In this document: in pieces, positions 1 to 64,000 of the stretch
Layout of the letters: each line of letters starts with the position of its first letter
Position numbering within the stretch: position 1 is the stretch's first letter
Source of the DNA: Chloroflexia bacterium SDU3-3
GTDB taxonomy: Bacteria; Chloroflexota; Chloroflexia; Chloroflexales; Roseiflexaceae
DNA length: 64,000 nucleotides
Direction of reading: 5' to 3'
Assembly: GCA_009268125.1 (NCBI GenBank)
Contig: WBOU01000002.1
Coordinates: 62,001 to 126,000, forward strand
Made by a program: the position numbers and the translations under genes
The notes under the pieces: model-generated
What the model was told of the DNA's origin: nothing
Database searches by the model: none
What the model saw: only the letters and a program-made list of their open reading frames with translations

Positions 1-664
1 GGCCAGCAGCGACATGCTGACCGACCTGATCACCAAAGACGAGAGCACGGGTGCGGCCACAGGGATGTGGGTCGTCATCGCCCTGCTGCTGGTGCCGCTC
101 TACGCCGTGGCCTACAACCTGTTCTCTGGCGGCGTGCTGAGCGTGTGGGCAGGCCAGCGCCGCTTCTGGGCGGGCTGCGGGCACTTCTTCCTCAGCTTCA
201 CCGCGCTGGGCATCATGCTGGTGGTGCTGGGGCTGCTGGTGATCGTGCTAGCGTCGGTAGTAGCGACGCTCGCGCCAAACGCTGCCATCCCCACCATGGT
301 CGCGGCGGGCATCCTGCTGCAGCTGCTGAACCTGGCGGGCGAGTACGCTCGCGCCCTCGCCGTGACCCTGGAGCGCCAAAACCCCTTCGTGCTGCTGGGA
401 AAGGGCGTCGCGTTCTGCGCCACCCACCCCGGCGCGCTGCTGCTGGGGCTGGCGGGCCTGGCCATCCAGCTGGGGCTGGTCGCCGCCCACCGCGCGCTTG
501 ATTCTGCGGCGAGCGGGGCGGCCTGGCTCATGCTGCTCGACCAGGCCGTGGTGCTGGTGTGGCTGTGGGCCAAGCTGCTGCGGCTGGCATGGGCCAGGGC
601 CTACGTCGCCAGCGCCCATCCGCCCGCCGAAGCCGCGCCGCTGCTCGCGGCCACCATTATCTAA
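1..664 (+). CDS. Integral membrane protein, 5' end outside the window
   Basis: The reading frame is open to the left edge of the window, so the gene probably starts upstream; the first ATG inside is at 14. The visible 216 residues contain about five hydrophobic segments (roughly residues 18-40, 58-84, 90-110, 140-160 and 170-192), so this is an inner-membrane protein. I recognise no catalytic motif. A 12-bp inverted repeat at 701-735 follows the stop and could end transcription. The GC-rich codon use matches the host genes. The product could be a DUF-type or transporter-like membrane protein; the function is unknown. Confidence 0.6.
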   Translation, partial: ASSDMLTDLITKDESTGAATGMWVVIALLLVPLYAVAYNLFSGGVLSVWAGQRRFWAGCGHFFLSFTALGIMLVVLGLLVIVLASVVATLAPNAAIPTMVAAGILLQLLNLAGEYARALAVTLERQNPFVLLGKGVAFCATHPGALLLGLAGLAIQLGLVAAHRALDSAASGAAWLMLLDQAVVLVWLWAKLLRLAWARAYVASAHPPAEAAPLLAATII

Positions 665-689
665 GAAAAACAGGCCTCCATGTGGGGCG

Positions 690-757
690 CGGGCGTTCCC
701 GCTACGGTGCGGATCATGGCCAGCCGCACCGTAGCAGCACCTTCGCCGGATGGGCGA
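690..757 (+). repeat. Dispersed repeat copy with hairpin (family B)
   Basis: This stretch shares the run CGGTGCGGATCATGGCCAGC and the run CTTCGCCGGATGGGCGAGGC with 41102-41177, in the same order and spacing. In this copy a perfect 12-bp inverted repeat (701-712 with 724-735) surrounds the shared core. In the other copy the pairing is lost, so the hairpin may be incidental or act as the terminator of the upstream membrane protein gene. Confidence 0.7.
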
Positions 758-778
758 GGCCGCATGCATCTCGCCCCC

Positions 779-1156
779 GACGCGACACAATCCCCTCCCG
801 ACATGTTACATCTCGCCCCCGACGTGACGCAATCCCCTCCCGACGTGACGCAATCCCCTCCCGACGTGTTACATTTCGCTTCCGACCTGCCGCAATCCTC
901 TTCCGGCGCGATGCAATCGCCTTCCGACGTGACGCAATCCCCTCCCGACGTGTTACATTTCGCTTCCGACGTGACGCAATCACCTTCCGACGTGTTACAT
1001 TTCGCTTCCGACGTGACGCAATCACCTTCCGACGTGTTACATTTCGCTTCCGACGTGACGCAATCACCTTCCGACGTGTTACATTTCGCTTCCGACGTGA
1101 TGCAATCCTCTTCCGACCTGCCGCAATCGCCTTCCAACGCGACACAATCCCCTTCC
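779..1156. repeat. 21-bp tandem repeat array, 18 units
   Basis: Eighteen consecutive 21-bp units lie here without indels. Two unit types alternate in the centre: one reads GACGTGACGCAATC then a CCTTCC tail, the other GACGTGTTACATTTCGC then TTCC, giving a 42-bp higher-order period. The outer units are more diverged (first and last begin GACGCG or AACGCG). Because 21 is a multiple of three and no unit contains a stop, several frames on both strands stay open; I regard those frames as by-products, not genes. The period equals two turns of B-DNA. Confidence 0.95.
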
Positions 1157-1169
1157 AACGCGACAACAA

Positions 1170-1356
1170 AACCCCACCCACCCGGCCCATGCGGCGAAGG
1201 TGCTGCTCAAGTCTTAATGGCCATATGCACCAACACCAGCCGCCGGGAGACAGCACGGGAACGCTCAAAATTGGGGGTTCCAAGGGGGCATCGCCCCATG
1301 GCGGGGTTGCTAGGGGCTGGCCCCTAGCCGCCGCCCGCGCAGGGCACACACCCACC
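1170..1356 (+). repeat. Dispersed GC-rich repeat, copy A1
   Basis: About 185 bp that recur, with roughly 85-90% identity by eye, at 6497-6690. Shared landmarks in order are CACCCGGCCCATGCGGCGAA, GATGGCCATATGCAC-like, TTGGGGGTTCCAAGGGGGCA, and the perfect inverted repeat GCTAGGGGCTGGCCCCTAGC, followed by GCCGCCCGCGCAGGGCA. It carries no gene that I can support. Confidence 0.85.
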
Positions 1357-1380
1357 AAACGCGATGAACCACCATCGTGA

Positions 1381-1548
1381 ATGAGCCACAGCAACGCCCG
1401 AATGAGCCACAGCAACGCCCGAATGAGCCACAGCAACGCCCGAATGAGCCACAGCAACGCCCGAATGAGCCACGGCAACGCCCGAATGAGCCACGGCAAC
1501 GCCCGAATGAGCCACAGCAACGCCCGAATGAGCCACAGCAACGCCCGA
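1381..1548. repeat. Second 21-bp tandem repeat array, 8 units
   Basis: Eight exact or near-exact 21-bp units begin ATGAGCCACAGCAACGCCCG; units five and six carry a single A-to-G change (CACGGC). The unit sequence is unrelated to the array at 779-1156 but has the same period. Each unit contains an ATG, so a spurious repetitive reading frame exists, with no ribosome-binding site before it. Confidence 0.95.
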
Positions 1549-1720
1549 CGAACCAACATCACCAATATAATCACAGGGCATCCACCTGACCGGGCAACGC
1601 TACAAGCATTGCCTACACTCGACCGGACGCGGCCCCCCAACGTGACATCGCGTGAGGCGCGCAGCCCCGCAGCCAGCCCGCCATAATCCGCCCAAAGCAG
1701 CACGCACCGCAGAGCGGCTA

Positions 1721-1729
1721 TGGTATCAT
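1721..1729 (+). promoter_or_regulatory. Extended -10 promoter element before hisS
   Basis: TGG-TATCAT fits an extended -10 element (TGnTATAAT with one mismatch) about 80 nt upstream of the hisS start. No good -35 is visible. Similar extended -10 elements precede ftsK (11762) and the membrane gene at 44712. Confidence 0.35.
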
Positions 1730-1807
1730 GAGGCCCTGAAGCAGCCGACGAAAGCGGCACTGGCCAGCGCCAGCGCACAGCCGTATCGACAAAGGTCACA
1801 GATCCCT

Positions 1808-3115
1808 ATGAGCAGCAAGCCACAGAACATCAAAGGCATGCGCGATCACCTGCCCAAGGCCATGATCCTGCGCCAACATATTGTCAACACCCTCGTCGAC
1901 GTGCTGGAGCGCCACGGCTTTGAGCCGATGCAGACCCCCATCCTTGAGTACGCCGAGACCCTGGAGGGCAAGATCGGCGACGAGGAGAAGCTGATCTACC
2001 GCTTCGACGACCACGGCGGGCGGCGGCTAGCCCTGCGCTACGACCAGACCGTCTCGCTGGCCCGCGTGGTGGCCCAGTACCCCAACGAGATCAACCTGCC
2101 CTTCCGGCGCTACGCCGTGGGCCAGTCCTACCGCGGCGAGCGCCCCGCGCGCGGGCGCTACCGCGAGTTCTGGCAGGTCGACCTCGACCTGGTCGGCTCG
2201 GCCTCTCCCATGGCCGACGCCGAGGTGATCGCCGTGCTCACCGAGGCGCTCAGCGCCCTGGGCTTCCAGCACTTCCGCACCCTGATCAACCACCGCGACC
2301 TGCTGGTGGGCGTGGCCCGCGCCGCCGGGCTGGATGCCGACGCGGCAGCGGGCGTGTACCGCACCGTCGACAAGCTAGACAAGATCGGGCCGGGTGGCGT
2401 GCGCGACGAGCTGGTGAAGCAGGGCGTGTCGGTCGAGTCCGCCGACAAGATCTTGGAGGCCGTGCAGATCGAGGGCGCGCCCGAGGACGTGCTGGGCGCG
2501 CTGGCCGAGCGGCTGGCGGGCGACGCCGAGGCCATGGCCGCCATCGCAAACCTGCGCCAGATCGCCAGCTACCTCGACGCCATGGGCATCTCGCGCGACC
2601 ACTATGTGATCGCCCCGCGCCTGGCCCGCGCCTTCTCCTACTACACCGGCGCGGTCTTCGAGGCCGTGGTCGACAGCCCGCCCATGGGCTCGCTGCTGGG
2701 CGGCGGGCGCTACGACAAGCTGATCGGCCAGTTCGCGGGCCGCCCGCTGCCCACCGTGGGCATGGCCTTCGGGCTTGAGCGCCTGCACGACGTGATGGAG
2801 GAGCTGGGCATGGGGCCTGCGGGCACCACCACCCAGGCCTTCGTCACCATCTTCAGCCCCGAGCTGGCCGCCGCATCGCTGGCGGTGGCGGGCGAGCTGC
2901 GCGCCGCAGGCGTCAACTGCGAGATCGCGCTCGACCCCGGCGAGAAGCTGGGCAAGCAGTTCAAGCACGCCGACAAGCGCGGCATCCCGCTGGCCGTGGT
3001 GATCGGGCCGGATGAGCAGGCCAATGGCGCGGTGCTCATCCGCGACATGCGCACCGGCGAGCAGCGCAGCGTGCGGCGCGAGGATGTGGCGGCGGAGCTG
3101 AGCAAGAGCGAGTAA
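1808..3115 (+). CDS. hisS: Histidine--tRNA ligase
   Basis: Class II aminoacyl-tRNA synthetase that charges tRNA-His with histidine. The 435-residue protein opens with the family start GMRDHLP. Motif 2 is seen as YRGERPARGRYREFWQVDLD, and the histidine-specific SLLGGGRYDKLIGQF block with motif 3 (GMAFGLERL) follows. The C-terminal 100 residues form the anticodon-binding domain (ELRAAGVNCEIALDPGEKLGKQFK). Length is normal for HisRS (about 420-440). I chose ATG 1808 because it begins the conserved N-terminus; an in-frame ATG at 1652 would add an unrelated basic tail. The next gene starts 19 nt downstream on the same strand. Confidence 0.97.
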   Translation: MSSKPQNIKGMRDHLPKAMILRQHIVNTLVDVLERHGFEPMQTPILEYAETLEGKIGDEEKLIYRFDDHGGRRLALRYDQTVSLARVVAQYPNEINLPFRRYAVGQSYRGERPARGRYREFWQVDLDLVGSASPMADAEVIAVLTEALSALGFQHFRTLINHRDLLVGVARAAGLDADAAAGVYRTVDKLDKIGPGGVRDELVKQGVSVESADKILEAVQIEGAPEDVLGALAERLAGDAEAMAAIANLRQIASYLDAMGISRDHYVIAPRLARAFSYYTGAVFEAVVDSPPMGSLLGGGRYDKLIGQFAGRPLPTVGMAFGLERLHDVMEELGMGPAGTTTQAFVTIFSPELAAASLAVAGELRAAGVNCEIALDPGEKLGKQFKHADKRGIPLAVVIGPDEQANGAVLIRDMRTGEQRSVRREDVAAELSKSE

Positions 3116-3134
3116 CGAAGAATCGAGGACCACG

Positions 3135-3773
3135 ATGGCTGATCAGATTCTTGAGCAGAGCCTCCAGCAGTTTCTTGGCACCCTGGCCAGCGGTGCGCCC
3201 ACCCCGGGCGGCGGCAGCGTGGCTGCCGTTACCGGCGCGATGGCGGCGGGCCTGCTGACCATGGTGTGCGACCTGACGATCGGGAAGAAGACCTACGCCG
3301 AGTTCGAGGACGAGGCCAGGGGCCTGCGCGAGCGGGCCGAGGCCAGCCGCGCCGCGCTCCAGCAGCTGGCGCAGGACGATATCGAGATCTTCGGGCACCT
3401 CGCCGCCGCCTACAAGCTGCCCAAGGCCACCGAGGCCGACGCCGCCAGCCGCCGCGCGGCCATCCAGACCGTCACCAAGCAGGCCGCCGAGGTGCCGCTG
3501 CGCATCGCCCGCGCGGTGGCCGACCTGGTGCCGCTGTGCGCGCCCCTGGCCCGGCGCGGCTCGCGGCTGGCCGTCAGCGACGTGGGCGTGGCCGCCCACC
3601 TGATCAAGGCGGCACTGCCCTCGGCCCTGCTGAACGTCGACATCAACCTGGCCGCGCTCGAAGACCAGCGGTTCGTGCGCGAGACCCGCGCCGTGATCGA
3701 GGACATCACCGTGGGCATCGACGACGAGCTTGATGGCGTCCTCGCCATCGTCGGCGAGCGCATCCAGCAGTAG
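3135..3773 (+). CDS. Cyclodeaminase/cyclohydrolase family protein (FtcD C-terminal / FchA type)
   Basis: A 212-residue helical protein with the family signature PTPGGGSVAAVTGAMAAGLL at residues 18-37, followed by the conserved long helices (YAEFEDEARGLRERAE). Members act on folate one-carbon units: formiminotetrahydrofolate cyclodeaminase or methenyltetrahydrofolate cyclohydrolase. As it stands alone rather than fused to a formiminotransferase, cyclohydrolase (FchA-like) activity is the more likely role, but this is inference. It follows hisS with a 19-nt gap and has a GAGG ribosome-binding site, so the two are probably co-transcribed. Confidence 0.85.
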   Translation: MADQILEQSLQQFLGTLASGAPTPGGGSVAAVTGAMAAGLLTMVCDLTIGKKTYAEFEDEARGLRERAEASRAALQQLAQDDIEIFGHLAAAYKLPKATEADAASRRAAIQTVTKQAAEVPLRIARAVADLVPLCAPLARRGSRLAVSDVGVAAHLIKAALPSALLNVDINLAALEDQRFVRETRAVIEDITVGIDDELDGVLAIVGERIQQ

Positions 3774-3928
3774 CGCGCAGGCCACGCCGCCGCCCGCCCA
3801 TGGCGCGGCGGCGTGGTCGCACCTACGGCGCAGCATACTACTTCTCCACAAAAACAGTACGCTATCCAGAATTTGTGGATAGTTTCCCCCCCGCTTTTTT
3901 GCCCATACAGACGAGGAATCGACAATTC

Positions 3929-6409
3929 ATGCAACACCAACAGCTCACTGGCGGCTGGCAGCTCAAGCAGCGCACCGCCCAGGAGATCGAGCAGGATCTG
4001 GCCGCCGACGGATGGATCGAGGCCACCGCGCCAGGCTCGGTGCAGGAGGCGCTGCTGCGTGCGGGCCGCATCCCCGACCCGTTTATCGGCACGAATGAGA
4101 CCGAGGTCCAGTGGATCGGCGAGCAAGATTGGATCTACCGCTGCAGTTTTAGCGTGGGCGGCGACATGCTGGCGCAGCCCAGGGTGGACCTGTGCCTCGA
4201 CGGCCTAGATACCTTCGCCACCGTCTGGCTGAACGGCGAACAGATCCTCTCCAGCGACAACATGTTTCTGCCCCAGCGCGTGGAGTGCACCGGCAAGCTG
4301 CGCGAGGGCGAGAACGAGCTGCGCATCCTGTTCCTCTCGCCGCTGCGTGTGGGCCGCGAGCGCGAGGCCGCCGATGGCACCAAGGGCATCTCGTGGAACG
4401 GCGAGACCAGCCGCCTGTTCGTGCGCAAGGCCCAGTACCACTACGGCTGGGACTGGGGCCCGCAGATCATGGCCGTGGGACCGTGGAAGGCCGTGCGGCT
4501 GGAGGCCTACGCCGCCCGCCTGGCCGACATCCACTGCCCCGCCGCCCTGTCCGAGGATCTGGCCAGCGCCACGCTGCCGGTGCGCGTGCAGGTGCAGCAG
4601 GCGGGCGAGGCCGCGCTGGATGTGCGGCTGGCGCTGCTGGCCCCCGACGGCGCGACGCTGGACGAGGCCGTGGTGCCCGTGGCTGATGGCGCGGCCCAGC
4701 ACACCTTCCACGTCGACACGCCGCAGCTGTGGTGGCCCCATAGCTATGGCGCGCAGCCGCGCTACCGCCTGGTGGCCACGCTGCTGCCCCAGGGCGGCGG
4801 CGAGCCGCTGGACGCGCGCGAGCTGGCGCTGGGACTGCGCCGTGTGCAGCTGGCGCAGGAGCCGGTGGCGGGCGAGAATCAGCTCACCAGCTTCTACTTC
4901 GCCGTCAACAACACCCCGATCTTCGCGGGCGGGGCCGACTGGATCCCCGACGACATCCCCAGCACCCGCGTGACCGCCGAGCGCTACCGCGCCCAGGTGC
5001 GCCGCATGGTGCAGGCCAACATGGCCATGGTGCGCGTGTGGGGCGGCGGCATCTACGAGGATGACGCCTTCTACGAGGCCTGCGACGAGCAGGGCCTGCT
5101 GGTCTGGCAGGATTTCATGTTCGCCTGCGGCCTCTACCCCGCCCCCGAGTGGCTGCTGCAGAGCGTGCGCGCCGAGGCCGAGGCCCAGGTGCGCCGCCTG
5201 CGCCACCACGCCAGCATCGTGCTGTGGTGCGGCAACAACGAGGACTACAGCGTGGCCAACCGGCTGTTCAAGAAGGGCACCGCGCCCGAGGACAACCCCG
5301 AGTTCCCGGCCCGCCGCATCTACGAGCAGGTGCTGCCCGAGGTCTGCGCCGCGCTGGATGGCACCGTGCCCTACTGGCCGGGCAGCCCCTACAACCCCAC
5401 CCCCGCCGATGACCACACCCAGGGCGACCTGCACGTGTGGGCGGTGTGGCACGGCGACAAGCAGCCCTACCAGCGCTACCCCGAGCTGGAGGCCCGCTTC
5501 ATCAGCGAGTTCGGCCTGGCGGCCTTCCCCGCGCCCGCCACGGTGGCCGCCTTCGCCCCTGGCGAAAGCTCGCCCGACAGCCCGATCATCCAGCACCACC
5601 AGAAGGGCGGCCAGGGCCAGGAGCGCATCGTCCACTACCTGGCCCAGAACACCGGCGTGCCCAGCGACCTCGACGCCTTCATCTACGCGTCGCAGCTGGT
5701 GCAGGCCGAGGCGCTCACCTGGGCCTTCGCGCACTGGCGGCGGCGCTGGGGCGCGGATGGCCGCCGCGCGGTGGGCGGCACGCTGGTCTGGCAGTTCAAC
5801 GACTGCTGGCCGACCATGAGCTGGGCGCTGATCGACTATAGCCTGCGGGCCAAGGCCGCGCTGCACAGCACGCGCCGCGCCCTCGCCCCGCTCAGCGTGG
5901 GCATCCACCGCGCGGGCAGCCACGCCGAGACATGGGTGGCCAGCGGGCGGCTAGAGCCGGTGCAGGCCACCGTCGAGCTGACGATCTGGGGTCTGGATGG
6001 CGAGCATATGGGCAGCATGCGCCGCCAGATCACCGTGGGCGCAAACCAGGTGGCCGAGCTGGGCAGCTGGCCCAACACCCTGCGCGACGATCAGGTGCTG
6101 GCCGCACGCCTGCTGGTGGATGGGCAGGTGGTGGCCCGCTTCGCCGCCTGGCCCGACCCGCTGAAGGATGCACCGCTGGCCGACCCACAGCTCACCCTGC
6201 GCGCCGAGGGCGAATCTGTGACCGTCTCGGCCACGCGCCCCGCCAAGGGCGTCTGGCTCAGCGCCAGCCCCGACCAGGAGTGGTCGGACAACTCGCTGGA
6301 TGTGATGCCCCGCGACCCGCAGACCGTGCAGGCCCCCGGCCTGGGCGGCGGCGAGGTGCAAGCTACCTCGCTCTACGATCTGCTCCAGCGCACCACCGCG
6401 CAGCAGTAG
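3929..6409 (+). CDS. Beta-mannosidase, glycoside hydrolase family 2
   Basis: Cytoplasmic-type exo-hydrolase (no signal peptide seen) expected to remove terminal beta-mannose from manno-oligosaccharides. The 826-residue protein has the GH2 order: jelly-roll sugar-binding domain (1-190), immunoglobulin-like domain (about 195-300), then the TIM barrel. Landmarks are WDWGPQIMA, VWGGGIYEDDAFYEACDE, WCGNNEDY (the Glu of NNE is the expected acid/base) and FISEFGLAAFPAP (the Glu is the expected nucleophile). The start at 3929 follows a GAGG site and gives the usual N-terminus (LTGGWQLKQR). A strong hairpin at 6419-6456 ends the transcription unit. Beta-mannosidase is preferred over beta-galactosidase from the WGGGIYE/NNED pattern. 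Confidence 0.92.
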   Translation: MQHQQLTGGWQLKQRTAQEIEQDLAADGWIEATAPGSVQEALLRAGRIPDPFIGTNETEVQWIGEQDWIYRCSFSVGGDMLAQPRVDLCLDGLDTFATVWLNGEQILSSDNMFLPQRVECTGKLREGENELRILFLSPLRVGREREAADGTKGISWNGETSRLFVRKAQYHYGWDWGPQIMAVGPWKAVRLEAYAARLADIHCPAALSEDLASATLPVRVQVQQAGEAALDVRLALLAPDGATLDEAVVPVADGAAQHTFHVDTPQLWWPHSYGAQPRYRLVATLLPQGGGEPLDARELALGLRRVQLAQEPVAGENQLTSFYFAVNNTPIFAGGADWIPDDIPSTRVTAERYRAQVRRMVQANMAMVRVWGGGIYEDDAFYEACDEQGLLVWQDFMFACGLYPAPEWLLQSVRAEAEAQVRRLRHHASIVLWCGNNEDYSVANRLFKKGTAPEDNPEFPARRIYEQVLPEVCAALDGTVPYWPGSPYNPTPADDHTQGDLHVWAVWHGDKQPYQRYPELEARFISEFGLAAFPAPATVAAFAPGESSPDSPIIQHHQKGGQGQERIVHYLAQNTGVPSDLDAFIYASQLVQAEALTWAFAHWRRRWGADGRRAVGGTLVWQFNDCWPTMSWALIDYSLRAKAALHSTRRALAPLSVGIHRAGSHAETWVASGRLEPVQATVELTIWGLDGEHMGSMRRQITVGANQVAELGSWPNTLRDDQVLAARLLVDGQVVARFAAWPDPLKDAPLADPQLTLRAEGESVTVSATRPAKGVWLSASPDQEWSDNSLDVMPRDPQTVQAPGLGGGEVQATSLYDLLQRTTAQQ

Positions 6410-6418
6410 CGCCAAAAC

Positions 6419-6456
6419 AAAAGCGGGCAGGGCCAGATCTGGCCCTGCCCGCTTTT
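6419..6456 (+). terminator. Intrinsic terminator after beta-mannosidase
   Basis: A perfect 38-bp palindrome (AAAAGCGGGCAGGGCCAGA and its complement) ends in TTTTGTTT. It starts 10 bp after the beta-mannosidase stop codon. Confidence 0.9.
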
Positions 6457-6496
6457 GTTTATCTTTATTTCGGGGAAGGGCCTGTGCAGCACAGCG

Positions 6497-6690
6497 GCCC
6501 CACCCTACCCACCCGGCCCATGCGGCGAAGGCGCTGCTAAGGTCTTGATGGCCATATGCACAAACACCAGCGGCCAGGGAAAAGCATAGGAACGCCTCAA
6601 ATTGGGGGTTCCAAGGGGGCATCGCCCCATGGCGGGGTTGCTAGGGGCTGGCCCCTAGCCGCCGCCCGCGCAGGGCATCCACCCACCAAG
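6497..6690 (+). repeat. Dispersed GC-rich repeat, copy A2
   Basis: Nearly full-length second copy of the element at 1170-1356, including the palindrome GCTAGGGGCTGGCCCCTAGC and the tail GCCGCCCGCGCAGGGCATCC. It extends on the right into ACCCACCAAGCAACCACC, which recurs in the next copies. Confidence 0.85.
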
Positions 6691-6739
6691 CAACCACCAC
6701 CGCCAGCGCTCATGGAAAAAGCCCAACGCCGATGGAAAA

Positions 6740-7103
6740 AGTGACCTCATGGGAGGGCAATGCCCCATAGCGTGGTTCCTAAGGGCTGGACCCGAACCGC
6801 CGCCCGCGCAGGGCATCCACCCACCAAGCAACCACCGCCGCCAGCGCTTATGGGAAAATAAGACCAAAGTTGACGTGAAACGTCACACCATGGGAGGGCG
6901 TCGCCCATGGCGGGGTTGCTAGGGGCAGGCTCCCAGGCGCCACCCGCGCAGGGCATCCACCCACCAAGCAACCACCGCCGCCAGCGCTCATGGGAAAAAG
7001 CCCAGCGCCGATGGAAAAAGTGACCTCATGGGAGGGCGATGCCCCCTCGCAGGGTTCCTAGGGGCTGGCCCCTAGCCGCCGCCCGCGCAGGGCACGCACA
7101 CCG
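6740..7103 (+). repeat. Cluster of three partial dispersed repeats (A3, A4, A5)
   Basis: Three consecutive shorter copies lie at about 6740-6845, 6885-7000 and 7018-7103. Each runs from a CATGGGAGGGC-type box, through a GGTTCCTAGGGGCTGGCCC-like core, to CGCGCAGGGCATCCACCCAC. They are separated by the spacer CCAGCGCTCATGG followed by A-rich sequence. Together with copy A2 they fill the 800 bp between the beta-mannosidase terminator and the next gene; I see no credible gene in that stretch. Confidence 0.8.
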
Positions 7104-7269
7104 AACACGCGGAACCATCATCATCAAAGCCGTAGCCGGTCGGGCCGATCGGGCACGCTCCAAGCACTGCCTACGATCGACCTGGCGCATCCCAATGCGA
7201 AACAATGCATGGCACGCCCCTTGCCTAGTATTCCGCAGAACGTGCAGGAGACCGGCAAAGGAGAAAGCC

Positions 7270-7422
7270 ATGAACCACCTCCCCTACCGCGCCCGCGCCA
7301 AACGGCTGATCGCCCTCGGCGTCTGCTTCGTCGCCATCGCGCTGGGGCACAGCGTGGGCGGCGTGGCCACGGCGCAGAGCGCCCCCGCCGCCCCGGCCAT
7401 CGCCGCCCCAGCCGGGCGCTAG
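7270..7422 (+). CDS. Small putative exported protein, 50 aa
   Basis: A short frame (MNHLPYRARAKRLIALGVCF...) is preceded by AAAGGAGAAAGCC, a well-placed ribosome-binding site. Residues 8-36 look like a signal peptide: basic start, hydrophobic core IALGVCFVAIAL, then a small-residue region ending TAQS, where cleavage could occur. Only a 14-residue Ala/Pro tail would remain, so it could also be the remnant of a larger gene. Its stop overlaps by 3 bp the convergent stop of the ABC-F gene. No known family recognised. Confidence 0.45.
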   Translation: MNHLPYRARAKRLIALGVCFVAIALGHSVGGVATAQSAPAAPAIAAPAGR

Positions 7423-9068
7423 CGCCTGCGGCGGTGCTCGGCGTAGAAGCTGTAGCCGCCCTCGTACACCCGCAGCTCGCCATCGCGCACCTCGAAGATC
7501 CGGTCCGCCACGCGGTCGAGGAAGTAGCGGTCGTGCGAGACCACCACCACCGTCCCGGCGAACTCATCGAGCGCGCGCTCCAGCACCTCGGCAGAAGGGA
7601 TGTCGAGGTTGTTGGTCGGCTCGTCGAGCAGCAGGCAGTTCGCGCCGGTGAGCATCAGCCGCGCCAGCTGCACCCGGCTCTTCTCGCCGCCGCTCAGCTT
7701 GGCTATGGGCTGCCCGCAGGCCGCATAGGGGATGAGGAAGCGCCCCAGCCGCGCCACCGCCTCGCCCTCGTACATCGGGCGCACGCTGCGTAGCGCCTCC
7801 ACGGGCGTCTGCGCTAGGTCTAGCGTCTCGTGCTGCTGGGCGTAGTAGGCCAGCTGGATGCTCGGCCCCACCCACACCTCGCCGCCGTCAGGCGCGTGCT
7901 CGCCCAGGATGAGCTTGAGCAGCACCGACTTGCCCGCCCCGTTCGGCCCCACGATCCCCACCCGCTCGCCGTTCATGATCGTCGCCACGGCGTCCATCAG
8001 GATGATCAGCTCGCTGAAGGCCTTATCCACGCGCCGCAGCTCGATCGCCTTCGCGCCGCCCCGCGCCAAAGGGCGCAGCGAGAGCGCCATCTTGCGGCGC
8101 TCCAGCACCGGGCGCTCAACCTTATCCATGCGGTCGATCTGGCGCTGCTTGTTGCGGGCCTGCTTGATGTGGCGCTCGTTCACCACGATCGAGGCCCACA
8201 GCTTAAAGCGCGCGATGGCCGCCTCTAGCTGCGCGATCTCCTTCTGCTGCGCCATATAGTCCTGCTGCTGCCTGAGCAGCGCCAGCTCCTTCTGGGTGGC
8301 GTAGGCCGAGTAGTTGCCCTCCCAGTGGATCAGGCGGCAGCCGCCGCGCGGGGCAGGCTCCAGCTCGGCGATCTGGCCCACCGTCTCATCCAGCAGGTAG
8401 CGGTCGTGCGAGATCAGCACCACCGCGCCCTCGAAGCTGCGGATGATCTCCTCCAGCATGGCCTTGCGGGCCATATCCAGGTGGTTGTCCGGCTCATCCA
8501 GCAGCAGCAGGTCGGGCTGCTGCAGCAGGCAGCGCGCTAGGCCCACCATCTTGCGCTGCCCGCCGCTCAGCAGGCGCATGGGCGTGTACCAGTGCTGCTC
8601 GGCCAGCCCCAGCTCGCGCAGGAATCGCTCGGCGTTGGTGTGCACCATCTGCGCGCCCTCCTGCTCCAGCTGGGCCAGCAGGCGCTCGTGCTCGGCCAGC
8701 ACGCGCTCCATGGCGCGCATGTCGGCCACCACCGCCGGGTCGCCCAGGCGGGCCTCGGCGGCGGCCACCTGGGCCTCCAGCGCCACCAGGTCGGCGCGGG
8801 CGGCCAGCACCTCGTCGAACACGGCGCGGTCGGGCTGGCCCTCGTACTCTTGGGCCAGGTAGGCCACCCGCGCGCCGCGCCGCAGCGCGATCGCGCCCTC
8901 CTCGGCCTGCTCGATGCCCGCCAGGGTGCGCAGCAGGGTCGACTTGCCCACGCCGTTGGGGCCTACCAGCCCGATCTTCTCGCCATCCTGGATGCACCAG
9001 CTCAGCCCGCTGAAGATGGTGCGCCCACCGTGGATGCGGGCCAGCCCGCTGATGTCCGCAATGATCAT
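7419..9068 (-). CDS. ABC-F family ATPase (first copy)
   Basis: A soluble protein of 549 residues with two tandem ABC ATPase domains and no membrane segments, typical of ABC-F proteins that act on the ribosome (translation factors or antibiotic protection). Domain one has Walker A GPNGVGKSTLL, signature LSGGQRKMVGLARCLL and Walker B LLLLDEPDNHLD. Domain two has GPNGAGKSVLL, LSGGEKSRVQLARLML and LLLDEPTNNLD. The linker with many basic residues (KQARNKQRQIDRMDKVERP) is characteristic. ATG 9068 was chosen because AGGAG lies 6 nt upstream; the upstream extension is not conserved in sequence type. The exact subgroup cannot be assigned here. Confidence 0.92.
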   Translation of the reverse strand: MIIADISGLARIHGGRTIFSGLSWCIQDGEKIGLVGPNGVGKSTLLRTLAGIEQAEEGAIALRRGARVAYLAQEYEGQPDRAVFDEVLAARADLVALEAQVAAAEARLGDPAVVADMRAMERVLAEHERLLAQLEQEGAQMVHTNAERFLRELGLAEQHWYTPMRLLSGGQRKMVGLARCLLQQPDLLLLDEPDNHLDMARKAMLEEIIRSFEGAVVLISHDRYLLDETVGQIAELEPAPRGGCRLIHWEGNYSAYATQKELALLRQQQDYMAQQKEIAQLEAAIARFKLWASIVVNERHIKQARNKQRQIDRMDKVERPVLERRKMALSLRPLARGGAKAIELRRVDKAFSELIILMDAVATIMNGERVGIVGPNGAGKSVLLKLILGEHAPDGGEVWVGPSIQLAYYAQQHETLDLAQTPVEALRSVRPMYEGEAVARLGRFLIPYAACGQPIAKLSGGEKSRVQLARLMLTGANCLLLDEPTNNLDIPSAEVLERALDEFAGTVVVVSHDRYFLDRVADRIFEVRDGELRVYEGGYSFYAEHRRRR

Positions 9069-9847
9069 GCTCCTGCTCCTTTGGCCAGCGGGTGCATGCC
9101 ACCAAGAAACAAAAATGCCGTGGACCACCGCGCTGGCCCACGACATATCACGTCTTCCGTAGAGAGAAAGTGTTTACACAATTCGCCTGTCGATGGGCAC
9201 ACTACACCTATGTGTAGCGCCCGTCATTCCGCCACGCGAACCGCTCCAGGTTGTGCTTTCCCGATTCCAGCGCATAGCGTCCTCGAAACATGCAAACGTC
9301 TCGGGTGAAGTGTAGCAGAGCGCCGCCGCTTGGGCAATCATTCTCGCGGACGATCTGCGCCAGCAGATCATGAACGCAGGCAGCGGCTCGTTTATCCACA
9401 GATTTGTGATAAAAAAGCGACATATGCACAAAATGTGGATAACATGGGGAGTAGGCAGGTTGCTAATCCTTCACCCAGTTCTCATCTGGTGAAATGGCGA
9501 TATGCGCCTTCTAGAAGCCAGACAGCTATATCACGATTATAGCAGCCCAGCTTGACTCCACCAGATCACGACACTATAATGTTAAGTAGGAGCTAAGACC
9601 GCTCCCCCAAACATTCGGCTGTTGGCAAAGGAGCTACGCCCATGCGTGGAGCAATAACAACACCACCTCGAGCGATCATCGCGATCTGAAGGCGGCACCA
9701 GGTGTACATACCTGATGCCGCCTTCACGCATCACGACCACGCGGCGCTGGCTCATGTGCCTCGGGCACACGGAATTCGGTTCTATTGCGCGGCGCGTTGG
9801 CGGGGAAATGGCCCCGCGTGCGCAGCCGCCGCCATAAGGAGGATCGT
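9069..9847. other. 780-bp intergenic region with AT-rich core and inverted DnaA-box pair
   Basis: No credible gene is seen. The centre (about 9385-9450) is AT-rich and holds two perfect DnaA-box matches facing each other: TTATCCACA at 9392-9400 and TGTGGATAA at 9434-9442. A dyad at 9688-9725 (GAAGGCGGCA paired with TGCCGCCTTC, inner arms CAGGT/ACCTG) lies 120 bp before the SWIM gene and may be a leader hairpin or terminator. Confidence 0.6.
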
Positions 9848-10135
9848 ATGCATTCGGACCTGATCGGCAAGATCGAAAAGGCACGACACTACGCACAGGA
9901 GCCAGAGCGCGTCGCCCTCGATGAGCTTACGGCTCGCTTCCACGGCGGCAACAACGAGCACGTTATCACCCTCTCGAATGGCGTCTGGCACTGCGACTGC
10001 GAGTTCTTCCACGTGCGCAAGACATGCGCCCACGTGATGGCGATGCAGAAGATCCTCCACCCGATGATCTCCGCCGAGGCCCGCAGCTTCGGCGTGCCGA
10101 TCGAGGAAGATCAGATCGCCACCAGCGTGGTCTAG
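9848..10135 (+). CDS. Stand-alone SWIM zinc-finger protein, 95 aa
   Basis: The short protein contains a complete SWIM signature, CxC then CxH, as CDCEFFHVRKTCAH at about residues 43-56. SWIM domains bind zinc and usually serve protein or nucleic-acid contacts in SWI2/SNF2 ATPases, transposases and archaeal or bacterial regulators. Here the domain forms nearly the entire protein, so it may be an adaptor; no partner ATPase is adjacent. ATG 9848 follows AAGGAGGATCGT, an excellent ribosome-binding site. The gene is followed by a clear terminator at 10160-10189, so it is monocistronic. Confidence 0.8.
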   Translation: MHSDLIGKIEKARHYAQEPERVALDELTARFHGGNNEHVITLSNGVWHCDCEFFHVRKTCAHVMAMQKILHPMISAEARSFGVPIEEDQIATSVV

Positions 10136-10159
10136 CCCAACCCAGCCATCAGAACCACC

Positions 10160-10189
10160 AGACGCCCGCCTTCCCCAAGGCGGGCGTCT
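10160..10189 (+). terminator. Intrinsic terminator after the SWIM protein gene
   Basis: A 13-bp stem (AGACGCCCGCCTT with its complement) closes a CCCC loop and is followed by TCTG. It lies 25 bp after the stop codon. Confidence 0.8.
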
Positions 10190-10222
10190 TCTGTGCGCTA
10201 TGCAGCTTGCGCGGCTAGGCGG

Positions 10223-10228
10223 TATAAT
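10223..10228 (+). promoter_or_regulatory. -10 element before the glycerophosphodiesterase gene
   Basis: A perfect TATAAT lies 44 bp upstream of the ATG at 10272, directly after the terminator of the previous gene. No convincing -35 at 16-18 bp. Confidence 0.4.
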
Positions 10229-10271
10229 CTGGGCGCCAGCCCTTCCGTCAGACAGAGGATGATCGATCGCT

Positions 10272-11009
10272 ATGACACTCGTAATCGCCCACCGTGGCGC
10301 ATCCGCCTACGCGCCCGAGAATACTATGCCCGCCTTCGAGCTCGCTGTGGCCCAGGGTGCCGACATGGCCGAGCTGGATGTGCAGGCCACCGCCGACGGC
10401 ACGCTCGTGGTCTTCCACGACGAGACCACCGAGCGCTGGAACGGCATCCAGCGCCGGATCGACACATGCACCCTGGCCGACATGCGGTCGCTCGACATCC
10501 AGGGGGCCGGGGTGCCCACCCTGGCCGAGGTCTGCGCTTTCGCCCGCGAGAAGGGCCTGCGGCTCAACATCGAGCTGAAGCAGGCCGGGATCGGCGCGCA
10601 GGTGGTGGATGTGGTGCGACAGGAGCGCGCGGGCGACCTGGTGCTGTTCTCCTCGTTCGAGCCCGAGGCCCTGGCCGAGCTGGCCGCCGCCGCGCCCAGC
10701 CTGCCGCGCGCCTACCTGATGGGCACGCAGACCTACCAGATCGACGTGCGGCTGCGCGAGAGCTGGCCCTTCGCCGCACTGCGGGCCTACGACTGCGCCG
10801 CTTGGCACCCGGCCCACCAGATCCCGCTGCTCCAGCAGATCATCCCGCTGGTGCGCCGCGCTGGCATCCAGGTGAACGTGTGGACGGTGGACGACCCCGC
10901 CATGATGCAGCGACTGCTCGACCTCGATGTGGATGGCATCATCACCGACACGCCCGATGTGCTGCGTGGCATCATCGCCGAGCGCGCGGCCAAGGCCGCC
11001 AGCGCCTAG
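10272..11009 (+). CDS. Glycerophosphodiester phosphodiesterase
   Basis: Hydrolyses glycerophosphodiesters to glycerol 3-phosphate and an alcohol. The 245-residue protein has the GDPD hallmarks: AHRGASAYAPENTMPAF (catalytic HRG and the metal-binding E of PEN, residues 6-22), then ELDVQATADG and VFHDETTER (second catalytic His). The C-terminal VNVWTVDDPAMM and DGIITDTPD motifs complete the TIM barrel. No signal peptide is present, so the enzyme is cytoplasmic (UgpQ type rather than periplasmic GlpQ). Confidence 0.93.
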   Translation: MTLVIAHRGASAYAPENTMPAFELAVAQGADMAELDVQATADGTLVVFHDETTERWNGIQRRIDTCTLADMRSLDIQGAGVPTLAEVCAFAREKGLRLNIELKQAGIGAQVVDVVRQERAGDLVLFSSFEPEALAELAAAAPSLPRAYLMGTQTYQIDVRLRESWPFAALRAYDCAAWHPAHQIPLLQQIIPLVRRAGIQVNVWTVDDPAMMQRLLDLDVDGIITDTPDVLRGIIAERAAKAASA

Positions 11010-11026
11010 CCCAGGGCGCAAAAAAG

Positions 11027-11054
11027 CCCCCAAGATCACCGTTGATCTTGGGGG
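11027..11054 (-). terminator. Intrinsic terminator for the GlsB/YeaQ gene
   Basis: A 12-bp perfect stem (CCCCCAAGATCA and its complement) with a 4-nt loop. Read on the minus strand it is followed by CTTTTTTG, so it terminates the minus-strand gene that ends at 11077. Confidence 0.85.
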
Positions 11055-11076
11055 TATGGCCAGTAAGGCCAGATAG

Positions 11077-11352
11077 CTAGCGGACACGGCCACGGGTGAA
11101 CATGTTCACGATGCCCAGCAGCACCACCGCACCGATGAACGACACCACGAGCGACCACAGGCTGAAGCTGCCATCGTTGATGTTGACGCTCGACCCCGGC
11201 AGGATGCTGAACAGCAGGCCGCCCACGAAGGCACCCACGATACCGACCACAATGTTGAGCAGCGCGCCCTGCTGGGCGTCGGTGCGCATCACAAGGCTCG
11301 CAAGCCAGCCGACCAGAGCGCCGAACAGCAGCCACAGGATAAAGTTGATCAT
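11077..11352 (-). CDS. GlsB/YeaQ/YmgE-family membrane protein
   Basis: A 91-residue protein with three predicted membrane helices (FILWLLFGALVGWLASLVM, ALLNIVVGIVGAFVGGLLF, LWSLVVSFIGAVVLLGIVNMF). The glycine-rich pattern GIVGAFVGG is diagnostic of this family, once called transglycosylase-associated, often linked to stress but without a proven activity. The start at 11352 is supported by GGAGGACTTCA upstream. Transcribed alone with its own terminator. Confidence 0.85.
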   Translation of the reverse strand: MINFILWLLFGALVGWLASLVMRTDAQQGALLNIVVGIVGAFVGGLLFSILPGSSVNINDGSFSLWSLVVSFIGAVVLLGIVNMFTRGRVR

Positions 11353-11814
11353 TGAAGTCCTCCACGAGTTCATGAAAAAAGCTGTATCATCATTCCGCAG
11401 CACTTAAAAGCAACTGGCGTGCCACCAGATACAGCCTAGAGAAAAAGTGGAGGATGGGGGCGCTGCGCAGCAGGCCCCAAAATGGCGTCAACCCTGCCAG
11501 CATCATCGATGGCAGGGTGAACCACGATCGCCCACAGGGCGAGAAGCGGCGAGCGTGGCCGCAGCAAAATCAATAGAGATGGGGGTACTTGGGGACCATC
11601 ATAATCCAAGCATCCCCGATTTGCAACTAGCAAAATCGCCGATTCATGTTTTTTTCATTAAAATCGCCTACAATGGTAGCGCCAGCAGCTGGCGACACCA
11701 CAGGCCGGCACGAGCAAACTAGGCCTTTGGCAAGCCAAAAGCCTGCAAATAACAACATATGTGCTATAATCTGACGGGCAGCCCCGTTATGTTGATACCC
11801 CTATGGAGTGAGGA
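11353..11814. other. 460-bp divergent intergenic region before ftsK
   Basis: No gene seen. It contains a dyad ACCCTGCCA...TGGCAGGGT (about 11490-11518) and an AT-rich tract at 11640-11680. On the plus strand an extended -10 element, TGC-TATAAT, lies at 11762-11770 and is the best ftsK promoter candidate. Confidence 0.5.
11762..11770 (+). promoter_or_regulatory. Extended -10 element before ftsK
   Basis: TGCTATAAT is a perfect TGn-extended -10, 45 bp upstream of the ftsK ATG. A -35 at the usual distance is not evident, as is common for extended -10 promoters. Confidence 0.5.
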
Positions 11815-14289
11815 ATGGCAAAGCGCACCACAACCGCCCGCAAGACAACCGGGAGCAAGGCCCGCAAGGCCGCGCCGCGCGCCCGCCAGAACTCGCTCCC
11901 GCCCCCGCCGCAGATCCAGCTCAGCCCCGAGCACCAGCGCGAGTTCTTCGCGCTGTTCCTGATCACCATCGCGGCAATCACCATTGTCTTCTATATCTCC
12001 GGCTCAAGCGGCATGATCGGCGAGACATGGATCAACACCACCCAGCACCTGCTGGGCTGGGGCTCGCTGCTCGTGCCGCTCTCGCTGGGGCTGCTGGGCA
12101 TCGCCATCCTCTGGCAGGAGCGCCACGAGGATCTGAAGTTTACCGGCGCGACCATCGTGGGCACGCTGATGGTGCTGGCCGCGCTGCTGGTGCTGCTGGA
12201 GTTCACCATCGGCGTGCGCGACCAGACCCCCGACCCCACCGTGATCGACCAGCAGTTCCGCCAAGGCGGCGGGGCCGCAGGCTTTGTGCTGCTGGATGGC
12301 ACGGCCAGCCTGATCGGCAGGCCCAGCGCCTTCATCCTCTGGTGCGTGGTGGGGCTGGCCGGGGTGATGCTCACCTTCAACATCACCCTGCGCGAGCTGG
12401 TGGTGGGCATGGGCGAGAGCATGGCGCGATTCTGGGCCACCGTATGGGGCGGCGCGGGCATGGCCACGGTGCACACCGTGGCCGATCCGATGCCCAAGCA
12501 GCTGCCCCAGCGCCAGCGCGCCCTGGCTGGGCCGCCGCCCTTCGTGCCGCCGCCCGGCGCAGCGGATGAGGACGAGATCGTGCCCACGCCGATCGCCGAC
12601 CGCCCCACCCGCGCCAGCCTGTTCAACCGGCCCGAGGGCACCGCACGGCCCAAGCCCAAGGACATGCCCACCCCCAAGGAGGCCCAGAAGGCCCGCCCCG
12701 GCAAAAAGGGCGCGCCTGTGCCCGTGCCTACATCCTACAGCGAGAGCGTGCTGGACGAGCTGCTCTCCACCCCGGCCACGCCCAAGGGTACGCCGCCCGC
12801 CGCCGCCGAGACCGTGCAGGAGGCGCTGGATGGCTTCGATGTTCCCGCCGTGCACCAGGCCTGGCCGCTGCCCACCTTCGGCATGCTCGAAACCTACCCC
12901 GAGACCACCGTGAGCGTGGATGAGCTGAAGCACAAGGCCCGCCTGATCGAGGAGACCCTGCAGAGCTTCAAGGTCGAGGTGCAGGTGGTGGGCGTCAACA
13001 CTGGCCCGGCGGTCACCCAATTCGAGCTGCAGCCCGCCGTGGGCGTGAAGGTGAGCAAGATCACCACGCTGGAAAAAGATCTGCAGCTGGCCCTGGCCGC
13101 ATCCTCGCTGCGCATCGAGGCCCCCATCCCAGGAAAGAACACCATCGGCATCGAAATCCCCAACTCGCAGATCTCTATGGTGAGCCTGCGCGAGGTGATG
13201 GAGAGCAGCGAGTTCGACCGATCCAAGCACAAGCTCAAGCTGCCGCTGGGCAAGGATGTCTCTGGCTCGGCGGTGATCGCAGGCATGGAGCGCATGCCCC
13301 ACCTGCTGGTGGCCGGCGCGACTGGCTCGGGCAAGTCGGTGGCGGTGAACTCGTTTGTCTGCGCGCTGCTGCTCAAGCACACGCCCGAAGACCTCAAGTT
13401 CATCATGGTCGACCCCAAAATGGTCGAGCTGATCGTCTACAACAGCATCCCGCACCTGCTCTCGCCAGTCGTCACCGAGCTAGAGCGGGTGGTGCCCACG
13501 CTCAAGTGGGCCGTGCGCGAGATGGAGCGGCGCTACAAGGTGTTCGCCAAGTACGGCTTCCGCAACCTCGACAGCTACCGCCAGGCCGCCCGCAAGCGCG
13601 CCGACCTAGAGCCGATGCCCTTTATCGTGATCATCATCGACGAGCTGGCCGACCTGATGATGATGGCCCCCGACGAGGTGGAGACCCTGATCTGCCGCCT
13701 GGCCCAGATGGCCCGCGCCACCGGCATCCACCTGATCATCGCCACGCAGCGCCCCTCGGTGGATGTAGTCACCGGCCTGATCAAGGCCAACTTCCCCTCG
13801 CGCATCGCCTTCGCCGTCACCTCGCAGATCGACTCGCGCGTCATCCTCGACAGCCAGGGCGCCGAGCAGCTGCTTGGGCGTGGCGACGCGCTCTACCTCG
13901 CGGTAGATGGCTCGAAGCCCGTGCGCGTGCAGGGCACCTTTGTGTCGGACAGCGAGGTGGAGAAGATCGTGGATTTCTGGCGGATGGCCCAGCCGCCCAA
14001 GCAGGAGGAGAGCGACGCGGGCGAGAAGAAGGCCGACAGCGCGGCGGGCGGCGCGGCGGCAGGCCTGGGCGAGTTCCTCACCGTGGATGAGCAGGATGTG
14101 CTGCTGCCCGCCGCAATCAAGCTGGTGAAGCAGCACACCCGCGCGTCGGCCTCGCTGCTCCAGCGGCGGCTGCGCATCGGCTACTCGAAGGCCGCGCAGC
14201 TGATCGACCTGCTGGAGCAGCAGGGCATCGTCGGCCCGCCCGACGACGGGCGCTCGCGCGAGGTGCTGGTGCGCGGCGACGACGCCTAG
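11815..14289 (+). CDS. ftsK: FtsK/SpoIIIE-family DNA translocase
   Basis: Membrane-anchored motor that pumps chromosomal DNA through the division septum. The 824-residue protein has a basic N-terminus, about four membrane helices (residues 45-205), a short proline/lysine-rich linker (about 215-335), then the alpha/beta motor. Motor landmarks are GATGSGKSVAVNS (Walker A, about residue 500), VIIIDELADLMMM (Walker B) and IIATQRPSVDVVTGLIKANFPSRIAF. The C-terminal 75 residues form the winged-helix gamma domain (LLQRRLRIGYSKAAQLIDLLEQQGIV), which reads polar DNA sequences. The linker is short compared with E. coli FtsK, making it SpoIIIE-like in size. The stop overlaps the convergent ppx stop by 4 bp. 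Confidence 0.95.
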   Translation: MAKRTTTARKTTGSKARKAAPRARQNSLPPPPQIQLSPEHQREFFALFLITIAAITIVFYISGSSGMIGETWINTTQHLLGWGSLLVPLSLGLLGIAILWQERHEDLKFTGATIVGTLMVLAALLVLLEFTIGVRDQTPDPTVIDQQFRQGGGAAGFVLLDGTASLIGRPSAFILWCVVGLAGVMLTFNITLRELVVGMGESMARFWATVWGGAGMATVHTVADPMPKQLPQRQRALAGPPPFVPPPGAADEDEIVPTPIADRPTRASLFNRPEGTARPKPKDMPTPKEAQKARPGKKGAPVPVPTSYSESVLDELLSTPATPKGTPPAAAETVQEALDGFDVPAVHQAWPLPTFGMLETYPETTVSVDELKHKARLIEETLQSFKVEVQVVGVNTGPAVTQFELQPAVGVKVSKITTLEKDLQLALAASSLRIEAPIPGKNTIGIEIPNSQISMVSLREVMESSEFDRSKHKLKLPLGKDVSGSAVIAGMERMPHLLVAGATGSGKSVAVNSFVCALLLKHTPEDLKFIMVDPKMVELIVYNSIPHLLSPVVTELERVVPTLKWAVREMERRYKVFAKYGFRNLDSYRQAARKRADLEPMPFIVIIIDELADLMMMAPDEVETLICRLAQMARATGIHLIIATQRPSVDVVTGLIKANFPSRIAFAVTSQIDSRVILDSQGAEQLLGRGDALYLAVDGSKPVRVQGTFVSDSEVEKIVDFWRMAQPPKQEESDAGEKKADSAAGGAAAGLGEFLTVDEQDVLLPAAIKLVKQHTRASASLLQRRLRIGYSKAAQLIDLLEQQGIVGPPDDGRSREVLVRGDDA

Positions 14290-15788
14290 ATAATCTCGAT
14301 CCCGCGCCCGTAGGCCTTGCGGAACAGCGCGGTGCGCCGGTTGGCCTCCCAGATCTCCACCGACGCATCGCCCAGCGCGGTGGTGTAGAGCCGCACTGGA
14401 TCGCCGATCTCCACGCGGATCTGCTGGATGACCTGGCACTTGCGCCGCTCTAGGTGCTCGGCGATCCGCAGCAGCGCGGCCAGCTTGGCGATCCGGTCGC
14501 GGTCGCTCGGGTCGAGCACGGCCTGGTATGGCTCGGTGAGGATGTCGCCCTTGCGGTGCGAGCGCACCAGCTGGGCCAAAATCACCACCTCGCGGTGCGA
14601 GAAGCCCAGCAGCGCCGAGTTGAGCACCAGGTACTCGCCGTGCTTGTGGTGGTCGTAGTAGCCGATGGTGATGCCGATATCGTGGATGAGCGCGGCATGC
14701 CCCAGCAGCTCGCGCTCCCACGGGCCGAAGCCGTGCAGCGACTGCAGCTGGTCGAATAGCGAGGTGGCCAGCTCGCGCACCTTGGCCGCGTGGATCGACT
14801 CGTAGCTGTAGAGCCGCGCCAGATTCAGCACACTGAATGCGCGCTGATCGCCCAGCACTGGCGGGTTCTCGCCCACCAGCAGGTGCTCGAAGAACAGCCC
14901 CTCGCGCAGCCCGTAGCCGCTGGCCACAATCGACTCGAAGCCGCCCTGGCGCATCAGGTGGCGCAGAATCACCGCCCCGCCCAAGATCAGGTCGGCGCGG
15001 TCGCGCCCGAGGCCGGGCACATCCTCGCGCTGGCGGGTGGTCATGCCGCGCAGCCGCTCGATCAGCTGCTCCAGCCGGTCGAGCCGTAGCGCGTAGCCGT
15101 GCACGCGGTCGAGCGGGTGGCGCTGCGCCTTCATGTCGATCTCGGCCAGGGTGCGAATGGTACCGCCGATTCCGGCCAGCGTCGCGCCCTGGGACGCGCT
15201 AAACCAGTCGATATCGGTGAAGGTGTCGGCGGCGGCCTGCTCAAGCGCCTTGAAATCTTTGGCGGTGATTGGGTCGGAGTGGATGTGGCGATCCGAGATC
15301 CGCAGCGCGCCGAGCGGGCGGCTAAACGACTGGCCAAACCCACGGGCGCGGATCATCGTCCCCTGGGTGCTGCCGCCGCCGATGTCGATCAGGAAGGCGT
15401 TGTCCAGCGGCAGCGCGTTCACCGTGCCCACGTAGCCGTAGTAGGCCTCCTCCTGGGCCGAGAGCACGCGCATCTTCAGGCCCGCCTCGTACTCCACGCG
15501 CTCCAAGAACTCGGCCTGGTTCGAGGCCTCGCGCACGGCGCTGGTGGCCACCGGCACGATCCGGTCGACGCCAACCGACTTGCAGTAGTTGGCAAACAGC
15601 CGCATGGCCGCCACACCACGGTCGATCGCGGCGGGCTGGATACGGCCATCCGCGCCGATGCCCTCGGCCAATCGCACGGTCTCGCGAACCTCGTCGGTGA
15701 GCTTAAATGAGTGGTGGGGCGTGTAGCTCAGCACCACCAGCCGCGTGGTGTTCGACCCAAGGTCGATCACGCCAATGCGCTCCGCCAT
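14286..15788 (-). CDS. Ppx/GppA phosphatase with C-terminal HD domain
   Basis: Exopolyphosphatase or guanosine pentaphosphate phosphohydrolase family enzyme; members release phosphate from polyphosphate or convert pppGpp to ppGpp. The 500-residue protein begins IGVIDLGSNTTRLVV (phosphate-1 motif of the ASKHA fold), with VATSAVREASN, DIGGGSTQ (phosphate-2) and LAGIGGTIRTLAE. The last 180 residues form an HD-type domain (HAALIHDIGITIGYYDHHKHGEYLV). ATG overlaps by 1 nt the stop of a small upstream membrane gene, suggesting translational coupling. Sequence alone does not decide between Ppx and GppA activity. Confidence 0.9.
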   Translation of the reverse strand: MAERIGVIDLGSNTTRLVVLSYTPHHSFKLTDEVRETVRLAEGIGADGRIQPAAIDRGVAAMRLFANYCKSVGVDRIVPVATSAVREASNQAEFLERVEYEAGLKMRVLSAQEEAYYGYVGTVNALPLDNAFLIDIGGGSTQGTMIRARGFGQSFSRPLGALRISDRHIHSDPITAKDFKALEQAAADTFTDIDWFSASQGATLAGIGGTIRTLAEIDMKAQRHPLDRVHGYALRLDRLEQLIERLRGMTTRQREDVPGLGRDRADLILGGAVILRHLMRQGGFESIVASGYGLREGLFFEHLLVGENPPVLGDQRAFSVLNLARLYSYESIHAAKVRELATSLFDQLQSLHGFGPWERELLGHAALIHDIGITIGYYDHHKHGEYLVLNSALLGFSHREVVILAQLVRSHRKGDILTEPYQAVLDPSDRDRIAKLAALLRIAEHLERRKCQVIQQIRVEIGDPVRLYTTALGDASVEIWEANRRTALFRKAYGRGIEII

Positions 15789-15946
15789 CAGTGCGTGCCC
15801 CCAAGCTCGACCACGCGCTGGTCGAGGCGCGACGCGATGTCGCGGTACATGTCGCCACGCAGCTTTGCCGCCTGCAGGGCGCGGTTCAGACCGATGATAT
15901 AGCCAGCAAGACCGAGCGCCGCTAGAAAGAACAGAGTCCGACGCAT
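15788..15946 (-). CDS. Small single-pass membrane protein upstream of ppx
   Basis: A 52-residue protein beginning MRRTLFFLAALGLAGYIIG, one membrane helix, followed by an amphipathic basic/acidic tail (AAKLRGDMYRDIASRLDQRV). AAAAGGGGG lies 6 nt before this ATG; an upstream in-frame ATG at 15976 is possible but lacks a better site. Its stop codon overlaps the ppx start, so the two form an operon. Family unknown. Confidence 0.55.
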   Translation of the reverse strand: MRRTLFFLAALGLAGYIIGLNRALQAAKLRGDMYRDIASRLDQRVVELGGTH

Positions 15947-16084
15947 GCGCTGCCCCCTTTTCTCATGTGTTCCCAAAATATTTTAACGTATTCAGCACGG
16001 CCTCACAAATAGCGGCGTAGTCCGGGCGCATGTGGGCGCGCTGGGCTGTGGCAAGCCCCGTGCCCCCGAGCGGGGGAGAAAAAA

Positions 16085-16110
16085 AGAGCATATGGCGTAC
16101 CATATGCTCT
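16085..16110 (-). terminator. Intrinsic terminator after the barstar-like gene
   Basis: A perfect 11-bp stem (AGAGCATATGG with its complement) and 4-nt loop; on the minus strand it is followed by a run of seven T residues. It lies 22 bp past the barstar-like stop. Confidence 0.9.
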
Positions 16111-16132
16111 GCCGGTTGGCGCGCGCCATCGC

Positions 16133-16582
16133 CTAGCTGGCGGTGCGCGGGTAGCGATTGAGGCCGATAGTGGCCACCGAGCCACGTAGGAACACGTAGA
16201 AGGGGATGTTGCGCGCGTGCCACGTGCTCACTGTGTCGACTAGGATCTTCTTGGCCTCTTTCCAGTCGTCGGGGTGGTCGGCGGCGATGATCTCGGCGCG
16301 GTCGAAGAACAGCAGGTAGGCCGACGAGGGTGCCCACGACAGGTCGACAAGGTTGGCGGCCAGGCTCTGCCATGTCTGATCTGCGGTCTGCGGTGCCTGG
16401 ATGGCCTCGGAGCACGTCTGCAGAAAAGCCTTTTTGTCGCCAGCCTTCCGGCCATCGATCAGAAAGCAGCGAAACCCGTGCTCGCTCGCCTCGGAAAAGA
16501 GCCGATCGGGGTAGCGCCGAGCGCTCAGGTGGTAGAGATCCGGCTTTAGGCTTCTGTTCCAAAGCTCATCTAGTGCGATCAT
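16133..16582 (-). CDS. Barstar-family (RNase inhibitor-like) protein
   Basis: A 149-residue protein whose core matches the barstar fold: CFLIDGRKAGDKKAFLQTC (first strand and helix), then SLAANLVDLSWAPSSAYLLFFDRAE. Barstar neutralises barnase-type ribonucleases in the cytoplasm. No barnase-like or other toxin gene lies next to it here, so it may protect against toxins made elsewhere or by competitors (an orphan immunity protein), or have a different role. It has its own terminator. Confidence 0.75.
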   Translation of the reverse strand: MIALDELWNRSLKPDLYHLSARRYPDRLFSEASEHGFRCFLIDGRKAGDKKAFLQTCSEAIQAPQTADQTWQSLAANLVDLSWAPSSAYLLFFDRAEIIAADHPDDWKEAKKILVDTVSTWHARNIPFYVFLRGSVATIGLNRYPRTAS

Positions 16583-16669
16583 AGCGCATCCTTACATCAA
16601 TATCAGGCAATCTAATAACAGTTACAGGGTGAGATAGAGCGATACGCGCATTCTGCCACGCCTAGGGTC

Positions 16670-17032
16670 TTACGGCAGCGCTAGCTTTGCTCGCTCGGCG
16701 CGGGGTAGGGCGGCCACCACAAGCCGATACGATTGGTCGATCATCATCCGCAGCTCGTGGTCGGGCACGCTGTCGTCGAGGATGATGGTGTTCCAGTGTC
16801 GTTTGTTCAGGTGGTAGCCTGGGATGACGGCGGGAAAGGTGTCGCGCAGCAGCTGGGCGTCGATCGGGTCGCACTTCAGGCTGAGCTGCTGAGGCTGCTG
16901 GGTGCAGGAAAGGAGCGCAAAGATCTTGCCGCCCACCTTCGCCACCACAGGATCTGGGCCGAAGGGGAAGGTTTCGGCAGATCCTATTTTGCTCTGTAGA
17001 TAGGTTCGCACCCATTGGTCTTGCAGTGTCAT
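16670..17032 (-). CDS. MmcQ/YjbR family protein
   Basis: A 120-residue protein with the family layout: SAETFPFGPDPVVAKVGGKIFALL near the start, LSLKCDP in the centre, PAVIPGYHLNKRHWNTIIL and the C-terminal helix LRMMIDQSYRLVV. The family adopts a double-wing CyaY-like fold and is often described as DNA-binding, but its function is not established. Transcribed separately from the barstar-like gene (87-bp gap). Confidence 0.85.
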   Translation of the reverse strand: MTLQDQWVRTYLQSKIGSAETFPFGPDPVVAKVGGKIFALLSCTQQPQQLSLKCDPIDAQLLRDTFPAVIPGYHLNKRHWNTIILDDSVPDHELRMMIDQSYRLVVAALPRAERAKLALP

Positions 17033-17165
17033 AGCGACGTTTCCGATGTTTGGCTCTCCGCCTATTCAGTATAATGCGCTTATCTGGCTAGGGCAAGGCA
17101 AAAGGTAAAATTTTGTCTATTTCTGTGCAGAAACTGGTGCAAAACTTGCAGGTTTTGTTTACAAA

Positions 17166-17209
17166 AAAGGCCCCACGCGACGCTCTCGTGAACATCGCGT
17201 GGGGCCTTT
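17166..17209 (-). terminator. Intrinsic terminator after the substrate-binding lipoprotein gene
   Basis: A 15-bp stem (AAAGGCCCCACGCGA with its complement) and 14-nt loop. On the minus strand the stem ends in CCTTTTTTG. It begins 13 bp after the stop of the lipoprotein gene. Confidence 0.9.
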
Positions 17210-17221
17210 CGGTGCGGGGCG

Positions 17222-18172
17222 CTACTTGATGTTGTACTTGGCGCGCAGCTGATCGATGGTGCCGTTCTCCTTCAGCACCTTCAGCGCGGCGTTGATCGCG
17301 CCCAGCAGCTCGGTGTCGCCCTTCTGCAGGGCCACGCCGTAGCTCTCGGTGGTGAAGGCCTCGCCCACGATCTTGAACTTGCCCGCGTACTGCGGCTGCG
17401 AGGTGTAGTTGCCCACGGTCGGGCCGTCGGCCACCACCGCGTCCACAGCGTTGTTGGCCAGGTCGGCGAAGGCCAGGTCGATGGTCTGGTAGCGCTTCAG
17501 CTTGGCATCCTCAACCTTGGCATCCTCCAGCGCGGCGGTCTCGCCGGTGGTGCCGGTCTGCACGCCCACGGCATCCAGGCCGGGCAGATCGGTGTAGCTG
17601 CTCACCGTGGTGTTGGCGGCCTGCACCACCACCAGCTGGCCCACATCGATGTAGGGGTCCGAGAAGTCGACGATCTGCTTGCGCTCGTCGGTGATGGTGG
17701 ATGCGGAGGCCACGGCATCGAACTGCTTGGCCTGGAGCGCGGTGAAGATCGTATCGAACGAGGCGTTCTGGAACTCGAAGTCGGCGTTGATCAGCTTGCC
17801 AACCTCGGTGAGCAGGTCGATATCGAAGCCGACGATCTCGTTCGTGGCCTGGTCGACCGACTCGAAGGGCGGGTAGCTGGCGTCGGTGCCGACCACCACC
17901 TTGCGGCCCTTCAGGTCGGCCACGGGGGCGGCGGCAGCGGTGGCCGATGCCTCGGTGGTGGCCTCGGCGGTGGCCGATGCCTCGGTGGTGGCGGCAGCCG
18001 TCGCCTCGGCGGTGGCCTCAGCAGCGGGGGCCTCGGTGGCGGCAGCGGCAGTCATCGCCGCCTCGACCGTCGAGCGGGCGGGCGAGGTGGCGGTGGTGCT
18101 GGTGTTGCTTGCCCCGCAGGCGGCCAGCAGGCCAGCCAGCAGGATGGTGGGCAGGAAAGCGTTCTTTCGCAT
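17222..18172 (-). CDS. Amino-acid ABC transporter substrate-binding lipoprotein
   Basis: Extracytoplasmic solute receptor of family 3. The 316-residue protein has a lipoprotein signal (MRKNAFLPTILLAGLLAACG; lipid-modified Cys in the LAAC box at residue 19). A 65-residue Ala/Thr/Glu linker built of EAT/ATTEAS repeats follows, then the two-lobe binding domain from residue 89 (GRKVVVGTDASYPPFE, GFDIDLLTEVGKLI, DAVASASTITDERKQIVDFSDPY). A polar amino acid is the likely ligand, but the specificity cannot be read. No permease or ATPase genes adjoin it, so its transporter is encoded elsewhere. A consensus promoter lies at 18293-18320. Confidence 0.9.
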   Translation of the reverse strand: MRKNAFLPTILLAGLLAACGASNTSTTATSPARSTVEAAMTAAAATEAPAAEATAEATAAATTEASATAEATTEASATAAAAPVADLKGRKVVVGTDASYPPFESVDQATNEIVGFDIDLLTEVGKLINADFEFQNASFDTIFTALQAKQFDAVASASTITDERKQIVDFSDPYIDVGQLVVVQAANTTVSSYTDLPGLDAVGVQTGTTGETAALEDAKVEDAKLKRYQTIDLAFADLANNAVDAVVADGPTVGNYTSQPQYAGKFKIVGEAFTTESYGVALQKGDTELLGAINAALKVLKENGTIDQLRAKYNIK

Positions 18173-18292
18173 AGGGAATCTGCTCCTTTTGCCTCATACG
18201 ACAGAATATAAAAACAGTATCGCGCACGGGGCCGCAATACTGCTTCATCGCATCTGGCCCCGCCTGGGGGCCAGAACCGTATGGGTGCGCGT

Positions 18293-18320
18293 ATTATAAA
18301 CCCAGATTCCCCGCTGTCAA
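18293..18320 (-). promoter_or_regulatory. Consensus sigma-70-type promoter for the lipoprotein gene
   Basis: On the minus strand TTGACA (18315-18320) and TATAAT (18293-18298) are both perfect and separated by 16 bp. The predicted start lies about 115 nt before the ATG at 18172, leaving a leader in which I see no known riboswitch. Confidence 0.8.
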
Positions 18321-18401
18321 AGCAGGTTGTGTGCCAGGCCGAGCCTATCGCGGAGATCTGCGCCGCCAGCGCGCCTGTATTTCCGTTAGGGGCGTTCTGC
18401 C

Positions 18402-20498
18402 TCAGCTGGAGCGCCCAGCCAGCTCGACGGTCAGCAGATCGAGCGAGCTATCGGCGCTGCCGGGCAGGGGCAGCCGCGCGCCGCTAGCCATGTCGTACAC
18501 GCCGATGTTGAGGCGGTAGCGGCCATTGGGCAGCTCGGGTTCGATCGGCAGATCGGCCAGATCTACCACCAGCTCGCCAGCCCGCCAGCGCGAGGTGGGG
18601 TAGTCGTCGGCGCGAATAATCGTGTCGCGCTGGGCTACCGTCTGCCCCTGCTGGTTCACCAGATGCAGGAAGATCGCGTAGTCGCGGTCGAGCGCGGCGG
18701 CGGGCTGCCAGTAGAGGTTCAGCTGGAGCGCCTGGCCGGGCTGCACCTGGGCTGGGCCGTGCAGCGGGGTGAAGCGCCCGCGCAGGTCGCCCGCCGCCGC
18801 CTGGAAGCCCAGCAGCCGCATGGTGCCGAAGGCCGCATCACTGCGCTGGATGGCCAGCTCCTCGGGGTGCGAGCCTAGGTCAAGCAGCTCCAGCAGCGTG
18901 CCGGGCCGCCCCTGGGCCTCGCCAGGGAAGACCTGCAGCACGGTAGAGGCATCCCGCAGGGCCGGGTAGCTGGCGGGGCTGGCCTTCTTCACATCGGCGA
19001 CGATATAGCGGAACCCTTGGGAGCGGTACCAAGCCGCATCGTGCTCAGCCACATCCTCGGTCGTCACCGCCATGGGCCAGTCGCCCCACTGGGCGTGGTT
19101 GAGCGCCAGCGCCAGCGGCGCACCCTGCGAGAGCTGCTGGCGCACATAGCGGCCCGCCAGCACCTTGCTGTGCGGGTAGGCGTGGAAGGTATCCTGGGCG
19201 ATGGCGGCGCGCAGCGGCGGGACGGCCAGCCCCAGCGCCACCAGCGGCAGGGCCAGCGCCCGCACGCGGCGGGCCACGCGCGGCCCGCGCGGCAGCCCCG
19301 GCCAGCGGCGAACGGCGTGGTGGCCCAGGAGCAGCGCCCAGTGCGCGCAGGCCACCACGCCCACGCCAGCAAACACAAACAGCGGCGGGATGATCGGCAG
19401 CAGGTTGCGGAAGAACTGGATCTGCTGGGGCAGGAACATCAGCGGGTAGCACAGCACCACCGCCAGCACCGCCAGACCGGCGCGGTCGCGCCGCGCCACC
19501 AGCACGCCCACGCCCACCAGCGCAGCTAGGCAGGGCAGCGGCGTCAGGCCGCTCTCCCAGAAGAACTGCAGGTACTCCAGCACCGGCCAGTCCTTGATCA
19601 GGTCGCCGCCGCCGCCGGTGGGGTTGTAGGCCACATACTGGTGGGTCACGCCGTGCCAGAACGCCTCGGGGGCGAGCAGGGCGTAGGGCGTGCCGGCCAC
19701 AAAGGCGGCCAGGCTCAGCGCGCCCGCCATGGCCAGCAGCCAGCCCTTGCGCAGGCTGGCCCAGCCCCATACCTGCACATGCACCACCACCAGCGCTAGC
19801 GCCACCATGGCGGCGTTGTACTTGGTGGATGTGGCCAGGCCGATGCACAGGCCAGCCAGCGCATAGCTGCGCCACGTCGGGCGGCGCAGCGGGGCCAGCG
19901 CAGCCAGCAGCGCGATCAGCGCGGTGAAGGTGACCGGCACATCCTGGGTGATGTACTGCGAGTTGCGCACGTGGAAGGGCGCGACCGCCAGCAGCGCCGC
20001 GCCGATCAGCGCGGGCCAGCGCCCCCACCAGCGGCGGCCCAGCGCATAGGCCAGCGCCACCGTGGCCGTGCCCAGCAGCGCCGTGAGCACGCGGCCCCAC
20101 ACGAAGAAGCCCGGCGTGGTCACATACAGGTCGGTGGTGGATGGCAGCGACTCGATACCCTGGTACAGCCCGGTGGCCACACCATAGCGCAGGTGCACAT
20201 CGAAGACCACGCGCAGGGCGTAGTAGAACAGCGAGGGCTTGCCGAAGAAGCGCGGGTTCCAGTCATTGTGGCGCAGCATGCCGAACACGCGGTTCACCGC
20301 CGACGGCTCGTCGGGGTGGTCGGTGTAGGGCAGGCCCCAGCCGATGCCGTAGAGGCGCAGGGCCAGCGCGGCGGCCAGCGCGCAGGCGATCAGCGCAGCC
20401 CACAGCGCGGCGCGCGCGCGCGGCCACGTGCGGGAGCGGGTGGATCGTGCGGGGATCGAGTGTATCGGTGGATTATGCATGCTGTTGGGCCAAGGCAT
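18402..20498 (-). CDS. GT39/ArnT-like membrane glycosyltransferase
   Basis: A 698-residue integral membrane protein with about ten helices between residues 30 and 430. After the first helix comes the loop LPYTDHPDEPSAVNRVF, whose acidic HPDE motif matches the catalytic Asp/Glu of the dolichyl- or polyprenyl-phosphate-sugar transferases (PMT, ArnT, GT39/GT83). YITQDVPVTF is a second conserved external loop. The last 160 residues are a soluble beta-rich domain (LQLNLYWQPAAALDRDYAIFLHL). Probable role: transfer of a lipid-linked sugar to a protein or envelope polymer outside the membrane; substrate unknown. A start at the second Met (MHNPPIHSI) is equally possible. Confidence 0.82.
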   Translation of the reverse strand: MPWPNSMHNPPIHSIPARSTRSRTWPRARAALWAALIACALAAALALRLYGIGWGLPYTDHPDEPSAVNRVFGMLRHNDWNPRFFGKPSLFYYALRVVFDVHLRYGVATGLYQGIESLPSTTDLYVTTPGFFVWGRVLTALLGTATVALAYALGRRWWGRWPALIGAALLAVAPFHVRNSQYITQDVPVTFTALIALLAALAPLRRPTWRSYALAGLCIGLATSTKYNAAMVALALVVVHVQVWGWASLRKGWLLAMAGALSLAAFVAGTPYALLAPEAFWHGVTHQYVAYNPTGGGGDLIKDWPVLEYLQFFWESGLTPLPCLAALVGVGVLVARRDRAGLAVLAVVLCYPLMFLPQQIQFFRNLLPIIPPLFVFAGVGVVACAHWALLLGHHAVRRWPGLPRGPRVARRVRALALPLVALGLAVPPLRAAIAQDTFHAYPHSKVLAGRYVRQQLSQGAPLALALNHAQWGDWPMAVTTEDVAEHDAAWYRSQGFRYIVADVKKASPASYPALRDASTVLQVFPGEAQGRPGTLLELLDLGSHPEELAIQRSDAAFGTMRLLGFQAAAGDLRGRFTPLHGPAQVQPGQALQLNLYWQPAAALDRDYAIFLHLVNQQGQTVAQRDTIIRADDYPTSRWRAGELVVDLADLPIEPELPNGRYRLNIGVYDMASGARLPLPGSADSSLDLLTVELAGRSS

Positions 20499-20751
20499 AG
20501 CGCGGCTCTACCTTAATGTACGGGGCACAGAAGCCTCAGGGAAAAGCGCTGGCAGGCAGGAGGATCTGGTGCGTATCGCTATGCTCTTGGGGTGAGCCTT
20601 TGTGGCCCTGCGCAGAAAAAAAGCGCGCAGCCGCGCCATCTGCCCAGAATAGCTTCCCATACACCTACTGTATAAAAAAACGACAGGCCATAGCAACCTC
20701 CAAAAGGACGAGCTACCGCAGCCAAATGGATGATCGGCGCGCGGCGCAAAA

Positions 20752-20788
20752 AAGCAGCAACCATCTTTGAGAAGAACGGTTGCTGCTT
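20752..20788 (-). terminator. Intrinsic terminator after tRNA-Thr
   Basis: An 11-bp stem (AAGCAGCAACC with its complement) followed on the minus strand by GCTTTTTTG. It begins 5 bp downstream of the tRNA 3' end. Confidence 0.9.
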
Positions 20789-20792
20789 CGTA

Positions 20793-20867
20793 TGGAGCCG
20801 GCACTCGGACTTGAACCGAGGACCTACTGTTTACAAGACAGTTGCTCTACCACTGAGCTATGCCGGC
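20793..20867 (-). tRNA. tRNA-Thr (anticodon UGU)
   Basis: Read on the minus strand: 7-bp acceptor stem GCCGGCA/TGCCGGC, D arm GCTCAGTGGTAGAGC, anticodon stem ACTGT with loop CTTGTAA (anticodon TGT), and T arm with GGTTCAAGTCC. The 3' CCA is encoded (20793-20795), preceded by a U discriminator. The variable loop is short. A terminator follows directly. Decodes ACA and, by wobble, probably other Thr codons. Confidence 0.97.
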
Positions 20868-20963
20868 GCAACGGGGATCATTTTAGCATAGAGATGCGTT
20901 TGCCGTCAACCGCTTTTTGGCGTACCGTATGGCCAAAAGTCACCCAGACGATAGGAAAAAACC

Positions 20964-21875
20964 ATGAACCAGACGCTGACCGCCATCTCCGGCATCCTGG
21001 TGGGCCACGCCCACGACGCCGAGGCCCGCACCGGCTGCACCGCCATCATCCTGCCGCCCGGCACCACCTGCGGCGTGGATGTGCGCGGCGGCGCGCCCGG
21101 CACCCGCGAGACCGACCTGCTTGCGCCGACCGCCGCCGTGCAGCATGTGGACGCGATCCTGCTCACCGGGGGCAGCGCGTTTGGCCTAGGCGCGGCGGAT
21201 GGCGTGATGCGCTGGCTGCGCGAGCGCGGGCGGGGCTTCCCCACCGGTGCGGGGCCGGTGCCGATCGTGCCCGCCGCCGTGCTGTTCGACCTAGGCGTGG
21301 GCGCGGCGGACCGCTGGCCCGACGCGGCCATGGGCTACGCCGCGTGCCAGGCCGCCAGCCCCAGCCCCGTGCCCGAGGGCGGTGTGGGCGCAGGCGCGGG
21401 CGCGCTGGTGGGCAAGCTGCGCGGGGCGGCCTGGGCCAGCCCTGGCGGCGTGGGCAGCGCCGCCGCGCGGCTGCCAAACGGCACCACGGTGGCCGCGCTA
21501 GCCGTTACCAACCCCTTCGGCGATGTCTACCGCCCCGACACCCAGGAGATCTTGGCCGGGGCCAGGGCCGACGACGGCAGCTTCATCAACACCGCGCGAG
21601 CCATCCGCAGCGCCGAGGCCATCCAGGCTTTTGGCAACACCACGCTGTGCATGGTGGCCACCGACGCCCCGCTGGACAAGGCGGGCTGCAAAAAGCTGGC
21701 CGAGATGGCGCAGGACGCGCTGCCTCGCACCATCCGCCCCATCCACACGCCCTTCGACGGCGACATCGTGTTCGCCGCCGCCACCGGCAGCGCGCCGGGG
21801 GTAAACCTGGCCGTGCTGGGCAGCGTGGCCGCCGACCTGCTGGCCGAGGCGATCGCCCGCAGCGTGGCGCGCTAG
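20964..21875 (+). CDS. P1 family (DmpA/BapA-type, S58) peptidase
   Basis: A 303-residue N-terminal-nucleophile aminopeptidase that cleaves itself into two subunits. Landmarks are ISGILVGHA, VDAILLTGGSAFGLGAADGVM, GAGAGALVGKL and VTNPFGDVY. The candidate autocleavage and nucleophile position is Asn-Thr in GNTTLCMVATDAPL (about residues 221-234), where related enzymes have Ser or Thr after Asn or Gly. No signal peptide, so cytoplasmic. The substrate (small peptides, D-amino-acid amides or beta-peptides) cannot be deduced. It converges with panC, overlapping by 4 bp. Confidence 0.88.
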   Translation: MNQTLTAISGILVGHAHDAEARTGCTAIILPPGTTCGVDVRGGAPGTRETDLLAPTAAVQHVDAILLTGGSAFGLGAADGVMRWLRERGRGFPTGAGPVPIVPAAVLFDLGVGAADRWPDAAMGYAACQAASPSPVPEGGVGAGAGALVGKLRGAAWASPGGVGSAAARLPNGTTVAALAVTNPFGDVYRPDTQEILAGARADDGSFINTARAIRSAEAIQAFGNTTLCMVATDAPLDKAGCKKLAEMAQDALPRTIRPIHTPFDGDIVFAAATGSAPGVNLAVLGSVAADLLAEAIARSVAR

Positions 21876-22705
21876 CCCAGCAGCGCGTTGTCGATCAGGC
21901 GCGTGGTGCCGAAGCGCACCGCCAGCGACACCAGCGCGCCGCGCTCGCCCACGTCCTCAAGCTCGCGCAGGCTCAGCGGGTCGGCTACGCTCACATAGTC
22001 GGTGGCGGCCAGCGGCTCGGCGGCCAGCGTGGCCTCGACCAGGCGGCGCAGCACGCCCGCCTGCCGCTCGCCCTGCCGGTAGGCCTCGGCGGCGGCCTGC
22101 AGCGCCCGCGAGAGCACTACGGCAGCGGCGCGCTGCTCGGGGGTGAGGTAGACATTGCGGCTAGACATGGCCAGGCCATCCGGCTCGCGCACGGTGGGGA
22201 TGATCACGATCTCGGTGGGGATGGCGAGGTCGCGGGCCATCTGGCGCACCACCACGCACTGCTGGGCGTCCTTCTGCCCAAAGTAGGCGGCCTGGGCCTG
22301 GGCGATGTTCAGCAGCTTGCACACCACCGTCGTCACCCCGCGAAAGTGGCCTGGGCGGCGCTGGCCCTCCAGCACCTCGGTCACGCCCTCGACGGCCACG
22401 TAGGTGCTGTAGCCGGGCGGGTAGATCTCGGCCACACCCGGGATGAGCACCAGATCGGCCCCGGCCTCGGCCAGCAGCCGCAGGTCGCGCTCGATATCGC
22501 GCGGGTAGCGGGCCAGATCCTCGCTGGGGCCAAACTGGGTGGGGTTCACAAAGATGCTCACCGCCGCCGCGCCCTGCTCGCGTTTGGCCTGGCGCACCAG
22601 GCTCAGGTGGCCCTCGTGTAGGAAGCCCATGGTGGGCACGAAGCCCATGCGCCCCAGCCCGGCCCGCGCCTCGCGGAACGCCGCGATCGTCTCGACAACC
22701 TCCAT
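21872..22705 (-). CDS. panC: Pantothenate synthetase
   Basis: Joins pantoate and beta-alanine using ATP, the last step to vitamin B5. The 277-residue protein shows PTMGFLHEGHLSLV (HIGH-type nucleotide motif, residues 25-38), FVNPTQFGP, the pantoate-binding VCKLLNIAQAQAAYFGQKD and SSRNVYL (with the KMSKS-equivalent serines). Length is standard. It starts 15 nt after panB ends and is the last gene of the DUF2520-panB-panC operon. GGAGG lies upstream of the ATG. Confidence 0.97.
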   Translation of the reverse strand: MEVVETIAAFREARAGLGRMGFVPTMGFLHEGHLSLVRQAKREQGAAAVSIFVNPTQFGPSEDLARYPRDIERDLRLLAEAGADLVLIPGVAEIYPPGYSTYVAVEGVTEVLEGQRRPGHFRGVTTVVCKLLNIAQAQAAYFGQKDAQQCVVVRQMARDLAIPTEIVIIPTVREPDGLAMSSRNVYLTPEQRAAAVVLSRALQAAAEAYRQGERQAGVLRRLVEATLAAEPLAATDYVSVADPLSLRELEDVGERGALVSLAVRFGTTRLIDNALLG

Positions 22706-22720
22706 GCCCCGCGCTCCTCC

Positions 22721-23554
22721 CTAGTCCTCTTGGCCCAGCGCCGCCCGTAGCTCGGCCTCATCCATCTTCGCGCTGTGCTCGGCGGTGGGGAACGCGCCAG
22801 CGCGCACATCCGCCGCGTAGCTGCCCAGCGCCTCGCTGATCGTGTCGGCCAGCTGGAGGTAGCGGCGGGCGTGGCGCGGCTGGTAGTCGGCGTACAGCCC
22901 TAGCAGATCGTGCCAGACCTGCACCTGCCCATCGCAGCCCGCCCCCGCGCCGATGCCGATGGTGGGGATGCGCAGCCGCGCCGTGATCGCCGCCGCCAGC
23001 GGGGCAGGCACCAGCTCCAGCACCACCGCGAAGGCCCCGGCCTCCTCAAGCGCCAGCGCGTCGGCCAGCAGCTGGCGGGCCGCGTCGGCGCTCTTGCCCT
23101 GCACGCGCCGCCCGATCACCAGCTCGGACTGGGGCGTGTAGCCCAGGTGGCCCATCACCGGCACGCCGAACGCGGTGAGCTGCCGCACGAAGGCAGTCAC
23201 GTGCGCGCCGCCCTCCAGCTTCACCGCCTGCACCCCGGCCTCCTGCATCAGGCGGCGGGCCGTCTCCATCGCCTGCGCCGCGCTGGCGTAGGAGAGAAAC
23301 GGCATGTCGCCTACCACCAGGGCGCGCTGGCTGCCGCGCGCCACCATCTTGGCGTGGTAGATGATCTCGTCCACCGTCACCGGCAGCGTGGTGGGCTGGC
23401 CCTGCACCACATTGCCCAGCGAGTCGCCCACCAAGATGAGCGGGATGCCCGCCCGCTCGACCATCTGGGCCGAGGTGTAGTCGTAGGCGGTGATCATCGG
23501 GATGCGCTCGCCGCGCTGCTTCATCGCCTGGATGTCGAGGATGCTCGTTCGCAT
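22721..23554 (-). CDS. panB: 3-methyl-2-oxobutanoate hydroxymethyltransferase
   Basis: Makes ketopantoate from 2-oxoisovalerate and methylene-tetrahydrofolate. The 277-residue protein has [37 protein letters not shown] (metal-binding Asp in GDS), VKLEGG (catalytic region), [14 protein letters not shown] and [13 protein letters not shown]. Ends normal. The gene sits 15 nt after the DUF2520 gene and 15 nt before panC, so all three should be co-transcribed. panD (beta-alanine supply) is not in the window. Confidence 0.97.
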
Positions 23555-23569
23555 GGTGTTGAACCCTGG

Positions 23570-24439
23570 CTAGCCCGCGTGCGGCGGGGGGTGAAGCAGC
23601 TCGGTGATCGTATCGAGGCCCTGCGCGTCGCCGCCGATGGCGCGGGCCAGCGGCACCGCCGCCGCGCCCAGCGTGCGGTAGATCGGCAGCGCCTCGGGCG
23701 CGGTCTTGGCCAGCGCATCGAGGTGCCGCGCCACGGTGGCCGCATCGCCCCTAGCGATCGGGCCGGTGAGCGCGGCGGGCACGCCCAAGCGGTCCAGGCT
23801 CTCCACCGCGCCGCGCAGCAGCGGCAGCAGCGCGGCCAGCGCCTGGGGCTGCGGCAGGCCGCACTCGGCCAGCAGCGCCGAGGCTTGGGCGGCCAGCACC
23901 ACGGTGTAGTTGGCCATCATGGCCGCCGCCGCGTGGTAGATGGCCCGCGTCTCGGACGGGATGGGCAGGGGCGTGCCACCCAGCGCACGCGCCGCACTGG
24001 CCAGATCCTCAGCCAGCGGCCCCGCCGCGTCGATAGCGAACACAGTGCCCGGCAGCACCGGCGAATGCGCATCCGCGAAGGTCTGCAGCGGGTGGAACGC
24101 GCCCACCTGCCAGCCGCGCCCGGCCAGCGGGGCCAGCAGCGCCGCGCTGTTGGCCCCGCTCAGGTGCACTGCCGCCGCGCCCGCAGGCGCTTCGCCCAGC
24201 GCGCTGGCCACCGTCGCGATCTGCGTGTCTGTCACCGCAATTAGCGTTAGGTTTGCCGACGCGGCGGCCTCATGTGGCGTGGCGGCCACAGCAGCCCCAG
24301 TGGCGCTGGCCAGCTCGGCGGCGTGCGCGGGGCTGCGGCTCCACACGGCGGCCACGGGGTAGCCAGCGGCGTGCAAAGCCCGCCCAAGCGCCCCGCCAAC
24401 TCGCCCTGCCCCGATCACCGCGATGCTCAAGCTGGCCAC
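23570..24439 (-). CDS. Rossmann-fold/DUF2520 protein, candidate pantothenate-pathway reductase
   Basis: A 289-residue protein with an N-terminal NAD(P)-binding Rossmann fold (LSIAVIGAGRVGGALGRAL, GxGxxG near residue 10) and a helical C-terminal domain of the DUF2520 type (YHAAAAMMANYTVVLAAQA, GPIARGDAATVARHLDAL). This arrangement resembles ketopantoate reductase and pyrroline-5-carboxylate reductase. It heads the operon with panB and panC and no panE is present here, so a ketopantoate reductase role is a fair inference, not shown. I chose GTG 24439, which follows GGGGAG and starts the fold; an ATG at 24562 would add 41 unconserved residues. Confidence 0.75.
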   Translation of the reverse strand: MASLSIAVIGAGRVGGALGRALHAAGYPVAAVWSRSPAHAAELASATGAAVAATPHEAAASANLTLIAVTDTQIATVASALGEAPAGAAAVHLSGANSAALLAPLAGRGWQVGAFHPLQTFADAHSPVLPGTVFAIDAAGPLAEDLASAARALGGTPLPIPSETRAIYHAAAAMMANYTVVLAAQASALLAECGLPQPQALAALLPLLRGAVESLDRLGVPAALTGPIARGDAATVARHLDALAKTAPEALPIYRTLGAAAVPLARAIGGDAQGLDTITELLHPPPHAG

Positions 24440-24785
24440 AGCATCTCCCCGCGCGGCAAAAGGCGCGGGCAGCACGCACCCCGGCAGCGCACCAGCCCAC
24501 GCCCGCATAGCTCTCGAAAAGTAGGCGCATACTCTACCATGGCTTTCGCATGATCGCAACATGGCAGGGTGTGGAAAGATTTGTTCTCAGCGCTCGTCGA
24601 TTTTTCCCGATTGGGACGGGATATTTCTCAAAAAAAGTGATAGCGTTTTCCACAAAAAGTGACTTTATCCACATGGTTTCCACATTTTTGTGGATGTGCG
24701 GAATTGTTTTCTACCACGAAGATACGAAGGGGGAAAAGGTCAGCGGGCAACACGTGGAAGCGCTGCCCGCCTTGGCCAGCGGAAG
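24440..24785. other. 345-bp intergenic region with DnaA-box-like and CCACGAAG repeats
   Basis: No gene supported. An AT-rich stretch (24590-24710) holds TTATCCACA at 24665-24673 plus several near matches (TTTCCACA, TTTGTGGAT). It is followed by TACCACGAAGATACGAAGG at 24711-24730, a short member of the CCACGAAG repeat family seen at 26640-26760 and 40990-41325. Confidence 0.6.
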
Positions 24786-26432
24786 CTAGCCCTCATAGCC
24801 GCCCGCGTGCAGGCGCACGCCGCCATCGTGCACCTCGATCACGCGCTCGGCAAACGAGCTGAGGAAGGCGCGGTCGTGCGAGACCGCCAGCACCGTGCCC
24901 TCAAAGGCATCGAGGGCCTGCTCGAAATGCTCGCGACCCTCGATATCCAGGTGGTTGAGCGGCTCATCCAGCACCAGCAGGTTGCAGCCCGCCAGCACCA
25001 GCAGCGCCAGCTGGAGTCGGCTGCGCTCGCCCAGCGAGCACACGCCCACTGTGCGGAAGGCGCTGTCGCCGCCAAACAGGAAGAAGTGCAGAAAGCTGCG
25101 CGCCTCGGTCTCGCTCATCGCGCGGGCGCGGCGCACCGTCTCCAGCACCGTGCGGGTGGGGTCAAGCGTCTCCTGCTGCTGCGCCATCACGCCCAGCCGC
25201 ACGGAAGCGCCCAGCCGCACCTCGCCTGCGCTGGGGGCCAGCTCGCCAGTGATCAGCCGCAGCAGCGTGGTCTTGCCCGCGCCGTTCGGCCCCACCAGCG
25301 CCACGCGCTCGCCGTACTCCAGCTCGAAGGCCACATCGCGCAGCAGCGGCGCGGCCCCTGGGTAGGCGAAGGACACATCCTCCACCCGCAGCACGCTGCG
25401 CGACCCGCCCGTCGGCTCGCCGAAGTCGAGCCGGATGCCCCAGCTCTGGCGCGGGCGCTCCACGCGCTCGGCGTCGCTCATGTAGCGCTCCAGCTTGCGC
25501 TCGCGGGTGCGGGCCAGCCGCGCCACCTTGGCCGACACCCCGCCGTAGAAATCGCGCCCGCGCTTTGGCCCGTTCTGGATCGACTGCGCCCTGCCGCGCA
25601 CCCGGCGGATGTCGGCCTCGACCTCGCGGATGTAGAGCTGCTGATCCTGCCAGGCGGCCTCCTGGGCCTCGCGCTCGCGCTCGCGGGCGGCGGCGAAGTC
25701 GCTGTAGCCGCCGGTGTAGCTGGCTACTGTGCGCGTGTCGGGGTCGAGGTAGAGCGTGCGCGTGACGGTGCGGTCGAGGAAGGCGCGGTCGTGCGAGACG
25801 ACCAGCGCGGCGCGCGGGTAGGAGCGCACGAAGCCCTCCAGCCACTCCAGCGCGGCCACATCCAGGTGGTTGGTCGGCTCATCGAGCAGCAGCAGATCGG
25901 GCTGGCTCAGCAGCAGCAGCGCCAGGCCCAGCCGGGTCTTCTGGCCGCCGCTCAGCGTGTCGGCGAGCTGGTCGGGGTCGATACCATCCAGCCCGAGGCC
26001 GCCCAGCACCTCGGCGGCGTGCTGCTCATAGCTGTAGCCGCCCAGGGCCTCGAACGCCGCGCTGGCCTGCTCGTAGTCGGCCATAGCCGCATCCAGATCC
26101 TGCGCGCTGGCCAGCGCCTCGGCGGCGCGCTCCACCGCAGCGGCGGCGGCCAGCACCTCGGCCTGGGCCTGAGCCAGCGCGCTGCGCACTGTGTGGCCTG
26201 CCAGGTGCTCGAACGACTGGGCCAAGTAGCCGATGCGCTGCCCAGGCGGCGAGAGCGCGATCGTGCCCGCATCGGGCTGCTCGGCGCCGATCAGGCAGCG
26301 CAGCAGGGTCGATTTCCCAGCGCCATTTGGGCCGATCAGGGCCACGTGCTCGGAGTCGTTGATGATAAGCGAGATATCGGAAAGAACCGTGGCGGCGGCG
26401 TACGCCTTCCGTAGGTGTTGAATCTGAAGCAT
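24786..26432 (-). CDS. ABC-F family ATPase (second copy)
   Basis: A 548-residue soluble protein with two ABC domains: GPNGAGKSTLLRCLIG, LSGGQKTRLGLALLLL and LLLLDEPTNHLD in the first; GPNGAGKTTLLRLITG, SLGERSRLQLALLVL and LLVLDEPLNHLD in the second. The second signature is SLGERS rather than LSGGE, a divergence from the usual ABC-F consensus. Between the domains lies a charged linker (EREREAQEAAWQDQQLYIREVEADIRRVRGRA). Probably acts on ribosomes or as an antibiotic-protection factor; subgroup not assigned. AAGGAGATACT before the ATG supports the start. It differs strongly from the other copy at 7419-9068, so this is not a recent duplication. Confidence 0.92.
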   Translation of the reverse strand: MLQIQHLRKAYAAATVLSDISLIINDSEHVALIGPNGAGKSTLLRCLIGAEQPDAGTIALSPPGQRIGYLAQSFEHLAGHTVRSALAQAQAEVLAAAAAVERAAEALASAQDLDAAMADYEQASAAFEALGGYSYEQHAAEVLGGLGLDGIDPDQLADTLSGGQKTRLGLALLLLSQPDLLLLDEPTNHLDVAALEWLEGFVRSYPRAALVVSHDRAFLDRTVTRTLYLDPDTRTVASYTGGYSDFAAAREREREAQEAAWQDQQLYIREVEADIRRVRGRAQSIQNGPKRGRDFYGGVSAKVARLARTRERKLERYMSDAERVERPRQSWGIRLDFGEPTGGSRSVLRVEDVSFAYPGAAPLLRDVAFELEYGERVALVGPNGAGKTTLLRLITGELAPSAGEVRLGASVRLGVMAQQQETLDPTRTVLETVRRARAMSETEARSFLHFFLFGGDSAFRTVGVCSLGERSRLQLALLVLAGCNLLVLDEPLNHLDIEGREHFEQALDAFEGTVLAVSHDRAFLSSFAERVIEVHDGGVRLHAGGYEG

Positions 26433-26834
26433 AGTATCTCCTTTTCTGCGGCGCAGCGAGGCCGCATGCTGAAACAGCGCGAAATGGAAAACTATGCACC
26501 CTTCATCAACAGCTCCTTACGAGAAGAACACCAGCCTGCCGCGATCAAGAGGCATCGGAGCGAGGTGCCGGTATCATACCACACTTTTGGCCTGTCGGCT
26601 CAGGCCCTGGTATGAAAAACAGAGTCTATACGTTCTGTCTGACACCGCATCGCATCACCGTATCTTGGTCTTGCATACGTTTTCTTTTCGTGTCTTCGTA
26701 CCCTCGTGGTATTCGTTCCCGTTTGTTCCTTGGTATCTTGGCGTCTTCGTGGTAAACCGTGCTTGGTGCATGAGAACGCACTGGCATGAAAAAGCGGCGG
26801 AGGCGCGCTGCCCCCGCCGCCACAGCCCGTGGCG
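26433..26834. repeat. 400-bp intergenic region with degenerate CTTCGTGG repeats
   Basis: Between about 26640 and 26760 short words such as TCTTGG, GTGTCTTCG, CTTGGTATCTTGGCGTCTTC and GTGGTAAACC alternate. They form a degenerate, roughly 8-10-bp periodic array that is the reverse complement of the CCACGAAGAC... family elsewhere in the window. No gene seen; several apparent frames here are products of the repeats. Confidence 0.65.
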
Positions 26835-27854
26835 CTAGTGGGCCGATGGGCCATCCACATCCACGCTCCAGGCGTGCACGCCCTGTGTGGTGAAGGAGAA
26901 CGGCCGCACCCGCACGCCGTGGTCCTCCAGCGTGCGCTCCAGCTCCAGCCGCCGGTCGAAGGGGCACGCAAACACCATGAAGCCGCCGCCGCCCGCGCCG
27001 GTGATCTTGCCGCCCCACGCGCCGTGGGCGCGGGCCGCCGTGTAGATCTCCTCCACGATCGGCGGGGCAATGTACGGCGAGAAGGCCTTCTTGACCTCCC
27101 ATGCGTCGTGCAGCAGCCGCCCGAAGTCGGCGATCTTCAGGCCGCGCAGCAGCTTGACCGACTCGTCAACAAACGCCTTGGTCTCGTCGTGGTAGCGCAG
27201 GGTGTCGCCCTCCTTCAGGCGGCGCACCTGGTCTTCCATCAGGTGGTGGGTCAGCAGCTTGCGGTCGCCGATGTAGCCGATCATCAGGCAGCTCTCCAGC
27301 TCCAGCAGCGCGGCGGGGTCGGTGATCACCGGCTCGACGATCACATGCGGGCCGCCGAAGTGGTAGACGCACATGCCGCCGAAGGCTGCGGCGTACTGAT
27401 CCTGCCGCCCGCCGGGGATGCCCAGGTCCACCCGCTCGATGCGGAAGGCCAGCTCGGCCAGGGTGTGGGGGTCCATCGGGATGTTGTAGACGGTGGAGAT
27501 CAGCTTGAGCATGCTCACCACCAGCGCCGACGAGGAGCCGAGGCCGCTGCCGGGCGGCACATCGGAGAACATGGTCACATCCACGCCCTGGGCCTCGGGC
27601 ATGGCGTCGAGCACGGCCTGGGGCAGGCTGAGCTTGCCCTCCCAGCGGCCGGTGGTGCGGCGGCTCACCTCTTCGAGGTCGAGCGAGCGGATGACGATCC
27701 CGCCATCGCTGCTGGGGCGCAGCATGCAGCGCACGTACTTATCGATAGTGCAGTTCAGCACCTTGCCGCCGTGCTGCTCGGCATACGGGCTGACATCGGT
27801 TCCGCCGCCAAAAAAGCCGATGCGCATGGGTGCCTTGGCTTTATACAGCCGCAT
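26835..27854 (-). CDS. GHMP-family sugar kinase (HddA-like)
   Basis: ATP-dependent small-molecule kinase of 339 residues. Landmarks are APMRIGFFGGGTDVSPYAEQHGG at the start, the ATP-binding PPGSGLGSSSALVVSM (about residues 100-115), GIPGGRQDQYAAAFGG with the catalytic Asp region, and the C-terminal GAWGGKITGAGGGGFMVFACP. The GGGTDV opening and the overall pattern match D-glycero-D-manno-heptose 7-phosphate kinase relatives; fucose/galacto-type sugar kinases are alternatives. No heptose-pathway genes adjoin it, so the substrate remains open. Confidence 0.87.
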   Translation of the reverse strand: MRLYKAKAPMRIGFFGGGTDVSPYAEQHGGKVLNCTIDKYVRCMLRPSSDGGIVIRSLDLEEVSRRTTGRWEGKLSLPQAVLDAMPEAQGVDVTMFSDVPPGSGLGSSSALVVSMLKLISTVYNIPMDPHTLAELAFRIERVDLGIPGGRQDQYAAAFGGMCVYHFGGPHVIVEPVITDPAALLELESCLMIGYIGDRKLLTHHLMEDQVRRLKEGDTLRYHDETKAFVDESVKLLRGLKIADFGRLLHDAWEVKKAFSPYIAPPIVEEIYTAARAHGAWGGKITGAGGGGFMVFACPFDRRLELERTLEDHGVRVRPFSFTTQGVHAWSVDVDGPSAH

Positions 27855-27949
27855 ACGAAAATCCTCACATATTGAGATATCGACATGGATATCAGGTTTT
27901 GCGCAGCCTTTATCGCTGTGCTGGTTGAACGTGGGCTTAGTATAGCATG

Positions 27950-28335
27950 CCCGGTTTCCACAGTTTGTGGCTGCACTGGTATTTCTCTAATAGTTATTTA
28001 CATGACATGAAAGAATCATGAGTGGAAACAGTAGGGGCTGTGGAAATGTGAATAAGCGGGGTTTCATGCCAGCAGGGCGGCATGAACGCGGTGAGGAAAC
28101 CATGGGAATAACTATCCACATGAATCACATGGCTTGGGGAGATGGGCAAGATCGGGGAAAACTATACCCATGTTAATCACATGGGTTTCCCATGTTTTTC
28201 CACAAAGTGTGAACAATCGGCCAATATGCGTAGTCAGTTGTTCACACTTTGTCGACAGCTTTTCCCCGACCAGTTATCCACAATTGCGGGCGTTTATCCA
28301 CAGAAGATAGCGGGTTATCCACAAATGTTGCTATC
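27950..28335. other. Candidate replication origin: cluster of phased DnaA boxes
   Basis: Three perfect TTATCCACA boxes lie in one orientation at 28274-28282, 28294-28302 and 28315-28323, spaced 20 and 21 bp. CTATCCACA (one mismatch) is at 28112-28120. A 15-bp inverted repeat, ACAAAGTGTGAACAA with TTGTTCACACTTTGT, lies at about 28203-28252. Two imperfect direct repeats (ACTATCCACATGAATCACAT and ACTATACCCATGTTAATCAC) lie at about 28111 and 28161. The region has no gene and is richer in A/T than its surroundings. parA-parB and parS-like sites lie within 2 kb. dnaA and dnaN are not in the window, so the call stays provisional. Confidence 0.5.
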
Positions 28336-28355
28336 TCTCGCCTTTTTGTGGAAGG

Positions 28356-28916
28356 CTACTGCTGCTCGTTGCGGTTGCTATCGTCGTCTTTGTCGATATC
28401 GAGCGTGTTGATAAAGTTGCGGAAGATCGAGATATCCTCGTCGCTGGTTTCCTGCTCGGGCTCGTCGGCGCTGGCTGCGGGTGCGGCTGGCTCCACTGGT
28501 GTGAGGCTCTCTTCCTCGTCGAAGGGCGTGCCGCCCTGCTCAAGCACGTGGGGGGCGACGTAGATCGGCGACTCGGTGCGCACCGCCAGCGCGATCGCAT
28601 CGCTGGGGCGCGAGTCGATCTCGATGATCTGGCCCGACTGGTTGACCACGATCCGCGCGAAGTAGGTGCTCTCGCGGATGTCGTTGATCAGGATGTAGTC
28701 TATGTGGGCATGCAGCTCGCCAAACACAGAGCGAAGGAGATCGTGGGTCATTGGGCGCTGTGGCTCAATGCCTTGTAAAGCAGCAGCGATGGCCTCTGCC
28801 TCGAAAGGGCCAATAAAGATCGGCAGATAGCGCTTGCTGTCGACTTCGCGAAGAACCACGACTCGATTCTGTGTCAACAAGCTGACGCGGATGCTGTCAA
28901 CAGTTACACGTATCAT
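28356..28916 (-). CDS. Bifunctional nuclease family (BFN/DUF151) protein
   Basis: A 186-residue protein with the BFN core: MIRVTVDSIRVSLLTQNRVV, REVDSKRYLPIFIGPFEAEAI, the RPMTHDLL motif and IDSRPSDAIALAVR. Members are described as having DNase/RNase activity, though the cellular role is uncertain. The C-terminal 55 residues are an acidic, disordered tail (EQETSDEDISIF, DKDDDSN). The start at 28916 begins the conserved domain; an upstream ATG at 28997 would add 27 residues without family features. It lies beside the candidate origin. Confidence 0.88.
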   Translation of the reverse strand: MIRVTVDSIRVSLLTQNRVVVLREVDSKRYLPIFIGPFEAEAIAAALQGIEPQRPMTHDLLRSVFGELHAHIDYILINDIRESTYFARIVVNQSGQIIEIDSRPSDAIALAVRTESPIYVAPHVLEQGGTPFDEEESLTPVEPAAPAASADEPEQETSDEDISIFRNFINTLDIDKDDDSNRNEQQ

Positions 28917-29121
28917 CGGTCGGCCTTTCCGAGGGGACGCCCAAGGGCACACTTGCGCGTTTCCCTGCGTATTGATGGGGTTTATTCGTTTCTTCATAGT
29001 ACCACGCGCAGAAAGATCACGTCAAGGAATGTTGTGCGCAAATCGGCTTGTGCGCTATGATCGCGCTGCGCTTTCTGTGCCCCGCAGCGTGGCTGTATGT
29101 GGGCAACATAGACGAGGTACC

Positions 29122-29137
29122 CATGTCACGTGAAACG
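29122..29137 (+). promoter_or_regulatory. parS-like site at the start of the histidine phosphatase gene
   Basis: CATGTCACGTGAAACG matches the general bacterial parS TGTTTCACGTGAAACA at 12 of 16 positions, with the core TCACGTGAAAC intact. It overlaps codons 1-5 of the phosphatase gene. Confidence 0.35.
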
Positions 29138-29725
29138 ACCGCTATCTATCTTATACGCCATGGCGAGACCGTGTGGAATGTCGAGCGCCGCATCCAGGGC
29201 TGGGGCGACTCGCCGCTGACGGCGCTGGGTCGCCAGCAGGCCTTGGATCTTGGATCGCAGCTGGCCGATGTGCCTTGCCAGGCGATCTACGCCAGCACTA
29301 GCCAGCGTGCCATCGATACCGCCCATGCGGTGCGCGGCCAGCGCGATGCGCCGCTGGCGCTGTGGCCCGAGCTGCGCGAGCTGGGCTTTGGCCCCTGGGA
29401 GGGGCAATCTAGCGCCGAGCTTGAGCAGCGCGATACCGATCGCTTCCACGCGTTCTGGAACACGCCGCTGGAATATACCCTGGAGGGTGCCGAGACGCTG
29501 GATGCGCTGCACCTGCGCGTGCAGCGCTCGATCGGCCTGATCTGCGCGCAGCACCCTGGCCAGACGGTGTTTGTGGTCACGCACACCGTCTTTATCAAGA
29601 TGGCCTTGCTCATCCACGAGGGTCGTAGCCTGGGGCAGCTGTGGGATCCGCCCTACATTCACCCGGCCTCGTACCGTGTGATCACCTGTGACCAGGGCTT
29701 TGGCCAGACCTTCCGCCTGCGCTAG
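29123..29725 (+). CDS. Histidine phosphatase family protein
   Basis: A 200-residue phosphohydrolase of the phosphoglycerate-mutase-like superfamily. The phosphohistidine motif LIRHGETVWN is at residues 10-19 (catalytic His in RHG). The proton-donor Glu lies in ELGFGPWEGQS, and the second His in VVTHTVFIKM. Such proteins can be cofactor-dependent mutases, alpha-ribazole phosphatases (CobC) or general phosphatases; the substrate cannot be read. ATG 29123 lies after GAGG and directly begins the domain. A 20-bp dyad follows the gene. Confidence 0.88.
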   Translation: MSRETTAIYLIRHGETVWNVERRIQGWGDSPLTALGRQQALDLGSQLADVPCQAIYASTSQRAIDTAHAVRGQRDAPLALWPELRELGFGPWEGQSSAELEQRDTDRFHAFWNTPLEYTLEGAETLDALHLRVQRSIGLICAQHPGQTVFVVTHTVFIKMALLIHEGRSLGQLWDPPYIHPASYRVITCDQGFGQTFRLR

Positions 29726-29730
29726 CCTGG

Positions 29731-29770
29731 GGCGCGCATGGGCGCACAGCGCTGTGTGCCCATGCGCGCC
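29731..29770 (+). terminator. Terminator-type dyad after the histidine phosphatase gene
   Basis: Two 20-bp arms (GGCGCGCATGGGCGCACAGC and its complement, with one mismatch) without a loop are followed by ATCCTTTCTT. It lies 6 bp after the stop. Confidence 0.75.
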
Positions 29771-29878
29771 ATCCTTTCTTAGAGATGCTCGTGAATGAGG
29801 GCTTGAAACCCGTTCTCGAACTGCGGGCTGCATGCTACAATAGCCTTAGCCGGAGCACGTCTTTTTCCACGCGATATG

Positions 29879-29894
29879 TGTAAAACGTGAAACA
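29879..29894 (+). promoter_or_regulatory. parS-like 16-mer, copy 1
   Basis: TGTAAAACGTGAAACA matches consensus parS at 13 of 16 positions; the right half GTGAAACA is perfect. The identical 16-mer occurs again 95 bp downstream, overlapping the parA start codon. Possible ParB loading site or ParA/ParB autoregulatory operator. Confidence 0.5.
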
Positions 29895-29973
29895 CTTCTT
29901 TCTATGGGTGTAAAACCGCCTATTTGGATTGGTAGCAACGCTGGTACCCGTATCTCTAGGATGATTGAGCAGG

Positions 29974-29989
29974 TGTAAAACGTGAAACA
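29974..29989 (+). promoter_or_regulatory. parS-like 16-mer, copy 2, overlapping the parA start
   Basis: Exact second copy of TGTAAAACGTGAAACA. The GTG start of parA (29982) lies within it, so binding here could repress parAB. A third, shorter match (GGTGTAAAAC) lies between the copies at about 29907. Confidence 0.5.
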
Positions 29990-30767
29990 GCCTGAACCAA
30001 AAATTATGGCGGTGGCAAACCAGAAGGGCGGGGTGGGCAAAACCACCACGTCGGTGAGCCTGGCTGGCGAGCTTGCCCGCAGCGGCCAGCAGGTGCTGCT
30101 GATCGACTGCGACCCCCAGGGCAACGCCACCACCAGCCTGGGTGTCGCCAAGCGCGGCCTGACCGCCACCTCGTACGAGGTGCTGATGGGGCTGGCCGGG
30201 CTAGATGCTGCCATCCACTCGACCGGGCGCGAAAACCTCGATCTGGTGCCTGCCACCGAGAACCTGGCAGGCGCGATGGTGGAGCTGGTGGATGCCGAGC
30301 GGCGCGAGTGGCGGCTGGACAGCGCCCTGAGCGCGGTGGTGGGCTACGACTGGATCATCCTTGACTGCCCGCCCTCGCTTGGGCTGATCACGCTGAACGC
30401 GCTCTGCGCTGCGCAGCACGTGCTTATCCCGCTGCAGTGCGAGTTCCTGGCGCTGGAAGGCCTGGCCCAGCTCAAGGGCACGATCGACCGCGTGCACACC
30501 ACCATGAACCCCAAGCTTTCCATCCTGGGCGTGGTGATGACCATGTACGATGGCCGCACCAACCTGGCCCAGCAGGTGGTAGAAGAAGTGCGCAAGTACT
30601 TCCCGCAGCGGATCTTCCAGACCCTGATCCCCCGCAGCGTGCGGTTGAGCGAGGCCCCCAGCTACGGCCAGATGATCAGCGAGTATGACCCGCAGAACCG
30701 CGCCTCGCAGGCGTATAGCACCCTGGCCGAGGAGCTGCTTGGCCGGGTGAGAGGAGCCGCCGCATGA
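29982..30767 (+). CDS. parA: ParA family chromosome-partitioning ATPase
   Basis: Deviant-Walker ATPase that positions ParB-bound origins. The 261-residue protein has ANQKGGVGKTTTSVSLAGEL (deviant Walker A with signature Lys, residues 13-32), LLIDCDPQGNATTSLG (A') and WIILDCPPSLGLITLNAL (Walker B). The N-terminus is short, as in chromosomal Soj-type ParA rather than plasmid types with an HTH. The start is GTG, inside a parS-like repeat. Its end overlaps the parB start by 4 nt, so translation is coupled. Confidence 0.96.
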   Translation: MKQPEPKIMAVANQKGGVGKTTTSVSLAGELARSGQQVLLIDCDPQGNATTSLGVAKRGLTATSYEVLMGLAGLDAAIHSTGRENLDLVPATENLAGAMVELVDAERREWRLDSALSAVVGYDWIILDCPPSLGLITLNALCAAQHVLIPLQCEFLALEGLAQLKGTIDRVHTTMNPKLSILGVVMTMYDGRTNLAQQVVEEVRKYFPQRIFQTLIPRSVRLSEAPSYGQMISEYDPQNRASQAYSTLAEELLGRVRGAAA

Positions 30768-31711
30768 TGAAGAAGCCACGCGGCCTGGGCAGCGGCCTGG
30801 GCGCGCTGCTCCCCGACGCGCCCGCCAGCGGGGTGCGCGAGATCGCGATCAGCGAGATCCACCAGAACCCGCGGCAGCCGCGCACCTACTTCGACGAGGA
30901 CATGCTGGAAGATCTGGTCGCTTCCATCCGCGAGCACGGCATCATCCAGCCGCTGATCGTCAGCGAGCGCGAGCGCGGCTACGAGCTGGTGGCTGGTGAG
31001 CGCCGCTGGCGGGCGGCTCAGCGCGCGGGCCTGACCCAAGTGCCGGTGATCGTGCGCGAGACCACGCCCCAGCAACTGCTGGAGCTGGCCCTGATCGAGA
31101 ACATCCAGCGCGCCGACCTGAACCCCATGGAGGAGGCCCGCGCCTTCGACGAGCTGGTGCGCGAGTTCGGCCTGACCGACAGCGAGGTGGCCCAGCGTGT
31201 GGGCAAGAACAACCGCGTGACCGTGGCCAATACCCGCCGCCTGCTCAAGCTCTCGCCCCAGGCCCAGGAGGCCATCCTCAAGAATACCATCACCGCAGGT
31301 CACGGCCGCGCGCTGCTGCGCTTCGAGGATGCCGACCAGCAGCAGGCTGCCCTGGCGGCCCTGATCGACGACGCCCTGAGCGTTCGCGAGGCCGAGGAGC
31401 TGGGCGAGCTGGCCCAGACCAATGGCGGCGATGTGGCCCGCGCTATCGACACACTGCGCCGCAAGCGCGCATCGCGCGTGGGCGGCGGGCGCGGCAAGCA
31501 GCGCGCCGAGGTACCCGCCAGCCCCGCTGAAGAAGCGCCCGCCGCCACCACCAGCGCCGATGACCGCGCGCTGGGCGACGAGCTGGGCAAGCTGCTGCAT
31601 ACGCCGGTGGCGATCACGCGCACCAGCAAAGAGCTGCGTGTGACTATCTCGTTCTACGACGAGGAGAAGATCCAAGAGTTCCTTGACCTGCTGGCGGGCG
31701 CACAACCGTGA
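30764..31711 (+). CDS. parB: ParB/Spo0J family partition protein
   Basis: CTP-dependent DNA clamp that loads at parS and works with ParA. The 315-residue protein has the N-terminal KKPRGLGSGLGALL (ParA-stimulating tail), the ParB box with PRQPRTYFDED, HGIIQPLIVSE and GERRWRAAQRAGL (CTP motif), ALIENIQRADLNPMEEA, and the HTH (LTDSEVAQRVGKNNRVTVANTRRLLKL). The recognition region reads GKNNRVTVANT instead of the common GKSRSTVANLLRLL, perhaps matching the altered parS-like sites nearby. A disordered linker precedes the C-terminal dimer domain. Confidence 0.96.
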   Translation: MMKKPRGLGSGLGALLPDAPASGVREIAISEIHQNPRQPRTYFDEDMLEDLVASIREHGIIQPLIVSERERGYELVAGERRWRAAQRAGLTQVPVIVRETTPQQLLELALIENIQRADLNPMEEARAFDELVREFGLTDSEVAQRVGKNNRVTVANTRRLLKLSPQAQEAILKNTITAGHGRALLRFEDADQQQAALAALIDDALSVREAEELGELAQTNGGDVARAIDTLRRKRASRVGGGRGKQRAEVPASPAEEAPAATTSADDRALGDELGKLLHTPVAITRTSKELRVTISFYDEEKIQEFLDLLAGAQP

Positions 31712-31867
31712 TTTTTCGCCCAGCAGACGATCGCCAAGCCACGATAGCCGATCTTGCGGGCGAGCCGCGCCAGGGCCTTGGCCGCTGGACTTTCGCCCGC
31801 CGCTAGACTGCATCCCACCCATCGCTCGCCGGATCGGCATCGCTGGCCCAGAAGAAAAGGCACAGCT

Positions 31868-32488
31868 ATGTCGGTACGGGTTCAGTTCGAGCAGCATGTA
31901 CGCGAGGCCGTGGCCCAGCTGGTGCGCCGCACCATCGCCCGCGCGCCGATCACCCCCAACACGCTCACGGTGATCGGCACGCTGATGACCATCGCCACCG
32001 TGCCCCTGATCAGCCGGGGCTACTTTCTGGCGGCGGGACTCGCGCTCATCCTCACGAGCGTGTTCGACATGCTGGATGGCGCGCTGGCCCGCGTCACCCA
32101 GCGCACCAGCGCGTTTGGAGCCTTCCTCGACTCGGCGCTCGACCGCTACAGCGATGCCCTGCTGCTGTTCGGCTTTTTCATGTACTTCCAGCACACCGCC
32201 CCCGGCGCGGTCGAGAGCACGCTAGCCTTTCTGGCCACGATCGGCTCGCTGCTCACCAGCTACATGCGCGCCCGCGCCGAGGCCGTGGGCTTCGCCTGCA
32301 AGGTGGGGCTTGTTGAGCGGCCCGAGCGCATGGTGCTGATAATCCTGGGCCTGCTGACCGGCTGGGTGGCGCCCATGCTGTGGGTACTCGCTGTGCTTAC
32401 CAACGTCACCGCGCTGCAGCGCCTGCTGCACGTGTGGCACAGCGAGCGCAGCAGCCACGGCGGCGCGCCGCGCCCCAACCAGCGCTGA
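31868..32488 (+). CDS. CDP-alcohol phosphatidyltransferase
   Basis: Membrane enzyme that transfers a phosphatidyl group from CDP-diacylglycerol to an alcohol. The 206-residue protein has the complete family motif D-x2-DG-x2-AR-x8-G-x3-D-x3-D as DMLDGALARVTQRTSAFGAFLDSALD (residues about 69-94) and roughly five membrane helices. Candidate products are phosphatidylglycerophosphate or phosphatidylinositol phosphate; relatives annotated as PgsA occur, but the acceptor cannot be read. ATG 31868 was chosen as the family start; upstream in-frame sequence resembles noncoding DNA. Confidence 0.9.
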   Translation: MSVRVQFEQHVREAVAQLVRRTIARAPITPNTLTVIGTLMTIATVPLISRGYFLAAGLALILTSVFDMLDGALARVTQRTSAFGAFLDSALDRYSDALLLFGFFMYFQHTAPGAVESTLAFLATIGSLLTSYMRARAEAVGFACKVGLVERPERMVLIILGLLTGWVAPMLWVLAVLTNVTALQRLLHVWHSERSSHGGAPRPNQR

Positions 32489-32596
32489 GGCTGGCCCGCC
32501 GCTGGGGCTGGCCTGCGCACCGCCAGCCCCAGCGCACCACGATCGCGAATAGTACCAATAGCCGCCCGCCCGCGCCGCCGCCCTGCAAAAAGCCGC

Positions 32597-32602
32597 TATA
32601 AT
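32597..32602 (+). promoter_or_regulatory. -10 element upstream of recN
   Basis: A perfect TATAAT in the 275-bp gap after the phosphatidyltransferase gene, 160 bp before the recN start. No -35 match at the right distance; a second weak -10 (TACAAT) is at about 32660. Confidence 0.35.
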
Positions 32603-32763
32603 AGAGAACAAATGTGCGAAAGCCCGCGCCGCCGACATCCGTCCGCGTAGCGCATATGGTACAATGCCTCGTGTTTGCGCTTGGCTACCTGCCGACAGCC
32701 CTCCGCCCTGCCACCACTGCCACGAGGGCGCGGCCAAGCTCGCTGCGAGGGGTGAGAGAACGC

Positions 32764-34599
32764 ATGCTGCTAGAGCTTAACATTAGTGATTTTGCGATCA
32801 TCGATCGCCTCAACCTTCGTCTGACACCTGGGTTCAACGCCCTGACGGGCGAGACCGGCGCAGGCAAGTCGATCATCATCGACGCGCTCGGCACCCTGCG
32901 CGGCGAGCGCGCCGACCCTAGCTTTGTGCGGGCCGGTGCCGAGCGGGCGCGGATCGAGGGTGTGTTCAGCATCGGCGACACGCCCGCCATCATCCCGCTG
33001 CTGCAGGAGTACGGCCTGTGGGAAGAGGATGACGAGACGATTATCCTGGTGCGCGAGCTGAGCGCGGGCAGCGGGCGTAGCGTGGCCCGCATCAACGGGC
33101 GCGCGGTCAACAGCGGCATCCTGCGCGAGGTGGGCGGCCAGCTAGTCGACATCCACGGCCAGCACGAGGGCCTCTCGCTGTTCAACACCCGCACCCACGG
33201 CGAGATGCTCGACCGCTATGGCCAGCTGCTGCCCCTGCGCGGCCAGGTGGGCGAGCGCTACGCCGCCCTGCGCAGCACCCAGGACGAGCTGTCCAAGCTG
33301 CGCGCCGCCGCCGCCCGCCGCACCGAGCGGATCGAGGAGCTGCAGCTGCTGCTGGATGATGTGCGCGACGCCAAGCTGCGCGCTGGCGAGGAGCAGGAGT
33401 TGCTGCAGGAGCGCGCGCTAGTGCAGAATGGCGCGCGGATCACCGATCTCGTGTCGCGATCCTACGCGCTGCTCTACGCCGGGCAGGAGAGCGGCAAAGG
33501 CGCGGCCCGCTCGATCATCGAGTCCATGGGTGTGGTGAACGACAGCCTGGCCGAGCTTGGGCGGCTCGACCCCTCGGTCGAGAAGCTGGCCGAGCTTGCG
33601 GCAGAGCTGCTCTATACCTTGGAAGATCTGTCTGCCAATGTGCGGGCCTACCGCGACAGCATGGAATTTGACTCGGCGCGGCTGGACGCCATCGAGGATC
33701 GGCTGACCCTCATCCGCGAGATGCAGCGCAAGCACCACGGCACGGTGGAGGAGATCCTCGACCGCGCCGCCAGGGCCACCGAGGAGATCGACCGCTTGAC
33801 CCACAGCGCCGAGCACATGGCCGACCTTGAGGCCCAGGAGCAGCGCCTGCGCGAGGAGGTGGGCCGCCTAGCCGCCCAGCTCTCGCAGCGCCGCCGCGAG
33901 GTGGGCAACCGTCTGGGCGAGGCGGTGGTGGCATCAATGCGCGATCTAGCCATGCCCAACGTGCGCTTCCAGGTGAGCCTGGAGCAGGCGCTCGACCCGC
34001 GCGGCGTGCCCGCGCGGCTGCCCCACGCCGCGCCGCCACCCGAGGGCACACCCGCCCGCTACGCCTGCGATAAGACCGGCATCGACCGGATCGAGTTTAT
34101 GCTCTCGCCCAACCCCGGCGAGCCGCTCAAGCCGCTGGCCAAGATCGCATCCGGCGGCGAGAGCGCCCGCCTGCTGCTGGCGCTCAAGTCCATCCTCTCG
34201 AAGGTGGATGAGGTGCCGACCCTGATCTTTGATGAGGTAGATGTGGGCGTCGGCGGGCGCGCGGGCCACGTGGTGGGCGAGAAGCTCTGGGGCATCAGCG
34301 CGCAGCACCAGGTGATCTGCATCACCCACCTGCCGCAGGTCGCGGCCTTTGGCGACTCGCACTACGCCATCGCCAAGCAGGTGCTCGGCTCATCCGCCGA
34401 GGGCAACCAGCGCACCCGCACCAAGATCAGCCAGCTCTCCGACGACCAGCGGGTGGATGAGATCGCGGCCATGCTGGATGGTGTGCCGATCAGCGAGCAC
34501 AGCCGCAACAGCGCCCGCGAGATGCTGGAGCGCGCCGACCAGTTCAAGCAGCGCATCCGCTCATCAACCCCTCAGCTTGAGATGTTGCCCAAGGGCTGA
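32764..34599 (+). CDS. recN: DNA repair protein RecN
   Basis: SMC-like ATPase that helps repair double-strand breaks. The 611-residue protein starts LLELNISDFAIIDRLNL, with Walker A LTGETGAGKSIIIDALG (residues 22-38), VDIHGQHEG, two coiled-coil arms (about 160-220 and 260-380), the signature LAKIASGGESARLLLALK and Walker B TLIFDEVDVGVGG. The end (ITHLPQVAAFGDSHY) is typical. It is somewhat longer than the usual 550-570 residues because of a proline/alanine-rich insert (RGVPARLPHAAPPPEG) in the C-terminal lobe. GAGGGGTGAGA upstream supports the ATG. Confidence 0.95.
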   Translation: MLLELNISDFAIIDRLNLRLTPGFNALTGETGAGKSIIIDALGTLRGERADPSFVRAGAERARIEGVFSIGDTPAIIPLLQEYGLWEEDDETIILVRELSAGSGRSVARINGRAVNSGILREVGGQLVDIHGQHEGLSLFNTRTHGEMLDRYGQLLPLRGQVGERYAALRSTQDELSKLRAAAARRTERIEELQLLLDDVRDAKLRAGEEQELLQERALVQNGARITDLVSRSYALLYAGQESGKGAARSIIESMGVVNDSLAELGRLDPSVEKLAELAAELLYTLEDLSANVRAYRDSMEFDSARLDAIEDRLTLIREMQRKHHGTVEEILDRAARATEEIDRLTHSAEHMADLEAQEQRLREEVGRLAAQLSQRRREVGNRLGEAVVASMRDLAMPNVRFQVSLEQALDPRGVPARLPHAAPPPEGTPARYACDKTGIDRIEFMLSPNPGEPLKPLAKIASGGESARLLLALKSILSKVDEVPTLIFDEVDVGVGGRAGHVVGEKLWGISAQHQVICITHLPQVAAFGDSHYAIAKQVLGSSAEGNQRTRTKISQLSDDQRVDEIAAMLDGVPISEHSRNSAREMLERADQFKQRIRSSTPQLEMLPKG

Positions 34600-34775
34600 T
34601 ACTATAGGCGGCACAGTGCAAGCCTGCCATACTGGGCGGCGCTCGCCTACGGGCTAGGGCCGCTTTGTGTATCCCTGTGCCGCAGCGTGGCCGCCACCAG
34701 CGCGCCCGCCGCCTGTTCTCTGCGCATGGTCGCGCTCTCTGCGCCCACGCCGATAGAAATGTTGGAGGATCGACG

Positions 34776-37700
34776 TTGCAACAGCGACAGTCTACCATCG
34801 CACGCTGGTGCGCCTGGCTTATCGAGGGCGGCTGGCTGATGGCTCTGGTCTTTATCCCGAGCTACTTTAACCTGCTCTCCTCGCGCCACTTCGAGCCGGA
34901 TAAGGCGACCATGCTGCGCTCGATTGTGGTGATGATGCTCACCGCTGGCGTGGTCTACGCCCTCGACCGCGCGGGCAGCGCGCCGAAGGCCGCCGCGCCG
35001 CCCCAGCAGCCCAGTTGGTGGCGGCGGTTGATCGCCTTTCCGATGGCGCTGCCGGTGCTGGTGTTTGCGCTGGTCTTTCTGCTGGCCACGCTCACCTCGA
35101 TCACGCCGTGGGTCAGCCTGTGGGGCTCGTACCAGCGCCTGCAGGGAACCTACACCAACCTCTCGTACATTGCCCTAGCCGTCATGGTGGTGCTGTTCCT
35201 GCGCCGCCGCGAGCAGCTGGATCGGCTGATCACCGTGGGGGTGCTGGGTGCGCTCCCCGCTGTGGGCTACGGCCTCATCCAGCACAGCCAGCACGACCCG
35301 CTGCCCTGGCGCGGCGACGTGATCTCGCGCGTGGCCTCGACCATGGGCAACTCGATCTTTGTGGCGGCCTACCTCATCCTCATCCTGCCGCTGGCCTGCT
35401 ACCTGGCGCTGGCGGGCTTTCGCACGGCGCGGCGCGACACCGCCAGCGAGAATCGCGGTGGCGCGTGGGGCTGGGCTGCGGCCTACGGCCTTGCCATCGC
35501 GGGCGCGCTGCTGATCGCCTACGCCTCGATCTGCTTTGGCGCGGTGGTGCGCGTGCCCGACCTGCGCTACTGGTGGGTCTACCCCGGCGGGCTGCTGGTC
35601 GGCCTCGGGCTGTTTGTGCTGCCCACGCTGGGCATCCACCGCGCCGACCGCCTGCGCACGAGCCTGCTCTGGCCGGGGATCGTGGCGCTGGGCTACGCGC
35701 TCTGGCTGGGCTTCATGTTCCTGCTGGGCCAGGGCGGCGATCAGCAGGTGGCGGCATCCGCCGGGCGTGGCGGCACCGAGTGGTGGATCTACCTGGTGCT
35801 GGGCGTGCTGTTTGTGCTAGGCAGCTACGCGCTGTTCTACACCCTGCCGCGCCTAGGCGAAAGCTCGCGGGTGCTCTCGCTGATGCAGGGCGTGGGGATG
35901 ACCGCTGTCGCGGTGCTCGTGGGCATGACCATCATCTTCACCCAGAGCCGTGGGCCCTGGATCGGCGCGATGGCCGGGATGTTTGTGTTCTTCACCGCGC
36001 TGATCGTGATCGCGTGGGGGCGTGCCCGCCGCGAGAGCCCCGCGCGGGTGGCGCTGTGGCGCGGCCTGCTGATCGCCGAGATCGCCGTGACGGTGCTGGC
36101 GGGTGGCTTCTTGGTGGCCTTCAACATCAGCAATGCGCCGATCTTCGAGCCGCTGCGCACCATGCCCTACATCGGGCGCATGGGCCGCCTGCTGGAGACC
36201 GACGAGGGCACCGGCCTGGTGCGTCGCCTGATCTGGTCGGGCGACGAGCACGCTGGCGGCGCGGTCGCGCTGATCACATCCGACCCGCTGCGCATGGTGA
36301 TCGGCTGGGGGCCGGAGAGCATGTTCGTGGCCTACAACCGATTCTACCCGCCCGCGCTGGCCAACATCGAGGCGCGCGGCGCGTCGCCCGACCGCTCGCA
36401 CGAGGCCTACCTCGACGAACTGGTGACCAAGGGCGTGCTGGGGCTGGCCAGCTACCTATTCGTGCTGATCAGCGTGTTCACGCTGGGCATCGCGCTCATC
36501 CGCCGCGTGGATGACTGGCACGCCCAGGCCCTGGTGAGCGCATGTCTCTCGATCATCGTCGCCCACTGCGTCGAGGGCCTGACCGGCATCCCGATCGTGT
36601 CCTCGCTCATGCTGTTCTGGATCGCCATCGCCACCATCGTGTGCGTGGGCCTGCTCTATGGCCAGGTGCGCTTTGGGGCGCAGCCCGAGCCCGAGCCAGC
36701 CCCCGAGCCTGCGCCTGCGGCCAAGCAGCAGGGCGGTCGCTCGCGGCGCGGCGCGGCCCAGCGCGGCGCGGCCCAGCGCGGCCCATCCCAGCGCCGCGAC
36801 GAGTCGGCGGGCCTGGGGTGGCTGATCTACACCATGGTCTTTGCGCTCGGCATTGCGGTGGTCTGGTTCACCAACATCGACAACGTGTACGCCGACATGC
36901 GCTTTCAGCAGGGCCAGCAGTACACCGAGGGCGCGAACGCTGGCCTGCAGCAGCAGATCGCCGGTGCCGAGTTCTACCTCGACGCCATCCGCATGGAGCC
37001 GAACCAGGATTTCTACTACCTGAGCCTGGGCCGCACCCTGATGAGCATCGCCGACATCCAGCGCCAGACATCCGGCACGCTGGGCGCGGTCAAGCAGGAT
37101 GCCCAGCTGCGCGACCTGCTGCAGGCCGAGAGCGCGCCCGCCATGCTGGCGCAGATGCAGCCGCTGGTGGCCATGAGCTACGCCCAGGCCGTGCTCGATC
37201 AGGCCTACAAGATCAACCCGCTGAACAAGGACCACTCGGCCAACCTGGGCCGCCTGCACGCCTACTGGTACTCGCGCATGGATCAGGATCCGGCGCAGCT
37301 GGATGAGGCGCTGCAGTGGTACCAGAACAGCAACGCCAAGGCCCCGCAGGATGTGGTCATCCTCAATGAGTACGCAGGCACCGTGGCGCTGAAGGGCAGC
37401 TACAGCGAGTCGAAGGGCGATGCCGCCGCCGCCCAGCAGGCCTACGTCCAGGCCGAGCAGCTGCTGACCCACTCGAAGGAGCTGGACCAGAAGTACCCCG
37501 ACACCGACATCCGTCTGGCCGACCTGCTGCGCATCCAGGGCCGCACCGCCGAGGCGCTCGACCGCTACATCGCGATCATCGCCAGCAGCCCCCACGCGCT
37601 GGATGCCGAGTACAACGCGGTGATCGCCAGCGTGCAGGATGACAAGGCCCAGCTTGGCCGCCTGCGCGACGCCTACGAGCAGGCCCTGGCCAAGACCCCC

Positions 37701-37979
37701 GACGACGCCACGCTCACCGAGATCATCGGGCGCATCGCGGTGCCGCAGGGCGACATGGCGCGCGCCACTAGCGCCTTCGAGTCGCTGGTGAACCTGGAGC
37801 CCCAGAACCCCGAGGCCTACCGCAACCTGGTGGTGGTGCTGAGCGACACCATGCAGTACAGCCGCGCCGCCGACCAGGCCGCCAGCTGGGCGAAGATGCT
37901 GCAGGCCCAGGGCGACACCCAGCAGGCCCAGCAGATCCAAGGGCTGGAGTCCTACTTCCGCAATCTGGCAGGCGGCTAG
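34776..37979 (+). CDS. O-antigen ligase (Wzy_C)-type membrane protein with TPR tail
   Basis: A large protein (about 1067 residues) with some twelve membrane helices in residues 20-640. The central Wzy_C/WaaL-type region has TIIFTQSRGPWIGAMAGM and the large periplasmic loop ending WGPESMFVAYNRFYPPALANIEARGASPDRSHEAYLDELVTKG, where the conserved Arg/His of ligases lie. A proline/alanine-rich spacer and one more helix follow, then a tetratricopeptide region (residues about 700-1067). Likely role: attaching or polymerising lipid-linked glycans at the outer face, with TPRs for partner binding. I chose TTG 34776 because GGAGGA lies 6 nt upstream; no ATG nearby has a better site. Confidence 0.8.
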   Translation: MQQRQSTIARWCAWLIEGGWLMALVFIPSYFNLLSSRHFEPDKATMLRSIVVMMLTAGVVYALDRAGSAPKAAAPPQQPSWWRRLIAFPMALPVLVFALVFLLATLTSITPWVSLWGSYQRLQGTYTNLSYIALAVMVVLFLRRREQLDRLITVGVLGALPAVGYGLIQHSQHDPLPWRGDVISRVASTMGNSIFVAAYLILILPLACYLALAGFRTARRDTASENRGGAWGWAAAYGLAIAGALLIAYASICFGAVVRVPDLRYWWVYPGGLLVGLGLFVLPTLGIHRADRLRTSLLWPGIVALGYALWLGFMFLLGQGGDQQVAASAGRGGTEWWIYLVLGVLFVLGSYALFYTLPRLGESSRVLSLMQGVGMTAVAVLVGMTIIFTQSRGPWIGAMAGMFVFFTALIVIAWGRARRESPARVALWRGLLIAEIAVTVLAGGFLVAFNISNAPIFEPLRTMPYIGRMGRLLETDEGTGLVRRLIWSGDEHAGGAVALITSDPLRMVIGWGPESMFVAYNRFYPPALANIEARGASPDRSHEAYLDELVTKGVLGLASYLFVLISVFTLGIALIRRVDDWHAQALVSACLSIIVAHCVEGLTGIPIVSSLMLFWIAIATIVCVGLLYGQVRFGAQPEPEPAPEPAPAAKQQGGRSRRGAAQRGAAQRGPSQRRDESAGLGWLIYTMVFALGIAVVWFTNIDNVYADMRFQQGQQYTEGANAGLQQQIAGAEFYLDAIRMEPNQDFYYLSLGRTLMSIADIQRQTSGTLGAVKQDAQLRDLLQAESAPAMLAQMQPLVAMSYAQAVLDQAYKINPLNKDHSANLGRLHAYWYSRMDQDPAQLDEALQWYQNSNAKAPQDVVILNEYAGTVALKGSYSESKGDAAAAQQAYVQAEQLLTHSKELDQKYPDTDIRLADLLRIQGRTAEALDRYIAIIASSPHALDAEYNAVIASVQDDKAQLGRLRDAYEQALAKTPDDATLTEIIGRIAVPQGDMARATSAFESLVNLEPQNPEAYRNLVVVLSDTMQYSRAADQAASWAKMLQAQGDTQQAQQIQGLESYFRNLAGG

Positions 37980-37985
37980 GCCCAA

Positions 37986-38033
37986 AAACACATCGGGGGT
38001 AGAGACGGCATTGGCCATCTCCACCCCCGGTGC
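37986..38033 (+). terminator. Terminator-like hairpin after the Wzy_C/TPR gene
   Basis: An imperfect stem pairs CGGGGGTAGAGACGG with CCATCTCCACCCCCG, beginning about 10 bp after the stop. There is no clear T-run, so termination strength is uncertain. Confidence 0.45.
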
Positions 38034-38252
38034 GCGCGCATCGTTCGGTTAGTAGGGTTGCTGGTCGTCCATCACGTGCTGGCATTCTACCAGCGCCCTG
38101 CAGACCGACGTACTGGTACTGTACACGAACCTTCCCCTCCTGTGAATAGTCTCTCCATCCTTACAGCTAGCAGTACCCTTTCCCAGGAGCAGATAGCGCC
38201 GCAGTCCTATGCTTTGGTTGTTATATGGGCAAGGTTGCGGCAAGCTTCTTGG

Positions 38253-39461
38253 TTAGGCGCTCTTGCGCGCCTCGGTCAGCGGCGTGTGCTGGCCATCCAG
38301 CTCTTGAATCATGGCCAGGGCGAACTGGGATGCGGTTGCCAGCCCCTCCGGGTCGATGTGGTCGGCGTCGTCGGTGGCCTGATGCCAGTGCGGCAGCCAG
38401 CCCTCGGCGTCCAGCCCCACGAGGCAGATGCCCCGGAACCCGCGCCGCCGCAGGCTGGCCACCTCCTCGACGATTACCACGGGCTGTCCAGTGACGCCTA
38501 GCTGGCGGCTGCGCTCGGCGGCGGCCCTGGCAAGGGCCAGCGAGTCCGCGTCGGGCGCGTAGGGCGTGAAGTAGGTGATGCCGCTGTGCCGCGTCACATA
38601 GGCGATCCGGCTCGACCCCACCAACTCAAAGTCGATGAAGTAGGCGTCGCGCAGCTCGTCGCCATACTGATCCAGCAGCGCGTGGGTTCCCATACAGCTG
38701 CTCTCCTCAGCCCCTGTGAAGGCCAGCCACACCTCGGTTTGCTCTAGCGGGTGGGTCTGGATGTGCGCCCCTAGCCCCAGCAGGCACGCCACTGCTGTGG
38801 CGTTATCCTGCGCGCCGGGGACAAAGGGGGCCAGTTCGTCATACGCCAGCCCTGCCAGGAAGCCGCCGACGACCAGCCCTGCCGCCGCCTGCGCCGCGCC
38901 GCCCATCCTGGTGGGCCGGATGGACTGGGCCAGCAGGGCCGCCGCCGCCAACGCGTGGGCTAGGAATCCCACGCTCGATGAGGCTTGTAGCAGCTTCTTG
39001 CGCCCCTGTGTGAATGATGGCCGCTGCTTGTTGCTGTCGGTGTGGCCGATCAGCACCACCCTGCGGTGGGCCTGCTGCTGCGCCGGAATGCGGGCCACCG
39101 TGGTGGCCGTAGGCACCTTGGGGAAGAGCCAGCGCATCGGCTGCTTGACGTTGAGCATCGACTGCCACATGTGGTAGACACTGTAGGCCGCCGTGGCTGC
39201 GCCCGCCAGCCTGCGCAGCCGCCCGCTGCGCCCCAGGATGGTGGCCGCCACCACCAGCGCCGCTGGGACGCACATGGTATAGCCCCACGTGTCCCAGCAG
39301 AGAAATGGGATCTCCTCGGTTGCGATGCCGCGTGCGGCCAGCGTGGTGCGGATGTAGTCGCGGGCCTTGGCCTCGGCGAGGCTGCCGGTTGGCCGCGGCC
39401 CGATGGTCGTGGCGAGCGCCTTGACGTGCTCGTAGAGGGCCTCTGGATGAAGGTCGCTCAT
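38253..39461 (-). CDS. M28-family metallopeptidase with internal membrane segments
   Basis: A 402-residue zinc aminopeptidase-like protein. The metal ligands are visible in order: VVLIGHTDS (His, Asp), PGAQDNATAVA (bridging Asp), FTGAEESSCMG (catalytic Glu plus ligand Glu) and YFIDFELVG. Two hydrophobic stretches (about residues 62-95 and 165-205) interrupt the sequence between domain strands, suggesting membrane attachment; this is unusual for soluble M28 enzymes. AAGGAGGAACA immediately before the ATG is a strong ribosome-binding site. Substrate unknown. Confidence 0.83.
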   Translation of the reverse strand: MSDLHPEALYEHVKALATTIGPRPTGSLAEAKARDYIRTTLAARGIATEEIPFLCWDTWGYTMCVPAALVVAATILGRSGRLRRLAGAATAAYSVYHMWQSMLNVKQPMRWLFPKVPTATTVARIPAQQQAHRRVVLIGHTDSNKQRPSFTQGRKKLLQASSSVGFLAHALAAAALLAQSIRPTRMGGAAQAAAGLVVGGFLAGLAYDELAPFVPGAQDNATAVACLLGLGAHIQTHPLEQTEVWLAFTGAEESSCMGTHALLDQYGDELRDAYFIDFELVGSSRIAYVTRHSGITYFTPYAPDADSLALARAAAERSRQLGVTGQPVVIVEEVASLRRRGFRGICLVGLDAEGWLPHWHQATDDADHIDPEGLATASQFALAMIQELDGQHTPLTEARKSA

Positions 39462-39512
39462 TGTTCCTCCTTGAAAAGTGGTAAGGAGAGACTATGAACA
39501 GTATAGGATGAG

Positions 39513-39551
39513 ATCGGGGCGTGGGACATGGCAGTTTCCCACGCCCCCGAT
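39513..39551 (-). terminator. Hairpin between purB and the M28 peptidase gene
   Basis: ATCGGGGCGTGGGA pairs with TCCCACGCCCCCGAT, with one bulge and an 10-nt loop. It lies 11 bp past the purB stop on the minus strand. The T-run is weak, so the termination call is moderate. Confidence 0.55.
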
Positions 39552-39561
39552 GGGCTTTATG

Positions 39562-40932
39562 CTACTTGCCGCGAAGGGTCCGCACCAGCTCGGGTGCCTT
39601 GCCGATGTAGGTCTCGGGCGCGAGCGCGCGCAGCTCGCCCTTCACCGCGTCGCTCACATCCAGCTGGTCGATGAAGGCCGCCAGCGACTCGGCGGTGATC
39701 GCGTGGCCGCGCGTCAGCTTCTTCAGCGCCTCGTATGGCTCGGGGTAGCTCTCGCGCCGCAGGATGGTCTGGATGGCCTCGGCCAGCACCTCGGGGTGGG
39801 CCTGCAGATCCTCCAGCAGGCGCTGGCGGTTCACGGCCAGCTTGCCCAGGCCCTTCAGCAGCCGCCGGTAGGCCAGCAGGCTGTAGCCGAACGCCGAGCC
39901 GAGGTTGCGCAGCACGGTGCTGTCGGTCAGGTCGCGCTGCTGGCGCGAGATCGGCAGCTTGCGGCTGCAGTGCTCCAGCAGGGCGTTGGCGATACCCAGG
40001 TTGCCCTCGGCGTTCTCGAAGTCGATCGGGTTGACCTTGTGCGGCATGGTCGAGGAGCCGACCTCGCCCGCCTTGGCGGCTAGGCCGAAGTAGCCCATGC
40101 TAATGTACTGCCAGACATCCTGGCACAGGTCGATCAGCAGCGTGTTCAGGCGCTTCAGCGCGTCGCATAGCTCGGCCACGGTGTCGTGCGGCTCGATCTG
40201 GGTGGTCAGCTGCACTGGCTCCAGCTCCAGCGACTTCACAAAGGCCCGCCCGAAGGTCGGCCAGTCGATCTCGGGCAGGGCGGCCATGTGCGCGGCGTAG
40301 GTGCCAGTCGCGCCGTTCAGCTTGCCGGTGAGCGAGACCTGGGCCAGCACGCCGTGGGCGCGGCGCAGGCGCGCGACAAACACCGCGATCTCCTTGCCGA
40401 TGGTGGTGGGCGTGGCGGGCTGGCCGTGGGTGTGCGCCAGCATGGGCGTGGCGGCATCCGCCATAGCCATCTGGTAGAGCGCGCTGCCCACCTCGCTGAT
40501 CGCGGGCATCAGCACCAGGTCGCGGGCCTCGCGCAGCATCAGCGCGTAGGAGAGGTTGTTCACATCCTCGGAGGTGAGCGCGAAGTGCACCGCCTCGTGC
40601 CAGCGCTCTAGCCCCAGCTTGGTCATCTGCTCGCGCAGCCAGTACTCCACCGCCTTCACGTCGTGGTTCACCTTGCGGTCCCAGGCGGCCACGGCCTCGG
40701 CGTCCTCCTCGCGGAAGGCGCGGTACAGCCCGCGCAGCTCGGCGGCGGCCTGCGGCTCCAGCGGCGGGATGAAGCCGACGTTGCGGGTGCGGCTCAGGAA
40801 GATCAGGTACTCGACCTCCACGCGCACGCGGTAGCGCAGCAGCGCGGCCTCGCTCATATACGGCCCAAGCGCGGCAACATCCTTGCTGTAGCGCCCGTCA
40901 AGCGGCGAAAGGGCAAAAAGTGGGTTTGTCAC
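39562..40932 (-). CDS. purB: Adenylosuccinate lyase
   Basis: Acts twice in purine synthesis: splits SAICAR to AICAR and adenylosuccinate to AMP, each with release of fumarate. The 456-residue protein begins FALSPLDGRYSKDVAALG and has the fumarase-superfamily landmarks HFALTSEDVNNLSYAL, LAHTHGQPATPTTIGKE and the signature GSSTMPHKVNPIDFENAEGN with the mobile catalytic Ser loop. The start is GTG preceded by GGGAGAGAGAG. The DGRY/SEDVNN pattern resembles the E. coli PurB type rather than the shorter Bacillus type. Confidence 0.96.
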   Translation of the reverse strand: MTNPLFALSPLDGRYSKDVAALGPYMSEAALLRYRVRVEVEYLIFLSRTRNVGFIPPLEPQAAAELRGLYRAFREEDAEAVAAWDRKVNHDVKAVEYWLREQMTKLGLERWHEAVHFALTSEDVNNLSYALMLREARDLVLMPAISEVGSALYQMAMADAATPMLAHTHGQPATPTTIGKEIAVFVARLRRAHGVLAQVSLTGKLNGATGTYAAHMAALPEIDWPTFGRAFVKSLELEPVQLTTQIEPHDTVAELCDALKRLNTLLIDLCQDVWQYISMGYFGLAAKAGEVGSSTMPHKVNPIDFENAEGNLGIANALLEHCSRKLPISRQQRDLTDSTVLRNLGSAFGYSLLAYRRLLKGLGKLAVNRQRLLEDLQAHPEVLAEAIQTILRRESYPEPYEALKKLTRGHAITAESLAAFIDQLDVSDAVKGELRALAPETYIGKAPELVRTLRGK

Positions 40933-40984
40933 AGCTCTCTCTCCCGATGTTCGTTTCAGCGGCCCCCAGCATCATACCATTGTT

Positions 40985-41325
40985 TTTTTGATTCACCACG
41001 AAGGCGCGCAGGCACGCAGAGCGCGAGGATAGGTAGGCTGGCTGCCGAGATGCACCTTGCTGATTGGGGCATTGGAAAGAGGAAAATTGCGCTGCCTCAC
41101 AGGGCGGGTATTCCCGCTGCGGTGCGGATCATGGCCAGCCGCCCGCCTGCGATACCTTCGCCGGATGGGCGAGGCCGGGTTTTTTACCACGAAGACTCCA
41201 AGACTCGAAGGGAAAGCGTGAAAATGCGATAGAGAAATTGCCCCTATCTCCGAATCTTGGAGTCTTGGAGTCTTCGTGGTTAATGGTCTCCCGAACCTTC
41301 GTGTCTTCGTGCCTTCGTGGTTAAC
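40985..41325. repeat. Intergenic repeats: CCACGAAG family plus dispersed family B copy
   Basis: This 390-bp gap between purB and the CcrM-like gene contains three CCACGAAG-type blocks (about 40992-41030, 41184-41212 and 41250-41325) and, at 41102-41177, a copy of the repeat seen at 690-757. The blocks at 41184-41212 and 41250-41325 are rich in GACTC/GAGTC words: five GANTC sites lie at 41194, 41202, 41252, 41260 and 41268. No gene is supported. Confidence 0.75.
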
Positions 41326-42418
41326 TGGCCCCCCGCTCCGCGCGGTACCGCTCGCGCAGCTCGTCGAGCGGCCCCAGGCTGCCGTCGGCGCGGGCGTAGA
41401 GCCACACCTCCCAGCCGTTGCAGGATGGCTGGCCCGCCAGCGCCGCGCCCAGGCCGTGGATCGAGCCGCGCAGCTCGCCCACGCTCAGTGTGCCGTCGGC
41501 GCAGACCATGGCGGGCTGGCCGGTGCGCTGGAAGAACAGCTGCTGCCCGGCGCGCAGCATCCCGGCCTCCAGCAGCGCCCCGAAGCGCACCCTGGGCTGG
41601 GCCTTGCGGGTGCGCAGCGTCAGCGCCTGCGGGGCAGCGGGGGCCTCGGCCACACGGGCGATCCGCTCGCGGGCCAGTTCGGCATAGCCCTCCTCGCGCT
41701 CGATACCCACAAAGTGCCGCCCCAGCGCCTTGGCCACCGCCCCCGTGGTGCCCGTGCCAAAAAACGGGTCGAGCACCACATCGCCAGGGTTGGTGCTGGC
41801 CAGCAGCACGCGGTACAGCAGCGCCTCGGGCTTCTGGGTCGGGTGCGCCTTCACGCCGCCCACGCGCAGCCGCTCCTGGCCGGTGCAGATCGGCATCACC
41901 CAGTCGCTGCGCATCTGCTTCTCGTCGTTCAGGTTCTTCATCATCTGGTAGTTGAAGGTGTAGCGGCGCTGCCCGCGCGATCGCTTGCACCACAGCAGGG
42001 TCTCGTGGGCGTTGGTGAAGCGCACGCCCCGGAACTGCGGCGTGGGGTTGGTCTTGATCCACACCACGTCGTTCAGCAGCCAGAAGCCGATGTCCATCAT
42101 CAGCGTGCCCAGGCGGTAGATGTTGTGGTAGCTGCCGATCACCCAGATCGTGCCGGTGTCTTTGAGCACGCGGCGGCACTCGCGCAGCCACAGATCGCAG
42201 AAGGCATCGTAGGCAGCGAAGTTCTGGAACTGGTCCCACTCGTCATCCACGGCGTCCACGCGCGACATGTTGGGGCGCAGCAGCTCTTTATTTAGCTGAA
42301 GGTTGTAGGGGGGGTCGGCGAAAACAAGGTCGACACTCTTGTTGGGGAGCTGCCCGAGCAGCTCGGTGCTGTCACCGATCAGCACTTGATCCAGCGGCAG
42401 GGCGGCGTTGCGGCGCAT
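41321..42418 (-). CDS. CcrM-like adenine-specific DNA methyltransferase
   Basis: A 365-residue beta-class N6-adenine methyltransferase. Motif IV is ADPPYNLQL (about residues 34-42), and motif I (VVLDPFFGTGTTGAVAKALGRHFVGIERE) comes later, the order expected of the beta class. VKAHPTQKPEALL follows the CcrM/HinfI pattern. The C-terminal 80 residues carry the CcrM-type extension ending RGSIHGLGAALAGQPSCNGW, needed in CcrM for DNA binding. These features predict GANTC specificity. No restriction enzyme gene adjoins it, so it looks like an orphan, possibly regulatory methylase. CcrM is best known from Alphaproteobacteria. Confidence 0.87.
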   Translation of the reverse strand: MRRNAALPLDQVLIGDSTELLGQLPNKSVDLVFADPPYNLQLNKELLRPNMSRVDAVDDEWDQFQNFAAYDAFCDLWLRECRRVLKDTGTIWVIGSYHNIYRLGTLMMDIGFWLLNDVVWIKTNPTPQFRGVRFTNAHETLLWCKRSRGQRRYTFNYQMMKNLNDEKQMRSDWVMPICTGQERLRVGGVKAHPTQKPEALLYRVLLASTNPGDVVLDPFFGTGTTGAVAKALGRHFVGIEREEGYAELARERIARVAEAPAAPQALTLRTRKAQPRVRFGALLEAGMLRAGQQLFFQRTGQPAMVCADGTLSVGELRGSIHGLGAALAGQPSCNGWEVWLYARADGSLGPLDELRERYRAERGAS

Positions 42419-42805
42419 AGATCACCGATTGGCTATTCGACTGGTGGCTGGTTGAGGGATGGCGGCGCGGTTGCTCCAATCTACAATAGCATGAACTGTC
42501 AAGCTCTAGCCGCTGATGTGCGTTGTTAGGCGAGGCTTTGGCGATGCTCCTGTGAACCCGGCCAGGGGATATCGCCTTCAACACGTGTCATTTTGCATGT
42601 CTGTACGAGGCGTTCTTTGTGAAAATGTGCGTTACCGTCGGGTCGGACAGGGGCGCTTTTGTTGGCGGCACCTTCGCCGCATGGGCCGGGTGGGAAGGGT
42701 TAGCGCTGCCCTGTTTTCGAGACCTTATTTTCCTTGCTGTCTTGGAGTCTTGGTGGTGTATCGGTTCTTTTGTGCCCTTGGAGTCTTGGTGGTGTATCGC
42801 TCGGC
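42419..42805. repeat. 387-bp intergenic region with inverted A-family fragment and CTTGGTGG repeats
   Basis: 42669-42696 (GGCACCTTCGCCGCATGGGC and onward) is the reverse complement of the left part of the repeat at 1170-1356. 42738-42800 holds two copies of CTTGGAGTCTTGGTGGTGTA (family related to CCACGAAG), each with a GAGTC site (42745 and 42781). No gene seen. Confidence 0.7.
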
Positions 42806-44554
42806 TTAGGCACCGTAGAAGTCGGTGAAGCCGTCGGCGTCTAGCCGCTCAAGCATGCGGCGGGCCTTCTCGGCAGATTCGGGGAAACGCGCCGCCGCGA
42901 TGGTCTCTGGCTCGATGCTGGCGGCCTTGGCCCAGGGCTGCGGCTCGCCACCGATCAGCAGGTCGATCAGGCTGACAAGGGCGCGGCGCAGGCGCGGGTT
43001 GTCGTCGCCGCGCAGCTTGGGCAGAATCTTCTGCTTGATCTGCTGGTCGAGCGCCTGGGCGGGCGCGATCACGCCCTGGGCGTGATCAAGGTAGCGCAGC
43101 ATCTCGCTGACCGTGCGATAGCCGAAGGGCTGGCCGGCCCGCGTGAGGATGGCGTGCAGCTGGGCGATCACATCCCAGCTCGGCTCATCCACCGGGCCTC
43201 GGTAGGTGGCGCGGAACGCCGCCAGGTCCACATCGCGCAGCTCGATCACATTGGCCCGATCCAGCAGCTTGTCGGAGAGGCTGTGGGTGCTCTCATCCAC
43301 ATTTACTGTGCCGGTCAAGCGCACATTCAGCGGCAGGCGGAAGGGGCTGCGCAGCGCCTCGCCCGCCGTGGTGGTGGCCTCGTCGCCGGGGATGCCCAGG
43401 TCGATCAGGTGGTCCTCGGTCTCCAGCGCCGAGAGGATGGGCGCGAGGTAGTACTCGGGCCGCGCCAGGTTCATCTCGTCTAGGCACACGTAGTAGGTGG
43501 CCGCCGGGTCGGCGGCGGCGCGCTGCAGGAAGCGCAGGAAGGGCGTGGCGTGAAAGGTGCCGGTGAGCGCGTTGTGGTAGCCCAGCAGGTCGCGGGCGTT
43601 GTGCCAGTCGGGTTGCACCGCCACCAGCAGGTAGTAGGGGTTCTCCTGGCCGGGGCGCAGTGCGGCGGCGTGCACCGCGTCGGCGTAGAGCTTGGTGAGG
43701 CGGGTTTTGCCTGTGCCCGAGATGCCGGGCAGGATGACCAGCGGCTTGGTCTGCAGGGCCACGTGGTAGGCGCGGATGGTTGGCTCGGGCAGGGCGAAGC
43801 CGTGCGCCCGGATGCGCTCGACGATTGTCTCGATCGGCGGCAGCGCGCCCTGGCGGTAGATCGCGCGGCCCTCGCGCAGCAGCGCCGGGCCGTCCGGCTC
43901 CAGATCCTCGGCGTGCTCCATCACTGCCTCGTTGAGGGCCAGCAGGTCGAGCACGTCGGCGATCAGCTGCTGGGCGAAGGATGGATCTGCGATCCGGGCG
44001 TCATCCCAGCGGTAGGCGAAGCCCGCCAGCAGCGGGCCGGGCCTGCGGCTGCGCAGGTAGCGCTCGATCCACGGCGCGTCCGCGTCGCCAGGCTGCCCGG
44101 CCCTCGCCCTATCTTCTACAAAGCGCACATCGGTGACGCGCTCGATCAGCGGCTGCCACACCGCGCGGCCGTCCTCCCACACCTGGCCCAGCTGTGGCTT
44201 GCGCGCCCGCGCCACCTGCAGCGTCACCAGCACCGTGCGCTCGGCGGCGCTGACGGCCACGTAGATGCCCGACCCGCGCGGCGGCCTGTCGACGGCGAAG
44301 TGGTATTCGTCGATCGGTGCGCGCGCGCCGCTGCCCCGGTTGACATAGCGCAGATTCTTGAAGGTGATCTCGTAGATCGGCCAGATGCGTGGGAAGCGGC
44401 GCTCGCCCTCGGCGCGCAGCAGCTCGGCCAGGGCGGCCAGCTGGGGGTGCAGCAGCGCCTGCACAGCGGCCCAGCGCTCGGCGGGGCCGGGCACGGCCAG
44501 CGCGGCAAGCACATCTGGCGTAAAGCCAGTAAAATGGCGAGATGCATCGGTCAT
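42806..44554 (-). CDS. McrB-like AAA+ ATPase
   Basis: A 582-residue protein with an unassigned N-terminal half (FPRIWPIYEITFKNLRYVNRG, a probable target-binding domain) and a C-terminal McrB-type AAA+ module. Walker A is LPGISGTGKTRLTKLYA (about residue 230), Walker B CLDEMNLARPEYYLAPIL, and LTGTVNVDESTHSLSDKLLDRANVIEL is the NxxD-type block typical of McrB. McrB proteins use nucleotide hydrolysis to drive a McrC nuclease against modified DNA. No mcrC or nuclease gene is adjacent, so this is an orphan or uses a distant partner. ATG 44554 starts the conserved part; a longer frame to 44719 is unlikely because it overlaps a divergent promoter. Confidence 0.8.
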   Translation of the reverse strand: MTDASRHFTGFTPDVLAALAVPGPAERWAAVQALLHPQLAALAELLRAEGERRFPRIWPIYEITFKNLRYVNRGSGARAPIDEYHFAVDRPPRGSGIYVAVSAAERTVLVTLQVARARKPQLGQVWEDGRAVWQPLIERVTDVRFVEDRARAGQPGDADAPWIERYLRSRRPGPLLAGFAYRWDDARIADPSFAQQLIADVLDLLALNEAVMEHAEDLEPDGPALLREGRAIYRQGALPPIETIVERIRAHGFALPEPTIRAYHVALQTKPLVILPGISGTGKTRLTKLYADAVHAAALRPGQENPYYLLVAVQPDWHNARDLLGYHNALTGTFHATPFLRFLQRAAADPAATYYVCLDEMNLARPEYYLAPILSALETEDHLIDLGIPGDEATTTAGEALRSPFRLPLNVRLTGTVNVDESTHSLSDKLLDRANVIELRDVDLAAFRATYRGPVDEPSWDVIAQLHAILTRAGQPFGYRTVSEMLRYLDHAQGVIAPAQALDQQIKQKILPKLRGDDNPRLRRALVSLIDLLIGGEPQPWAKAASIEPETIAAARFPESAEKARRMLERLDADGFTDFYGA

Positions 44555-44679
44555 CGCGCGGTCGGGTCGCTTTCTCTGGCAGGGCGAAGTGCGCTGCGCG
44601 GTAGTATAGCACAGCGCGCCATGGGCGACATGTAGTATAGCACATGTGTTCAAAAAGAAACGCGAAAATGGCCGGAATG

Positions 44680-44688
44680 TGGTATAAT
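44680..44688 (+). promoter_or_regulatory. Extended -10 promoter for the membrane protein-gyrB unit
   Basis: TGGTATAAT is a perfect TGn-extended -10 element, 24 bp upstream of the TTG start at 44712. Repeated GTAGTATAGCACA words at about 44601 and 44630 lie upstream in the divergent gap. Confidence 0.6.
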
Positions 44689-44711
44689 AGAGAGGTTTAG
44701 AGGAGAGAGCA

Positions 44712-45704
44712 TTGAGCATCGTGAAGCCTCAAACTACGTCACTGATCGACACGCTCACCCAGGGGTTCTCCACCATCAACCGCAGGCTCTGGGTGCTTAT
44801 CATTCCCATCCTTCTCAACGTCTACTTCTGGTATGGGCCGCAGGTCTCGCTGGCTCCGCTCACCGAGGGTGTGCTGAACTTTTTTGAGCAGCAGGCCGAG
44901 GCCACCGGCCAGACCGCCGCCGCGCAGGCCTACGACAGCATGCGCGTGATGCAGCAGGCCGACCTGATCCAGCAGTTCGACATGGTGGGCCTGGTGCCGC
45001 GCCTCTCGGCCTACGCGGTCTCGGGGGCGCAGGATGGTGGCCTGCCCCTGCCCGGGGAGGTCTGGGCACCGCTGCAGCCCCAGCGCGTGGTCTGGACGGC
45101 CACCAACGGCTCGCTGGCCGCGCTGCTCTTTCTGCTGATCACCTTTATGCGCATCCCGCTGGGCGTACTGTTCATGAGCATGCTGGCCGGCGCGGTGCTG
45201 GCCGAGCGCGAGAGTCTGCGGGCCTGGGCGGTGCGCACGGGCCTCACTGGCGCGTCGCTGCTGGGCTACCTGGCCATCCTGCTGGCGGCCATCCTGGTGC
45301 TGCTGGTGCCGCTGGCCTTCGTCGCCGCGCTCTTCACCCTGGTGGTGCCGCTGCTCGGCTCGCTGGCCCTGCTGGTGCTGTTCACCGCGGTGTTCTGGGT
45401 GCGCATCTACATCGGCTTCACGCCCGAGGCGATCGCCGTGGGGCGGCTCGACACCATCAAGGCGCTGCGCACAAGCTACCAGATGGTGCGCCAGCACTTC
45501 TGGGCCACCATCGGCCTGCTGGCGCTCAGCTTCGTGATCAGCGTGGGCATGGGCGTGCTATGGGGCCTGCTGGTGGGCAACACCATCGGACTCATCCTGG
45601 CCGTGGTGGGCAGCGCCTACATCGGCTGCGGCCTGGGCGCGGCGCGCATGATCTTCTTCCGCGAACGGGCAACGATACATATACCTGGTACGAGCAAAAG
45701 CTAG
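44712..45704 (+). CDS. Integral membrane protein of unknown function upstream of gyrB
   Basis: A 330-residue protein with about six membrane helices (residues 28-45, 130-150, 155-172, 178-210, 215-240 and 255-305) and an external-looking loop at 50-125. The last third resembles glycerophosphoryl-transferase-like or DUF-type bacterial membrane proteins (IKALRTSYQMVRQHFWATIGLLAL). The start is TTG 44712 with AGGAGAGAGCA before it. gyrB begins 51 nt downstream and no terminator intervenes, so they may be co-transcribed. No specific function can be assigned. Confidence 0.7.
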   Translation: MSIVKPQTTSLIDTLTQGFSTINRRLWVLIIPILLNVYFWYGPQVSLAPLTEGVLNFFEQQAEATGQTAAAQAYDSMRVMQQADLIQQFDMVGLVPRLSAYAVSGAQDGGLPLPGEVWAPLQPQRVVWTATNGSLAALLFLLITFMRIPLGVLFMSMLAGAVLAERESLRAWAVRTGLTGASLLGYLAILLAAILVLLVPLAFVAALFTLVVPLLGSLALLVLFTAVFWVRIYIGFTPEAIAVGRLDTIKALRTSYQMVRQHFWATIGLLALSFVISVGMGVLWGLLVGNTIGLILAVVGSAYIGCGLGAARMIFFRERATIHIPGTSKS

Positions 45705-45755
45705 CGCCTGCGGCCACGGCGGCAGCGCTGGCACCACTGAAAAGAGCACACACCT

Positions 45756-48995
<3,240 letters not shown>

Positions 48996-48997
48996 CG

Positions 48998-49062
48998 TGT
49001 AATTTGTCACGCGTATTGGCGCTAGCGTCACGCGTATTGGCACTAGCGTCACGCGTATTGGC
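48998..49062 (+). repeat. Left transposon end: terminal repeat and three TnsB-type sites
   Basis: The 15-bp core GTCACGCGTATTGGC occurs exactly three times, at 49006-49020, 49027-49041 and 49048-49062, each 21 bp apart and in the same orientation. The terminal repeat TGTAATTT plus the first core forms the inverted repeat. This resembles the multiple 22-bp TnsB-binding sites of Tn7, here placed on one face of the helix. Confidence 0.93.
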
Positions 49063-49130
49063 AAAGTCGGGCTTTAGGCAAATACTTGGTATAGGAGAAA
49101 GTTGGAATCCTGAGGAGATAGTGAGGAAAA

Positions 49131-49167
49131 GTGAGTGCATCTTGAGTTCTAGTCAAGATGCACTCAC
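49131..49167 (-). terminator. Bidirectional-type hairpin between transposon end and cargo operon
   Basis: A perfect 15-bp stem (GTGAGTGCATCTTGA with its complement) and 7-nt loop. On the minus strand it is followed by CTTTTCC, so it can end the cargo operon whose last stop is at 49233. On the plus strand it is followed by GATTATTATATAT and could also blunt transcription arriving from gyrB. Confidence 0.75.
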
Positions 49168-49232
49168 GATTATTATATATGGGTTACAGCTAGATAAGTT
49201 AGTTGCTAGTGGCTATCTCAAATTTATAAGCC

Positions 49233-49754
49233 TTAATTCAACCAATAAATTATAATATCCAGTTTTTTTGCAGCTATAGATATCATATCACGATATGACT
49301 TATCTATGAAACGACCTTGTGTATGATCTGTGATAAAAATAATATTCCTATTTATATTTTTAATCTCATAAGCTCGTTCAAATGCGCTCAGCATGGATGT
49401 TCTCCAATCCTTTGCTGTTGATAATGTATAGAGTTGATTGTTATCACAGAGAAATGCTTGTGGTTTTGTAAATACTTGCGAGATATGATCACAAGATATA
49501 CTATGAAGTTGAAGAATTCTTTTTAAATCAGGTTTCTGTTTACTAGAATAAGATTTCATTATTGTATCTTTTAGATAAACTCGAACACGACTAGAATCCA
49601 TAATCTTTTCTAGCTTACCGCCAATATTGGGGTCAGAAGTCCATACTTCATAGTATTGCTTTCTCTGAGAAATTGTTAAGTGCAACCAGTCTATTTCATC
49701 TGCGTATTTGTAAAGAGCCTCGCGAATCTCGTGCTTTATGTCATCAACCTTCAT
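49233..49754 (-). CDS. Unrecognised protein, last gene of the cargo operon, 173 aa
   Basis: Begins MKVDDIKHEIREALYKYADE after AGGAGAGCTATA. The N-terminal half is helical; the C-terminal half alternates strands and helices (FTKPQAFLCDNNQLYTLS, RNIIFITDHTQGRF, YRDMISIAAKKLDIIIYWLN). The last segment reads like a nuclease- or Rossmann-type strand-helix-strand, but I cannot point to catalytic residues. It starts 25 nt after the helicase gene ends, so it is co-transcribed and presumably a subunit, nuclease or immunity factor of the same system. The AT-rich codon use matches the other cargo genes. Confidence 0.75.
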   Translation of the reverse strand: MKVDDIKHEIREALYKYADEIDWLHLTISQRKQYYEVWTSDPNIGGKLEKIMDSSRVRVYLKDTIMKSYSSKQKPDLKRILQLHSISCDHISQVFTKPQAFLCDNNQLYTLSTAKDWRTSMLSAFERAYEIKNINRNIIFITDHTQGRFIDKSYRDMISIAAKKLDIIIYWLN

Positions 49755-49779
49755 TATAGCTCTCCTAATTAGAGGAAGA

Positions 49780-51456
49780 TTACTCTGGGAAATTAAATTG
49801 GTTTGGGTCAAGTATTGGTAAGCGGACTAATTCATCTTCTTCGTAATCTTGAATATTTCCAAGATCCGCAATCCACTCATAGAAAAAATTGCCCATAGAA
49901 CGATCAATAAAATTTACAACTGCATGAGGTAAAGGTAACCTTTCAACAAAGTTATCATCTTGATTATCTAATAAATCAAATGCAGCATGAATCCTACGGA
50001 TATCAGCAGCAAAGTCCATTACTATAACATTATCCTTTGTTGGGCTTAGTCTTAAACCTCTACCAAGTTGTTGAACGAATATGCGTCGACTATGTGTTAC
50101 CCTTAGGAAAACCAGCATGTCAACATCTGGAACATCTACACCTTCATTAAAAATATCTACTACACATATAAATTGTATTTTGTTAGCTGCAAACTGAGAA
50201 AGTATTTTAAACCTTATAGTAGGTTCATCTGTATTGGTTAAGGATGCTGCCGTAAAACCAGATCTACGTAAGTCACTGGCAAAACTTTGTGCATGTATTT
50301 GAGAAGGACTAAATACAATACATCTTCGGCGATTATTTGAATCGTATACCTCTCTTATTTTATGTATTGCTTCATCATCACGTATTGGAATGATTAATTT
50401 TTTATTTAATTGACCTATTGTATATCCATATTGTGACTCAGACTTAACTAATTTCCAATCAATACTATCCAGATATATTCTATAATCTACATTGGAAAGG
50501 TATCCCTGGGCCAAACCTTCTTTAATACCCATGTAGAAAACCGGTTTTCCAAGGATTGATGTAATAGGTGTACCCTCTGCACGCCATGGAGTAGCTGTAA
50601 TACCAATGAGTTTAGATGGATTTAGTTGTTCTATAGTCTTTGAGTATCCAGGTGCACCTAAGTGATGCGCTTCATCTACTATTACTAAATCGAAGTACGG
50701 AAGGTTATTAGCATTAGAAAGAGATTGTACAGTAGCGAAAGTAATACCTTCAAAGAAGCTAGGTTTTTCTCCATCAGCAAGTCGATGGGTTGGGATAGTT
50801 TTGGGTAGGTGACGCCAAAAGCTTGTTAGTAATTGATTAACTAACGTAACAGTATGTGCAAGTACAAGAATTCTTCCTCGGTCAAGAAACCCATCAGATA
50901 GCAAATCTGCTACCAATTCTGCAACAATAACTGTTTTCCCCAATCCTGTTGCTAATACGATAAGCCCATGGCCACTTTCTAATACAGCAGAGCGTAAACG
51001 TTCGACAGCCTCAGCTTGATAATCTCGAAGAGTAGGCCGTGAGGGAACATATAGTGGAACTTTGTAACTTGCTTTCTTGAGGTCTTCGGGTCCTAAATGT
51101 TGGATCTGTAAACCAAATCCTTTTAACCTCTCTAATTCTTGAAAGAAAGCACGTGTTGGTTGTTGGGATGTTATAATACCTAATTTATCTGCATCATAGA
51201 TCATGCCTGCTTTACGTATTTCATTAATTGCTTGTTTCCCAGGAGGTGTTTTTGATGAGAACTTACACTGAAATACCCAGATAGCTCCTTTAGGGTCGGT
51301 TGCTAGTATATCAGCTCCACTATCTCCTGAGCGTCCTACTACTCGTGGATTCTTCCACCCTGCATGTAGTAGAAGACGGACAGGAGTTCTTTCAAATTCC
51401 TGCCATGGCCCATATCTGAGTAGTATATCATCAAATAATTCAGGCATATATTTCAT
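49780..51456 (-). CDS. SF2 helicase with N-terminal Mrr-like restriction nuclease domain
   Basis: A 558-residue fusion. Residues 1-130 form an Mrr-type PD-(D/E)xK nuclease: GDSGADILATDPKGAIWVFQCKF, with Asp49 and Gln63-x-Lys65 as the expected active site. Residues 140-500 are a superfamily 2 helicase/translocase: LRDYQAEAVERL (Q-type motif), LIVLATGLGKTVIVAEL (motif I), LVIVDEAHHLG (DEAH, motif II), GITATPWR (III), FICVVDIFNEGVDVPDVDM (V) and IFVQQLGRGLR (VI). This architecture matches translocating restriction effectors that cut DNA lacking protection. Its start overlaps the end of the GHKL ATPase gene by 17 nt, so both are translated from one mRNA. Confidence 0.9.
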   Translation of the reverse strand: MKYMPELFDDILLRYGPWQEFERTPVRLLLHAGWKNPRVVGRSGDSGADILATDPKGAIWVFQCKFSSKTPPGKQAINEIRKAGMIYDADKLGIITSQQPTRAFFQELERLKGFGLQIQHLGPEDLKKASYKVPLYVPSRPTLRDYQAEAVERLRSAVLESGHGLIVLATGLGKTVIVAELVADLLSDGFLDRGRILVLAHTVTLVNQLLTSFWRHLPKTIPTHRLADGEKPSFFEGITFATVQSLSNANNLPYFDLVIVDEAHHLGAPGYSKTIEQLNPSKLIGITATPWRAEGTPITSILGKPVFYMGIKEGLAQGYLSNVDYRIYLDSIDWKLVKSESQYGYTIGQLNKKLIIPIRDDEAIHKIREVYDSNNRRRCIVFSPSQIHAQSFASDLRRSGFTAASLTNTDEPTIRFKILSQFAANKIQFICVVDIFNEGVDVPDVDMLVFLRVTHSRRIFVQQLGRGLRLSPTKDNVIVMDFAADIRRIHAAFDLLDNQDDNFVERLPLPHAVVNFIDRSMGNFFYEWIADLGNIQDYEEDELVRLPILDPNQFNFPE

Positions 51457-53773
51457 CCAAACTAGACATATAGCTCTCTATACGGCCCATGCAAGCACGG
51501 ACAAAAACAAGATATGATCGAGATAATTCTAGAGGAGGAGTTAATGGATTAGCAAATTCACCAATTTTAGTTAGTGAAATCCATACATCTTGCATCAGTT
51601 GCTTCTGATAAATAGCTAATAAATCGGTATTGCCTCCAAGCTTTGATGGATTCCAATCACGCTTAAAACACCTATCATCAAAGAACAATGATGGTTCGCT
51701 TTGGAGCAAAGAAGCTATATGCCATACCTCAAGGAAATCAATCTTCTTAGCATTCGCTGCCCCTAAAGCATAAGACAGTTCGACTCTTTGTTGATCTTCT
51801 GGTGATAGCTTTCTTAGAAGGTTTTCCTGTGAATCTTCGCTAAGTTTGTTTGCGAGTTTATAGATTAGTTTCTTTCTAAGACTATCTATATCTGATCGTA
51901 TCTCGTTGGTACCTAAAGAATCTGCTGCTGAAAACTTGTTTCTTAAACTGACTAAGATTTCTCCATAATGAGTTCCATCACGAACACCCATTGCAGCTAC
52001 TTCTTCAGATGTTATATAATGAGCGAATTCTGCTAATATAGCATCTCTTAGTTGAAATGATGCAGAATTAAAAGAAGGGTGTTTTGGTTGAATTTCAACC
52101 TCGAATACTCCTTTTTCAGTTATTCTACTTTTCCAAGGTGTTCCATGAAATGAATCAAGTGGTTTATTTATATCATAGACTTCAATGACATATACTCGGC
52201 TAGATAAACCTATTCCACTAACTGTAGAACTTAACTGAGGTATTATTATTCTGTTAGTTTTTGTTTCATTGATAACATTAAGCTTTCCAGGTGGTATTTC
52301 TTTGATATTGGTTGGTTGATTAGTTGATGTGGTAATACTGTTAATTTCTGATGATATTCCCGTATCAAGACCAATATCAGTCTCGATTGAGTCGGACTCT
52401 TTGAATTCAATATTGTACTCGTCTGTGCTGGTAGGTGTTGATTCCTCACCTTCTAATTCTATCTTCCATTTATTGTTGTCTAAGTATTCAGTTATGCCTT
52501 TCCTATAAGAATCTGCCCACAAGCGAGCTTTATCATTGTCTTGAATAAAAAGTATATCCCTCCATGTCTGGTTTGATTTTGAGAGAGGTGAATTTCTGCG
52601 AAATACTCTGAATAGCAGCCCTAGAGGTGAATTATTGGCTTCAGGGAAACCGTGTTTAGGTCTATTAATAAGAGGTTCATTATTGCGAATCGCATTCAGT
52701 AATTGTTTCCAACTAGAATGCTCTCTTTCGAATCTATGTTTGGTATAAAAAACATATCCATGATCTAGATGGATTTCACCGACAATTCTTCCTCTATTAC
52801 GTGGGTCATCTATAGGGTACTCTAAAACGTCATCCCATTCGAAGAGGCTCTTACATCCTATTTCTATTTTTCTCCCATTTCTGATAAGATCTATACCGAA
52901 TTCTTTGTTGTCAGCGTACCTCTGAATTCCAATCCAACCATAGATTCTTTCAGGGACTTCGATTACGTCATCTCTGGATATATTGTCTAAAGAATCATAT
53001 AGCTTACCATCTATTTTAGATAAGTATTTAATGCCAAAGGTCTGATTTATTTCTTGAACTGGGCGCACTAATCCTTCATTTTTCCGATATACGTCCCAAT
53101 CTGCAGGCCATATACAGTGCTGCCAAGCTTCTATTTTTTTGTTATTCATATAGAGAGAAAAGCCAATAGGAAGAGGGGTTTGGGAACGCAGCATTGTGCT
53201 GTATACCTTAGATAAATACTCACTTATATTATTTCGTACCCATTGGGTATTTAGGAAAGAACCTTTCCATTCAGAACGTAGTCGAGAAACTTCGATTTCT
53301 GTACCACTAGTATTTGGGTCTGCTTTTATCCTTGTGAGGGGCTTTAGTAAATATGACCCACCAGTAGCCATTTTAGGTAAATCTATGTCTAAACCTACCC
53401 ACTCTTCATCACCAGCACGCGTAGTCCAAATTTTTGTTAATGAGCCTAGTCGCGCCGTAGCTATATTGAATCCTATACCATAAAGGCCAAGATTGCCAAA
53501 GCGATCATTAGAACTCCAGCCAGCTTTAACAGCAAGTTCCAGATCTTTGATTGACATTCCAGGCCCATTATCTTTGACAACAACTGTCTCTTGCCCTAAA
53601 GCAATATTAACTCTAGGCTTTTCTATAGGATCTCCGGCACGCATTCTCTTAAGAAAACCATCTATAGAATTATCAATAAGCTCGGCTAGACATTGCCAAG
53701 GACGGAGTTCAATTTCACCTAAGACCGTCAGGATGGTAGGATGGGGCGTTACATCAATCAGCTCGGAATTCAT
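51440..53773 (-). CDS. MORC-like GHKL (Bergerat-fold) ATPase
   Basis: A 777-residue protein. The N-terminal 200 residues form a Bergerat-fold ATPase: CLAELIDNSIDGFL (N box; Glu31 and Asn35), VVVKDNGPGMS (G1) and LGLYGIGFNIATARLG (G2). The 500-residue remainder has a transducer-like S5 region followed by a long segment I cannot assign, ending in helices. MORC/MutL-type ATPases of this kind have been described in bacterial restriction-modification-like clusters with cytosine methylases and SF2 helicases, as here. Expected role: an ATP-driven clamp or conformational switch on DNA. The gene lies 10 nt after the methyltransferase gene. Confidence 0.88.
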   Translation of the reverse strand: MNSELIDVTPHPTILTVLGEIELRPWQCLAELIDNSIDGFLKRMRAGDPIEKPRVNIALGQETVVVKDNGPGMSIKDLELAVKAGWSSNDRFGNLGLYGIGFNIATARLGSLTKIWTTRAGDEEWVGLDIDLPKMATGGSYLLKPLTRIKADPNTSGTEIEVSRLRSEWKGSFLNTQWVRNNISEYLSKVYSTMLRSQTPLPIGFSLYMNNKKIEAWQHCIWPADWDVYRKNEGLVRPVQEINQTFGIKYLSKIDGKLYDSLDNISRDDVIEVPERIYGWIGIQRYADNKEFGIDLIRNGRKIEIGCKSLFEWDDVLEYPIDDPRNRGRIVGEIHLDHGYVFYTKHRFEREHSSWKQLLNAIRNNEPLINRPKHGFPEANNSPLGLLFRVFRRNSPLSKSNQTWRDILFIQDNDKARLWADSYRKGITEYLDNNKWKIELEGEESTPTSTDEYNIEFKESDSIETDIGLDTGISSEINSITTSTNQPTNIKEIPPGKLNVINETKTNRIIIPQLSSTVSGIGLSSRVYVIEVYDINKPLDSFHGTPWKSRITEKGVFEVEIQPKHPSFNSASFQLRDAILAEFAHYITSEEVAAMGVRDGTHYGEILVSLRNKFSAADSLGTNEIRSDIDSLRKKLIYKLANKLSEDSQENLLRKLSPEDQQRVELSYALGAANAKKIDFLEVWHIASLLQSEPSLFFDDRCFKRDWNPSKLGGNTDLLAIYQKQLMQDVWISLTKIGEFANPLTPPLELSRSYLVFVRACMGRIESYMSSLDEIYA

Positions 53774-53783
53774 AGTATCTATC

Positions 53784-55055
53784 CTAGTATGATTTCAAAG
53801 ATAGCTTAAGCCGATTATAGATTTCCAAAGCGAAAAGTCTACCTACCTCAACAGGAACAGCATTACCAAGTTGTTTGATACATGCACCCCAAGGACCACA
53901 GAACTCCCAAGTGTCGGGGAACGTCTGTAATCGTGCTGCCTCGCGTGTAGTGAAATAACGAACAGAACCATCCTTATCGATGCGTAGCATATTTTCACCA
54001 CCAGGCGTACCATGAGTACCGGCCTTAAGTGCCTTAGATGGGTAATCCCAAAAACTACCAATGTGTGATTTGTAAGTTCTTGCGCCTGGATGCTGTATAT
54101 GATTAAGCAAAGATGGCTCTTCCCCTCGAGGACTGGGTTCTGGCATATTGTTTAACGCATCACGTACAGTTCTCCAAGGTTGAATCCCTTCTTCTTTTAA
54201 GAAATTCGCTTGGTGGCTAGAAACCAATAGCCTTTCCCGTATACCTAAATGATCTTGTGAAGGCTGAATGTTATGCCGTTCCCAATATACTTTGCTAACC
54301 CACTGATCATATAATAAAGCTTCCTTGCTATGAGTTGCGGTAAGAGTGAATGGCTTGATTCCAAGATCTTTACGGAATGCTGATATAATAACTCTTTCTC
54401 TGCGCTGTGGTACTCCAAAATCAGCGGTATCAATAAGCTGATGAGTCACAATATATTGTTCTTCATCCGCGAAGTCAGATTCTCTCAAACAACATAATTC
54501 TTTATAATGATCATACCAAGTATGATTATCTTTCATAGTATGACTTGGAAATTGAAGTCGTTTTAGAATGTAATCCAGATACTCTCTAAAACACTGACGT
54601 ACTAATCCTTTAACATTTTCAATAAGGACAGCTTTAGGCCTCGTTTTAGCAACTACATCAATAAATGTAGGAAACATATTTCTATGATCATTTGGCCCAA
54701 GCTTACGACCACCTGTTGAAAATGGTTGACAAGGAGGGCCACCTGAGAGAAGATCAATCCTGTTGGTGAATTCACTATAGTCTATAGATAAAGCATCTTT
54801 TTCTAGGATATGTTCTGGACTAATACCAAGAGCACTCTTACTATTTTTCTTTAGTGTCTGTACTGCAAACTCATTCAATTCGATTAGTGCTAGAGGCTTG
54901 AAACCTGAAGAGTGAATACCGAGAGCTAATCCTCCAGTACCAGCGAATAATTCCAAGCAGGTTAGGTTTGTATGACTATCCGATCTATACAGCGAATCAT
55001 TAGAATTAGCTGATAGGATAGGATTATGAGCTTGTAATATAACAGGTGTGGTCAT
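53784..55055 (-). CDS. DNA (cytosine-5-)-methyltransferase
   Basis: A 423-residue C5 methylase with the usual motif order: I CLELFAGTGGLALGIHSSGF (residues 33-52), IV LLSGGPPCQPFSTGG (catalytic Cys109), VI VLIENVKGL, VIII FGVPQRRERVIISAF, and X IKQLGNAVPVEVG close to the end. The target-recognition domain lies between VIII and X (about residues 230-350). It is the first gene of the cargo operon and presumably marks self DNA for the downstream helicase-nuclease. Sequence specificity is not predictable here. AT-rich codon use contrasts with the host. Confidence 0.94.
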   Translation of the reverse strand: MTTPVILQAHNPILSANSNDSLYRSDSHTNLTCLELFAGTGGLALGIHSSGFKPLALIELNEFAVQTLKKNSKSALGISPEHILEKDALSIDYSEFTNRIDLLSGGPPCQPFSTGGRKLGPNDHRNMFPTFIDVVAKTRPKAVLIENVKGLVRQCFREYLDYILKRLQFPSHTMKDNHTWYDHYKELCCLRESDFADEEQYIVTHQLIDTADFGVPQRRERVIISAFRKDLGIKPFTLTATHSKEALLYDQWVSKVYWERHNIQPSQDHLGIRERLLVSSHQANFLKEEGIQPWRTVRDALNNMPEPSPRGEEPSLLNHIQHPGARTYKSHIGSFWDYPSKALKAGTHGTPGGENMLRIDKDGSVRYFTTREAARLQTFPDTWEFCGPWGACIKQLGNAVPVEVGRLFALEIYNRLKLSLKSY

Positions 55056-55109
55056 ACATCCTCAATCATGCTTAAGATTCACTCTGAATCTATATCGGTT
55101 GTAGAAACT

Positions 55110-55137
55110 ATTATCTTACTAAATCTACACTGTCCAA
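55110..55137 (-). promoter_or_regulatory. Candidate promoter of the defence-like operon
   Basis: On the minus strand TTGGAC (55132-55137) and GATAAT (55110-55115) are 16 bp apart, about 55 bp before the methyltransferase ATG. The 271-bp gap between the tniQ stop (55328) and 55055 shows nothing else. Confidence 0.45.
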
Positions 55138-55327
55138 CAGCTCTATGGGTGTCAGAAGAGCTTAACTTTGAACAAGCTTAATGCATATAGATTTTGCATT
55201 GTGCTATTTTTCACAATATCTAATTTGGCATCGCCCTTGCCGTATTATAACGTATAGAGGCCACAGCGTCTATTATCTAAGATTACCAAATTCTACAGGT
55301 TTCGCTGCAACCTAGTAACTTCTTCAT

Positions 55328-57505
55328 CTACAGGTGAGTGGAAAATCGTTGTAGCCTTACCACATCTTCTCTTCCAAACCACCGCTGTTTTCCATCCATG
55401 TCGTTCAGAGGGATGAGTTTACCCTGTTTCACCCATCGGTCAAGAGTGGCTTTGCTTACGCCGAGGAATTTTAGGGCCTCACCAAAGGTTAGTCGCTGAT
55501 ATCGCCACTCAGCAAGCATGGTTTTGTCAAAGCGATAGATGTGACTACCATCGATACTCGGCCCCATGAGTGCGGTGAGGCGACCAGCTCGCGCCCAATT
55601 CTGCACTGTTATCGGTGTTATTCTGAGTATCTTTGCTGCGATGTCAGTAGTGATATAACGCTTCTGGAAAGATATAACATCACGCTCATCATAGACTTGG
55701 CGGCGTTTATCTTTAGGTTTCGTCGGATCTTGTACTTGTATTGGCATCAGCAGTCTAGTGCTAACCAGATGTTTGAGGGTTGTTGGTTTGCATTCCAGAC
55801 GCTCACAGACCATGTTTGCCGATAGCATTACGGGCTGCTCTGCTTGTACGAACTGGCTCAGCGTGGTCAAGACTGCAAGTGATTCCCACCAAAGGACGTG
55901 TAGCCCTATCGTATTTTCTGCTCTATAGGTTGGGAGTGTCCCTTCTTGGACAAGAGCCAAAAGGTGCGGGAGTCGTATTCCTATTGTAGAGAGCGTGCGT
56001 TGAACTCGGAGTAGATCCCATATCTCGTTGGTGAAACCGGATGGAAGTGTTCGGATGGGAACATTTTCGAGCAACGCTGTAAGGGAATCCATTATAGCTT
56101 TTGTTGAGAAGCACCATGTCGATGTACCGTCTACAAGAGGCCCACTCGTAGCCTGAAGGAGGCCAGCAGCAACCAGAGCAACGATCTGTTCTTTACTTAC
56201 GCCATAGGAGTTTGCTGCCTCAGTCAGCGAAAGCTGGGTCTTGCGAGCAAGTCCGAGTTGTTTCACGCTTTCTGCCTCGATGAGTCTCCATGGACGCTTA
56301 TGGTTCTGCGCTGGCGGACGTGTGGTTCGGAGATCGCCGGACGCTATGTGTGTTTTGAGGTTCTGTTCGCTGATTCCAAGGCGGCGGGCTGCTTCTCGTT
56401 GAGAAAGGAGTTCAGGGAACTGTCTATCAGGCAATCGTTGCGCGATACGATAATAGCGTAGCCAAGGATAGACAATATCGGTATCTGTGCGCACCTGCAT
56501 GTATGCCATCCAACTTTGGTGCAGCCAATCCCATTCACCACCACGAAATTTAGTCTGCAACATCCTAGGAAAACGTGCATAACCATCGTCTTCAGTGGCA
56601 GCGATGCGATCCAATGTCATATGCCATGTTTCAGGCCAGTATTGAAGCAACTGCCACATTGCCGTAAGCATGTTATGAATAAGGTTCACGTTTGCTTGTT
56701 GAAGCGTTATGTATAAACCTTCTCTAACAAGAGGTATGAGAAGGGTTGAATCGTTGAAGATGGGATTATTAGGATCTCGCGAAAGAAGTAATTGTGCTCC
56801 ACGCCAGAGGAAGGTGAAGAGTGTGCAGGTTGCCATATTATGCAGCGGATTATTTGCATCAATAGAGAGCGATGCGGGCGAATATGGTTTAGAACCACAT
56901 TCAATGGCACTCCATAGCAGATTCGTAAGTTGTAGGCTTGCTGGGTGATTACTGATCGATGTTGTTGGAAAGGAATGAACCGGTTTTCCGCAACGAGCGC
57001 AAGTACCGGATGAAATTGTAATACAGAGTGAATTCTGACACGATGGGCATGTGTCCACGAGCATTACTTGATGTTTCTGGCAACTCGTAATAAGGCGAAG
57101 CTGCCAGGGGGCAAAGAATGTTTGATCGGTACTGTAACAGAGAGGACAAACCTTATGGACGCTGCTTGAATGGATCCACCGTCCAGTATCGCTCCATTTC
57201 CACATAGGGATATTCGAATCTCCATATTCATGCACCAGTGTAGCCAGTTCTTCTTCCGGGTAGAATGCTGGTACGAAGCGATGGATGGTACATGCTGCCA
57301 AGCGTTCTGGAGATATCCCCGTAAGCTCAGCCAAGATACGATAATGGGTGGCAAGACGAAGCGCATTGATATTGTGTGGGATGGGTTTTGGCAAGAACCC
57401 ATGATACCAGTAAGGCTCCTCGTAGTGGTTTGCCCGTCTCAGACGTTCTAACAGCCCTACCATGCTTTCATAGGGAAGGGGAGTAAGTCGATTGATGAGG
57501 TGCAT
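55328..57505 (-). CDS. TniQ/TnsD-family target selector with about six tandem HTH modules
   Basis: A 725-residue target-site protein. Residues 1-200 form the TniQ domain with zinc ligands C120xxC123, C142xxH145, C153xxC156 and C169xxC172. From residue 366 onward comes a string of HTH units of the MerR/excisionase type, each about 50 residues: 366 (SQREAARRLGISEQNLKTHI), 425 (SLTEAANSYGVSKEQIVALV), 492 (weaker), 559 (SANMVCERLECKPTTLKHLV), 617 (TTDIAAKILRITPITVQNWA) and 671 (FGEALKFLGVSKATLDRWVK). Several are followed by a GR/GDL wing and an acidic helix. Tn7 TnsD has about 508 residues. This protein probably recognises the gyrB stop-codon region or its downstream flank. Confidence 0.9.
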   Translation of the reverse strand: MHLINRLTPLPYESMVGLLERLRRANHYEEPYWYHGFLPKPIPHNINALRLATHYRILAELTGISPERLAACTIHRFVPAFYPEEELATLVHEYGDSNIPMWKWSDTGRWIHSSSVHKVCPLCYSTDQTFFAPWQLRLITSCQKHQVMLVDTCPSCQNSLCITISSGTCARCGKPVHSFPTTSISNHPASLQLTNLLWSAIECGSKPYSPASLSIDANNPLHNMATCTLFTFLWRGAQLLLSRDPNNPIFNDSTLLIPLVREGLYITLQQANVNLIHNMLTAMWQLLQYWPETWHMTLDRIAATEDDGYARFPRMLQTKFRGGEWDWLHQSWMAYMQVRTDTDIVYPWLRYYRIAQRLPDRQFPELLSQREAARRLGISEQNLKTHIASGDLRTTRPPAQNHKRPWRLIEAESVKQLGLARKTQLSLTEAANSYGVSKEQIVALVAAGLLQATSGPLVDGTSTWCFSTKAIMDSLTALLENVPIRTLPSGFTNEIWDLLRVQRTLSTIGIRLPHLLALVQEGTLPTYRAENTIGLHVLWWESLAVLTTLSQFVQAEQPVMLSANMVCERLECKPTTLKHLVSTRLLMPIQVQDPTKPKDKRRQVYDERDVISFQKRYITTDIAAKILRITPITVQNWARAGRLTALMGPSIDGSHIYRFDKTMLAEWRYQRLTFGEALKFLGVSKATLDRWVKQGKLIPLNDMDGKQRWFGREDVVRLQRFSTHL

Positions 57506-57518
57506 ACTCTATCCTATG

Positions 57519-58553
57519 CTACATAATGCCTTGGCTCGTTTTACGCTTTTCCCGAGCTTTGCTACGCTGATTTGTCCCTCCCACCGATGTTGGGATGTTT
57601 GGTTTTGTCGGTGACATTGGTGGTGGGCCAATAAATGGATTGGCAATTTTGCGGCGCTTGCCGGCTAGCCGATCTGCAAAGGCTTGGGCAAGAAGTATGT
57701 CATCAAGATGCTCTCGTCCTTGAGTGAGCGCCAGATAGGAAGCGCGGCGGATAAGTGCTATGAGGTAGCTAATTATTCCCTCTGAAGCTACGAAACACCT
57801 CCAGGCTCGCTCACGGTTAGCCAGCATAGAGGGTTCGTTGAGCGGGAGCAGCTTCTCAAGCTGGTCGAGAAACGTACGAAATTCTATAATGGTGCTAGGT
57901 ATTGCTTCATCCCACGTAAAGGATTCTAATTCTTCGGGGTCGCCAAAGAGGCGTGCAAGCTGTGGGTTGGCTGCAACAACCTTTTCAGCCTCACCCTTTA
58001 ACCCAATTAGTATGCAGGATATATGGGTGTCTTTGATGAGGTTTTTAAGCCAGTCGCTAACGGCTTCTTGAATCTTATGATTGTCTCGATTAAAGAAATG
58101 CTGTAATTCGTCCAGAATTACAAGTTGGACATCGCATTCCTTAATGAAGCTGATAAGACGAGCTGTCATCCCTCCCGTTGTACCACTCAGTGCGCGTGGG
58201 TCTCCGAGTGTCTGGAGGAGTGCTGCTGCAAGATTTTTAATGGTTGCGGGTGAAGGAATCGTTGTGCGTAACACTGGGCAATGGACTCCTGTTTCCGTTA
58301 TCGTCATGGGGTAGTTTTGCGCATAGGAGTTTGCGAGGGTCGTTTTACCTGCCCCTGTTTGTCCAATGAGAAGCATGCAAGGAGGCTCCGCTGCAATAGG
58401 CTGCATCTCGTGACTTTCACGGATCTTCTTCATGATTTCTGTCCAGCGAGGATAGATGACACGTATTTGCTCCACGTAGACGATCCGCTGCGGTCCTGGA
58501 AGCTTACAGATGTCTGCATGTGATAGGTATGGAGACGAGTTGGATGTGTCCAT
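57519..58553 (-). CDS. tnsC: TnsC-family AAA+ transposition regulator
   Basis: ATPase that connects the target complex to the transposase. The 344-residue protein has CMLLIGQTGAGKTTLANSYAQ (Walker A, about residues 60-80), VQLVILDELQHFFNRDN (Walker B), a sensor-1 region SCILIGLKGEAEKVV, and a conserved FLDQLEKLLPL segment. Length and motifs fit TniB/TnsC. ATG 58553 follows AAAGGAACGTTC; a longer frame to 58604 would overlap tnsB. The tniQ gene starts 13 nt after its stop. Confidence 0.93.
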   Translation of the reverse strand: MDTSNSSPYLSHADICKLPGPQRIVYVEQIRVIYPRWTEIMKKIRESHEMQPIAAEPPCMLLIGQTGAGKTTLANSYAQNYPMTITETGVHCPVLRTTIPSPATIKNLAAALLQTLGDPRALSGTTGGMTARLISFIKECDVQLVILDELQHFFNRDNHKIQEAVSDWLKNLIKDTHISCILIGLKGEAEKVVAANPQLARLFGDPEELESFTWDEAIPSTIIEFRTFLDQLEKLLPLNEPSMLANRERAWRCFVASEGIISYLIALIRRASYLALTQGREHLDDILLAQAFADRLAGKRRKIANPFIGPPPMSPTKPNIPTSVGGTNQRSKAREKRKTSQGIM

Positions 58554-58564
58554 GAACGTTCCTT

Positions 58565-60742
58565 TTATCGCTTTGATGATGGCAAGTGATAATCGCCGCC
58601 CCAACCGGACGTGTCCAAAGGGTCTTCATTCGAAGGTGGTGGCAATGGTTTCTGCTCAGTTTCTTGGGTACCCTGAGGTACAGACGCGGGGGATGTTTCC
58701 TTGGATTGTTTGGCAGTATATGCTTTTGGCTGCTGCGGTGAATCTGTGGGAGGTGGCAATGATGGTTTGGGCGAGATAGCCTGTGGATCCGCGGTCGTCG
58801 TAGCTTCTGATACTGTGAGTGCATCAGAAGTAATATTGGCACCAATATCGAGGAATCGTGCGGCAGACTTGCGGCCCTTAATCTTACGAGTGAGCGAGAA
58901 TTCGTGTGCGACAATCTGCTGGATCTGCTGTTTTGCCGCTGCGAGCGCCTCAATATTGACGTCACGCTTCTGCTGAAGGACAAAACGGCGAATGACGCGG
59001 TGTTTCCAGAGGGAGAGACCTTGGGTGTAAGCTTGATCAATCGCTGGTATGCGAAGCCAGCGCTGCTCGTTTGGGGAATAGACAGCGATTGCACGTAAAT
59101 CGGCGGGATCGTATTTGATAGCGACCGTTGTGCCACTGCCTAGCACTGATCGCATCTGGGCGATGTCGGGGCTTTGGTATACCAGCGATTCAAAGTCAAT
59201 CCCATGGCGCTGGAGTGTACGTGTCTCGTTCGGCTGAAGAAGTAATCGTACTTCTTCGGCATTGTTATGCAGAGAAGGGATGAACCCATTTGCTACACTT
59301 TCTGCCCACCTCTTTGCGGGGATGCCACCAATGCCATCGTGCCAACGTTGCGCATAGATATCAAGCAGAAAGATATGCAGGATTTTCAATAATGTGTTGA
59401 GGGGAAGACAGGCATGCGCAAAGACGTTGTAGTCGCCGCGATCGATCATATTTGAGAAAGTCGTTCCAGGGAGGGTATGAATAAGGCCCGTGTTGTTGGT
59501 GCGGAAAAATCGTTCAATGCTGCCCTTGAACCAGGGTGTATGGACAGGCATGCGTTCCAGAATAATGCCAAGCTGTGCGCAGGCATGTTCCAAATCCTGT
59601 CCAATGAATTCTTTGCCGTTGTCGATAACGAGCAGTTCAGGCAGTCCATAAGCTAGCCAGGAGTTCTTTGTTTCGTAGCATTGGCTTGTATCTGCCTTCG
59701 GGAGAATCCCATGCTGGAGGCAACTGCTGATGGTACGGTAGCTGGGCGGCTCAAACCCGAGGTAGAAGCCAAATGGGAACCCAGTATATACATCCAGTGC
59801 GTAGGTGAGTGTTGGCCGTCCGATGGGAAGGCGATCCTCCTCGTCAACAATAAATACATCCAGAAGGGTATGATCAATTTCGACGCGTTCAAGAATGCGG
59901 GTAGGCTGTGGTCCTTGTGCCACCGGAGCATCGGTTTGTAGCTCTTTCCGACTGGCCCGCCGACGGAGAACGGTTTGGATACCAGTAGCTTGAATGCGTC
60001 GATACAGGGTTGAGGGACTCGGTGGTACTAACTGCTCAGAAGGTGATCGAAGTGCATTTTCATCACGAAGACGGTTGATGATCATAAAATATACATCCTG
60101 GGCAGTACGGTACTGAGGTTTGGCTACACACTCGGCTAGGATTCCCTGCACGATTGCTTCGAGTTCAGCTTTGAGATTAGTTTTCCCTTTCCGACCATGC
60201 CCTGGTGTATTTGGCACGAGTGCGCGTATGTCAAAGCCACTTTCCAAGAATGCGCTGAGCCAACGTTGAATACTGCGGTTGCTTGTAGCCTGCCCAATCG
60301 CAGCACGGGTATGCCGGTTATTGCCAGTTGGTACAGACTCAGTCGTTGGTGATACGGTATTTGTTGGCTGTAGTGATGCGGCATAGTCTGCAATAGCCGC
60401 AGTGGTGCATTCTTTGGGCGGCATGCGTAGCAATGGTAAGAGTAATTGATATCTCCTCCAGGCTTCATCCCGTTGTTTGGCTGGGAGCATATGAAGGTCA
60501 TCAAAGGTGTAGCTCGTAGCCAGCGGGCGTTCGGATGTGTTGCTCACATTGTGTCCCCGAACCTCAAATTGAATCTCTCCTCGTCCCCAGGCTTCAACAA
60601 GTTCGGCATAAGTGATGATGGCTTGGCCACCAAAACTCTGATTTTCGACAGCTAGCCGACCTTCGGTCAAGATTTGACGTACGATATACACATTCGACTG
60701 ATAGAGATAGCGTGATCCTTGGGTAAGGCGCAATCGAGCCAT
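58565..60742 (-). CDS. tnsB: TnsB-family DDE transposase
   Basis: Retroviral-integrase-fold transposase that binds the end repeats and joins 3' ends to the target. In the 725-residue protein HTH domains occupy residues 1-250; the catalytic core has D290 (VEIDHTLLD), D374 (LVIDNGKEF) and E410 (KGSIERFF), a DD35E spacing. A beta-barrel domain follows, then a C-terminal disordered tail rich in Pro/Ser/Thr (residues about 660-725), probably contacting TnsC. ATG 60742 follows GGAGG. tnsA ends 18 nt upstream and tnsC starts 11 nt downstream, giving one tight operon. Confidence 0.95.
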   Translation of the reverse strand: MARLRLTQGSRYLYQSNVYIVRQILTEGRLAVENQSFGGQAIITYAELVEAWGRGEIQFEVRGHNVSNTSERPLATSYTFDDLHMLPAKQRDEAWRRYQLLLPLLRMPPKECTTAAIADYAASLQPTNTVSPTTESVPTGNNRHTRAAIGQATSNRSIQRWLSAFLESGFDIRALVPNTPGHGRKGKTNLKAELEAIVQGILAECVAKPQYRTAQDVYFMIINRLRDENALRSPSEQLVPPSPSTLYRRIQATGIQTVLRRRASRKELQTDAPVAQGPQPTRILERVEIDHTLLDVFIVDEEDRLPIGRPTLTYALDVYTGFPFGFYLGFEPPSYRTISSCLQHGILPKADTSQCYETKNSWLAYGLPELLVIDNGKEFIGQDLEHACAQLGIILERMPVHTPWFKGSIERFFRTNNTGLIHTLPGTTFSNMIDRGDYNVFAHACLPLNTLLKILHIFLLDIYAQRWHDGIGGIPAKRWAESVANGFIPSLHNNAEEVRLLLQPNETRTLQRHGIDFESLVYQSPDIAQMRSVLGSGTTVAIKYDPADLRAIAVYSPNEQRWLRIPAIDQAYTQGLSLWKHRVIRRFVLQQKRDVNIEALAAAKQQIQQIVAHEFSLTRKIKGRKSAARFLDIGANITSDALTVSEATTTADPQAISPKPSLPPPTDSPQQPKAYTAKQSKETSPASVPQGTQETEQKPLPPPSNEDPLDTSGWGGDYHLPSSKR

Positions 60743-60760
60743 GGCTTCCTCCAATGTCAG

Positions 60761-61390
60761 CTAACAGGGTAACCGAATCAAACTGGTGGTTGTGAGTGGC
60801 TGATGCATATTAGTACGGAGGATATTTCGGAATAAAAGCGCATAGAGATGGGGCGCATGGATCATCGATGAGGTGCCTGCTAAGGTCGAAGCGAGAATGC
60901 CAAATGGTAGTCCATCAGGATTGTGTTCTAACAGTGCGCGGCAACGGGTTGGGACATCGATGGGTATTGGTGTTCGTGCATAGCGCCAGAGAAGCTTGAG
61001 ATTAGCAAGTTGATGTCCCGAACGCAAGTCAATATCAGTTATCACGACAAACATGTGATCATTAGCAGACGCCCATGTTTGTCCTATTCTGATCTGGCGT
61101 TGAGCCACATCATCAGAAACAAGTGCGGCAGGTTTACACTCAACAAGTTCTTTTCCTGTTGCACGGATGACCTGAAAGTCTGGGGTGTAGGTGTGGGATG
61201 TGCCATCCAGATCGGTATGGGAAATAGTGAATGGTTGTGGGTAATATGCATGAACGGTGGGGTCGTATTCGAGAAAGAAGAGGAGGTCGCGTTCAATCGT
61301 GGACTCGTAGGCGACATTTGGCGGCATCTTGAGGCTGGGGAATGAGCCAATAATATTGCCGCCACGATTGCTGGGGACTCGTACAGGCAT
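60761..61390 (-). CDS. tnsA: TnsA-family endonuclease subunit
   Basis: Cuts the 5' ends of the element so that it moves by cut-and-paste. The 209-residue protein has the restriction-type active site Glu33 (YESTIERDLLFFLEYDP), Asp71 (YTPDFQV) and Glu84-Cys-Lys86 (ELVECKPA). In Tn7 the last motif is Gln-x-Lys. A C-terminal winged-helix-like region follows. ATG 61390 has GAGGAGGAATTTT upstream and lies 100 nt after a near-consensus promoter; a longer frame to 61525 would start inside that promoter and is rejected. Confidence 0.92.
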   Translation of the reverse strand: MPVRVPSNRGGNIIGSFPSLKMPPNVAYESTIERDLLFFLEYDPTVHAYYPQPFTISHTDLDGTSHTYTPDFQVIRATGKELVECKPAALVSDDVAQRQIRIGQTWASANDHMFVVITDIDLRSGHQLANLKLLWRYARTPIPIDVPTRCRALLEHNPDGLPFGILASTLAGTSSMIHAPHLYALLFRNILRTNMHQPLTTTSLIRLPC

Positions 61391-61496
61391 AAAATTCCTC
61401 CTCGCTTCGTATAGCCGAGGCAGGCTCTCATTCCAAGAGGGAAGCGACTTGTTGGGGTAGTGTTCTGCCTGAAGACACGCTGGCCTTCTCAAGGCT

Positions 61497-61525
61497 ACTA
61501 TAGAACGTACGTTTTGTTTTGTCAA
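61497..61525 (-). promoter_or_regulatory. Promoter of the tns operon with a palindrome in its spacer
   Basis: On the minus strand TTGACA (61520-61525), 17 bp, TATAGT (61497-61502). The spacer contains the palindrome AACGTACGTT (61504-61513), a possible operator for a transposon-encoded regulator such as TniQ or TnsB. The remainder of the 337-bp gap up to 61728 is AT-rich without a gene. Confidence 0.75.
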
Positions 61526-61652
61526 TCGGTGATTTCTCAGGATGAGAGAGGAGGGCTGCTAGAGGCTGTCGATTCTCTTAGCAACATAATATGGGAAGAA
61601 GTTTTCTTGCCAATCTGAATGCTTTAGCTAATGGGTAACTTGCTTTTCGGTA

Positions 61653-61680
61653 TTGCAAAAGCAGTTGTGTGTTATATCAT
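61653..61680 (+). promoter_or_regulatory. Promoter candidate for the 189-aa cargo gene
   Basis: TTGCAA (61653-61658), 16 bp, TATCAT (61675-61680) on the plus strand, about 49 bp before the ATG at 61729. Confidence 0.5.
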
Positions 61681-61728
61681 TATGATACGTGGTATTCGGT
61701 CATCGGTGTTGACTAACAAGAGGGAACT

Positions 61729-62298
61729 ATGAAACAAGAAAGCCTATCTATTATTCATTTATTTCTCGAAAAGGTTGAGGAAATGCTAAGCGAGGAGTTT
61801 ATAAAGTCCTTGGAAGAGAATTCTACGATATCAGTTTCTATCAATAGCAAGAAAGGCTTAACGGAAAGAATAGCTCCAAGCTCTACGTCTATAAAAGCGG
61901 TTGCCACAAACTATCGAATATTTACTTCGGCTGAGAATATATCTATTAGAGGGTTAGGTAAGCTATTAGATGATCCTGATATTTCTCTAGAATGGAAGAA
62001 AACATATCAAGATGTGCGTGATAAATTAAACCAATTTCTTGATGAAGAAACTGGGTTTCATATTGGTGATGGAGGAACTCCTTTGACAAGGCGATATATA
62101 GTTGATATTTTCATAAACGGTTGGATATTCCATGTTAAAGATAGTGATAAAACAAAAGTTTATAGGGAATGGAAAGAAAGTCCATTGATATTTTATGGTT
62201 TAGAACAGGTATTTATTACCGTTATTTATCAGCTGTCTGGTGCTGTAGGTATTATCGCAGGCCGATGCCGTGAGGAGATTATGAGATCTGCGGAATAA
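61729..62298 (+). CDS. Unrecognised AT-rich cargo protein at the right transposon end, 189 aa
   Basis: Starts MKQESLSIIHLFLEKVEEML after AAGAGGGA. Largely helical with charged segments; a central part, FLDEETGFHIGDGGTPLTRRYIVDIFINGW, may be a small folded core, and YHVKD-like strand WIFHVKDSD follows. A hydrophobic stretch (FYGLEQVFITVIYQLSGAVGIIAG) near the end could be a buried helix or membrane contact. It is the only plus-strand gene in the element, transcribed away from tnsA. No family or function recognised; it could be a separate defence, accessory or regulatory gene. Confidence 0.7.
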   Translation: MKQESLSIIHLFLEKVEEMLSEEFIKSLEENSTISVSINSKKGLTERIAPSSTSIKAVATNYRIFTSAENISIRGLGKLLDDPDISLEWKKTYQDVRDKLNQFLDEETGFHIGDGGTPLTRRYIVDIFINGWIFHVKDSDKTKVYREWKESPLIFYGLEQVFITVIYQLSGAVGIIAGRCREEIMRSAE

Positions 62299-62342
62299 GG
62301 TTTTGATTACTATCAACTAAAAAATCTCAGAGTAAACTTTTT

Positions 62343-62461
62343 GCCAATACGCTCGGCAATAAGTTTACTTTTTGCCAATACGTCTGAAAATAGGTTGCCA
62401 ATACGTCTGACATAGAAGCCTTTCCTGGGCTTTTTTCTGCCAATACGTGTGACAATTTACA
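62343..62461 (-). repeat. Right transposon end: terminal repeat and four TnsB-type sites
   Basis: GCCAATACG begins four sites in inverse orientation to the left end: 62343-62357, 62374-62388, 62397-62411 and 62439-62453. The cores diverge after GCCAATACG (CTCGGC, TCTGAA, TCTGAC, TGTGAC). Spacings are 31, 23 and 42 bp, unlike the even 21 bp of the left end. The outermost site plus AATTTACA forms the 23-bp terminal repeat. Confidence 0.9.
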
Positions 62462-62466
62462 TAGCG
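62462..62466. repeat. Target-site duplication, right copy (TAGCG)
   Basis: Matches the left copy at 48993-48997 exactly and directly abuts the terminal ACA of the right inverted repeat. Confidence 0.95.
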
Positions 62467-62511
62467 CTGTGCATGGCCGCGCGTGATTGCTCGATAAACA
62501 CCTTTGGTGTG

Positions 62512-62554
62512 AAAAGCGGGTTTCTCTGAGATTATCTCGGAGGAACCCGCTTTT
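62512..62554 (+). terminator. Intrinsic terminator, probably that of gyrB before the insertion
   Basis: AAAAGCGGGTT pairs with AACCCGCTTTT, with inner pairing CTGAGAT/ATCTCGG, followed by TATATC. In the reconstructed empty site it would lie about 50 bp after the gyrB stop codon. No other gene ends between the transposon and this hairpin. Confidence 0.8.
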
Positions 62555-62618
62555 TATATCTTTATCATAGCATTGCAGTAGATCTCCACATAGACTGTTC
62601 TTTATTTGGAGATACGAT

Positions 62619-63308
62619 ATGACTAGCACAAGGAAAATACTAGCCCTCTTTACTGTATTGCTCTGCGTGGTGGCGCTATGGTGGTTTCAGATCAGGCCGA
62701 TAAAGGCAGGCCAGGATTGTCCAAACACATGGGAAGAAGCCACTCGGATGACCGAAGAAGATCGAGCGCGCTGTGCTCGCTTTAAAGAGCAATCACGTCT
62801 CGATGAGCAGTATGCAGCGGAGAAAACAGCAGTTGCTCTACGGACACAGAGGCCCATCAAGGCTACCCCAACTGTTCCTTCAAACCAGCGCCTTGCCGCT
62901 ACTCCGACACCAACGACCCCTCCCATAAACACGCTGCCTGAGAGTATGAGGAGAATAGAAGATATCACAGGCACTGATACCACTGCACAGTTGAAGGTAC
63001 TGAATGGTATGAATAGTGTCTGGCATGTAAGTGTTGTCCCAACATTTGATGAATTCAGCTATGGATATTATTTTGTGTGGGCGAGTCCTAAGCAAGATTA
63101 TCAATTTGCAAGACTCGGTACGTATGTCCTGACTAATAGTGCTGGAGCTGCTGATACGTACGATCTTGTCTTTGAGCTTCCTAAGGATGTGGGCGATATT
63201 ACCATCACCAATGTTACCGCGCCAGACGGCATTGTCTCTTTCACCACCAGCTCAGGGCGAGAGGGCACGTTTAACTTACACTCAGAAGAGTGGGTATTTT
63301 CTTCATAA
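62619..63308 (+). CDS. Membrane-anchored or exported protein of unknown function, 229 aa
   Basis: Starts MTSTRKILALFTVLLCVVAL, a signal anchor or signal peptide (residues 7-22). A charged helical stretch follows, then a Thr/Pro-rich linker (TPTVPSNQ, TPTPTTPPINTLPE, about residues 75-110), and a C-terminal beta-rich domain of about 110 residues (SVWHVSVVPTFDEFSYGYYF, ADTYDLVFELPKDVGDITIT, FNLHSEEWVF). This signal-linker-domain layout fits an extracytoplasmic protein. Its GC content is lower than that of the core genes. No family recognised. It is outside the transposon. Confidence 0.72.
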   Translation: MTSTRKILALFTVLLCVVALWWFQIRPIKAGQDCPNTWEEATRMTEEDRARCARFKEQSRLDEQYAAEKTAVALRTQRPIKATPTVPSNQRLAATPTPTTPPINTLPESMRRIEDITGTDTTAQLKVLNGMNSVWHVSVVPTFDEFSYGYYFVWASPKQDYQFARLGTYVLTNSAGAADTYDLVFELPKDVGDITITNVTAPDGIVSFTTSSGREGTFNLHSEEWVFSS

Positions 63309-63500
63309 AATATACCTGCGAGATACAATAGGTTTTGTGCTGTAGCAAAGAAAAATCATTGTATGCGTCTCTTTTCAGAGAGATATCACCTGTCTGTGAT
63401 TGACATCGGTGCTTCAGAGCAGATACCCTGATAGTGCAATAATAGGCGCACCTGATCTATTCCCAACCATATGCCTTGATGCACCAGAAAGGGCACCCCA

Positions 63501-64000
63501 ATGCGCAGCGCGTGGCTCTTCCTCCTGCCCGTGGCGGCGCTGCTCGGCAGCTGCGGCGTCGCCGATACCGCAGCGAGCACGCCCGCCTCCGCGACGGCTG
63601 CGGCCTACGCCGATGCTGCGACCGCGCAGGCGGTCTCTATCGACACAGGGCTGGCGTTTATCCCCAACCAGGGGCTGGATGCGGGCGACGCGCTCTTCTC
63701 CGCCCAGGCGTTTGGCGGCGTGGTGCAGTTCGCGCCGTCGGGGTACTAGGTTGCGCTGCCGACCGACGGGCGAGACCTCGGCGGGCGACCGGCGGCGCAG
63801 GTTGTCAGCCGGTGGTTTGTCGCGGCTGATGCGGGCGTGGCGCTGGCGGCCTACGGCCAGCCGACCTCGGAGATCTTCGTCGATGCGCCAGCGGGGCAGG
63901 CGCGGCTGCCCGTCTACGCCTCGATTGCCTACCAGCGGCTCTACCCTGGGGTGAGCATCGTGTACGGCGGCGATACATCCAGCCTGTCCAGCACGATCTT
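63501..64000 (+). pseudogene. DUF7948-like lipoprotein gene with in-frame stop, cut by window edge
   Basis: The frame opens with a lipoprotein signal (MRSAWLFLLPVAALLGSCG; Cys in LLGSC), a short Ala/Thr/Ser linker and LAFIPNQGLDAGDALFSAQAFGG, the opening expected of DUF7948 domains that lead SBBP-repeat/beta-propeller proteins. A TAG stop occurs at 63747-63749. The same frame continues without interruption to the window end with matching family features (LPVYASIAYQRLYPGVSIVYGGD). A single C-to-T change of a CAG codon would explain the stop, so this is a recent nonsense mutation or a sequence error. The 3' end lies outside the window. Confidence 0.7.

Follow-up and report, generated by a model that had tools for sequence, protein, structure and literature searches.

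We identified a complete Tn7-like transposon in the 64,000-nucleotide stretch of Chloroflexia bacterium SDU3-3 DNA analysed here (the window), and its TniQ protein is very probably a TnsD-type target selector that homes the element to the 3' end of gyrB. The element and its ends, the six wHTH units of the TniQ protein, the location of all four other Chloroflexota elements and of one in Azospirillum argentinense Az39, the spacing of a conserved TTCATC block and the conservation of units 5 and 6 together give strong support to gyrB homing.

A Tn7-like element behind gyrB

The element spans about 13.4 kb (49006-62453) and combines a tnsA-tnsB-tnsC-tniQ operon with restriction- or defence-like cargo. 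The operon runs on the minus strand from 61525 down to 55328 and includes tnsA, encoding an endonuclease (60761-61525; Tn7_TnsA-like_N, E 1.3e-9), tnsB, encoding a DDE transposase (58565-60754; Mu-transpos_C, E 1e-10, and rve), tnsC, encoding a TniB-like AAA+ ATPase (57519-58604; TniB, E 2.8e-29), and tniQ as the last gene (55328-57505). A repeat search found three copies of GTCACGCGTATTGGC spaced 21 bp apart on the plus strand at the gyrB-proximal end (49006-49064) and four inverted copies on the minus strand at the distal end (62338-62453). Both the grouping of tnsA, tnsB (DDE) and tnsC (AAA+) and the presence of several inverted transposase-site repeats at the ends identify the element as Tn7-like. 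The flank sequence contains AATTT on either side (49001-49005 and 62454-62458), a probable target-site duplication, and these flanks imply the terminus GTCAC, one base inside the TGT...ACA of relatives. Flanking duplications of 5 bp were also found in genome G027 (AATAG), genome G266 (ACCAA) and Az39 (CAGGT); none was seen at the elements of G028 and G118.

The cargo genes, assigned from domain matches and all on the minus strand, encode a C5 cytosine DNA methyltransferase (53784-55055), a GHKL ATPase (51440-53773) and a protein with an Mrr-type nuclease domain and an SF2 helicase (49780-51456). This region (49780-55055) resembles a restriction or defence cassette, and PADLOC matched no system to it as a whole. 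Defence-type cargo is the rule in Tn7-like elements (PMC8649781) and is also present in relatives, with SspC and SspD in G027 and SspC in G384. A 189-aa ORF to which no family was assigned lies between tnsA and the distal end (61729-62298). No CRISPR repeats, cas-like ORF or known guide RNA family were found within the element, which thus lacks the CRISPR array and cas genes that define a CRISPR-associated transposon (CAST).

The element starts 10 bp past the stop of gyrB, a plus-strand gene with an in-frame intein (45756-48995) that ends at 48995. The intein sits in the GDSAGG-SAKQGR motif and includes an HNH-like stretch, HCHHIDFDKRNNNPTNIRRM. An inverted repeat at 62512-62554 forms a hairpin that is probably the gyrB terminator, pushed away by the insertion. 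Alignment of six carriers delimits a putative recognition region at the 3' end of gyrB (48936-48995, plus strand), with a conserved CGC..TTCATCCAGACNCACGC, about 35-60 bp away from the insertion. The TTCATC block is conserved and lies 52-59 bp off the insertion in all six carriers, a distance comparable with the binding site of Tn7 TnsD, which covers 36 bp from +23 to +58 (PMC2918618). Between hosts, gyrB varies by synonymous changes.

A TniQ protein with six wHTH units

The tniQ ORF (minus strand, ATG start) encodes a protein of 725 aa. An earlier note, made from the DNA alone, had proposed a zinc-bearing TniQ domain, and this was confirmed by Pfam (TniQ, residues 6-149, E 1.6e-13) and by a zinc ribbon at residues 119-180 (56966-57151, minus strand) that matches solved TniQ/TnsD chains in sequence. 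Its eight ligands (C120, C123, C142, H145, C153, C156, C169 and C172) show no change across six homologues. The TniQ domain with a CCCH zinc ribbon, the HTH DNA-binding region on the C-terminal side, supported by sequence and AlphaFold2, and site-specific insertion near one conserved gene in six elements are all features of the TniQ/TnsD family.

The C-terminal part of the protein consists of six tandem MerR/BldC/Xis-type wHTH units, of which five are clear and the third is diverged. Pfam reports four stretches of HTH_17 (whole-protein E 5e-26), and NCBIfam reports three of "excise" (excisionase-type DNA-binding). All units are encoded on the minus strand. HTH_17 matches were obtained for unit 1 (residues 364-417; 56255-56416; E 7e-5) and unit 2 (residues 421-479; 56069-56245; E 0.008), both also seen with AlphaFold2, and for unit 5 (residues 614-667; 55505-55666; E 8e-8) and unit 6 (residues 668-723; 55337-55504; E 1.6e-7). 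Unit 3 (residues 493-555; 55841-56029) is recognised by AlphaFold2 and by an HTH_17 match in the G118 copy (E 0.015); cut out of the window protein, it gave no Pfam match. Unit 4 (residues 560-613; 55667-55828), cut out in the same way, gave a weak MerR_2 match only; its homologues match HTH_17 (E 5e-4 in G027 and 1.5e-7 in G384A), and its top structural match is BldC (Z 8.1). The summed similarity between units was 447, whereas 300 residue shuffles gave 297 +/- 15 and at most 348. In every one of six homologues, a profile derived from the units recovered five strong units, with a very weak piece of unit 3 in one of them; this result shows self-consistency, as the profile was built from those same sequences.

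AlphaFold2, run with six homologues, gave a pLDDT of 63.8 for the whole protein and a mean of 81.6 for residues 360-725. It places units at about residues 366-421, 427-479, 495-555, 560-616, 617-669 and 671-723, each with the fold (strand)-helix-helix-wing-helix. With a pTM of 0.45, the single units are predicted with confidence and their relative placement is uncertain. Compared singly, the units resemble BldC (Z 8.1), two Xis proteins (Pukovnik, 7.9; GIsul2, 7.7) and the C-terminal wHTH from a CAST I-F3 TniQ (7.6), values that are middling on the tool's own scale, where a Z under 8 counts as such. The likeness to BldC agrees with a sequence profile match (6amk BldC, E 0.001). Foldseek matches across the whole array exceeded 20 A in rmsd and are meaningless. 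BldC-family members are small single-wHTH proteins that oligomerise on direct repeats, a description that does not fit units lying within one 725-aa TniQ protein.

Pfam/HTH_17, the between-unit similarity and AlphaFold2 therefore agree with the earlier note that repeated HTH modules follow the TniQ domain, and the predicted structure of residues 360-725 shows six such units rather than a single globular domain. The proposed number of about six holds, with unit 3 degenerate. The units measure about 50-60 residues rather than the suggested 50 or so, and the supposed E/D-rich acidic helix, the last of each unit, is only mildly acidic and is the normal third helix of HTH_17/MerR proteins.

Related elements in Chloroflexota and other bacteria

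The TniQ family is rare, as judged from a 400-genome sample of the phylum and class-wide searches. The source genome has one copy of the element's TniQ, and only four other genomes yielded full-length homologues, namely G027, G028 (Candidatus Oscillochloris fontis), G118 and G384 (Ktedonobacter sp. SOSP1-85, with two TniQ copies). The elements of these four Chloroflexota genomes are divergent, with the same TniQ architecture at 25-47% identity, and in 4/4 genomes gyrB adjoins the element, the end of which lies 9-14 bp past the stop. The carriers are single species of different families and classes whose sampled relatives lack the element, and the gyrB genes of most sampled relatives have no such element end behind them. 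Cargo and end repeats differ between the Chloroflexota elements. A single-protein scan of genome contigs found no relative, nor did a scan of viral contigs. Nearly every true relative that we found homes to gyrB.

The alphaproteobacterial strain A. argentinense Az39 carries a TniQ that is 23-25% identical and has a five-unit array, within an element about 7 bp behind gyrB. This brings to six the elements lying 7-14 bp behind gyrB (the window, four in Chloroflexota and Az39). The Az39 element (L103:1043-19085; NZ_CP007794.1, record about 5042-23085) is located on a 1.9-Mb Azospirillum replicon, and its tnsA end points toward gyrB, opposite to the Chloroflexota elements. The gyrB layout of Az39 matches that of six other Azospirillum replicons until a few bases past the stop, where the sequences part. 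The empty site is found in NZ_CP032322.1; in the sister strain MTCC4035 the flanks are joined (L102 positions 3042 and 3047 correspond to L103 positions 1042 and 19085), which gives an insertion of 18 kb in Az39. A GC-rich hairpin (L080 5080-5118) considered as the Az39 gyrB terminator was rejected, since the empty-site comparison puts it inside the element. Three AACTCTATGATTGAGAA repeats spaced 21-22 bp apart lie right behind the gyrB site (L103:19114-19175 and L104:976-1037); no inverted copies were found nearby, and they are possibly the end or remnant of another element.

Arrays without unit 6, colinear with units 1-5 (or 2-5), are present in Az39, in the Pseudomonas putida plasmid p716811-VIM and in G266. 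The plasmid protein has five units and is not near gyrB; the ends of its element were searched for and not found. The G266 TniQ (L017:6677-8989) has a diverged wHTH array ending in an XRE-type HTH, and its element, flanked by the ACCAA duplication, is intergenic and away from gyrB. We considered unit 6 as a marker of gyrB homing, as it is missing from these two proteins with other locations, and dropped this idea because the Az39 array, although at gyrB, has no unit 6. Unit 6 is thus not required for the gyrB location, and the similar arrays in G266 and the P. putida plasmid indicate that an array alone does not mean gyrB.

Which units may read DNA

Conservation is concentrated toward the C-terminus, as expected if the conserved units carry most of the specificity. 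Identity between distant pairs is 46% in unit 5 and 55% in unit 6, the most conserved, compared with 18-34% in other parts of the protein. The second TniQ of G384 has lost this conservation: it departs at 20 positions from a residue shared by the five proteins from elements at the gyrB site, and 14 of these positions fall in units 5-6.

We compared the same five proteins at the positions that contact DNA in BldC (window-protein numbering). In unit 6, R690 and W691 correspond to the base-contacting Arg30 and the DNA-kinking Trp31 of BldC and are invariant in all homologues. Unit 5 retains W637 and Q635, and residue 636 (BldC position 30) is N/G/S/R/K. The contact arginine is largely kept in unit 4 (residue 579, H/R/R/R/R). 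In units 1-3 the equivalent position is variable and often Ala or Leu: T/A/K/R/L in unit 1 (385), A/A/A/D/G in unit 2 (443) and A/L/L/A/A in unit 3 (517). In most homologues units 2 and 3 bear few positive charges, and they may be structural; unit 1 has positive charge in every homologue.

BldC/Xis-type wHTHs bind one per 9-10 bp or so (PMC5859096), that is, one per DNA turn (PMC5859096, PMC7498355), and by analogy a string of six BldC-like units could span some 50-60 bp. The earlier note had suggested that the array touches tens of base pairs of DNA, which is plausible given the spacing of BldC/Xis-type wHTHs and the 36 bp of Tn7 TnsD (PMC2918618), and its view of the protein as a DNA reader holds in outline, as a TnsD homing factor. 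Its further proposal, that each module reads its own word in a programmable-like manner, fared worse: homologues with the same target vary at the contact positions of units 1, 2, 3 and 5, and the compared sequences do not support a strict one-unit-one-word code.

Target selection and alternative explanations

Based on these data, we propose that the N-terminal TniQ/zinc-ribbon core would dock to TnsC, as family knowledge suggests, while the covalent string of five clear and one diverged wHTH units would lie along the last 60 bp or so of gyrB, with binding and register put forward as a model. The target codons (PRKRFIQTHA) would stay conserved because the GyrB protein is essential. TnsC would then position TnsAB at a fixed distance downstream of the bound site, so that the element would land about 10 bp past the stop and gyrB would stay intact. 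Units 4-6 probably give most of the sequence-specific contacts, and units 1-3 are probably spacers or make weak, non-specific or DNA-bending contacts. In a sub-version of this explanation, rather than a true alternative, only units 4-6 read DNA and the degenerate units 1-3 serve as a structural arm or as an interface for TnsC or DNA bending. This is quite possible, although we would not call it probable: conservation is strongest in units 5-6, and unit 6 and, for the most part, unit 4 keep the contact arginine, but Az39 is still behind gyrB without unit 6, and no homologue lacks positive charge in unit 1.

A true modular reader, in which six units each recognise their own short word in order along gyrB with exchangeable specificity, seems unlikely to us. 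Six units of the same fold do stand in tandem in the AlphaFold2 model, their number varies between proteins (five in Azospirillum and P. putida, another terminal HTH in G266), and BldC/Xis wHTHs occupy one DNA turn each (PMC5859096, PMC7498355). However, the divergence of units 1, 2, 3 and 5 at base-contact positions among same-target homologues and the scarcity of positive charge in units 2 and 3 argue against such a reader, as does the partly indirect readout of BldC and RdfS (PMC11963761); the synonymous differences in gyrB between hosts leave it a small probability. It is likewise unlikely that the array is a ready-made covalent BldC/Xis-like filament, in which successive wHTHs would each occupy roughly one turn of DNA at the gyrB end and the gain, loss or replacement of units (five units, six units, a terminal XRE domain) would retarget the transposon. 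It is very unlikely that the array acts as an autoregulator or in an excisionase-like manner while TnsC alone, an RNA guide or a host protein chooses the target. The units do resemble Xis and MerR regulators, and CAST elements use MerR-type regulators (CvkR, PMC9938897), but this element has no other target-selector gene, searches of it for CRISPR repeats, cas genes and known RNA families came up empty, and fusion of TniQ to DNA-binding domains is the known homing design (PMC11406308).

Some observations count against gyrB homing, namely the reversed orientation in Az39, the arrays located elsewhere in G266 and P. putida, and the low pTM. In addition, the Chloroflexota elements share one TniQ ancestry, and their adjacency to gyrB could come through common descent. 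Nevertheless, it is extremely improbable that the proximity is accidental or reflects one old insertion passed on vertically, given single-species carriers in different families and classes whose sampled relatives are element-free, differing cargo and end repeats, the exact distance kept from gyrB, and the case of a host from an unrelated phylum whose sister strain has the empty site. The probability that chance alone produced the adjacency is negligible. Homing by a TnsD-type selector accounts best for the data.

Relation to known systems

TnsDs with several HTH domains have been described (Faure et al. 2023, PMC10293859). Like TnsD of Tn7 and of CAST I-B/I-D (PMC10293859, PMC2918618), the window protein has a TniQ core, a zinc ribbon, tnsABC partners and a long C-terminal region predicted as several HTH domains, and it likewise homes to a conserved essential gene, with the insertion point displaced to beyond the 3' end. 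In contrast to those proteins, it has MerR/BldC-type wHTHs (HTH_17) in a recognisable tandem as its C-terminal part, its target is gyrB rather than glmS or tRNA, and its length is 725 aa rather than 507. Some I-F3 CASTs (Tn7017-like) have TnsDs that home to parE (PMC11406308), a paralogue of gyrB, and likewise insert under protein guidance beside the gene of a type II topoisomerase B subunit. The likeness is one of target and design; here the gene is gyrB, not parE, and the element is without CRISPR-Cas. Each unit shares its fold with BldC, Xis and RdfS, which assemble head to tail on DNA (PMC5859096, PMC11963761), and would likely occupy 9-10 bp, possibly with DNA bending. Those proteins act as separate identical monomers, whereas here one polypeptide combines six different units with a TniQ core.

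Three open-access papers (PMC10293859, PMC11406308 and the 2021 cargo survey PMC8649781) make no mention of a gyrB attachment site; the parE site is in PMC11406308. The novelty lies chiefly in gyrB as the site and in a wHTH tandem that is recognisable as such, and an earlier description outside the open-access literature is possible. With these elements gyrB, a near-universal essential gene, joins the Tn7 homing sites, and it does so in two phyla. The TniQ arrays, each of five or six related wHTH units, form a natural set in which some share a site and others lie elsewhere, which makes the division of labour among TnsD C-terminal HTH regions at an attachment site directly testable. The finding by itself yields no programmable reader; if the filament reading were true, the array would be a natural modular DNA reader.

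The second TniQ of the Ktedonobacter SOSP1-85 element (L015:15200-17422) has a six-unit array with diverged units 5-6 and perhaps represents a second target pathway. In G032 (L065) and G035 (L064), TGTAGGAT... followed by short repeats lies just past the stop of gyrB, where the contigs end or nearly so, and these loci are possibly further elements at the gyrB site.
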